Assembly (NCBI GenBank): GCA_040754625.1
Contig: JBFMCF010000071.1
Location: 1-32,808, forward strand
Length of the DNA stretch: 32,808 bases
Direction: 5' to 3'
DNA from: a bacterium
GTDB taxonomy: Bacteria > JACRDZ01 > JAQUKH01
Shown here one piece after another: positions 1-32,808 of the stretch. Under the pieces are notes generated by a model. It had not been told where the DNA came from. It saw only the letters and a program-made list of their open reading frames with translations, and ran no database searches. The translations under genes and the position numbers were made by a program. The first letter of the stretch is position 1. Each line of letters begins with the position of its first letter.

Positions 1-313
1 CACCACCCGCCAATATGTTATAGGCGATATTCAGCACATGATCCGATTCATGATACGGGACATGTGTTTTTAATAATTTTAGATTTGAGTCGATTTCTTT
101 TACCAGTCCCATCTTTTTTACCATTTGGTGAAGGACTCCTATTCCCCCACAGTTTATCGCTTGAATTTTCCCGCTCATTTCATAGTGTATGTTGCTGCCC
201 TTCATGACCGGATCGGGTTGATCTTTCCATTGTTTTTTTCTTAATCGGTGTCCAATTTGTTGTTGACGATTCCTTAGTATTTTGCTATATTTTCCTTTAG
301 ATTTTTTATTCAC
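1..313 (-). CDS. IS1380-type transposase, N-terminal part (runs off left edge)
   Basis: I translated the minus strand from a GTG at 313 to the window edge and found about 104 open codons. The protein has a basic N-terminus, then a stretch reading MKGSNIHYEMSGKIQAI, a GGIG motif, and PYHESDHVLNIAYNILAGG at the edge. From memory, that last motif is typical of the N-terminal part of IS1380-family DDE transposases, which cut and paste the element. AAAGGG just upstream of the GTG is a plausible ribosome site, and the frame is closed by a stop at 338-340, so GTG is the only reasonable start. The catalytic DDE domain lies outside the window, so activity cannot be judged. Confidence 0.8.
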   Translation of the reverse strand, partial: MNKKSKGKYSKILRNRQQQIGHRLRKKQWKDQPDPVMKGSNIHYEMSGKIQAINCGGIGVLHQMVKKMGLVKEIDSNLKLLKTHVPYHESDHVLNIAYNILAGG

Positions 314-388
314 TTGAAATGCCCTTTTTTTTGGTTGTTATGTTTTGTGATAAAATCATTTTAACCAATAGAATTGGGCATTTCAAGT
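312..388. repeat. 13-bp inverted repeat at the right end of the transposase gene
   Basis: ACTTGAAATGCCC at 312-324 is the exact reverse complement of GGGCATTTCAAGT at 376-388, with 51 bases between. The left arm covers the start and ribosome site of the transposase gene. The outer arm could be the terminal repeat of the insertion sequence, or the pair could form a hairpin that limits transposase translation. The other end of the element is not in the window, so the true IS boundary is undetermined. Confidence 0.6.
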
Positions 389-699
389 CCTTTTTCGCTT
401 TTATTTCAAAAAATTACGCTTGTGTAAGGTTTAGTGTATTTACGCATTTAGTTTATTTCTCCAGAAGATTTCTTACAAAATATAAAAAAACCATCATTTA
501 CCTGCTGACGTTTCTTATAAGTATTATCCTGGCCTTCATAAAAATATTACTTGTAAAAAAAATAATCAGAAATGTTAGAATTGAAGATCTTTTAGCAAGT
601 ACAATTTATAGTGTATTACCTTTTAATTTATTATGGATCACTCTTGTAATTTACAAAGATCCCGCATGGACATTTGAAAGATGGGAGAAGGTTAAGTAA
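319..699 (+). pseudogene. Hypothetical membrane protein fragment beside the insertion sequence
   Basis: This 126-codon open frame begins inside the inverted repeat of the insertion sequence and has no ribosome site, so its first 20 or so codons are probably not native. The remainder has two hydrophobic segments (about residues 58-78 and 97-111) separated by a basic stretch and ends in a charged tail. It overlaps the 3' end of nth on the other strand by 8 bases. I do not recognise a family. The simplest reading is the 3' remainder of a small membrane-protein gene whose 5' end was lost at the insertion. A chance open frame is also possible. Confidence 0.3.
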
Positions 700-1324
700 T
701 ATTTTTCGACGGGCATAAATCGTATAATACGCATTCCCCGTGGTTTGGTTTTTTTGCGTTACAGATTTTCCTTCCATGCTCGATCAAAAGGTTTGAAAAA
801 TCACCCCATTCTTTCTTGTCCAGGAGTTTCATTAAATCCTGTTCGATTTTATTGGGGTCAATATTTTTGCTCAATCCAAGCCTTTGGCTTAACCTTGATA
901 CATGCGTGTCAACAGCGATACCCTCAATTTTACCAAATCCGTTGAACAATACGATATTCGCGGTTTTCCGCGCGACACCGGGCAATTGAATCAATTCGTC
1001 CATAGAGGCTGGGACTTTGCCGTTAAATTCTTTCAGGATTTTTTGGCATGAAGCGATTATATTTTTCGCCTTGTTGTGGTAAAATCCCGTAGAGCGTATT
1101 TCCTGCTCGAATGTTTTTAAATCCGCGTTCGCGTAGTCTTCGACTTTTTTATACTTTTTGAAAAGTTTTTTAGTGACTATATTTACCCGTGCGTCTGTGC
1201 ACTGCGCGGAAAGTATCGTTGAAACCAGTATTTCCAGCGGGTTTCCGAAGTCAAGCGCGGTTTTTGCCCCGGGATATTCTTTCTTAAGAAGTTGTAAAAT
1301 TTTACCAATATTATTCTTAGGCAT
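692..1324 (-). CDS. nth: Endonuclease III, DNA glycosylase/AP lyase
   Basis: This 210-residue protein matches the usual length of Nth, the base-excision-repair enzyme that removes oxidised pyrimidines and nicks the abasic site. The helix-hairpin-helix LPGVARKTA contains the catalytic lysine K120, and AVDTHVSR contains the catalytic aspartate D139, equivalent to K120/D138 of the E. coli enzyme. The C-terminal iron-sulfur motif is altered: it reads C188-x6-H195-x2-C198-x5-C204, with histidine where the family normally has the second cysteine. I checked this on the DNA. It is the last gene of a minus-strand operon, one base after the phosphorylase-like gene. Confidence 0.93.
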   Translation of the reverse strand: MPKNNIGKILQLLKKEYPGAKTALDFGNPLEILVSTILSAQCTDARVNIVTKKLFKKYKKVEDYANADLKTFEQEIRSTGFYHNKAKNIIASCQKILKEFNGKVPASMDELIQLPGVARKTANIVLFNGFGKIEGIAVDTHVSRLSQRLGLSKNIDPNKIEQDLMKLLDKKEWGDFSNLLIEHGRKICNAKKPNHGECVLYDLCPSKNIT

Positions 1325-1325
1325 A

Positions 1326-2021
1326 TTATAAAATTTCCGTCAATATGGCAATCGCCTTGTTTATTGAACCGGATATTTTAAGTTTTAAGTCATTGTCCAT
1401 ATTCATGTAAAAAGGTTTATCGTTTATTATATCACTGATATAAAATAACGCCGCGGTTTTAATCCCCGCGTGATTGCCTGCTGAAAACAAAGCCGAGCAC
1501 TCCATATCGAAAACATCAATATTTTTGTTCCTGAATAAATTTATATTTTCCTCTTCAAGCTTAAGTGAAGACACTGTGGCGCAGGCCACATTTTTTATTT
1601 CAATATTTTGTTTAATGATCTTTTCAAAAAGTGTTTTATCAGGGTAGAAAATTTTATCCTCCGCGCAAGGGTTTAATAACATACTGCTGAAACTTTCGTG
1701 TGAATAACACTTCGAGGGGCTTACTAAGCTTCCAACTGATAGTCTGTCCTTTTCCTCCAAAAGTCCGCATGAGCCAAAAAGGATTATATTTTTGCACGCG
1801 GTATCTTTTAGAAATAATACTGCGTCACCGGTGAAACCCGGGCCGATCCCGGTTTGTATAATTGTAAAACCAGGGGCGTCCGCGGAAGAATATATTTTGC
1901 CTTTTTTAAAATCAGTTATATTTAAGTTTTTTAATATGTATTTTGCAACGAAAGGCATCAGGACGCAGTTTTCTTTTATACATGACTTTTTTATACCGAA
2001 AAGGATTTCAAATTTATCCAT
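1326..2021 (-). CDS. Nucleoside phosphorylase / nucleosidase superfamily protein
   Basis: The protein has the PNP/UDP-phosphorylase fold signatures: GIGPG followed by a Gly-rich IILFGSCG strand, and VFDMECSALFSAG near the C-terminus, where Met-Glu contacts the nucleoside ribose. Known members split purine or uridine nucleosides, methylthioadenosine or S-adenosylhomocysteine, and some act on adenosylhopane; the substrate here cannot be read from sequence. I chose ATG at 2021 (231 residues) because AGGA lies about 7 bases before it. A GTG at 2084 would overlap the transporter stop as GTGA and give 252 residues, but it lacks a ribosome site and sits in the arm of a hairpin. It lies between the transporter gene and nth. 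Confidence 0.8.
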   Translation of the reverse strand: MDKFEILFGIKKSCIKENCVLMPFVAKYILKNLNITDFKKGKIYSSADAPGFTIIQTGIGPGFTGDAVLFLKDTACKNIILFGSCGLLEEKDRLSVGSLVSPSKCYSHESFSSMLLNPCAEDKIFYPDKTLFEKIIKQNIEIKNVACATVSSLKLEEENINLFRNKNIDVFDMECSALFSAGNHAGIKTAALFYISDIINDKPFYMNMDNDLKLKISGSINKAIAILTEIL

Positions 2022-2050
2022 TATGCCGTCCTGATATTTTGCTTTTTCAA

Positions 2051-2088
2051 ATAAGTGAGTGGTCGAAACTCCCCGCCCCCTCACTTAT
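2051..2088 (-). other. Hairpin at the transporter stop codon
   Basis: ATAAGTGAG at 2051-2059 and CTCACTTAT at 2080-2088 are perfectly complementary 9-base arms around a 20-base loop that is G-rich on the transcribed strand. The hairpin covers the transporter stop and the alternative GTG start of the phosphorylase gene. No U-tract follows, so it does not look like an intrinsic terminator. It could affect mRNA processing or coupling between the two genes. Confidence 0.5.
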
Positions 2089-2962
2089 ATTTTTCTACCG
2101 GTTCCATATGGACAACCACATCTGTTATTTCTTTTATATTGGTTTTGATTGTTGATTCAATAGAATTGCTTATTTCATGCGCTTTATCCATCTGTGTATC
2201 CGGGTTTATCTGGACGTGCAGGTCCAGGTGTATATCGTCAGGCCTGCCGCGTGTTCTTATCTTATGGCATGTTTTTACCCCTGTAATGTTTAAAACAATA
2301 TTTTTTATTTTTTTCTCGTCGATCGGTGCGGTATCGCATAATATGTCCGAACCGCCTTTTATTATTTCATAAGCCGCGCCCGCGATAAATAATGAGATGA
2401 TAATTGTTGCAATAGGGTCCAGAACCGGAAAACCCAATTTTATTGCAATTAACGTAACAAGCACGGATAATGATGTAAATATGTCTGATTTTGTGTGCAG
2501 TGAATCTGAAATAAGTATATCACTTTTCAAATCTTCACCTTTTTTATATTCATATTTCATGACTAAAAAATTGATTAGCATCGTGCCGGTTATTATAATA
2601 AAACTTTTTATATCCGCCTTAGGAACAGCCGGATTCAGAAAACGCAGTATACTCCCTTTTATCAGGTTAAAACAGACAACTGCCAATAATGCGGCAATGC
2701 TTAAAGAAGCGAGTGTTTCATATTTTTTATGGCCGTACGGATGTTCTTTGTCCTTTGGTTTGGATGCAATGGTGATTCCTATAAGCCCTATAATGTTTGA
2801 CGCGCCGTCAGTCAATGAGTGAAATCCGTCAGCGGTCATGCTTATGCATTGGGTATAAATTCCATAAAGTATTTTTGCCAACGCAACCAGCCAGTTTAGA
2901 ATTAAAATGATAAACAATATTGACTTGATATTTTTGTAGCGTTTTTGTTCAACAACCTCCAT
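2081..2962 (-). CDS. Cation diffusion facilitator (Zn/Mn/Fe efflux) transporter
   Basis: This 293-residue protein has the length and layout of CDF antiporters, which exchange divalent metal for protons at the inner membrane. About six hydrophobic segments occupy residues 12-210. The metal site is visible as ADGFHSLTD in helix 2 (D45, H48, D52) and DSLHTKSD in helix 5 (D153, H156, D160). HPYGHKKYE lies in the cytoplasmic loop after helix 2. The C-terminal 80 residues form the soluble ferredoxin-like dimerisation domain, with GRPDDIHLDLHVQINP and VVVHMEP. Metal specificity is not predictable. It is the first gene of the minus-strand operon. No Shine-Dalgarno precedes the ATG. Confidence 0.93.
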   Translation of the reverse strand: MEVVEQKRYKNIKSILFIILILNWLVALAKILYGIYTQCISMTADGFHSLTDGASNIIGLIGITIASKPKDKEHPYGHKKYETLASLSIAALLAVVCFNLIKGSILRFLNPAVPKADIKSFIIITGTMLINFLVMKYEYKKGEDLKSDILISDSLHTKSDIFTSLSVLVTLIAIKLGFPVLDPIATIIISLFIAGAAYEIIKGGSDILCDTAPIDEKKIKNIVLNITGVKTCHKIRTRGRPDDIHLDLHVQINPDTQMDKAHEISNSIESTIKTNIKEITDVVVHMEPVEKYK

Positions 2963-2972
2963 AATAACTATA

Positions 2973-3001
2973 ATTATACCTTATTTTAAACGATTTTTCT
3001 A
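2973..3001 (-). promoter_or_regulatory. Possible promoter for the transporter operon
   Basis: On the minus strand a perfect TATAAT (2978-2973) lies 17 bases after TAGAAA (3001-2996, 4 of 6 matches to TTGACA). Transcription would start about 5 bases before the transporter ATG, giving a near-leaderless message, which fits the missing Shine-Dalgarno. The weak -35 keeps confidence low. Confidence 0.35.
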
Positions 3002-3027
3002 TATTTTGTGAAAAACCAGTTATTTTA

Positions 3028-3056
3028 TCGACAAACAAATGAAAAAGTTATAAAAT
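3028..3056 (+). promoter_or_regulatory. Weak candidate promoter for the SemiSWEET gene
   Basis: TCGACA (3028-3033), a 17-base spacer and TAAAAT (3051-3056) each differ from consensus by one base. The predicted start would fall almost on the ATG, so the message would be leaderless. AT-rich sequence makes chance matches likely. Confidence 0.25.
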
Positions 3057-3064
3057 ATCAACAT

Positions 3065-3337
3065 ATGCATATGCAAAAATACCCGCTTTTTATTGATATT
3101 CTCGGAGGATTTGCCGGTTTTCTTACAACAATAGCCTTTTTGCCGCAAGTCATAAAGGTTATAAAGACTAAGTCAACCCATGACCTTTCCCTTGTAATGT
3201 TCATTATGTTTTGCATAGGCGTCATATTATGGTTAATTTTTGGAATTTATTTGCAATCCATGCCGGTAATAATTGCCAATTTTTTCACACTGGGATTTTC
3301 ATTGATTATTTTATGGTATAAAATTAAATATAGGTAA
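3065..3337 (+). CDS. SemiSWEET-type sugar transporter (PQ-loop)
   Basis: From ATG 3065 the protein is 90 residues, the usual SemiSWEET length. It shows three transmembrane segments (about 11-30, 45-63 and 66-84), a PQ motif (FLPQVIKVIKTKS) at the end of the first, a Leu-Trp-Leu-Ile-Phe-Gly segment in the second, and an Ile-Ala-Asn in the third, all hallmarks of the family. SemiSWEETs work as homodimers that let sugars cross the inner membrane down a gradient. An upstream GTG at 3008 would add 19 polar residues, which I consider not native. A second ATG at 3071 is equally possible. No Shine-Dalgarno is visible. Confidence 0.88.
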   Translation: MHMQKYPLFIDILGGFAGFLTTIAFLPQVIKVIKTKSTHDLSLVMFIMFCIGVILWLIFGIYLQSMPVIIANFFTLGFSLIILWYKIKYR

Positions 3338-3361
3338 AATTTTGCAAAAGGAGGATTTAAA

Positions 3362-3601
3362 ATGGTAAAAAAAAGCTGGTATTGTATTATCACAGTTTTT
3401 TTTATGATTTTAAGCGTTATTACTGCCGCCGTCGGGTGTAAAGGCGGTGAAACAAAAAAGGCCGCAAATGAAGTAATAGATGAATTTACAGGAAACCGGG
3501 CGGTCAAACAGGGGCGGCAAATGAAAAATAATATCGAAGATATTAAAAAAGAGAGTATTGACAGGGAAGAGAATTTTAAAAAACAAATGGGAAATGAATG
3601 A
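3362..3601 (+). CDS. Small putative lipoprotein
   Basis: This 79-residue protein begins with a basic N-terminus (MVKKSW) and a hydrophobic stretch to residue 25, followed by AAVGC with Cys26 as the candidate lipidation site; the -3 residue is Ala, so the lipobox is imperfect. The mature part is short, charged and probably helical (KKAANEVIDEF, then DIKKESIDREENFKKQMGNE). I recognise no domain. A very strong ribosome site, AAAAGGAGG at 3346-3354, lies 7 bases before the ATG. It follows the SemiSWEET gene by 24 bases and precedes the polysaccharide promoter. Confidence 0.75.
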   Translation: MVKKSWYCIITVFFMILSVITAAVGCKGGETKKAANEVIDEFTGNRAVKQGRQMKNNIEDIKKESIDREENFKKQMGNE

Positions 3602-3610
3602 AATATTTTA

Positions 3611-3639
3611 TTGTCAATAAGTTTAATGTTTGATATAAT
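3611..3639 (+). promoter_or_regulatory. Sigma70-type promoter of the polysaccharide cluster
   Basis: TTGTCA (3611-3616), a 17-base spacer and TATAAT (3634-3639), with TG at 3631-3632 forming an extended -10. It would start transcription near 3646, about 80 bases before rfbF, the first gene of the co-directional cluster. Confidence 0.75.
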
Positions 3640-3727
3640 ATCTTGTTTTTGCGATATATATGAGGTTTTTTAAAAAGCCAATGTTAGATAGTTTTATCCG
3701 GGAAAAATCCAATCAAGGAAAATACAT

Positions 3728-4507
3728 ATGAAAGTGGTGATTCTTGCAGGTGGAAGAGGAACAAGACTTAGTGAAGAGACCGGCATGGTTCCCAAACCAA
3801 TGATTGAAATCGGCGGGAAACCAATACTATGGCATATCATGAAAATATATTCACATTATGGTTATAATGAATTCATTATCTGCCTGGGATATAAGGGTTA
3901 TATGATTAAAGAATATTTTTCTCATTATTTTTCACATATGAGTGATATAACAATTGATTTGGTTAATAATAAAACAATAATTCATAACACCTTGTCTGAA
4001 CCATGGAAAATAACCCTGGTAAATACCGGATTTGATACATTTACAGGCGGCAGGTTAAAAAGGATTCAAAGTTATATAAAAAATGAAAGCTTTATGATGA
4101 CTTACGGAGATGGTGTGGGAAATGTAAATATTAAAGAATTAGTTAAAAATCATAAAAAAAGTAAAAAATACGTCACCCTGACTGCGGTCAAAGCCTCAGA
4201 ACGGTTTGGGATTTTGGATATTAAAAAGGATAAAAGTAATATTTTAAATTCGTTTAATGAAAAACCAGAGATAACTGATAATTGGATAAATGCCGGCTTT
4301 TTTGTGCTGGAACCGGAAATATTCGGTTATATAAAAGGTGACTATACATGGTGGGAGAAAGAACCATTGGAGAGCCTTGCAAAAAATAGCCAGGTAGTTG
4401 CCTATAAGCATTCAGGTTTTTGGAAACCCATGGATACACTGAGGGATAAAAACGAATTAGAACAGCTATGGCAGTCAAATAAAGCCTTATGGAAGCTTTG
4501 GGAATAA
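3728..4507 (+). CDS. rfbF: Glucose-1-phosphate cytidylyltransferase
   Basis: The enzyme makes CDP-glucose from CTP and glucose 1-phosphate, the first step of CDP-6-deoxy and 3,6-dideoxyhexose synthesis. The 259-residue length is the family norm. The N-terminus has the nucleotide-binding LAGGRGTRLSEET, Lys23 in VPKPMIEIGGKPILWHI, and TYGDGVGN with the metal-binding Asp128. The SEETGMVPKPM and EPWKITLVNTG segments are characteristic of RfbF rather than RmlA or GalU. AAGGAAA precedes the ATG. It is the first cluster gene after the promoter at 3611-3639, 15 bases upstream of its pathway partner rfbG. Confidence 0.95.
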   Translation: MKVVILAGGRGTRLSEETGMVPKPMIEIGGKPILWHIMKIYSHYGYNEFIICLGYKGYMIKEYFSHYFSHMSDITIDLVNNKTIIHNTLSEPWKITLVNTGFDTFTGGRLKRIQSYIKNESFMMTYGDGVGNVNIKELVKNHKKSKKYVTLTAVKASERFGILDIKKDKSNILNSFNEKPEITDNWINAGFFVLEPEIFGYIKGDYTWWEKEPLESLAKNSQVVAYKHSGFWKPMDTLRDKNELEQLWQSNKALWKLWE

Positions 4508-4522
4508 AAATTAAATTTTTTT

Positions 4523-5491
4523 ATGAACAACTTTTGGAAAAACAAGAGGATTTTGGTTACCGGTTATGAAGGATTTTTAGGGTCAAACCTCACTAAATGG
4601 TTATTGAATAATAAAGCCAGGATTATTGGAATTGACATAGATGTTAGACGGGATAAAACAATTCTTACAGAAAATGACTATGACAAAATAACTGTAATAA
4701 AAGGTAATATTTCCGATTTTGATTTTTTAAAGGAAATTATTTCGAAATATAAAATTGAAATTATTTTTCATCTCGCGGCGGAGGCAATTGTTGAAAGGGC
4801 ATTAAAAGATCCTTTAAAAACATTTTCTTCAAATATTGAAGGTACCTGGAATATTTTAGAAGCATGCAGGCAGTATGGAAAAGTCGGGACAATTATTATT
4901 GCATCAAGCGACAAAGCATATGGCAGCCACAAAAAGCTTCCCTATAAGGAGGATGCTCCTTTAATCGGTAATCATCCTTACGATGTATCCAAAAGCTGTG
5001 CAGATTTAATTGCTTACGCTTATTATCACACTTATAATTTACCTGTTGCGGTCACACGCTGTGGCAATATATACGGCCCGGGTGATTTTAATTTTTCAAG
5101 AATAATTCCGGATGCAATAAGATGTTTAATTACAGGTGAAACTTTATTGATTAGAAGCGATGGCAGATTTACCAGAGATTATGTTTATGTGGATGATATT
5201 GTAAACGGATATGTTATGCTTGCGGAAAAAATGAAGAAAAAGAAATTGCAGGGAGAAGTTTTTAACTTCAGCGATGAAAATCCTCTGGCAGTAATAAAGC
5301 TTTTAGAGATAATATCAGCATTAACAAAACAGAAATTAAATTATAGGGTTTTAAACAAAGCAAAATATGAGATAAAAGACCAATTTTTAGATTCTTCAAA
5401 AGCCAGAAGACTTCTGGGATGGAAACCAAAATACACATTGAAGGAAGGATTTAAAGAAACAATTGAATGGTATAAAAGATATTTCAGCTGA
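4523..5491 (+). CDS. rfbG: CDP-glucose 4,6-dehydratase
   Basis: This extended short-chain dehydrogenase of 322 residues would convert CDP-glucose to CDP-4-keto-6-deoxyglucose with bound NAD. The Rossmann glycines are G14, G17 and G20 in VTGYEGFLGS. The active site has Ser-Ser-Asp-Lys at 128-131, the Asp-Lys pair marking a 4,6-dehydratase, and Tyr153-x3-Lys157. RCGNIYGPGD and SRIIPDAIR match the substrate-binding region of RfbG. It is about 35 residues shorter than the enterobacterial enzyme. The assignment leans on the adjacent rfbF. No Shine-Dalgarno is visible; the ATG is preceded by a run of Ts. Confidence 0.88.
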   Translation: MNNFWKNKRILVTGYEGFLGSNLTKWLLNNKARIIGIDIDVRRDKTILTENDYDKITVIKGNISDFDFLKEIISKYKIEIIFHLAAEAIVERALKDPLKTFSSNIEGTWNILEACRQYGKVGTIIIASSDKAYGSHKKLPYKEDAPLIGNHPYDVSKSCADLIAYAYYHTYNLPVAVTRCGNIYGPGDFNFSRIIPDAIRCLITGETLLIRSDGRFTRDYVYVDDIVNGYVMLAEKMKKKKLQGEVFNFSDENPLAVIKLLEIISALTKQKLNYRVLNKAKYEIKDQFLDSSKARRLLGWKPKYTLKEGFKETIEWYKRYFS

Positions 5492-5499
5492 ATTTTATT

Positions 5500-7551
5500 A
5501 TGAAAGATACAGAAAAAAATATATCAAAAAATGAAGAAACAGACCATGGATACAATGTAGATTATAAAAATTATATTTCAGGGATTTCAGCCTTATTTTT
5601 TTCAATAGTATTTGCCTGGCTTATGATCCCCATAATTGTAAATTTTATAAATCCCTCAATGATAGATATGGCAGAGATAGAAAAAATATTTATTCCTTCA
5701 GTACTGAAGGATATTTATCCCGAACCTATGGAAAGGACCATGTTTTTAACCGGGATTGTTTTACTGCCGGTTTTATTGCTTATATTTATCTGTCTTTTTA
5801 ATTATATTTTTAAAAATATCACTGATTTATCGGTAATAAAGTATAGCTATAATGTTCTGTTTATTGTTTTTCTTGGCATGATAGCATATTTAACATGGGT
5901 ATCAAATAAAAAGAACCAGTTCTTTTATTTTCAAACCAGCATTAGGCCCGGGGTAAAAAGTATTTTTTCCATTGCTGTTATAAGTTTTTTAATGAATTTA
6001 TTAATTTTAAATGCACAAAAAAATTATATTTCTAAATTTCTTTCAAAAACTATTTTATTTTTAACTAATTCGATATGTTGGATAATTATACTTTATGCGG
6101 TTTTAATAAATGTTTATGGCATTAGCCTGGTAAGGGATATGGGGACTTATAGGGCGCATTTAGAAGGGGTATTTCATTCTGTTGTCCAGGTTTTTTTAGG
6201 CAAACAAATATTATATAATCTTGTATCTCAATATGGGTTTTATCCTCATCTTTTAGAGCCTGTATGGAGAATAATAGGATTAAATGTATTCAAATTTACG
6301 TTGATTATGGGCCTTTTAATGGGAATATCGCTGGTTTTGTTTTATTTGATTTTTAAAAAATTAGTTGATAATAAAATAATCGCGTATCTGGGTTTTATCA
6401 CTTCGATTTGGCTGATTGCCACTTATGGCAGAGTTATATTTATGTACAACTGGTATCCTTCAATGATTGATCCTTATTTTCAGTTTTTCCCGATAAGATT
6501 TTTATTCCCGGTATTTTCCATTTATTTTACCTATTATTATTTAAAAACATCAAGCAAAAAAATATATTATATGTCGTTTGTTGCATATTCAATTTCTATA
6601 CTTTGGAATTTTGATACCGGTTTTGTGGTTTATTTAACATGGTTAATTACGTTAATTTATGAAGGAATATGCAGCAGGGATGTTAAAAAAATTATTTTTC
6701 ATATAGCGAACTGGATTATAATATTTTTTCTGACTATTGCTTTCTTCACATCATATATGTATTTAAGATATGGGCACCTGCCCATGTATAAAGAATTTTT
6801 GTTATACCAGAGGATGTATTACGTCTTTGGTTTCGGGATGCTGCCTATGCCTTTAATCCATCCATGGAATCTCGTTGCTATAGTGTATCTGGTAGGGCTT
6901 GCAATATCCTTAATTAATCTTTTGCAGGGAAAAAACTCGCTGAAGGTATCTATGATTTTTAATCTGTCTATTCTTGGTGTCGGTGTGTTTTCATATTATC
7001 AGGGAAGAAGCCATGATTTTAACATGACGGGGATATGCTATCCTGCAATTGTGTTGTTGGCTGTTTTTGCGGATGCCCTGCTTGAAAAATATAAGCGTGA
7101 CAGAAATGTATTTAATTTCGTAGCATTGAATTATATAATTTTTTTTATGATTTTTTTCTCAATGAGTTTTATAAAGAATTATAAAATAATTTTTACAACT
7201 TTGAAAGAAAGGGTGATGATTTCTCTTAGAGGTGAAAATACACCTGTTAAAAGAAGCGCTGAGTTTATAAAGAACAATACAAAAAGAGGTGAAGAAATTT
7301 TGTTGCTTTCAAATTTGTCAGCGATATATTATCTGGAATCCCGGACAATCACTCCAATAAAGAGTGAACCACGCAATATCGTTATGGTTAGTCAGGAAAA
7401 AGATGTATTGGATTATTTGGGAAGTAATTTATGTAAAAAAGTGTTTTTAGATGTAAATATTGAAAATAAAACAATTTGGAATTTTGTTCAAACTAATTTT
7501 AAACTATCTCTTATAAGTCCGGATAACAATATAGGTCTGTTTATTAAATGA
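5500..7551 (+). CDS. Large integral membrane protein, probable GT-C-type glycosyltransferase
   Basis: This 683-residue protein has about fourteen transmembrane segments. The first large outer loop contains Asp-Met-Gly (about residue 213) followed by a segment ending in LVSQYGFYPHLLEP. This acidic D-x-G loop followed by a Tyr-Gly-x-x-Pro region resembles GT-C enzymes that use lipid-linked sugars on the outer face of the inner membrane. The last 110 residues form a soluble domain (AEFIKNNTKRGEEILLLSN onward). GT-C function is inferred; a polymerase-like role cannot be excluded. The gap to rfbG is 8 bases with no clear ribosome site, suggesting coupled translation. The composition is very low in G+C, and the stop overlaps the edge of an inverted repeat at 7552. 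Confidence 0.6.
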   Translation: MKDTEKNISKNEETDHGYNVDYKNYISGISALFFSIVFAWLMIPIIVNFINPSMIDMAEIEKIFIPSVLKDIYPEPMERTMFLTGIVLLPVLLLIFICLFNYIFKNITDLSVIKYSYNVLFIVFLGMIAYLTWVSNKKNQFFYFQTSIRPGVKSIFSIAVISFLMNLLILNAQKNYISKFLSKTILFLTNSICWIIILYAVLINVYGISLVRDMGTYRAHLEGVFHSVVQVFLGKQILYNLVSQYGFYPHLLEPVWRIIGLNVFKFTLIMGLLMGISLVLFYLIFKKLVDNKIIAYLGFITSIWLIATYGRVIFMYNWYPSMIDPYFQFFPIRFLFPVFSIYFTYYYLKTSSKKIYYMSFVAYSISILWNFDTGFVVYLTWLITLIYEGICSRDVKKIIFHIANWIIIFFLTIAFFTSYMYLRYGHLPMYKEFLLYQRMYYVFGFGMLPMPLIHPWNLVAIVYLVGLAISLINLLQGKNSLKVSMIFNLSILGVGVFSYYQGRSHDFNMTGICYPAIVLLAVFADALLEKYKRDRNVFNFVALNYIIFFMIFFSMSFIKNYKIIFTTLKERVMISLRGENTPVKRSAEFIKNNTKRGEEILLLSNLSAIYYLESRTITPIKSEPRNIVMVSQEKDVLDYLGSNLCKKVFLDVNIENKTIWNFVQTNFKLSLISPDNNIGLFIK

Positions 7552-7577
7552 TTAGAAGTTGTTTCATAAGCCGGTTT
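7552..7577 (+). repeat. Left copy of a 25-bp inverted repeat pair
   Basis: The 25 bases from 7552 match the reverse complement of 22204-22228 at 23 positions; the longest exact block is 15 bases, TTTCATAAGCCGGTT. This copy starts directly after the stop of the membrane-protein gene. Its own palindromic partner half is degraded. Confidence 0.75.
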
Positions 7578-7618
7578 CGTTATACCGTTTGACTGGAGTT
7601 TTAGCAGGGAAAGGGAAA

Positions 7619-8605
7619 ATGAGAACATTAGTTACGGGAGGAGCGGGTTTTATAGGAAGCCATGTTGTAGAGACTCTTTTGGAAAATAAGTGTCATGTAA
7701 CTGTTATTGATAATTTTTCAACAGGGAATCCGGAAAATTTAAGCCACCTTAAAAAAAATCCTAATCTGTTAATAGCAACGGCAGATATAAGCAATTATGA
7801 ACAAATAAAACCGTATTTTAAAGATATAGATTGGGTTTTCCATCTTGCTGCCCTGGCTGATATTGTTCCATCAATAAATTTCCCATTGAAATATTTTAAT
7901 TCTAATGTGTTGGGGACAGTAAATGTATTGGAAGCATCCAGGTTAGCTGGTGTTAAGAGGTTTATTTATGCAGCTTCTTCATCTTGTTATGGAATTCCAA
8001 AGGAATTTCCCACTTCTGAAAATGCCGATATACAACCGCAATATCCGTATGCCTTCACGAAATATTCAGGCGAACAAGCTGTATTTCATTGGGGCAGGGT
8101 TTACGATCTTCCGGTAGTGTCTCTCAGGCTCTTTAATGCTTATGGGCTGCGTTCAAGAACTACAGGCACTTATGGGGCCGTGTTCGGGGTGTTCTTAGCC
8201 CAGAAGTTAAATAGTAAGCCTTTTACTGTTGTGGGAGATGGCAATCAAACGCGGGATTTTATTTTTGTTACCGATGTAGCTAATGCATTTTTTATGGCGG
8301 CAAATTCTGATTGCCGCCAAGAAGCGATTAACGTCGGTTCAGGAGGAACCTACAGTATTACCAGGCTGGTTGAACTTTTAGAGGGAGAAGTAACATATAT
8401 TCCCAAAAGGCCGGGTGAGCCGGATTGTACATTTGCAGATATTAATAAGATAAAAAGACTACTTGGCTGGAAACCCGAGGTTACATTTGAAAAAGGTGTA
8501 GAAATAATCCTTAACAATATTGGCAACTGGAGAAATGCTCCTGTATGGACAGCCGAGAAAATAGAAACAGCTACCAAAGACTGGTTTAAATATTTAGAAA
8601 AATGA
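7619..8605 (+). CDS. NAD-dependent epimerase (GalE/WbpP-like SDR)
   Basis: This extended SDR of 328 residues has TGGAGFIGSH (residues 6-15) for NAD, a Ser-rich SSSCYG (120-125), and Tyr144-x3-Lys148 in YPYAFTKYSGE. The GDGNQTRDFIFVTDVA segment is typical of UDP-sugar 4-epimerases and decarboxylases. It probably epimerises a nucleotide sugar; the exact substrate is open. I chose ATG 7619 because AGGGAAAGGG lies immediately upstream and the Rossmann motif starts at residue 3; a TTG at 7559 would add 20 residues encoded by the repeat region. The stop overlaps the next gene as ATGA. Confidence 0.85.
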   Translation: MRTLVTGGAGFIGSHVVETLLENKCHVTVIDNFSTGNPENLSHLKKNPNLLIATADISNYEQIKPYFKDIDWVFHLAALADIVPSINFPLKYFNSNVLGTVNVLEASRLAGVKRFIYAASSSCYGIPKEFPTSENADIQPQYPYAFTKYSGEQAVFHWGRVYDLPVVSLRLFNAYGLRSRTTGTYGAVFGVFLAQKLNSKPFTVVGDGNQTRDFIFVTDVANAFFMAANSDCRQEAINVGSGGTYSITRLVELLEGEVTYIPKRPGEPDCTFADINKIKRLLGWKPEVTFEKGVEIILNNIGNWRNAPVWTAEKIETATKDWFKYLEK

Positions 8606-10137
8606 AAAAAGAACAACATTCAAAAATAAAAACGATTCGTGATCTTGGAATAATTCTGGAAGACTTGAGGAAAAAAGGCAAAAAAATAGTACATTGCCAC
8701 GGCTGTTTTGATCTCTTGCATCCCGGACACATTAAACATTTTCAGGCGGCAAAAAGGAAGGGTGACATTCTCGTGGTTACTTTGACAAAAGATGAGTATG
8801 TAAACAAGGGGCCGGGCAGGCCAATATTTAATCATCATCTTCGCGCTGACAGCATCGCCGCATTGGAGTGTGTTGATTATGTGGCGATAAATGAATGGCC
8901 TGCGGCAACAGAGGCAATTAAAATTATTAAACCAGATTTATATGTTAAAGGCAGCGATTATTCCAATAAAGATGGTGATATTACGGGTAAGATATATGAA
9001 GAAGAGGAGGCTGTAAAGTCAGTCGGGGGCATGCTTCATTTTACCGATGAAGCGTCTTTCAGCTCCACTTCACTTATTAACATGTTTCTTTCGCCTTATC
9101 CGCAAGAAGCGAGAGAATTTTTCCATAATTTTAGAAAACGATATTCAGCGGATAATATAATTGAACGGATTAAAAGTGTGAAGAAATTGAAAGTTTTAAT
9201 AGTTGGCGATATTATCATTGATGAATACCACTATTGTGTCGGTATGGGTAAGTCACAGAAGGATTATATTATTGCTACTAAATTTTTGAATGCCGAAGTT
9301 TTCGCTGGCGGGGTGTTGGCCGCGGCAAACCACATAGCGGGTTTTTGCGAAGATGTAACTCTGCTTAGCTGTATAGGATTAAAAAACAATTACAATGATT
9401 TTATAACCAGCCATCTTAAACCGAATATTAAACAGGTTTTTTATTTTCGTAAAGATGTGCCTACTGTAGTAAAGCGCAGGTTTGTCGATCCGTCTTTTGT
9501 TACTAAACTTTTTGAGATTTGTTTTTTGGAAGATTTAATGCCTATGCCTAAAGAAATAGAAGATGATATTTGTGATAATATAAACAAAACAATAAAAAAT
9601 TATGATATGGTTTTGGTAACAGATTTCGGGCATGGAATGGTTACCCCTAAAATAACCAAATTATTGAGTGAAAAGGCCAAATTCTTTGCGGTTAATGTGC
9701 AAACTAATAGCGCTAATTTGGGGTTTAATCTTATTACAAAGGTCAACAAGGCGGATTTTATTTGTATAGATGAGCCGGAGGCAAGGCTTGCATGCCATGA
9801 TAAAACTTCCAATATCGAGCGCTTGATAGTGGATTTGAGCAAAAAGACGAATTGTGATAAGATTATAATTACCCGGGGGCATAAGGGCTCGCTTGCATAT
9901 TCCGAGAAAGAAGGATTTTGCGAAATTCCGGTTTTTTCAAAAGATGTTGTTGACAGAATCGGCGCCGGGGATGCTTTTTTTTCAATCGCAGCCCCTTGCG
10001 CCTGTAATAATAGTCCCATGGATATTACGGGTTTCGTGGGTAATGCCGTAGGTGCACTTAAAGTATTAATTGTTGGCAACCGGTCTTCGGTTGAACCAAT
10101 ACCTTTATTTAAATATATAACTACACTTTTAAAATGA
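8602..10137 (+). CDS. Bifunctional nucleotidyltransferase / PfkB sugar kinase, HldE-like with reversed domain order
   Basis: Residues about 28-165 form a cytidylyltransferase-fold domain with HCHGCFDLLHPGH (H40-x-x-H43 signature), VKGSDY, and the closing SFSSTSLIN. Residues about 190-511 form a PfkB kinase with VLIVGDIIIDEY, AGGVLAAANHIA, and DRIGAGDAF carrying the catalytic Asp457. In E. coli HldE the kinase comes first and the transferase last; here the order is swapped. The family phosphorylates heptose 7-phosphate at C1 and then activates heptose 1-phosphate to an NDP-sugar. The next gene is a GmhA-like isomerase, supporting a heptose-type substrate. The start overlaps the upstream stop by four bases. 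Confidence 0.88.
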   Translation: MKKEQHSKIKTIRDLGIILEDLRKKGKKIVHCHGCFDLLHPGHIKHFQAAKRKGDILVVTLTKDEYVNKGPGRPIFNHHLRADSIAALECVDYVAINEWPAATEAIKIIKPDLYVKGSDYSNKDGDITGKIYEEEEAVKSVGGMLHFTDEASFSSTSLINMFLSPYPQEAREFFHNFRKRYSADNIIERIKSVKKLKVLIVGDIIIDEYHYCVGMGKSQKDYIIATKFLNAEVFAGGVLAAANHIAGFCEDVTLLSCIGLKNNYNDFITSHLKPNIKQVFYFRKDVPTVVKRRFVDPSFVTKLFEICFLEDLMPMPKEIEDDICDNINKTIKNYDMVLVTDFGHGMVTPKITKLLSEKAKFFAVNVQTNSANLGFNLITKVNKADFICIDEPEARLACHDKTSNIERLIVDLSKKTNCDKIIITRGHKGSLAYSEKEGFCEIPVFSKDVVDRIGAGDAFFSIAAPCACNNSPMDITGFVGNAVGALKVLIVGNRSSVEPIPLFKYITTLLK

Positions 10138-10213
10138 ACCCTGATCTTCTTGGGAATAAAAGGGGATTAAGGGAAATGCCGGAATTTAGAAATAAGACAG
10201 GAGGAAGAGCCGG

Positions 10214-10789
10214 GTGGGGAAAAATCCATTAACTGCACTGGGTGATTTATTCTTAAGCATAGAAGTAACGGACCGTGAACAAAAAGTTATAAATTTTGTA
10301 AATGCTGTATCCAGCGTTTCAAAGACCATACTAAAGCGCGCCAAACAGGGAAATAAGATTATTATTATCGGAAACGGCGGGAGCGCGTCTATCGCCAGCC
10401 ATATGGCTACGGATTTTCTGAAGAACATTAAAATTCCTGCTCTTGCCTTTACTGATGCAAGTCTGCTTACTTGCTTAAGCAATGATTTAGGATATGAAAA
10501 TGTTTTTTCTGCACCTATAGGAATATTGGCTGATAAAGGCGATGTTCTTTTCGCCATCAGCAGTTCAGGAAAGTCGAAGAACATTCTAAATGCAGTGTCT
10601 ATGGCACGTAAGAAGGGGTGTTTTATAGCCGGCTTATCGGGTTTTTCTCCGGACAATCCTTTAAGGGAAATGGGGGACATAAACTTTTATCTTCCATCTT
10701 CATCCTATGGGGATGTGGAGGTTACACACATGGCAATTTGTCATGCGGTGATAGATATTTTATACAAGGAGCAGGAAAAGCGTGGATAA
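10214..10789 (+). CDS. SIS-domain isomerase, GmhA-like
   Basis: This 191-residue single SIS domain has IIGNGGSASIASHMATDF for phosphosugar binding and ISSSGKSKN. Against E. coli GmhA, which turns sedoheptulose 7-phosphate into D-glycero-manno-heptose 7-phosphate, His177 in VEVTHMAICH aligns with catalytic His180, but the position of catalytic Glu65 is Asp67. The substrate may therefore differ from the classical one. The start is GTG with AGGAGG 9 bases upstream. It sits between the HldE-like gene and a radical SAM gene whose start it overlaps. Confidence 0.82.
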   Translation: MGKNPLTALGDLFLSIEVTDREQKVINFVNAVSSVSKTILKRAKQGNKIIIIGNGGSASIASHMATDFLKNIKIPALAFTDASLLTCLSNDLGYENVFSAPIGILADKGDVLFAISSSGKSKNILNAVSMARKKGCFIAGLSGFSPDNPLREMGDINFYLPSSSYGDVEVTHMAICHAVIDILYKEQEKRG

Positions 10790-11849
10790 ATATAGAATTG
10801 ACAGCCATAAATTAATGTATCATATTGACCGGGTCAGTGATTGGCTGAAAGGAAAGACGGTTTATCCAATCTATATGGAAATTTCTCCTGCCGGGTGCTG
10901 CAATCACCGCTGTATATTTTGCGGGAAGGATTTTATGAAATACCGGCGCAGGTTTTTAGATACCGGTGTTTTTAAACAAAGATTAAAGGAAATGGGCAGA
11001 CTTGGAGTAAAAAGCATTATGTATGCCGGCGAGGGAGAGCCATTTTTACATAAAGATATCGCAGATATAATCGCTTTTACCAAAAAATCAGGTATCGATA
11101 TTGCAATAACAACAAACGGGGTGCTTTTTAATCAGGATTTAGCTGAAAAAACTCTGGCATACATTACCTGGATTAAAGTAAGTATTAATGCCGCCAAAAA
11201 AGACACCTACGCGAAAATCCACCATACAAGACCGGAAGATTTGGATAAGGTTTTCAAAAATATGGCTTATGCCGATGAGATACGCAAAAAGAAAAAATAT
11301 AACTGTACCCTTGGCATGCAAATTATCCTTTTGCCGGATAATTACAATGAAATAGAGTTATTGGCTAAAAAGGCCAGGTCTATCGGCATGGATTATCTCG
11401 TGGTGAAACCCTATTCACATCATCCCTTAAGCGAGACTAGTAAATTTAAAGATATTAAATACAGTAAATATCTTGATTTAGCTTCCAGGCTTAAGAAATA
11501 CAATACAAGGGATTTTAGTGTAATATTTAGAATATATTCGATGCAGAAGTGGGATGAAGCTCGGAAAAATTATAAACATTGTCTGGCGCTTACCTTCTGG
11601 GCATATATCGATGCAGGGGGGGATGTCTGGGCATGCAGCATGTATTTAACCAAAAACAAGTTCTATCTCGGAAACATTTATGAAAATACTTTTAAAGATA
11701 TATGGGAGAGCGAAAAGCGCAATGAACTTGTGCGCTGGGCATCACAGGATTTAAATACTGATAAATGCAGGGTTAATTGCAGGATGGATGAAGTGAATAG
11801 ATATCTTTGGGATCTGACACATCCTTCTGAACATGTAAATTTTATTTAA
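10782..11849 (+). CDS. Radical SAM/SPASM enzyme 1
   Basis: This 355-residue protein has the radical SAM iron-sulfur motif C40-x3-C44-x2-C47 (GCCNHRCIFCGK), a GEGEPFLH glycine-rich strand and ITTNG. The C-terminus has a SPASM-type region: YIDAGGDVWACSMY, LGNIYENTFKDIW and DKCRVNCRMDE, which normally binds one or two extra clusters. Such enzymes start reactions with a 5'-deoxyadenosyl radical. In sugar clusters, known relatives dehydrogenate or dehydrate carbohydrates, while others modify peptides; no peptide precursor is visible here. The GTG start overlaps the isomerase stop. The Cys spacing and the C-terminal VNFI ending parallel the second radical SAM gene at 14744. Confidence 0.88.
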   Translation: MDKYRIDSHKLMYHIDRVSDWLKGKTVYPIYMEISPAGCCNHRCIFCGKDFMKYRRRFLDTGVFKQRLKEMGRLGVKSIMYAGEGEPFLHKDIADIIAFTKKSGIDIAITTNGVLFNQDLAEKTLAYITWIKVSINAAKKDTYAKIHHTRPEDLDKVFKNMAYADEIRKKKKYNCTLGMQIILLPDNYNEIELLAKKARSIGMDYLVVKPYSHHPLSETSKFKDIKYSKYLDLASRLKKYNTRDFSVIFRIYSMQKWDEARKNYKHCLALTFWAYIDAGGDVWACSMYLTKNKFYLGNIYENTFKDIWESEKRNELVRWASQDLNTDKCRVNCRMDEVNRYLWDLTHPSEHVNFI

Positions 11850-11953
11850 CCGGGCTTTCGTAAAAAAAAGTCCCCACCGCCTTGGCCGCCTATTTTGTTT
11901 CCTGATTTTTGAGTGTCCATTTTAATTCTTAAATACCCGTTAATACATCTTTC

Positions 11954-11982
11954 TTGACAAAAAAAACAAGCTTTGCTATAAT
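11954..11982 (+). promoter_or_regulatory. Perfect-consensus sigma70 promoter inside the cluster
   Basis: TTGACA (11954-11959), exactly 17 bases, then TATAAT (11977-11982): both hexamers and the spacing are ideal. It lies in the 239-base gap between the radical SAM gene and the transketolase genes, which otherwise holds no gene that I can see. Transcription would begin near 11989, about 100 bases before the next start codon. Confidence 0.85.
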
Positions 11983-12008
11983 CAAATACTAAATAATAAA
12001 CCATGCAG

Positions 12009-12028
12009 GTGTTTGAAATTTCAAACAC
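12009..12028. promoter_or_regulatory. 20-bp perfect palindrome, candidate operator
   Basis: GTGTTTGAAATTTCAAACAC is its own reverse complement over all 20 bases. It begins about 20 bases after the predicted transcription start of the promoter at 11954-11982, where a bound dimeric repressor would block elongation. With no spacer loop it is a poor RNA hairpin, and no U-tract follows, so an operator is the better reading. No regulator gene is adjacent. Confidence 0.6.
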
Positions 12029-12088
12029 TTTACAAAAGTATTTAACCCATGCGGGACGTCGAATAATTGGATGTAGTGTTATCTTAAT

Positions 12089-12928
12089 ATGAAAGCTAAG
12101 CCGATTGATTTAGAAAAGAAAGCGGAGGAACTAAGGAAAGTAGTATTTAAGACTATTTGTTTAAGCGGGGGCGGCCATATCGCAGGATCGCTCTCTATTA
12201 TAGAAATACTGGAAGTCCTTTATAATGGGATTTTACGTATCAGCCCTAAAGAGCCTATGGCTTCAGAGAGGGACCGTTTTATTTTGAGTAAAGGGCATGC
12301 CGGAGTTTCTTTGTATGCAATACTAGCTGATTGTGGATTTTTCCCTAAAGAAGAACTTGATAGATTCGGCAAAGCGGGCAGCATTTTAGGAGGTCATCCT
12401 GATATGCACAAAGTACCTGGGATTGAGGCTTCTACCGGTTCTTTGGGGCACGGTTTTTGTTTCGGGACAGGAATTGCCCTGGCGGGAAAATTGGATAAAA
12501 AAGATTTCAGGGTTTTTGTTCTTTTAGGTGACGGTGAATGCCAGGAAGGTTCTATTTGGGAAACGGCAATGTTCGCGCCCCAGCATAAATTGGATAACCT
12601 GGTTGCCATAATTGATTACAATAAAATCCAGGCGCTTGACAGGCTTGACAAAATTGTTTCGCTTGAACCTTTGGCAGCTAAATGGACGGCCTTTGGCTGG
12701 GAAGTTAAAGAAGTTGATGGCCATAATGTTACACAGCTGCAAGAGGTTTTAGGCTGCGTCCCTTTTGTTAAAGGAAAGCCTAGTTTAATCATTGCCCATA
12801 CCATAAAGGGGAAAGGGATTTCTTTTATGGAGAATGTGGCAATTTGGCATTATCGCATGCCTAATCATGAAGAATTAAAAATCGCATGCAAAGACCTTAA
12901 TCTGGAAGACCTGCAGGATGAGCCATAA
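12089..12928 (+). CDS. Transketolase, N-terminal (ThDP-binding) subunit
   Basis: This 279-residue protein corresponds to the pyrophosphate-binding half of transketolase. It has GDGECQEGSIWETAMFA (147-163) with Asn178 (DYNK) completing the Mg-ThDP motif, and conserved histidines in GGHIAGS (H30), SKGHAG (H70), GGHPDMH (H103) and SLGHGF (H121). Together with the next gene it forms a split transketolase that moves two-carbon ketol units between sugar phosphates. It could supply sedoheptulose 7-phosphate to the GmhA- and HldE-like enzymes upstream; that is inference. No clear Shine-Dalgarno is present. It is the first gene behind the promoter at 11954-11982. Confidence 0.92.
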   Translation: MKAKPIDLEKKAEELRKVVFKTICLSGGGHIAGSLSIIEILEVLYNGILRISPKEPMASERDRFILSKGHAGVSLYAILADCGFFPKEELDRFGKAGSILGGHPDMHKVPGIEASTGSLGHGFCFGTGIALAGKLDKKDFRVFVLLGDGECQEGSIWETAMFAPQHKLDNLVAIIDYNKIQALDRLDKIVSLEPLAAKWTAFGWEVKEVDGHNVTQLQEVLGCVPFVKGKPSLIIAHTIKGKGISFMENVAIWHYRMPNHEELKIACKDLNLEDLQDEP

Positions 12929-13866
12929 TGCGAAATGCTTACATATCGACTTTATATGATTTAGCAAAAGCGGATAAACGTATACTTGCCCTCGTTGCTG
13001 ATAACGGAGCAATAGTTTATGATCAATTTTGCAGAGACTTTCCGGAACAGTTTTTAAATTTTGGTATTTCGGAAGCCAATATGATAAGTGTCGCGGCGGG
13101 TTTGGCTTCTTGCGGCAAAATACCTTTTGCTTATACTATATCTAATTTTATTACGATGCGTCCTTTTGAACAGGTGAGAAACGATGTGTGTTTACAGCGG
13201 ATGAATGTTAAATTAGTCGGCATCGGAGCGGGATTTATTTATAGTAATTTGGGGCCTACCCATCACTCTGTTGAGGATATTGCATTGATGCGCTCTTTGC
13301 CGGAAATGATAATTTTTTCTCCCGCGGATCCTTTGGAGGCCAGAAAAGCCACCTTTGCAGCAGCCGGGCACTTCGGCCCGGTTTATATACGTCTGTCCGC
13401 AGGCGGTACCCCTGATATATATACAGAGGATTATGATTTTAGGGTTGGCTGTGCAGTTACTCTGAGAAAAGGCAGAGATGTTTCAATTGTTGCAACAGGT
13501 GGTATAATCTATGAAGTTTTAAAAGCAGTTGAAAAATTAGAAGATTTAGGTGTTTCGGTGAGGTTAATAAATATGCACACCATAAAGCCCATTGATAAAG
13601 AAACAATTCTGCGTGCCGCTTTCGAAACAAAAGCGATTCTTACTGTCGAAGAGCATACCATCTATGGTGGATTAGGCAGCGCAGTATCTGAAGTAGTCTT
13701 GGAAGAAGCTAAGATTCCTATTTGTTTTAAGCGCTTAGGTTTGAAAGGGGTTTTCCCTTCAGGATATGGTTCTTATAATGAAATGAAAGAAATTAACGGC
13801 TTGTCCAAAGAAGATATCATTAGAGAATCAAAGACACTTATTGAAGATAAAAAATCACTAAAATGA
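12928..13866 (+). CDS. Transketolase, C-terminal (pyrimidine-binding) subunit
   Basis: This 312-residue protein carries the middle and C-terminal transketolase domains. Glu49 in FGISEANMISVAAGLA is the glutamate that activates the thiamine pyrimidine ring. GPTHHSVEDIALMRSLP and PVYIRLSAGG are typical of the middle domain, and SIVATGG and TVEEHTIYGGLGSAV of the C-terminal domain. The start overlaps the previous stop by one base (TAATG), so the two subunits should be made in equal amounts. Split transketolases are common outside central metabolism, for example in sugar-modification pathways. The sequence alone does not give donor or acceptor. Confidence 0.92.
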   Translation: MRNAYISTLYDLAKADKRILALVADNGAIVYDQFCRDFPEQFLNFGISEANMISVAAGLASCGKIPFAYTISNFITMRPFEQVRNDVCLQRMNVKLVGIGAGFIYSNLGPTHHSVEDIALMRSLPEMIIFSPADPLEARKATFAAAGHFGPVYIRLSAGGTPDIYTEDYDFRVGCAVTLRKGRDVSIVATGGIIYEVLKAVEKLEDLGVSVRLINMHTIKPIDKETILRAAFETKAILTVEEHTIYGGLGSAVSEVVLEEAKIPICFKRLGLKGVFPSGYGSYNEMKEINGLSKEDIIRESKTLIEDKKSLK

Positions 13867-13907
13867 ACCCTAAAAAATAGAATATATAATTCTTTAAGAG
13901 GTGCTGG

Positions 13908-14570
13908 GTGAAAAATCCACTAAATATCATTACGGCATTGCACAAGAAAACCAAAAGAGACTATCTGGCCAGGATGATTAATGATAAAGTCTATTGTATG
14001 AAAGTGGCGAAGGAATACGGCAGGGATTATTGGGACGGCCCAAGGCAATTTGGTTATGGCGGATATGTCTATGACGGGCGGTGGGGAAGTGTAGCCAGGA
14101 AATTAATCCAGACTTATAAACTAAAAAAGGATGCCAGAATTTTAGATGTAGGCTGCGGCAAAGGATTTTTGCTTTATGAGTTTAAAAAACTGATACCTGG
14201 ACTTCAAATTTTCGGTTTTGATATCTCTAAATATGCGATTCGCAATTGCAAACCTGAAGTAAGAAAAAATTTATTTGTGCATAAGGCCCAAAATAAATAT
14301 CCCTTTAACGATAAGGAATTTGACCTGGTAATTTCTGTAACCACTTTACACAATTTAGCTGTTTATGACTTAAAAAATGCCTTAAAAGAAATTGAACGCG
14401 TCGGCACGAATAAATACATAGTAGTGGAAAGCTACAGGACCGACGAAGAATTGTTTAATTTGCAGTGTTGGGCTTTGACCTGCCAGGCTTTTTTTAACAC
14501 AAAAGAATGGGTGTGGTTGTTTGGTGAATTTGGCTATACAGGTGATTACGAGTTCATATTTTTTGATTAA
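13908..14570 (+). CDS. Class I SAM-dependent methyltransferase
   Basis: This 220-residue protein has the SAM motif ARILDVGCGKGFLL (about 77-90), an acidic residue after the second strand (GFDISKYAI) and motif VTTLHNLA, which places it in the Methyltransf_11/25 type. The target is probably a hydroxyl or other group on a sugar precursor given the setting, but cannot be deduced. The start is GTG with AGAGGT upstream. The start region resembles that of the GmhA-like gene at 10214: both have GGGTG, AAAAATCCA and a Lys-Asn-Pro-Leu beginning. A palindromic repeat follows the stop directly. Confidence 0.82.
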   Translation: MKNPLNIITALHKKTKRDYLARMINDKVYCMKVAKEYGRDYWDGPRQFGYGGYVYDGRWGSVARKLIQTYKLKKDARILDVGCGKGFLLYEFKKLIPGLQIFGFDISKYAIRNCKPEVRKNLFVHKAQNKYPFNDKEFDLVISVTTLHNLAVYDLKNALKEIERVGTNKYIVVESYRTDEELFNLQCWALTCQAFFNTKEWVWLFGEFGYTGDYEFIFFD

Positions 14571-14694
14571 CAGTTTGCTGAAAAAGTCCAATCTGCTGCG
14601 TTGTGCGCTACGTTCCCTTGTGCGGCGTATACATAACATACGCCTCCGTGGTCACTTGCACACGCCTTGCATCTTGGCCTTTTTGAACAAACTG
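14571..14694. repeat. 124-bp palindromic interspersed repeat
   Basis: The outer arms are 14571-14591 and 14674-14694, complementary at 18 of 21 positions, and contain the cores GAAAAAGTCCAA and TTGGCCTTTTTG. A perfect inner hairpin has GGCGTAT (14624-14630) and ATACGCC (14638-14644) around ACATAAC. The element is richer in G+C than its surroundings. I recall intergenic elements of this form in several deltaproteobacterial-type genomes. It carries no gene and lies between a methyltransferase stop and the second radical SAM gene, so it may fold in the transcript. Confidence 0.8.
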
Positions 14695-14743
14695 CCGCCA
14701 TATCGGGCTGGTTTTAATGATAATAATTTTTAAAGGGTAAAAC

Positions 14744-15811
14744 ATGGGTTTGAAATATACAAAAATGAAGGTCTTTCACTATAAGGAAAAGTTAGACTCT
14801 TTGCCAGAGGGAAAAAGGATTTTGTCTCCCATTCATATCCGTATTAAGCCGACCAATGTTTGCAATCATAACTGCCGCTATTGCGCTTATCGGGTGGATA
14901 ATTTACAGCTTGGCAAAGATATGGTAACAAGAGATTATATTCCTAAGGAGAAAATGCTGGAAATAGTAAGAGATATGCGCGATATGAACGTAAAGGCGGT
15001 AACGTTCAGCGGTGGCGGAGAACCGTTTTGCTACCCCTATTTATTAGAAACAGTAAAGGAGTTAATAAAGGCCAAAATTAAATTCGCCTGCCTTACAAAT
15101 GGTTCATTGTTGACTGGAGAACTGGCGGAAGTTTTTGCGCGTCACGCGACGTGGCTAAGAATTTCTATGGACGGCTGGGACGATGCAAGTTACCGCCTTT
15201 ATCGCAGGGTCAGTGATAAAGAGTTCACCAAGATTGTAGATAATATGCGGCATTTTCAGCAATTAAGAGGGAACTGTAATTTGGGGGTCAGCCTTATTGT
15301 GGATAAAGATAATGCACCCCATATTTATGATTTTATCAAGAAGATAAGCTCTATCGGCGTCAATAGCATTAAGGTTTCTCCTTGTATAATAAGTAATAGC
15401 GGCAAAGAAAACAATGCCTATCATAGAGCAATATTCGATACGGTAAAAGAAAAGGTTTCCCGGTCAGTAAGCGATTTTTCAAGTAAAGATTTTGAGATTT
15501 TTGATTCATATCATTTGCTGGAGGAAAAATTCGCCAAAGATTACAACTGGTGCCCTTATCAACAGGTTCTTCCTGTTATCGGCGCGGATCTAAACATCTA
15601 TCCATGCCAGGATAAAGCGTATAATCTGGATGAAGGTTTGATTGGCTCTATTAAAAACCAGTCGTTTAAAGACTTCTGGTTTGGCGATAAAAACCAGTTC
15701 TTTAAAATTAATCCTTCGAAAGTTTGCAACCATCATTGTGTTGCAAACGAAAAAAATAAAATGATTCTTGAATATTTGAACACAGAAGAGGGGCATTTAG
15801 AGTTTGTATGA
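14744..15811 (+). CDS. Radical SAM/SPASM enzyme 2
   Basis: This 355-residue protein has C40-x3-C44-x2-C47 (NVCNHNCRYCAYR), VTFSGGGEPF for SAM binding, LTNGSLL, and a SPASM-type C-terminus with YNWCPYQQ, NIYPCQDKAY, IGSIKNQSFKDFW and KVCNHHCVAN. It has the same length and Cys positions as the enzyme at 10782 and a similar C-terminal ending (LEFV), so the two are probably diverged paralogues. The AAAGGG ribosome site is close to the ATG. The following reductase gene overlaps its stop, which suggests a radical oxidation or dehydration step coupled to an NAD(P)H step. Confidence 0.88.
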   Translation: MGLKYTKMKVFHYKEKLDSLPEGKRILSPIHIRIKPTNVCNHNCRYCAYRVDNLQLGKDMVTRDYIPKEKMLEIVRDMRDMNVKAVTFSGGGEPFCYPYLLETVKELIKAKIKFACLTNGSLLTGELAEVFARHATWLRISMDGWDDASYRLYRRVSDKEFTKIVDNMRHFQQLRGNCNLGVSLIVDKDNAPHIYDFIKKISSIGVNSIKVSPCIISNSGKENNAYHRAIFDTVKEKVSRSVSDFSSKDFEIFDSYHLLEEKFAKDYNWCPYQQVLPVIGADLNIYPCQDKAYNLDEGLIGSIKNQSFKDFWFGDKNQFFKINPSKVCNHHCVANEKNKMILEYLNTEEGHLEFV

Positions 15812-16617
15812 TGATCGGAATATTGGGAGCTTCCGGCCTTATTGGTTATAATTTGTTTGTTTTTTTCAAAAGTAACGGAATTCAGACAATAGGCAGTTAC
15901 TACTCGAATAAAAGAGACGGTCTGGTTAAACTGAACCTGTTTGAAGATAATTTTTCTATTTTTAACGGCTGTACGCATGTAGTTATAGCTGCGGGAATAA
16001 CTAATATTGATGACTGTTTCCGTTATAAACAAGAGGCGTACAGATGCAATGTGGAAAAAAATATTGAGCTTATCCGTTATTTAGCAGATAGAAAGATTAA
16101 ACCGATTTTTCTTTCTTCTGACCAGGTTTTTGACGGTAACAAAGGCAATTACGATGAAACTGAAAAAACCAATCCGGTAAATTATTATGGGGACTGTAAA
16201 GTTCAGGTAGAAGAGTTTATGCGTAAGAATTTAAAAGATTACCTGATTTTGCGCCTGAGCAAAGTTTACAGCCGGAATTTAAACGATGGCGGAATGTTTG
16301 CAGAAATTTTTGAGAAACTAAGAGACGGGAAAAAAGTAACAGGGGCTTACAATCAAATCTATAACCCTACTGATGTAGAGATTATCTCTATGGGTATCTA
16401 CCACTCGATAAACGCAGATTTGACAGGGCTTTATCATTTAGCGGACAAAAACATTATAAGCAGGTTTGAATTTGCAAAGAACATTGCAAAAGAATATAAC
16501 TTTAACCAGTGTTTAATTGAAAGAATAGATTTTAATAGTTTGCCGCTTTTAGAAAAACGCGCGCTGAATTCTTCTTTAAACGTTGAGAAGTTCCATAAAA
16601 CCTTTACCGCGGTTTAA
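15808..16617 (+). CDS. RmlD-like NAD(P)-dependent sugar reductase (SDR)
   Basis: This 269-residue extended SDR has GILGASGLIGYNL at the N-terminus, SSDQVFDGNKGNYDET, and YYGDCKVQVEEF giving the Tyr-x3-Lys catalytic pair. SDQVFDG is the signature of dTDP-4-keto-rhamnose reductase (RmlD), which reduces a keto sugar. The other rhamnose genes rmlA, rmlB and rmlC are absent here, so the substrate is probably another keto sugar, perhaps the product of the radical SAM enzyme whose stop overlaps this start (ATGATG). Confidence 0.85.
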   Translation: MMIGILGASGLIGYNLFVFFKSNGIQTIGSYYSNKRDGLVKLNLFEDNFSIFNGCTHVVIAAGITNIDDCFRYKQEAYRCNVEKNIELIRYLADRKIKPIFLSSDQVFDGNKGNYDETEKTNPVNYYGDCKVQVEEFMRKNLKDYLILRLSKVYSRNLNDGGMFAEIFEKLRDGKKVTGAYNQIYNPTDVEIISMGIYHSINADLTGLYHLADKNIISRFEFAKNIAKEYNFNQCLIERIDFNSLPLLEKRALNSSLNVEKFHKTFTAV

Positions 16618-16649
16618 CCCGCGTAATATACAAAGAAAGGGAAAGCTGT

Positions 16650-17336
16650 ATGCTTTCTACAAAAGAACCGCAATTTAATAACCTGTTCAACAATTATCAG
16701 AAATTAGGACCGGTAAAACTTGGTATGCATGCCAGTCATATCTGGAGGACTGATCCGAAACGTTTAGTATTCATGCTGGCCAGATATAAGTTTGTGGCAA
16801 AAATGCTTTCAGGCTGCAAGGAGGTGTTAGAAATCGGCTGCGGCGACGGGTTTGGCGCGGAAATAGTGCTTCAGGAAGTAAAGAAGGTGCACTGCGTTGA
16901 TTTTGACCCTTTGTTTATTGATCACTGCTGTAAAGAAAAACAAAACAAAAGATTGACTTTTGAAATGGCCGATTTAACGAAACGCCCGGTTTTTCCCAGG
17001 AAAGACGGCATCTATGCTGTGGATGTGCTGGAGCATATAAAGAAAAGTGATGAGAGTAACTTTTTGAAGAATATTGTTTCTTCATTAAAAAGAAACGGTG
17101 TTTGTATTATTGGTACGCCGACTTTAGAGAGCCAAATGTATGCTTCTATATGGAGCAAGGAAGGCCATGTTAATTGCAAATCAGGAGTGGATTTGAAGAA
17201 TTGCATGATGAGGTATTTTGAACATGTTTTTTTATTTAGTATGAATGATGAAATAGTGCATACCGGTTTTTATCCCATGGCGCACTATCTTTTTGCGCTT
17301 TGTACAAATCCGAAAAGAGGTTTAGGCAATAAATGA
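16650..17336 (+). CDS. Class I SAM-dependent methyltransferase
   Basis: This 228-residue protein has VLEIGCGDGFGAEI (59-72) for SAM and DVLEHIKKSDE as the post-motif, of the Methyltransf_11 type. The HASHIWRTDPKRL segment at the N-terminus is reminiscent of small methyltransferases in O-antigen clusters. A potential ribosome site, AAAGGGAAAG, lies upstream of the ATG. Its stop overlaps the start of the next methyltransferase by 4 bases, so the two are likely made together. The acceptor is unknown. Confidence 0.8.
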   Translation: MLSTKEPQFNNLFNNYQKLGPVKLGMHASHIWRTDPKRLVFMLARYKFVAKMLSGCKEVLEIGCGDGFGAEIVLQEVKKVHCVDFDPLFIDHCCKEKQNKRLTFEMADLTKRPVFPRKDGIYAVDVLEHIKKSDESNFLKNIVSSLKRNGVCIIGTPTLESQMYASIWSKEGHVNCKSGVDLKNCMMRYFEHVFLFSMNDEIVHTGFYPMAHYLFALCTNPKRGLGNK

Positions 17337-18490
17337 AGACTAATTCGGTAATTAACCCATTTATTTCCTTTTATACTAAATACAAGATTTCACCTGTTCA
17401 TCAGGATATCCGGAACTTTAGGCGTCATCTTCTGCGCAGGGAGAAACTTTATAGACTGCTTGGACTTGTGCCGGTAACCTTTAAAGATAAAGCCATATTG
17501 GAAATTGGTCCAGGTGGTGGTTATAACGCTTTAGTTTTATTCTTATGGGGTGCTAACATAGATTTTATAGAGCCTAATCCTAAGGCACGGGAGGAACTGC
17601 CGATATTATTTAAAAAATATAAAATAAAGGATGACAGATGGAAACTATTTCCCTGCAAGGCGGAAGAGTTTGAAATAAATAAAAAATATGATGTTGTTAT
17701 TGCAGAAGGTTTTATTCCGGGTCTTTATCGCAGAAATGAAGTTATCGCAAAGATTTCGGATTCGGTAAACTTTGGAGGAGTTGTGGTAGTCACATGCGTA
17801 GATGAACTGAGTTTTTTCTTTGAATTGGTGAAGCGCTTGATAGCCCACAGGTTTCTGCAGAAGAAAAACGCGGAGGAATTTTCAAAAAAGGTAACATTAC
17901 TCTCTCGTGCTTTCTCCTCCCATCTAAAAAGCTTAAAATTCGCTTCCCGGCCTATACAGGATTGGGTGACGGATAATTTTTTAAACCCTGCAATTTACGG
18001 GAATTTTTTTAGCGTTGCTGAATGTATTGAAGAATTCGGGGAAAATTTTATGCCGCTTGGCAGTTCGCCGTCAATGTTTACCGATTATTCCTGGTATAAG
18101 GATACAGAGTTCAACAGCCGTAATTCGTTTTTAGAGCAATTTTATGCCAAAAGGCACGTTTTAATGTCGTGGAATATGCCTGAGACCATAAGGACTAAAG
18201 AGGCCAATAATAATCTTGCGCAGGAAATATCCGAATTACGGAAATTCGCCGGTAAAGCGGAGCAGGATTTAACTGAGAAGAGTATTAAGGAGATAGTTAA
18301 GCGACTACAAAGAATCAAAGGTTTAATAAGAGCCGTCGATATAAGAATATACAAAGCGATAAATGAGGCAATAGGCCTGTTACTTGACAAAGATTTAGAT
18401 GAATTTAAAATTTCCCATGCAAGTGGATTGGCATCCGCCTTTGGCAGGGGACAGCAATACTTAAGTTTAGCAAAGAAATTTACAACATAA
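17333..18490 (+). CDS. SAM-dependent methyltransferase with long C-terminal region
   Basis: The N-terminal half has ILEIGPGGGYNALVLFLWG (55-73), a SAM-binding loop with extra glycines, and an acidic FIEPNPKA after strand 2. The C-terminal part (about 270-385) contains SWNMPETIRTKEANNNLAQ and a long charged, helical stretch that I do not recognise; it may recognise the substrate or mediate oligomerisation. At 385 residues it is much longer than its two neighbours in the family. The start overlaps the previous stop by 4 bases (ATGA). Confidence 0.75.
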   Translation: MKTNSVINPFISFYTKYKISPVHQDIRNFRRHLLRREKLYRLLGLVPVTFKDKAILEIGPGGGYNALVLFLWGANIDFIEPNPKAREELPILFKKYKIKDDRWKLFPCKAEEFEINKKYDVVIAEGFIPGLYRRNEVIAKISDSVNFGGVVVVTCVDELSFFFELVKRLIAHRFLQKKNAEEFSKKVTLLSRAFSSHLKSLKFASRPIQDWVTDNFLNPAIYGNFFSVAECIEEFGENFMPLGSSPSMFTDYSWYKDTEFNSRNSFLEQFYAKRHVLMSWNMPETIRTKEANNNLAQEISELRKFAGKAEQDLTEKSIKEIVKRLQRIKGLIRAVDIRIYKAINEAIGLLLDKDLDEFKISHASGLASAFGRGQQYLSLAKKFTT

Positions 18491-18541
18491 AAGATAAAGG
18501 ACGCGTGAAGTGTACCCCAAACAGAATAATTGAGGTGAATA

Positions 18542-19309
18542 ATGTCATATGATATTTTAAACTCAGAATCAATGCTTAGATATATACCGCAGTGCTTTGA
18601 AAAAGATCTTACTATAATGATACCCTGTTATAATGAGGAGGGGAATATTATTGGCACATTCGATACCTTGATTCCTGTCTTATGTAAGATGCCATTTTCC
18701 TGGGAAATTATAGTTATTGATGATGCCTCGCATGATAATTCTAAGGAACTTATACGGGGTTATATTAACTCACACCCGCATTATTGTATTAGCTTGAAGG
18801 TAAGGGAGAAAAATGCCGGTCTTGCACAAAATTATTATGATGGAGCATTTTTAGCCAGAGGTAAATATTATAGATTGATTTGTGCGGATAATACCGAGCC
18901 AAAAGAGACCTTGGAAAAAATTTTCAGTTTATTTGGCAAAGCCGATTTAATTATACCGTATCACGTTAAAGCAGAAGGCCGTACTTTTTTTAGAAAGACG
19001 CTTTCAAAGACTTATACTATTCTTGTAAATTTAATAGGCGGACATAAAATAAAATACTATAATGGATGTGCCTTGGGTCTTACCTATCTGGTGAAGCGTT
19101 GGCATACGGGTTATAACGGTTTCTGTTTCCAGGCAGATATTGTTACTAGAGCAATAGAGCAGGGTTTTAGTTATTTGGAAATTCCAGTTATAGCGCAAGA
19201 AAGAAAGTCAGGCATTTCAAGAGCACTTCGGTTAAGAAATTTTCTGTCTGTAGCCCATTTTTTTTTAGATTTAGTAATTCGTCGTGTGAACAGAATCTGC
19301 TTTGATTAA
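18542..19309 (+). CDS. Family 2 glycosyltransferase
   Basis: This 255-residue GT-A enzyme begins its fold at TIMIPCYNEEGNI, followed by VIDDASHDNSKE and AGLAQNYYDGAFLARGKYY. The metal-binding position reads ICADNTEP in place of the usual DxD, so the metal site is slightly unusual. ERKSGISRALRLRNF near the C-terminus matches the loop that binds polyprenyl phosphate in DPM1-like enzymes. No transmembrane helices are present, unlike the second GT2 at 25252. GAGGTGA precedes the ATG. It overlaps the next small membrane-protein gene, which may supply its anchor. Confidence 0.87.
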   Translation: MSYDILNSESMLRYIPQCFEKDLTIMIPCYNEEGNIIGTFDTLIPVLCKMPFSWEIIVIDDASHDNSKELIRGYINSHPHYCISLKVREKNAGLAQNYYDGAFLARGKYYRLICADNTEPKETLEKIFSLFGKADLIIPYHVKAEGRTFFRKTLSKTYTILVNLIGGHKIKYYNGCALGLTYLVKRWHTGYNGFCFQADIVTRAIEQGFSYLEIPVIAQERKSGISRALRLRNFLSVAHFFLDLVIRRVNRICFD

Positions 19310-19832
19310 TTCTTTCTCAAAAAATAATGTGAAAAGGGGAGTTGTGAAAATACTATTTTTGGGTTTAGGGATATTTGGTTTAGCGTTTATTTTACAGATG
19401 GTTGTGTGGAAAGTGCATTTGCCTAAAAGGCATACAAAAACAATATTAGAATTGTTTTTTTCTGTTTTTCTTGTTAGTTTTATTTTTTTTAGCCGTTTAT
19501 CTTTGCAGGGTTATGAATATATTCATATTGGATTTTTTTATATCTCTTTAACTTTATTTTATATCATGAACTATTCAGCAATAGAAGCTGATAGCCCGTC
19601 TTTATTAATGCTTTTAGAAATTTCCAAAGCAGGAAACAAAGGGGTAAAAAAGGAAGAATTTTTGAATAATTTACCTGATGATTTATTGGTAATATCCAGG
19701 ATCGATGCTCTTGTTCTTGAAAAAATGGCGTATATCGATAAGGATAAATATTATATTACGAAAAAAGGTATAATTTTTGTTCGGGTTTTTGTGCTGTATA
19801 GAAGGTTTTTAAAATTACCTGAAGGAGGTTGA
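19302..19832 (+). CDS. Small membrane protein with winged-helix-like C-terminus (copy 1)
   Basis: This 176-residue protein has three to four hydrophobic segments in residues 12-90. The soluble tail has the pattern of a winged helix: LLMLLEISKAGNKGVKKEEF, a recognition-helix-like ISRIDALVLEKMAYI, then KDKYYITKKG, the usual wing before a final glycine. It is a structural analogue of the next gene, so the two look like a tandem pair. The start overlaps the glycosyltransferase stop by 8 bases. No function is known to me; membrane anchoring or assembly of the adjacent glycosyltransferase is one possibility, membrane-bound regulation another. Confidence 0.65.
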   Translation: MINSFSKNNVKRGVVKILFLGLGIFGLAFILQMVVWKVHLPKRHTKTILELFFSVFLVSFIFFSRLSLQGYEYIHIGFFYISLTLFYIMNYSAIEADSPSLLMLLEISKAGNKGVKKEEFLNNLPDDLLVISRIDALVLEKMAYIDKDKYYITKKGIIFVRVFVLYRRFLKLPEGG

Positions 19833-19835
19833 CAA

Positions 19836-20372
19836 TTGCATATTGGATATTTACAGTTATCGGTTCCGATAATAGCTTTATTATTTAATGCACTTACACA
19901 GATCAGTTTTTATAAAATTATTCCCAGGCTGGGTTTGTTAAAATCAGAATATGCGGGATTTATTTCAGGCTGTTTTTTAATTTTGGTAATTGAGGTGTGG
20001 ATATTTTTATCAGGCGGTGCTGCGTTAAGTAATGTGATAGCCATATCGGCTGTTAATTTTATTATATATTTTTGTTTAGGGTTCTTATATTTTGCTTTTA
20101 TTAATCTGGGAGAGACTGCCATAAGAATAAGGTTATTAAGGGAGCTATTGAATGCAAAAGAAGGGCTTTCTTTTAAAGAAATATTATGCCGGTATAATAC
20201 TAATGAAATTATTGAGAGACGGATCAAGAGAATGGAAAAAAACAGGCAAATTATCTGTATGAATGATGGAAGCTATCACATTGGGAATAATTTTTTATTG
20301 TTGATTGCCAAAACTATGGTACTGCTTAAATTGGTCATCTTAGGCAAAAAAGTGAGTTTAGTTAAAAAGTAA
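19836..20372 (+). CDS. Small membrane protein with winged-helix-like C-terminus (copy 2)
   Basis: This 178-residue protein has about four hydrophobic segments (residues 3-95), then FINLGETAIRIRLLREL leading into a helix-turn-helix-like part with KEILCRYNTNEIIERRIKRM and a wing-like RQIICMNDGSYHIG. The layout repeats that of the preceding protein. The start codon is TTG, well supported by AAGGAGG at 19822-19828, which lies within the last codons of the upstream gene and 7 bases before the TTG. The final 30 residues contain another hydrophobic stretch. I recall such proteins next to GT2 genes in polysaccharide loci but know no assigned function. Confidence 0.65.
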   Translation: MHIGYLQLSVPIIALLFNALTQISFYKIIPRLGLLKSEYAGFISGCFLILVIEVWIFLSGGAALSNVIAISAVNFIIYFCLGFLYFAFINLGETAIRIRLLRELLNAKEGLSFKEILCRYNTNEIIERRIKRMEKNRQIICMNDGSYHIGNNFLLLIAKTMVLLKLVILGKKVSLVKK

Positions 20373-20404
20373 TCGGGTTGCGCAAAGACCTGAAAGAATT
20401 AAAA

Positions 20405-22204
20405 ATGGTTAAACTTTCTGATTATGTAATTGATTTTTTGGTCAGAAAAAAAATTTCTGATATTTTTATGATAAGCGGAGGCGGCATTATCCATCTTGTT
20501 GAATCGGCAGGAAACAACAAGGCAATAAACTATTTTTGTAACTATAATGAGCAGGCTACTACTTATTGCGCAGAAGGATATGCGAGATTAAAAAATAATG
20601 TTTCAGTGAGTTTAGTAACAACAGGTCCGGGAAGCACAAACGCAATTTCCGGAGTTGCGAGCGCATGGGTCGATTCGGTCCCTGTAGTCGTTATTTCAGG
20701 CCAGGTAAAAAGAGAATTGATCGCTGATTATACCAAACTGAGGCAGATAGGCGAGCAGGAAATTAATATTATCGATATAGTCAGGCCGATTACCAAATAC
20801 GCGGTCACAGTTGATTCAGCAAAAATGATAAAATATGAATTGGAAAAGGCGTTTTATACGGCCGTTAATAATAGGCCCGGGCCTGTATGGATAAATATCC
20901 CGCTTGATGTACAGGGGAGTTTTATAAATGAAAAAGATCTGGTTTCCTTTAAAACAGAAGCCCGTGATCCCGCCAGGAAAAAAAGATACCTTAAAAGTAA
21001 AGTAAAAAAAGCGGTTGATATTCTTAAAAAATCAAAAAGACCGGTTATGATATGCGGTTATGGAATAAGACTGGCGGGGGCTGAAAAGTTGCTCAGTGAA
21101 ACTTTGAAGAGCATTCATATTCCTGTTTTGCTTTCATTTAACGGCATGGATTTACTTCCGGAAAACCATTTTTTATTTACCGGGAAGCCCGGGATTATCG
21201 GCCAGCGCCGGGCTAATTTTGCCTTACAGAATTCAGATTGCGTTTTAAGCGTGGGTTCAAGGCTTAATATTAAAATAGTTGGTTATGATTACAAAAATGT
21301 TGCTTTAAAGGCAAAGAAAATTATAGTTGATATAGACAAGGAAGAATTAAAAAAACCTACAATTTCGGCGGATTTACCAATAGAAGCTGACGCAAAAGAT
21401 TTTCTTGAAGAATTATTAAAGCAGGTTAAAAAAGAAAAACTTGATGTACCTGAAAATTGGATTGAGGCCTGTAAAAAGTGGAAGAAACGTTATCCGGGTA
21501 TCACGCCAGAATTTTTAAAAGATAGAAAACATGTAAATACTTATGTGTTTTATGATAGGCTTTCAAAATTATCCAGCCGGCAAGATGTAATTTTAAGCGG
21601 GAATGCCTTGTCCGCGTTATGCCTTTATCAGGCTTTTAAAGTCAAAGAAAAACAGCGGGTATTTACAAATAACGGGTATGGAGCAATGGGATGGGATTTG
21701 CCTGCGAGTATAGGCGCGTGTATCGCCAATAATAAAAAGCGGACTATCTGTGTTACCGGTGACGGCAGTATAAATATGAACATCCAGGAGCTTATGATGG
21801 TCCGGCATTATAACCTGCCGGTAAAAATATTTATTTTTAATAATTCAGGGTATACATCGATCAGGTTGACCCAGGACACATTTTTTAAAGGGCATTATGT
21901 AGGTTCCGATGCAAATTCAGGTGTAAGTAATCCAAATTTTCAGAAGATCGCTCATGCCTACAATTTACCTTATGAGAAAATTTCCAATAACAATGAATTG
22001 GATGAAAAAATAAAAAAGGTTTTATCTTCGGATGGGCCAGTGTTTTGTGAATTAAATGTGTCTCCGGCTCAGGGTGTGGTGCCAAAAACCACTTCTTATA
22101 AAAAAGAAGACGGAAGTTTTGAATCAAGGCCGCTGGAAGACATGTTTCCATTTTTATCAAGAGAAGAATTAAGGGAAAATATGCGGATTTCCGAAGATGA
22201 TTAG
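20405..22204 (+). CDS. Thiamine-diphosphate enzyme, acetolactate-synthase-like (YerE-type candidate)
   Basis: This 599-residue protein has the three-domain layout of acetohydroxyacid synthase: an N-terminal pyrimidine domain with catalytic Glu49 (CNYNEQATTYCAEGYAR), a central domain (GYGIRLAGAEKLL), and a C-terminal GDGS (452-455) with Asn480 closing the Mg-ThDP site. The tail reads ESRPLEDMFPFLSREEL. In Yersinia, YerE of this family adds a two-carbon unit from pyruvate to the C4 ketone of CDP-3,6-dideoxy-4-ketoglucose, a substrate that RfbF, RfbG and RfbH would lead towards. A role in branched-sugar synthesis is therefore plausible but not proven. I prefer ATG 20405 over the TTG at 20378. 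Confidence 0.85.
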   Translation: MVKLSDYVIDFLVRKKISDIFMISGGGIIHLVESAGNNKAINYFCNYNEQATTYCAEGYARLKNNVSVSLVTTGPGSTNAISGVASAWVDSVPVVVISGQVKRELIADYTKLRQIGEQEINIIDIVRPITKYAVTVDSAKMIKYELEKAFYTAVNNRPGPVWINIPLDVQGSFINEKDLVSFKTEARDPARKKRYLKSKVKKAVDILKKSKRPVMICGYGIRLAGAEKLLSETLKSIHIPVLLSFNGMDLLPENHFLFTGKPGIIGQRRANFALQNSDCVLSVGSRLNIKIVGYDYKNVALKAKKIIVDIDKEELKKPTISADLPIEADAKDFLEELLKQVKKEKLDVPENWIEACKKWKKRYPGITPEFLKDRKHVNTYVFYDRLSKLSSRQDVILSGNALSALCLYQAFKVKEKQRVFTNNGYGAMGWDLPASIGACIANNKKRTICVTGDGSINMNIQELMMVRHYNLPVKIFIFNNSGYTSIRLTQDTFFKGHYVGSDANSGVSNPNFQKIAHAYNLPYEKISNNNELDEKIKKVLSSDGPVFCELNVSPAQGVVPKTTSYKKEDGSFESRPLEDMFPFLSREELRENMRISEDD

Positions 22205-22228
22205 AACCGGCTTATGAAACCGCTTCTA
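22204..22228 (-). repeat. Right copy of the inverted repeat pair, itself near-palindromic
   Basis: The reverse complement matches 7552-7576 at 23 of 25 positions. Starting at 22201, TTAGAACCGG pairs with CCGCTTCTAA (9 of 10) around CTTATGAAA, so this copy can form a hairpin. It overlaps the TAG stop of the ThDP enzyme gene and lies just before the strong ribosome site of the next gene. Confidence 0.75.
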
Positions 22229-22236
22229 AACAAAAT

Positions 22237-22245
22237 AGGAGGGGG
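22237..22245 (+). promoter_or_regulatory. Strong ribosome-binding site of the NeuB-like gene
   Basis: AGGAGGGGG ends two bases before ATG 22248; its AGGAGG core is 5 bases from the start codon. It is the strongest such site between 20 and 26 kb and lies right after the hairpin-forming repeat. Confidence 0.6.
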
Positions 22246-22247
22246 CT

Positions 22248-23759
22248 ATGGAAAAAAACAATGGTATATTTGATAAATTATTTATTTTTGAAATGGCTAA
22301 TAATCACATGGGGAGTACCGAACATGGATTAAAAATAATCAGGGAACTGAATGATGCGCGGAAAAATTTCAATTTTAAATTCGCGTTTAAACTTCAATAC
22401 CGCCATTTAGATACTTTTATTCATCCTGATTATAAAGATAGAATGGATGTAAAATATGTAAAAAGATTTTCAGAAACAAAATTGGACGAAAACCAATTTA
22501 AGGTTTTAAAGGATGAAATCAGCAGGTTAGGCTTTATTTCTATTTGTACGCCATTTGATGAAACTTCAGTCGGTTTGATAGAAAAACATAAATTCGACAT
22601 TATAAAAATCGGGAGTTGTTCTTTTACAGACTGGCCGCTGCTGGAAAGAATTGTTAAAACTAATAAACCTGTTATTGCCTCTATTGCCGGAGCTTCCCTG
22701 GAAGAAATAGACAAAGTAGTCAGTTTTTTTGACCACCGCAATAAAAATTTTGCCTTGATGCATTGTGTGGCTGAATATCCGACAAAAAACAATAATCTGC
22801 AGCTAAATCAGATTGACCTGATAAAATCAAGATATCCCCATTTAAAAGTGGGTTATTCTTCCCACGAACATCCGGACAGTCTTGATTCAATTAAAATAGT
22901 TATTGCTAAAGGTGCTGGTATTTTTGAAAGGCATGTCGGTGTAAGGTCAGACAAGATTAATCTCAATGATTATTCATCAACGCCGGAACAAATTCATAAA
23001 TGGCTGGAGGCTGCAGAAACGGCTTTTGAAATTTGCGGGATTAGCGGGAAAAGAATAAAGCCAGTTGAGAGCGAAATGGCAAGTTTACAAGGTTTAAAAA
23101 GAGGGGTTTTTGCCAAAAGGATGATTAAAAAGGGAGAAAAAATCGGGCCCGGAGATGCTTTTTTTGCAATTCCCACGGTAAAAGACCAAATTACGGCCAA
23201 TGATATATCAAAATATACCGAATTTTCCGCGGTCTCGGATATTGACAGGAATATGCCTTTATTGTTATCGAATACAAAACAGATAGATAACAGGGAAAAG
23301 GTTTATAAAATAGTACAGGAGATAAAAAAAGTTATACAAAAAAGCGGTGTTTTTGTCCCCAATAAATTAGACCTGGAGATTTCACATCATTATGGTATTG
23401 ACCGCTTTTTAGAATGTGGATGCACAATTATTAATTTTGTTAACAGGGAATACTGTAAAAAACTTATTGTTCTTATTCCCGGGCAAAGCCACCCTGAGCA
23501 GTATCATAAATTAAAAGAAGAAACATTTTATATATTGTCAGGAGAAGTAAATTTTGTTTTTGATGGAAAAGAACGGGTTTGCGGCCCAGGAGAAATAGCT
23601 GTGGTAGAACGGGGGGTAAAGCACATTTTCAGCAGCAAAACCGGGGCTGTAATTGAAGAAATTTCTTCGACACATTATAAAGATGATTCCTATTACACAG
23701 ATAAAGAAATATTGAAAAATGACAATAGAAAAACTTTAATTACTTATTGGGTGAGTTAA
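22248..23759 (+). CDS. NeuB-family synthase fused to SAF-like and cupin domains
   Basis: Residues about 10-265 form the NeuB barrel, which condenses phosphoenolpyruvate with an aldose to make a 2-keto-3-deoxy sugar acid. FEMANNHMG (Glu15), KLQY (Lys48), GYSSHEH (His206) and FERHVG (His229) fit the substrate and metal residues. Residues about 280-345 look like a SAF domain (GVFAKRMIKKGEKIGPGDA). Residues about 375-490 are a cupin resembling D-lyxose isomerases: HPEQYHKLKEETFYILSGE, PGEIAVVERGVKH and DDSYYTD. One expected cupin metal ligand appears as Gln418. No CMP-sugar synthetase is present. The setting with a ThDP enzyme, HAD and SDR suggests an uncharacterised sugar acid. Confidence 0.85.
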   Translation: MEKNNGIFDKLFIFEMANNHMGSTEHGLKIIRELNDARKNFNFKFAFKLQYRHLDTFIHPDYKDRMDVKYVKRFSETKLDENQFKVLKDEISRLGFISICTPFDETSVGLIEKHKFDIIKIGSCSFTDWPLLERIVKTNKPVIASIAGASLEEIDKVVSFFDHRNKNFALMHCVAEYPTKNNNLQLNQIDLIKSRYPHLKVGYSSHEHPDSLDSIKIVIAKGAGIFERHVGVRSDKINLNDYSSTPEQIHKWLEAAETAFEICGISGKRIKPVESEMASLQGLKRGVFAKRMIKKGEKIGPGDAFFAIPTVKDQITANDISKYTEFSAVSDIDRNMPLLLSNTKQIDNREKVYKIVQEIKKVIQKSGVFVPNKLDLEISHHYGIDRFLECGCTIINFVNREYCKKLIVLIPGQSHPEQYHKLKEETFYILSGEVNFVFDGKERVCGPGEIAVVERGVKHIFSSKTGAVIEEISSTHYKDDSYYTDKEILKNDNRKTLITYWVS

Positions 23760-23767
23760 TTTTTAAA

Positions 23768-24340
23768 ATGAAAACAATTGTCTGGGATGTAGATGATGTC
23801 CTTAACGACCTTATGCGTTGTTGGTTTGAACAGAGCTGGTTACTGGCCCATCCGGAATGTAAATTAAAATATGAAAATCTAAAAGAGAACCCGCCGCATA
23901 AAATATTAGGGGTAAGTTTAAAAGAATACCTGGCTTCATTGGATAAATTTCGTATTTCTGCGAAAGCCCGGAAAATGCGTCCTGTCCGGGAAGTTTTAGA
24001 TTGGTTTATTAAAAACGGCGGCAGTTACCGTCATATGATTTTGACCTCGCGCCCCTTGCGAACAATCCCGGATTTGTCAAACTGGGTATTTTATTTTTTT
24101 GGACCTTGGATAAGAGGGTTTTATTTTGTCCCTTCCGAACGTGAAGGCGAGAATATTGTTAAATATGACCGGGATAAATATGATTATCTCAAGTGGTTTG
24201 GAAAAGCGGACATTTTTATTGATGATAGTCCCGATAATATTCAAAGTGCGGAAAAACTGGGGATTAAAGTCATTTTGATGCCTCGTCCGTGGAATAAAAG
24301 CAGGTTAACAATTAATAAAACCCTAAGTTTATTGAAATAA
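23768..24340 (+). CDS. HAD-superfamily phosphatase-like protein
   Basis: This 190-residue protein begins MKTIVWDVDDVLNDL, where Asp7 is the HAD nucleophile and Asp9 the acid/base. MILTSRPL (motif II) and FIDDSPDNIQSAEKLG (motif IV, paired aspartates) complete the active site. The layout resembles 5'(3')-deoxyribonucleotidases, but neighbours point to a sugar phosphate, perhaps dephosphorylating the NeuB product. I chose ATG 23768; a TTG at 23747 would overlap the upstream stop and add 7 residues. I recall the same protein beside NeuB-cupin genes elsewhere, which supports a fixed module. Confidence 0.82.
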   Translation: MKTIVWDVDDVLNDLMRCWFEQSWLLAHPECKLKYENLKENPPHKILGVSLKEYLASLDKFRISAKARKMRPVREVLDWFIKNGGSYRHMILTSRPLRTIPDLSNWVFYFFGPWIRGFYFVPSEREGENIVKYDRDKYDYLKWFGKADIFIDDSPDNIQSAEKLGIKVILMPRPWNKSRLTINKTLSLLK

Positions 24341-24358
24341 TATTTTCATTTTGATTTT

Positions 24359-25243
24359 ATGAAAAAAATATTTATTACAGGCGGATCCGGGTTCATCGGC
24401 CGTAATTTAAAAGAACAGTTGAGTAATGGCTATAAGATATTTGCGCCGGCAAGCGCAGATATTAATTTGCTTGATGAAAATTTAGTTTCAGAATATATAA
24501 AAAAGAATGATTTTGATATCATAATTCACTGTGCAACATGGAACGCCACCAGAAATTCTAAAAAAAATATTTCCGAAGTGCTGGACAATAACTGCCGCAT
24601 GTTTTTTAATCTTGCAAGATGCAGCAGCTTTTATGGAAAAATGATTTATTATGGCTCCGGAGCTGAATATGACAGGGACCACTGGATGCCAAAAATGAAC
24701 GAAAATTATTTTGATACTTATGTTCCAAAAGATGGGTATGGTTTTTCAAAATATATAATGGAATTATATGCTGAGCGTGCAGAAAACATATATAATTTGC
24801 GGCTGTTCGGTGTGTTTGGCAAATATGAAGACTGGGAAATACGGTTTATCTCAAATGCGTGCTGTAAAGCCCTCTGGGACCTGCCAATAACTATAAAACA
24901 AAATGTATTTTTTGATTATATGTATATTGATGATCTTGTAAAAATAACAAAATGGTTTATAGAAAACCAGCCGCGGGAAAAAACTTATAATATTTGTTCC
25001 GGGAAAATTTTTGATTTGCTGACACTCACAAAGAAAATTTTAACAATATCCGGTAAGAATCTTGATATAATTATTAAAACCGGCGGTTTCGGCGTTGAAT
25101 ACAGCGGTGACAATACAAAGCTTATTAATGAAATTGGCAAACATGATTTTGAAGATATGGATATTTCAATAAAAGAATTATATAACTGGTATATGGTTAA
25201 TAAGAACAGTATCGATAAAAGTAAACTTCTTGTTGATAAATAG
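24359..25243 (+). CDS. NAD-dependent epimerase/dehydratase (SDR)
   Basis: This 294-residue extended SDR has ITGGSGFIGRNL at the N-terminus, YYGSGAEYDRDHW for the catalytic Ser, and KDGYGFSKYIMEL for Tyr-x3-Lys. INLLDENLVSEYIKKN and LRLFGVFGKYEDW resemble GDP-fucose-synthase-type enzymes. It ends the ThDP/NeuB/HAD/SDR run and may reduce or epimerise the sugar they make, or act on the CDP-4-keto sugar. No Shine-Dalgarno is visible; the ATG follows a T-rich stretch. It is 18 bases after the HAD gene. Confidence 0.8.
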   Translation: MKKIFITGGSGFIGRNLKEQLSNGYKIFAPASADINLLDENLVSEYIKKNDFDIIIHCATWNATRNSKKNISEVLDNNCRMFFNLARCSSFYGKMIYYGSGAEYDRDHWMPKMNENYFDTYVPKDGYGFSKYIMELYAERAENIYNLRLFGVFGKYEDWEIRFISNACCKALWDLPITIKQNVFFDYMYIDDLVKITKWFIENQPREKTYNICSGKIFDLLTLTKKILTISGKNLDIIIKTGGFGVEYSGDNTKLINEIGKHDFEDMDISIKELYNWYMVNKNSIDKSKLLVDK

Positions 25244-25251
25244 GAGAAAAC

Positions 25252-26187
25252 ATGAGGTTAATTAGTGTAATAACACCTTGTTATAATGAGGAAGAAAATG
25301 TAGAAAAATTATATCAAAGTGTTAGAGATGTTTTTTTGGAATTAAATAATTACCGGTATGAACATATTTTTATTGATAACGCCTCGGAAGATAAAACTGT
25401 TGATATACTGAAGCGGATTGCCGGGAAAGACAAAAATGTAAAAATTATTGTAAATTTAAGAAATTTTGGGCATATTCGTTCTCCCTATCACGCGTTACTT
25501 CAGGCAAGAGGTGATGCAGTAATAGGTATGGCGGCAGATTTTCAGGACCCGCCGCCGTTAATTAAAGATTTTATAAAGAAGTGGGAGGAGGGTTTCAAAA
25601 TAGTAATTGGGAGAAAAATAAACAGTGAAGAAAATCCTTTTATGTTTGGTTTAAGAAGGCTTTATTATAATTTTATTCAGAAATGCTCACAAACCCGCCA
25701 GATAAAAAATTTCACAGGTTTTGGCTTGTATGATAAAAAATTCATTGATATTTTAAAACAACTTAATGAACCTTATCCTTATTTCAGAGGGCTTATTGCC
25801 GAACTTGGATTTGAAATTGCTGAAATAGAATATTTTCAGCCAGGCAGGAAAAAAGGCAAAACAAAAAATAATTTTTACACTTTATACGATATGGCAATTC
25901 TTGGGTTTGTAAGCTATTCCAAAGTGCCCTTAAGAGTAGCAACTTTTATTGGCATAATAACCGCTATAATCAGTTTTATCGTGGCCTTGCTATATTTTGT
26001 TTATAAGATTATCTTCTGGGATAGTTTTTCTGTGGGAATGGCACCTTTAGTCATCGGACTTTTTTTCTTTTCATCTATTCAGCTGTTTTTCCTTGGGATA
26101 ATAGGGGAATATATTGGTGCCATTTACACCCAGGTTAAAAATAGGCCGTTAGTTATTGAAAAAGAACGGATTAATTTTGACAATTAG
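25252..26187 (+). CDS. Family 2 glycosyltransferase with C-terminal membrane domain (GtrB/ArnC-like)
   Basis: This 311-residue protein has a GT-A domain starting at ISVITPCYNEEENVEKL, FIDNASEDKT, a nucleotide-sugar/metal motif MAADFQDPPP and an RKKGKTKNNFYTLYDMA loop near the membrane. Two C-terminal transmembrane segments (about 228-250 and 264-292) end in IGEYIGAIYTQVKNRP, the hallmark of polyprenyl-phosphate glycosyltransferases such as GtrB and ArnC. It would transfer a sugar from a nucleotide donor to undecaprenyl phosphate, whose product could feed GT-C enzymes like those at 5500 and 28580. GGAGAAA precedes the ATG. Confidence 0.9.
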   Translation: MRLISVITPCYNEEENVEKLYQSVRDVFLELNNYRYEHIFIDNASEDKTVDILKRIAGKDKNVKIIVNLRNFGHIRSPYHALLQARGDAVIGMAADFQDPPPLIKDFIKKWEEGFKIVIGRKINSEENPFMFGLRRLYYNFIQKCSQTRQIKNFTGFGLYDKKFIDILKQLNEPYPYFRGLIAELGFEIAEIEYFQPGRKKGKTKNNFYTLYDMAILGFVSYSKVPLRVATFIGIITAIISFIVALLYFVYKIIFWDSFSVGMAPLVIGLFFFSSIQLFFLGIIGEYIGAIYTQVKNRPLVIEKERINFDN

Positions 26188-26228
26188 AATTTATGTAACA
26201 GGGCACTGTCTGATAGGAAACTGACTAA

Positions 26229-27353
26229 ATGAATTATTGTGAAGAAGAAAAAAACATAAAAGATATTCTTGCAGTAAAACAAACTTTTGATAAAAATGCT
26301 TTCCTTTCACATCATGGGCGGACAATTATATATGGCGCAGGAGAAACGGGTAAAAGGGTCCGTGTCCTGTTAGAACGATATGGAATCAAAATAGATTGTT
26401 TCCTTGATGAAAAAGGCGGCAAGAACATATTTGTCGACAATATCCCTGTTTTTAAACCGGGTGCCGGTATTGCTGATAAAACAGCAATTGTTATTGTGGC
26501 TATTTTTAATCACACAACAGATATTATCCCCGTTATAGCCCTGCTTAAGGAAATGGGGTTTACAAGGATAATTCCATACACCGAGTTTTTTATACATTTT
26601 GCAGATGATCTCCCGGTCCATTACTGGCTTGGGCCGGTTGATATATATAAATCCCATATTTCTGAAATTACAACTGTTTTCTCCATGCTGGATGACCGGC
26701 ACAGCAAAGAACTATATCTGTCTTTGCTGAGGTTTCGTATCACGGGGAACCCTGCTTATATGCCGCAGCCGCAAATCGGAAACATCTATTTTCCATTGGA
26801 TGTTCCGGGGAGAAGCAAGCCCTGTCATTTTATTGACTGCGGGGCGTTTTCCGGTGACACTCTTGTGTCAGCGAGAGAAAGATTCGGCATTCTGGGCAGT
26901 GTCCGGGCTTTTGAACCAGACCAGAAGAATTTCCGGCAGTTAGTCCAGCTAAACAATGATATCCGTTTTTCTGAAGATACAGTAATAATCCCCTGCGGAG
27001 TCTGGTCGTCTACTGTCCAGCTTCGCTTTGCTTCAGAAAATTGTTCTGCAGCCAGCAGTGTTTCGGATAAGGGAGACAGTATTATACAATGTGTTACTCT
27101 TGATGATTGCCTTGGTGGCTACAAACCGACGCTTATTAAGATGGATGTTGAAGGCAGCGAGCTGGAAGCCCTGGAGGGATCAAGAAATATGATTGTATCC
27201 TCACGGCCGCAGCTTGCTGTTTCCGTATACCATACGCCTGATCATTTATGGAAAATTCCCATGTTTATAAAAGAAATTGTGCCTGACTATAAATGTTTCT
27301 TAAGATTACATGGTGCCAACGGATATGATACAGTCTTTTATGCTCACATTTAA
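26229..27353 (+). CDS. FkbM-family methyltransferase with N-terminal Rossmann-like domain
   Basis: Residues about 30-130 look like a nucleotide- or sugar-binding Rossmann domain (RTIIYGAGETGKRVRVLLER, CFLDEKGG). Residues about 198-374 form the FkbM methyltransferase with FIDCGAFSGDT for SAM, VRAFEPDQKN, KMDVEGSELEALEGS and a FYAHI ending. FkbM enzymes usually O-methylate sugars or polyketides. The gene is visibly richer in G+C than its neighbours: hand counts of 60-base lines give 38 to 53 percent inside, against 20 percent for the line at 27601 in the next gene. That suggests separate acquisition. AGGA precedes the ATG. Confidence 0.87.
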   Translation: MNYCEEEKNIKDILAVKQTFDKNAFLSHHGRTIIYGAGETGKRVRVLLERYGIKIDCFLDEKGGKNIFVDNIPVFKPGAGIADKTAIVIVAIFNHTTDIIPVIALLKEMGFTRIIPYTEFFIHFADDLPVHYWLGPVDIYKSHISEITTVFSMLDDRHSKELYLSLLRFRITGNPAYMPQPQIGNIYFPLDVPGRSKPCHFIDCGAFSGDTLVSARERFGILGSVRAFEPDQKNFRQLVQLNNDIRFSEDTVIIPCGVWSSTVQLRFASENCSAASSVSDKGDSIIQCVTLDDCLGGYKPTLIKMDVEGSELEALEGSRNMIVSSRPQLAVSVYHTPDHLWKIPMFIKEIVPDYKCFLRLHGANGYDTVFYAHI

Positions 27354-27378
27354 GAGGTTTACATTTACAAGGTAAAAA

Positions 27379-28542
27379 ATGAAAAGATGTTGCCCTATTT
27401 GTTCCTGTCTGGAGAAAACAATCCTTTATAAGCAGAATTTTAATAATAAAGCTATATCTTTAATAGAAAATTATGATGTTGCTGTATGCAAGGATTGTGG
27501 ATTTGGGTATGCGGACAATATTCCTTCACAGGCTGATTTTAATAATTATTACGCAGTAATGTCTAAATATGAATTTAATTATAAGGATGGAATTGTTTCA
27601 AATGATTATATTGATCATTACACAAAAATTGTTAATTTTTTGATTCCACATATAAAAGACAAGAATGCAAGAATATTAGATATCGGGTGTTCAACAGGCG
27701 GGTTATTATCTATTTTTAAATTAAACGGATATTCAAATTTATCAGGGATTGATCCCTCGCCGTCATGCGTGAGAAGTGCAAAAGAATTATATGACATTGA
27801 AGCATCAGTTAGTGATATTTCTAATTTCAATACCAGCGGAAAATATGATTTGATTATTTTATCCGCTGTTTTAGAACATTTAGTTGATTTCAATGATTCA
27901 ATGCAGAAAATCCGGGCGTTATTAAAAGATAATGGATTATTATTTATTGAAGTTCCTGATGCAGAAAGGTTTTATTTATATATATCAGCACCTTTTCAGC
28001 AATTCAGTATTGAACATATTAATTATTTTTCACAATATTCCCTAAAAAAATTTTTATCCAATTTCTCTTTTAAAATAATAGAAATAAAGCAGAATGAAAG
28101 TAAAATAAATTTAACTGTGGAACCCGATATTTTCGTTTTATCGGAGAAGATTAATAATGGAAAAAATAAAGCCGGGAGGGATAGTATTTCTGAAGTAAAT
28201 ATTAAAAAGTATATAAATCAATCTTCCAACATTGATTTAGAAATAAGGGGAATCATTAATGAAAAGCTGTTAAACAAGAGCAAAATAATTGTATGGGGGG
28301 TAGGGACTCATACTCAAAGGCTTATCGGTTCCGGATTGGAGCTTTCAAAAATATTATTTTTTGTCGATTCAAATGTTAGATATATCGGTAAAAAACTGAA
28401 AGGAATAGAAATAAAATCCCCGGGCGATATTCAGGAAGAAAATGCCCCGATATTAATTTCGACTTTTTCTTACCAGCAGGAAATTGAGCATCAAATCAGG
28501 GAAGTTTTAAAATTAAAAAATGAAATCATAAAAATATATTGA
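27379..28542 (+). CDS. Zinc-containing SAM methyltransferase, sugar C-methyltransferase-like
   Basis: This 387-residue protein has an N-terminal zinc-ribbon-like part (C5-x2-C8 and C37-x2-C40), a SAM domain with ARILDIGCSTGGLLS (97-111) and LSAVLEHLVDFNDS, and a C-terminal Rossmann-like domain from about residue 300 (KIIVWGVGTHTQRL, FFVDSNVRYIGKK). The order Zn domain, methyltransferase, Rossmann domain is that of TylC3/NovU/EvaC-type C-methyltransferases acting on keto sugars. The C-terminal domain also resembles the N-terminal part of the preceding FkbM protein. Carbon methylation of a keto sugar made in this locus is a reasonable inference. Confidence 0.8.
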   Translation: MKRCCPICSCLEKTILYKQNFNNKAISLIENYDVAVCKDCGFGYADNIPSQADFNNYYAVMSKYEFNYKDGIVSNDYIDHYTKIVNFLIPHIKDKNARILDIGCSTGGLLSIFKLNGYSNLSGIDPSPSCVRSAKELYDIEASVSDISNFNTSGKYDLIILSAVLEHLVDFNDSMQKIRALLKDNGLLFIEVPDAERFYLYISAPFQQFSIEHINYFSQYSLKKFLSNFSFKIIEIKQNESKINLTVEPDIFVLSEKINNGKNKAGRDSISEVNIKKYINQSSNIDLEIRGIINEKLLNKSKIIVWGVGTHTQRLIGSGLELSKILFFVDSNVRYIGKKLKGIEIKSPGDIQEENAPILISTFSYQQEIEHQIREVLKLKNEIIKIY

Positions 28543-28579
28543 ATAACCTTGCTTATACTGTATAAAAGGGGAAGTTATA

Positions 28580-30895
28580 ATGGAAAATAAAGTAAATGAA
28601 AAAACCGAGAACTGGGGAAAATGGACTCCCTTCTTTTTGTTTGCCATTGTTACAATTATATATTCCTTCCGGTTTTTTGAACCGGGGACAAAGATATTCG
28701 GGCATGATACTTATCTTCTGCAAGGCGGGAATGATTTTAATCAGGACTCGTATAACAGGGGGGAAATTCCTTTCTGGATACCTTATTCTTTTAGCGGCAT
28801 GCCTAATTTGGCCGCCCTCAGTACAGAAGCGGTTTATCCAACCTTTATAATCTGGCATTTGCTGAAAGTGCCGCCGCATTTAATTTATTTATTCGAATAT
28901 ATGATAAGCCTTTGTGCCGCCGGTTTTTTTACATATTTATTTGCAAAAACCCTGGGGCTCGCTGAAATAAGCAGTTTTGTCACAGGTGTTTTTTTTATGT
29001 TTTGCGGTAATTTATCCACGATAATCAATCCCGGACATATAAATAATATGGAGGCGATATCCGTTATTCCATTGGTATTTTATTTTTTAGAAAAAGGTTT
29101 TCAAAACAAAAAATATTTCTATTTTGTATTAGTCGGATGTGTTTTTGGATGGCAGAGTTTAGCAGTTGGATACCAGATAATGGTATATACAATTGTAACG
29201 GCAGGATTATACCTGTTGTTCAAAATAGTATTTTTAAAAGAACCACCTAAATATCTGTTTTATTTTATATCCGGAATAATGATAATCCCTTTAATCTCGG
29301 CGGTTCAGTTTTTGCCGTCTTTTTTCTATTTAAAACATTCATACCGGGCGGAACCGACATATAAATATTTTACAAGCTGGTCATTTCATCCGGCAGAAGT
29401 GATTACCTATTTAATCCCCCGTTTTTTTGGCTTAATGGAGGAAACCTACTGGGGGCATAATCCATTTTGGTTAAACACCTATTATTTAGGTATATTGCCT
29501 ATCCTCTTAAGTTTTGTAGCAGTGTTTTTCTTGTTAAAGAATGATAAAAAAGTTTTAGGTTTTACTATTTTAACAACTCTTGCCCTGGTTCTTTCTTTTG
29601 GAGGAAATACACCGCTTTACCGGATACTTTATTATATGCCTGTTATTTCAAAATTCAGGACATCGGCGAGATGGACAATATTTTTTGATTTTTTTCTGAT
29701 AATTCTTGCCGGCATAGGGGTCAATTTTATATTTGAATTTGTGAATAAAAAACATAAGCCGGGGGATTTCAGAAAATTTAATATTTTTAAAATATCACTG
29801 GTTATATTAAGTATTTCATTTTTAGTTTCGTGGCTGGTATTTTTATTAAATTCTTCAAAAATTGCCAATGCTATGCAGAGTTGGGAATTAATAAGAAACA
29901 GATTTGCTTACGAACATGGGCCTTATATCACAGGTATCCTTTATAAAATGATAAGCGGGGACATGCTTAAACTGGCATTGTTATTTACAGTCAGCGCAAT
30001 ATTGATAATTTTAGGGTTTTATTCAAAGCTGAATAAATATGTTTTTCTGGGCGGCTTATTATTTATATATTTTATTGATATAATACCGGTTATAAATTTA
30101 TGTGTCAGGAAGGTCCCGGTTGCAGAACAAAACATCCAAAGAGAAGAGATTGTAGATTTTTTAAAAAATGACAAATCTCTTTACAGGGTATTGCCATTAG
30201 GAGAATTATTTGACAAGAATTGGTTTGCTTCGGAAAAAATTCAAAGCGTTAATGGATATGGTGTTCCTTTGAAAGATTATTATGAGGCAAGGGGAAAGGG
30301 ATTGTTTAATAATATCTCTTTTTTAAGTTTACTGAATGTAAAGTATGTAATAACCGGTGCATTGATAAATCACGCTGCCTTCCAGTTAGTTTCAAGCAAA
30401 AATATTAATATTTATCAAAATCTGGCAAATTTACCAAGGTCGTTTTTGTATAACAAAGTGGAAGTGATAAAAAACAAAGAAGAAATTTTTAATAAAATTA
30501 ATCAAAATAATTTTAATTGTATAGAACGTTTGATTATCAATGAGGATTTTAATGAAAAACTGGATGATTTAACATTTAAAGGCAATGAAGCGAAAATAAT
30601 AAATTTCAGTCCCAACCGTATTAATATCGAGGTTGAGGCCCCCGGGGATTGTATGTTGTTCTTAAGTGAGATTTATTACCCCGAATGGAAGGCAAAAGTG
30701 GACGGGAATGAAGCAAAGATTTATAATGCATTTGGAGTATTCAGGGCGGTCTATTTACCCAAAGGTTATCACAAAATAGAATTTTGGTATAGTGCTAAAA
30801 TATTTTATATAGGATTATTTATAACAATTATAACTGCAGCGGGTGTTTTAATAATGATATTGTCCAATAATAGATTAAATAAGGGACAGCGATAG
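28580..30895 (+). CDS. YfhO-family integral membrane protein, GT-C-type
   Basis: This 771-residue protein has about twelve transmembrane segments. The first outer loop reads GHDTYLLQGGNDF then EIPFWIPYSFSGMPNLA, the conserved acidic loop and W-x-P-x-FSGMP pattern of YfhO. A soluble region after residue 520 ends in an ectodomain with EIYYPEWKAKVDG and YLPKGYHKIEFWYSA, followed by a final membrane helix. YfhO proteins use undecaprenyl-phosphate sugars to decorate outer-face polymers. The donor may come from the GT at 25252. The ribosome site AGGGGAAG precedes the ATG. Confidence 0.88.
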   Translation: MENKVNEKTENWGKWTPFFLFAIVTIIYSFRFFEPGTKIFGHDTYLLQGGNDFNQDSYNRGEIPFWIPYSFSGMPNLAALSTEAVYPTFIIWHLLKVPPHLIYLFEYMISLCAAGFFTYLFAKTLGLAEISSFVTGVFFMFCGNLSTIINPGHINNMEAISVIPLVFYFLEKGFQNKKYFYFVLVGCVFGWQSLAVGYQIMVYTIVTAGLYLLFKIVFLKEPPKYLFYFISGIMIIPLISAVQFLPSFFYLKHSYRAEPTYKYFTSWSFHPAEVITYLIPRFFGLMEETYWGHNPFWLNTYYLGILPILLSFVAVFFLLKNDKKVLGFTILTTLALVLSFGGNTPLYRILYYMPVISKFRTSARWTIFFDFFLIILAGIGVNFIFEFVNKKHKPGDFRKFNIFKISLVILSISFLVSWLVFLLNSSKIANAMQSWELIRNRFAYEHGPYITGILYKMISGDMLKLALLFTVSAILIILGFYSKLNKYVFLGGLLFIYFIDIIPVINLCVRKVPVAEQNIQREEIVDFLKNDKSLYRVLPLGELFDKNWFASEKIQSVNGYGVPLKDYYEARGKGLFNNISFLSLLNVKYVITGALINHAAFQLVSSKNINIYQNLANLPRSFLYNKVEVIKNKEEIFNKINQNNFNCIERLIINEDFNEKLDDLTFKGNEAKIINFSPNRINIEVEAPGDCMLFLSEIYYPEWKAKVDGNEAKIYNAFGVFRAVYLPKGYHKIEFWYSAKIFYIGLFITIITAAGVLIMILSNNRLNKGQR

Positions 30896-30902
30896 GCATA
30901 AA

Positions 30903-32525
30903 ATGATTAAAATTTTAAATATCGGAGATATTTTTATTTATCCGGCAGCACCCCGGGTGGTTCTTATCGTTTCACAGCCTGACTCGGAGGGAAATGTGCA
31001 GGCAATTTCCGGGGTTACTGATATTGAGAAAAGTAATAACAAGCGGTACCAACTGGTTATTAAAAAAAGTGATTTGAGGGAAGGAAGTCTGGATAAACCA
31101 ATTAATTTTTCCTTTAGAACGCAAACTGCTGTAAATAAAAAGTTTTTACATAAAAAGATAGGCACAGTAGATAATGAAAAGATTGAAAATATTTTGCGCC
31201 TAATAATATCAGGCAATATAAAATCTTTTTATAAAGCTGTTTATAAACCTTTACAGGAAAAAGAGTTTGTTGAGGGTAAATCAAAAATATCTTATGCAGG
31301 CAGGGTCTTTGATGAAAAAGAAATGATTGGCTTGATTAACAGCTCGCTTGATTTTTGGCTTACTGCCGGAAAGTATGCAGAAAAATTCGAAAAAAAATTC
31401 GCCAATTATTTAAATGTCAAATATTGCTCTTTGACAAATTCCGGCTCATCAGCTAATCTTTTGGCTTTTATGGCATTAACGTCGCCAAAGCTTGGAGAAA
31501 AAAGAATAAAAAAAGGAGATGAAGTTATAACAGTTGCCGCAGCATTTCCCACGACAGTTACCCCAATAATACAATATGGGGCAGTTCCGGTATTCATTGA
31601 TATAACATTGCCCACTTATAATATAGATTGCAAACGGCTTGAAGAAGCTTTATCAAATAAAACACGGGCGGTTATGATTGCGCATACATTAGGCAATCCT
31701 TTTAATGTCAAGGCCGTTAAAGATTTTTGTGATAAACATAATTTATGGCTGATTGAAGATAATTGTGATTCGCTGGGTTCAAAATATCTATTAAACAATG
31801 AATGGAAATACACAGGCAGTTTTGGTGACCTTGGGACGTCAAGTTTCTATCCCCCGCATCATATAACGATGGGGGAAGGAGGCGCTGTGTATACAAATCA
31901 TAAACAACTTAAACTTATAATTGAGTCATTTCGTGACTGGGGAAGAGATTGTTTTTGTGTTTCAGGCCGTGATAACAGCTGTCAAAAACGTTTTAAACAA
32001 CAACTGGGAGAATTACCTTATGGGTATGACCATAAATATGTTTATTCCCATTTTGGATATAACCTTAAAGTAACTGACATGCAGGCTGCAATAGGATGTG
32101 AACAATTAGAAAAACTGCCGGATTTTATTGAAGCGAGAAAACAAAATTGGCGGTTACTAAAAAACGGTTTATCAGACTTATCTGATAAACTTATGTTACC
32201 TGAAGCAACACAGGGGTCAGATCCCAGTTGGTTTGGTTTCCTGATAACAATACGTGACGATGCCGGTTTTAAAAGAGAGGATTTTGTGAATTATCTTGAA
32301 TCCAATGGCATCCAAACAAGAATGTTGTTTGCGGGCAATATTATCAAGCACCCCTGCTTTGATGAGTTACGAAAGAGCGGTGAGGGATATAGAGTTATCG
32401 GTGATTTGATAAATACAAATATAGTAATGAACAATGCCTTTTGGATAGGGGTTTACCCGGGTTTAAAAGATAAAATGATTGAGTTTGTAATTAAATGTAT
32501 TTACGAATTCAGTAAAAAGAAATAA
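30903..32525 (+). CDS. rfbH: CDP-6-deoxy-4-hexulose 3-dehydratase with N-terminal MazF/PemK-like extension
   Basis: Residues about 120-540 match RfbH (E1), the PMP- and [2Fe-2S]-dependent enzyme removing the C3 hydroxyl from CDP-4-keto-6-deoxyglucose. His319 in FYPPHHITMGEGG replaces the lysine of ordinary aminotransferases. The cluster cysteines are C288, C350, C352 and C360; the x1 and x7 gaps are canonical, and the first gap is 61 instead of 57 because of a 4-residue loop insertion. Normal RfbH is about 437 residues; the extra 100 N-terminal residues resemble MazF/PemK (GDIFIY, PRVVLIV, FRTQTAVNKKFLHKKIG). No Met occurs between residues 1 and 141, so the start at 30903 is needed. The E3 reductase is not in the window. 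Confidence 0.93.
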   Translation: MIKILNIGDIFIYPAAPRVVLIVSQPDSEGNVQAISGVTDIEKSNNKRYQLVIKKSDLREGSLDKPINFSFRTQTAVNKKFLHKKIGTVDNEKIENILRLIISGNIKSFYKAVYKPLQEKEFVEGKSKISYAGRVFDEKEMIGLINSSLDFWLTAGKYAEKFEKKFANYLNVKYCSLTNSGSSANLLAFMALTSPKLGEKRIKKGDEVITVAAAFPTTVTPIIQYGAVPVFIDITLPTYNIDCKRLEEALSNKTRAVMIAHTLGNPFNVKAVKDFCDKHNLWLIEDNCDSLGSKYLLNNEWKYTGSFGDLGTSSFYPPHHITMGEGGAVYTNHKQLKLIIESFRDWGRDCFCVSGRDNSCQKRFKQQLGELPYGYDHKYVYSHFGYNLKVTDMQAAIGCEQLEKLPDFIEARKQNWRLLKNGLSDLSDKLMLPEATQGSDPSWFGFLITIRDDAGFKREDFVNYLESNGIQTRMLFAGNIIKHPCFDELRKSGEGYRVIGDLINTNIVMNNAFWIGVYPGLKDKMIEFVIKCIYEFSKKK

Positions 32526-32808
32526 CTAACTTGAGTTTTACCCTCAAAAACTAACCCAGAATAACGTCTTTTAATATTACAAAAGCAGTTTTTATTTTAT
32601 TGGGCAGGTTTAAATAGGTATTTATGTCAAAAATTCTACGGAAAATATATTTCGGATATAAATAAAATTGTGTAAATGCCTTCTCCCGAGTTTGCCACTT
32701 TTAGAATTTAAAAATAAAAGTGTTGATTTGGCGCGGTTTTTCGTGTAAAAAAGTAGTGTGAAACCGCACTACCTAAAAATAAGGAAGGTAAAAACCCATT
32801 CTGGAAGC
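32526..32808. other. AT-rich region without a gene at the right edge
   Basis: These 283 bases hold no open frame I would support. TTGAG and CTCAA at about 32531-32547 make a weak 5-bp hairpin without a U-tract. GTAGTG (32753-32758) and CACTAC (32767-32772) make a 6-bp hairpin around TGAAACCG. AAGGAAGG near the end could be a ribosome site for a gene beyond the window. Confidence 0.5.

Follow-up and report, generated by a model that had tools for sequence, protein, structure and literature searches.

The locus considered here raises the question of which sugar is made by four adjacent genes encoding a ThDP carboligase, a NeuB-SAF-cupin fusion, a HAD phosphatase and an SDR, and whether these four constitute a conserved pathway by themselves. 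They lie within the window, the whole 32,808-nucleotide stretch of DNA that was analysed (Table 1). As the initial annotation had described, the four genes are intact, closely packed and all on the plus strand, and its statement that NeuC, NeuA and PseB homologues are missing was borne out for the window by Pfam and NCBIfam searches of the main ORFs and by tblastn, in which two CMP-synthetase queries found no CMP-synthetase. A standard nonulosonic acid pathway was ruled out by the missing NeuA, NeuC and PseB genes together with the low scores of the fusion, the only NeuB copy in the genome, against the N-acyl sialic/legionaminic/pseudaminic synthase equivalogs (125 and 110 bits, below the cut-offs of 400 and 340). 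Genes for RfbF, an RfbG-like protein and RfbH are also present in the window and had been overlooked.

Table 1. Coordinates and assignments of the window genes discussed in the text
Product	Position	Strand	Basis
RfbF, glucose-1-phosphate cytidylyltransferase	3728..4507	+	NCBIfam TIGR02623, 399.8 bits, cut-off 300
RfbG-like CDP-glucose 4,6-dehydratase	4523..5491	+	best NCBIfam TIGR02622, 234 bits, below cut-off 278
ThDP carboligase, YerE/JanthE-like	20405..22204	+	Pfam TPP_enzyme N, M, C; JanthE 8rph E=4e-124
NeuB-SAF-cupin fusion	22248..23759	+	Pfam NeuB PF03102 residues 47-263, Cupin_2 407-464
HAD phosphatase, putative (deoxyribonucleotidase-like fold)	23768..24340	+	family alignment and AlphaFold model
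SDR	24359..25243	+	Pfam Epimerase PF01370
GT2 membrane glycosyltransferase	25252..26187	+	Pfam Glycos_transf_2
RfbH, CDP-4-keto-6-deoxyglucose 3-dehydrase (3-deoxygenation)	30903..32525	+	NF011936, 734.7 bits, cut-off 423

Enzymes encoded in the window

The rfbF and rfbG genes are spaced by 16 bp and are located ~17 kb from the NeuB gene, with rfbH at a distance of ~7 kb. RfbH, the sole copy over the cut-off in the genome, has a His in place of the PLP lysine (SSFYPPHHITMGEGG, HHITMGEGG), the iron-sulphur Cys motif CFCxxxxxxxC and an N-terminus extended by ~95 aa, and no reductase partner was identified for it within the window. The three proteins are proposed from their family matches, with RfbG below its curated cut-off, to make the acceptor CDP-4-keto-3,6-dideoxyglucose, with RfbF acting first, and this acceptor is the substrate of YerE and ErwE (PMC12247030; PMC12188165).

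Residues E58 and N489 of the ThDP enzyme were invariant in an alignment of 73 homologues, in which the ThDP motif was GDG in 49 and SDG in 24, that of JanthE being CDG. Its closest solved relative is JanthE of Janthinobacterium sp. HH01 (8rph), a match that outscores the best AHAS structure by ~190 bits. The next solved relatives follow at E-values of ~1e-66 (AHAS) and 2e-65 (5ahk, which we take to be PpYerE). The position of the AHAS gatekeeper Trp (yeast W586) is T498 in the window enzyme and T, M, S or A across the 73 homologues, never W. Acetolactate synthase (TIGR00118) is the best NCBIfam match, at 389 bits far below the cut-off of 538, and a further AHAS-like gene is located at C97 in the genome. 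These four observations speak strongly against an identity as acetolactate synthase, and by sequence the enzyme belongs with the YerE/JanthE-like carboligases. JanthE, which is YerE-like, couples alpha-keto acids with ketones and takes 4-hydroxy-2-oxovalerate, the DmpG product, as a substrate (PMC12188165), and the donor of YerE is pyruvate (PMC12247030). The physiological substrates of YerE-like biocatalysts are stated to be mostly unknown (PMC12188165; PMC12247030).

The AlphaFold model of the NeuB-cupin protein (pLDDT 92) gave Foldseek matches to 3g8r, NeuB 1xuu and D-lyxose isomerase 2y0o/7nzp. Residues K120, H206, E227 and H229, equivalent to the PEP/metal residues K129, H215, E234 and H236 of NmNeuB, were invariant in 49 homologues, as were the cupin metal-ligand residues H420, E425 and H459. 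The D-lyxose isomerase 2y0o (YdaE) was the best solved relative of the cupin half, with a match spanning all of it; fold and sequence match are shared with this enzyme and 7nzp, and the cupin here, known from sequence, is joined to NeuB-SAF. Lyxose-isomerase-like cupins interconvert ketoses and aldoses. The fusion is proposed to unite a NeuB-family PEP-condensing synthase and a D-lyxose isomerase-like cupin, a prediction from sequence and model.

The PEP-binding barrel, the SAF domain and the conserved metal and PEP residues are common to the fusion and the NeuB, LegI and PseI synthases, whereas the attached cupin, the missing NmNeuB substrate Arg and the lack of a NeuA partner set it apart; its product is also proposed to lose the carboxylate, unlike theirs. 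The Arg in question, Arg314 of the NmNeuB SAF domain, is on the substrate side and tied to the N-acetyl group (PMC6795526). It had no counterpart in the 49 homologues, which have I, F, M or Y at the aligned position and no Arg near, and its absence fits a non-acetamido aldose as the NeuB substrate.

The HAD gene had no Pfam matches. Its AlphaFold model (pLDDT 97.6) has a fold resembling 5'(3')-deoxyribonucleotidases, and D7, D9, D10, K137 and D153, including the D7-x-D9 motif, were invariant in 33 homologues.

Conservation and exchange of genes across loci

The neighbourhood survey covered 80 NeuB-cupin loci, 33 of them with ~10 kb of flank on either side. A ThDP gene was present in 74 of the 80 and RfbH in 56, against 34 for a window-type HAD and 17 for the window SDR. 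The four genes that had been taken as a unit were rejected as such because HAD and SDR are optional. HAD and SDR types differ from locus to locus and HAD is missing from compact operons; at 32 of the 80 loci the HAD family of the window lies no more than 1 kb from NeuB-cupin. All 33 fully flanked loci, which come from many phyla, had ThDP, while 30 had RfbH, 29 RfbG and 25 RfbF. The conserved unit is NeuB-cupin, a YerE/JanthE-like ThDP enzyme and RfbF/RfbG/RfbH, all of which are in the window. The expectation of the initial annotation that the pathway would be conserved in other polysaccharide loci held for the pairing of ThDP and NeuB-cupin, which recurs, but not for a set of four.

RfbG homologues adjoin NeuB-cupin in 51 of the 80 loci, and Chromobacterium and Rhodocyclales have the order rfbF-rfbG-rfbH-neuB/cupin-ThDP almost without gaps. 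When the search was begun from the ThDP gene, NeuB-cupin directly adjoined the JanthE-like enzyme in 7 of 13 Burkholderiales genomes. Protein distance correlations were highest among NeuB-cupin, ThDP and RfbH (0.62-0.71, 37 shared loci), a result given little weight as species kinship contributes to it. The NeuB-cupin class occurs in many lineages of Bacteria and in some of Archaea, and it includes a distant clade (43% identical; L106-L109) that has neither ThDP nor RfbH but a CMP-sugar-acid-type cytidylyltransferase instead, and five Hyphomicrobiales genomes carry this clade without RfbH. Use of NeuB-cupin as a strict marker for RfbH pathways was ruled out, the distant clade being accompanied by CMP-synthetase.

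Other makers of keto acids occur in place of NeuB-cupin in related loci, namely an HpcH/HpaI aldolase (L100, L101, L103, L129) and DmpF with DmpG (L128, which holds the nearest JanthE relative found), and L104 has a NeuB without the cupin. The YerE-type pathways of yersiniose, erwiniose and caryophyllose likewise combine CDP-4-keto-3,6-dideoxyglucose genes, a YerE-like ThDP enzyme and a neighbouring gene able to supply an alpha-keto acid, although their donor is pyruvate itself or comes from a DmpG or HpcH/HpaI aldolase, and the keto-acid maker of the window is the NeuB-cupin fusion. A general rule is suggested whereby the keto-acid maker adjoining the ThDP gene predicts the branch.

Proposed pathway and alternatives

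The cassette probably builds a C4-branched 3,6-dideoxyhexose with a long branch, using a NeuB-made keto acid and ThDP transfer. RfbF, RfbG and RfbH would give CDP-4-keto-3,6-dideoxy-D-glucose. The cupin half would supply an aldose, perhaps a pentose through lyxose-isomerase-type chemistry, from which the NeuB half would form a 2-keto-3-deoxy sugar acid by condensation with PEP. The HAD is proposed to take phosphate off either this aldose or the acid. Decarboxylation of the acid by the ThDP enzyme would leave an acyl chain, which the same enzyme would attach at the C4 ketone of the CDP-sugar; the SDR would reduce the ketone left beside the branch point, and a glycosyltransferase would pass the branched sugar to the polysaccharide. 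The expected branch would be 2'-deoxy and two carbons longer than the aldose. This reading draws on the identities of the genes, on conserved active sites, on clustering and on relatives in which another keto-acid maker takes the place of NeuB; from these we infer each catalytic step, the identity of the aldose and the link to the Mycobacterium gastri sugar described below. The product is most likely a long-branch sugar of a known kind, with a donor route that to our knowledge is undescribed. For the NeuB-cupin class as a whole we see an even chance that it yields, in place of a sugar acid for display, a keto acid made to be sacrificed: the carboxyl would be lost and the remainder grafted by a ThDP enzyme onto a nucleotide sugar, building higher-carbon sugars of the gastriose type.

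Two separate sugars might instead be made, a yersiniose-like acetyl branch from ThDP and pyruvate and an ulosonic acid, from NeuB-cupin, that enters the glycan directly. Pyruvate is the donor of YerE itself (PMC12247030) and RfbFGH clusters with ThDP but no NeuB do occur (L102, L110, L112, L113), but a separate ulosonic acid needs a CMP-synthetase, of which there is none in the window and only weak indication near NeuB-cupin in 3 of 80 loci, while one does accompany the distant clade; the association with ThDP in 33 of 33 loci would also be left without explanation, and we regard this reading as unlikely. The initial annotation had offered a sugar acid or a branched sugar as the product. The branched sugar is favoured, whereas the lack of an accompanying CMP-synthetase makes it unlikely that the pathway of the window's clade ends with a free sugar acid.

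A sugar acid would result if the order were reversed, with ThDP forming a ketose, the cupin converting it to an aldose and NeuB adding PEP. Such an order suits both the ThDP-NeuB-cupin-HAD arrangement of the window and the known ketose/aldose chemistry of these cupins, yet it gives no role to RfbF, RfbG and RfbH, lacks a CMP-synthetase, and sits poorly with a distant clade that manages without ThDP and with JanthE, the nearest characterised ThDP relative, coupling keto acids with ketones (PMC12188165). We consider it quite improbable. That the ThDP gene should encode an ordinary acetolactate synthase and lie in the locus by chance, as its best NCBIfam match could suggest, is scarcely credible given the scores, the residues at the W586 place and the second AHAS-like gene noted above.

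The branched sugar proposed to arise through a NeuB-derived keto acid has a likely counterpart in the gastriose of M. gastri lipooligosaccharide, as the same NeuB-cupin/ThDP/RfbFGH cassette occurs in that species (L034, L105). According to titles in the reference lists of two papers, this lipooligosaccharide contains a C4-branched 3,6-dideoxy-xylo-hexopyranose (PMC5706390, PMC7261415). The earlier description of the gene set as being without a known product was thus too strong, and the shared cassette allows the product class to be proposed for the window. Gastriose was described in 1993-94, MygE is a ThDP enzyme tied to it, and its branch is a 1,3-dimethoxy-tetrahydroxyheptyl chain, of the length expected from a pentose plus PEP minus CO2. 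We know of no description of the genes supplying the gastriose donor, although this route may have been proposed earlier.

In M. gastri RfbH and a close homologue of the ThDP enzyme each occur once, both adjoining NeuB-cupin, and the cassette continues with HAD, two methyltransferases and SDR. The HAD, of another family than that of the window, and the two methyltransferases set the M. gastri cluster apart. Of 199 mycobacterial genomes, 10 had RfbH, and the 6 with NeuB were all among these 10 (hypergeometric 2.6e-9, with kinship ignored).

On the proposed route the long side chain of gastriose would have a source that can be put to the test, and 3g8r, an orphan structure bearing the label 'spore coat polysaccharide biosynthesis protein E', would gain a role. 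The route would also predict native donors for a large group of YerE-like biocatalysts and imply that long-branch sugars are far commoner than the few known structures. The GT2 is a candidate transferase for the branched sugar, and the loci L101, L102, L104 and L105, the last from M. gastri, each have a related glycosyltransferase adjoining ThDP.

Gene set and acceptor pathway

The four genes that the initial annotation had read as a possible undescribed sugar pathway were recovered at its positions, oriented in the same direction with almost no gaps between them, and the absence of NeuA, NeuC and PseB that it claimed was confirmed by a search of the window, which found no homologue of any of the three. 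The source genome carries a single NeuB copy. Two adjoining small putative membrane proteins, 176 and 178 aa long and alike in layout, belong to no Pfam family.

Features of the window discussed in the text
Feature	Position	Strand
RfbF	3728-4507	
RfbG-like	4523-5491	
683 aa protein	5500-7551	
HldE-like	8602-10137	
GmhA-like	10214-10789	
Radical SAM protein	10782-11849	
Split transketolase (two genes)	12089-13866	
Radical SAM protein	14744-15811	
Small putative membrane protein pair	19302-20372	
ThDP enzyme	20405-22204	+
NeuB-SAF-cupin	22248-23759	+
HAD	23768-24340	+
SDR	24359-25243	+
RfbH	30903-32525	
RfbH additional N-terminal stretch	30903-31190	

Overlooked initially were RfbF (glucose-1-phosphate cytidylyltransferase, over the curated cut-off), RfbG (CDP-glucose 4,6-dehydratase-like, the best match yet under cut-off) and RfbH (734.7 bits against a cut-off of 423), which together form CDP-4-keto-3,6-dideoxyglucose in an established pathway. 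RfbH, of which the source genome has no further copy above cut-off, retains the 3-dehydrase cysteines and the His replacing the PLP lysine; no redox partner for it was identified within the window. It also carries an additional N-terminal stretch of ~95 aa.

The ThDP enzyme and the NeuB-cupin fusion

The closest solved relative of the ThDP enzyme was JanthE (8rph, E=4e-124), compared with ~1e-66 for acetolactate synthases and 5ahk, which we take to be PpYerE. JanthE is a YerE-like enzyme joining keto acids to ketones, its physiological substrates being unknown, and CDP-4-keto-3,6-dideoxyglucose is the substrate of YerE and ErwE (PMC12188165, PMC12247030). Across 73 homologues the activating Glu E58 was invariant and the AHAS-marking Trp occurred in none, and a separate AHAS-like gene is present elsewhere in the source genome. 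The ThDP-binding motif GDG was replaced by SDG in 24 of the 73, these being NeuB-linked (loci L043, L046, L058, L073, L081 and others); JanthE has a published variant of its own, CDG. In a tree of 88 enzymes, 68 NeuB-linked members formed one supported group while the window's enzyme fell outside it, in a separate small group adjoining NeuB-less rows, and the pairing with NeuB-cupin may therefore have more than one origin or have been exchanged.

Every catalytic residue of the barrel was invariant in a full-length alignment of 49 NeuB-cupin homologues. The AlphaFold model (pLDDT 92) matched 3g8r, NeuB and PseI by Foldseek in its first half and D-lyxose isomerases in its second, 3g8r being a truncated homologue from Chromobacterium. 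The Arg of NmNeuB that touches the substrate N-acetyl group (PMC6795526) had no counterpart in this alignment, which is consistent with a plain aldose substrate.

Recurrence and a candidate branched sugar

Among 80 NeuB-cupin loci, found via NeuB, ThDP was present in 74, RfbH in 56, RfbG in 51 and RfbF in 48. The recurring gene set noted initially thus stood for the ThDP and NeuB-cupin pair, whereas the HAD (34) and SDR (17) of the window's type were far less constant. With ~10 kb of flank on both sides, ThDP occurred in 33/33 loci and RfbH in 30/33. The hosts are drawn from many bacterial phyla and include some archaeal bins, where MAG binning errors are possible. Since the 80 loci were NeuB-selected, reverse searches from ThDP and RfbH were run: NeuB-cupin directly adjoined the JanthE-like enzyme in 7 of the 13 Burkholderiales genomes that carry one, and of 199 mycobacterial genomes ten had RfbH and six NeuB, all six within the RfbH-positive set.

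Mycobacterium gastri has a single RfbH and a single close ThDP homologue, both adjoining NeuB-cupin, in a cluster continuing with HAD, two methyltransferases and SDR. Its sugar branch is 1,3-dimethoxy-4,5,6,7-tetrahydroxyheptyl, with seven carbons, a 2-deoxy position and two O-methyls. We infer a chemistry throughout in which the ThDP enzyme would decarboxylate a NeuB-made 2-keto-3-deoxy acid and add the chain to C4 of the CDP-sugar; in M. gastri a pentose joined to PEP with loss of CO2, then reduced once and methylated twice, would account for this branch. Work cited in two papers describes a C4-branched 3,6-dideoxy-xylo-hexopyranose as typical of M. gastri (PMC5706390, PMC7261415), and MygE has been assigned to its branched sugar (PMC12247030). 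Caryophyllose of M. marinum, 4-C-[1,3,4,5-tetrahydroxyhexyl], shares the 2'-deoxy signature. The window SDR would reduce the branch ketone, as a dedicated reductase of a different family does in the paulomycin pathway (PMC4753412). A literature search found no link between NeuB and YerE-type enzymes, though this NeuB route may have been proposed earlier.

Putative alternative donor makers and other locus features

Also compared were relatives that encode RfbFGH together with a YerE-like enzyme yet lack NeuB-cupin. Four (L100, L101, L103, L129) had an HpcH/HpaI aldolase and a dehydroquinate-synthase-like gene, and L104 had a NeuB without the cupin. In L128 (5624-10413) genes for acetaldehyde dehydrogenase and the DmpG (4-hydroxy-2-oxovalerate) aldolase adjoin that of the nearest JanthE relative found (53%, likewise with CDG), which suggests 4-hydroxy-2-oxovalerate as the native donor there; JanthE accepts this compound (PMC12188165). 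Judged from gene content, the predicted donor maker is an interchangeable module. A distant NeuB-cupin clade (L106-L109, Hyphomicrobiales, ~43% identical) lacked ThDP and RfbH and carried a CMP-sugar-acid-type cytidylyltransferase and a Gfo/Idh oxidoreductase, with HAD in two loci; its product is probably a CMP-activated sugar acid. As one clade pairs with ThDP and RfbH and the distant one with the cytidylyltransferase, NeuB-cupin appears to yield a keto acid that can be used in either of two ways.

Elsewhere in the polysaccharide locus, an HldE-like protein with the nucleotidyltransferase domain ahead of the kinase domain adjoins a GmhA-like isomerase, a possible second heptose-type pathway. 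The 683 aa protein had no significant match in Pfam or NCBIfam. The locus also holds two radical SAM proteins and a transketolase split over two genes; keto-sugar branching by split transketolases has been proposed in other systems (PMC12247030).
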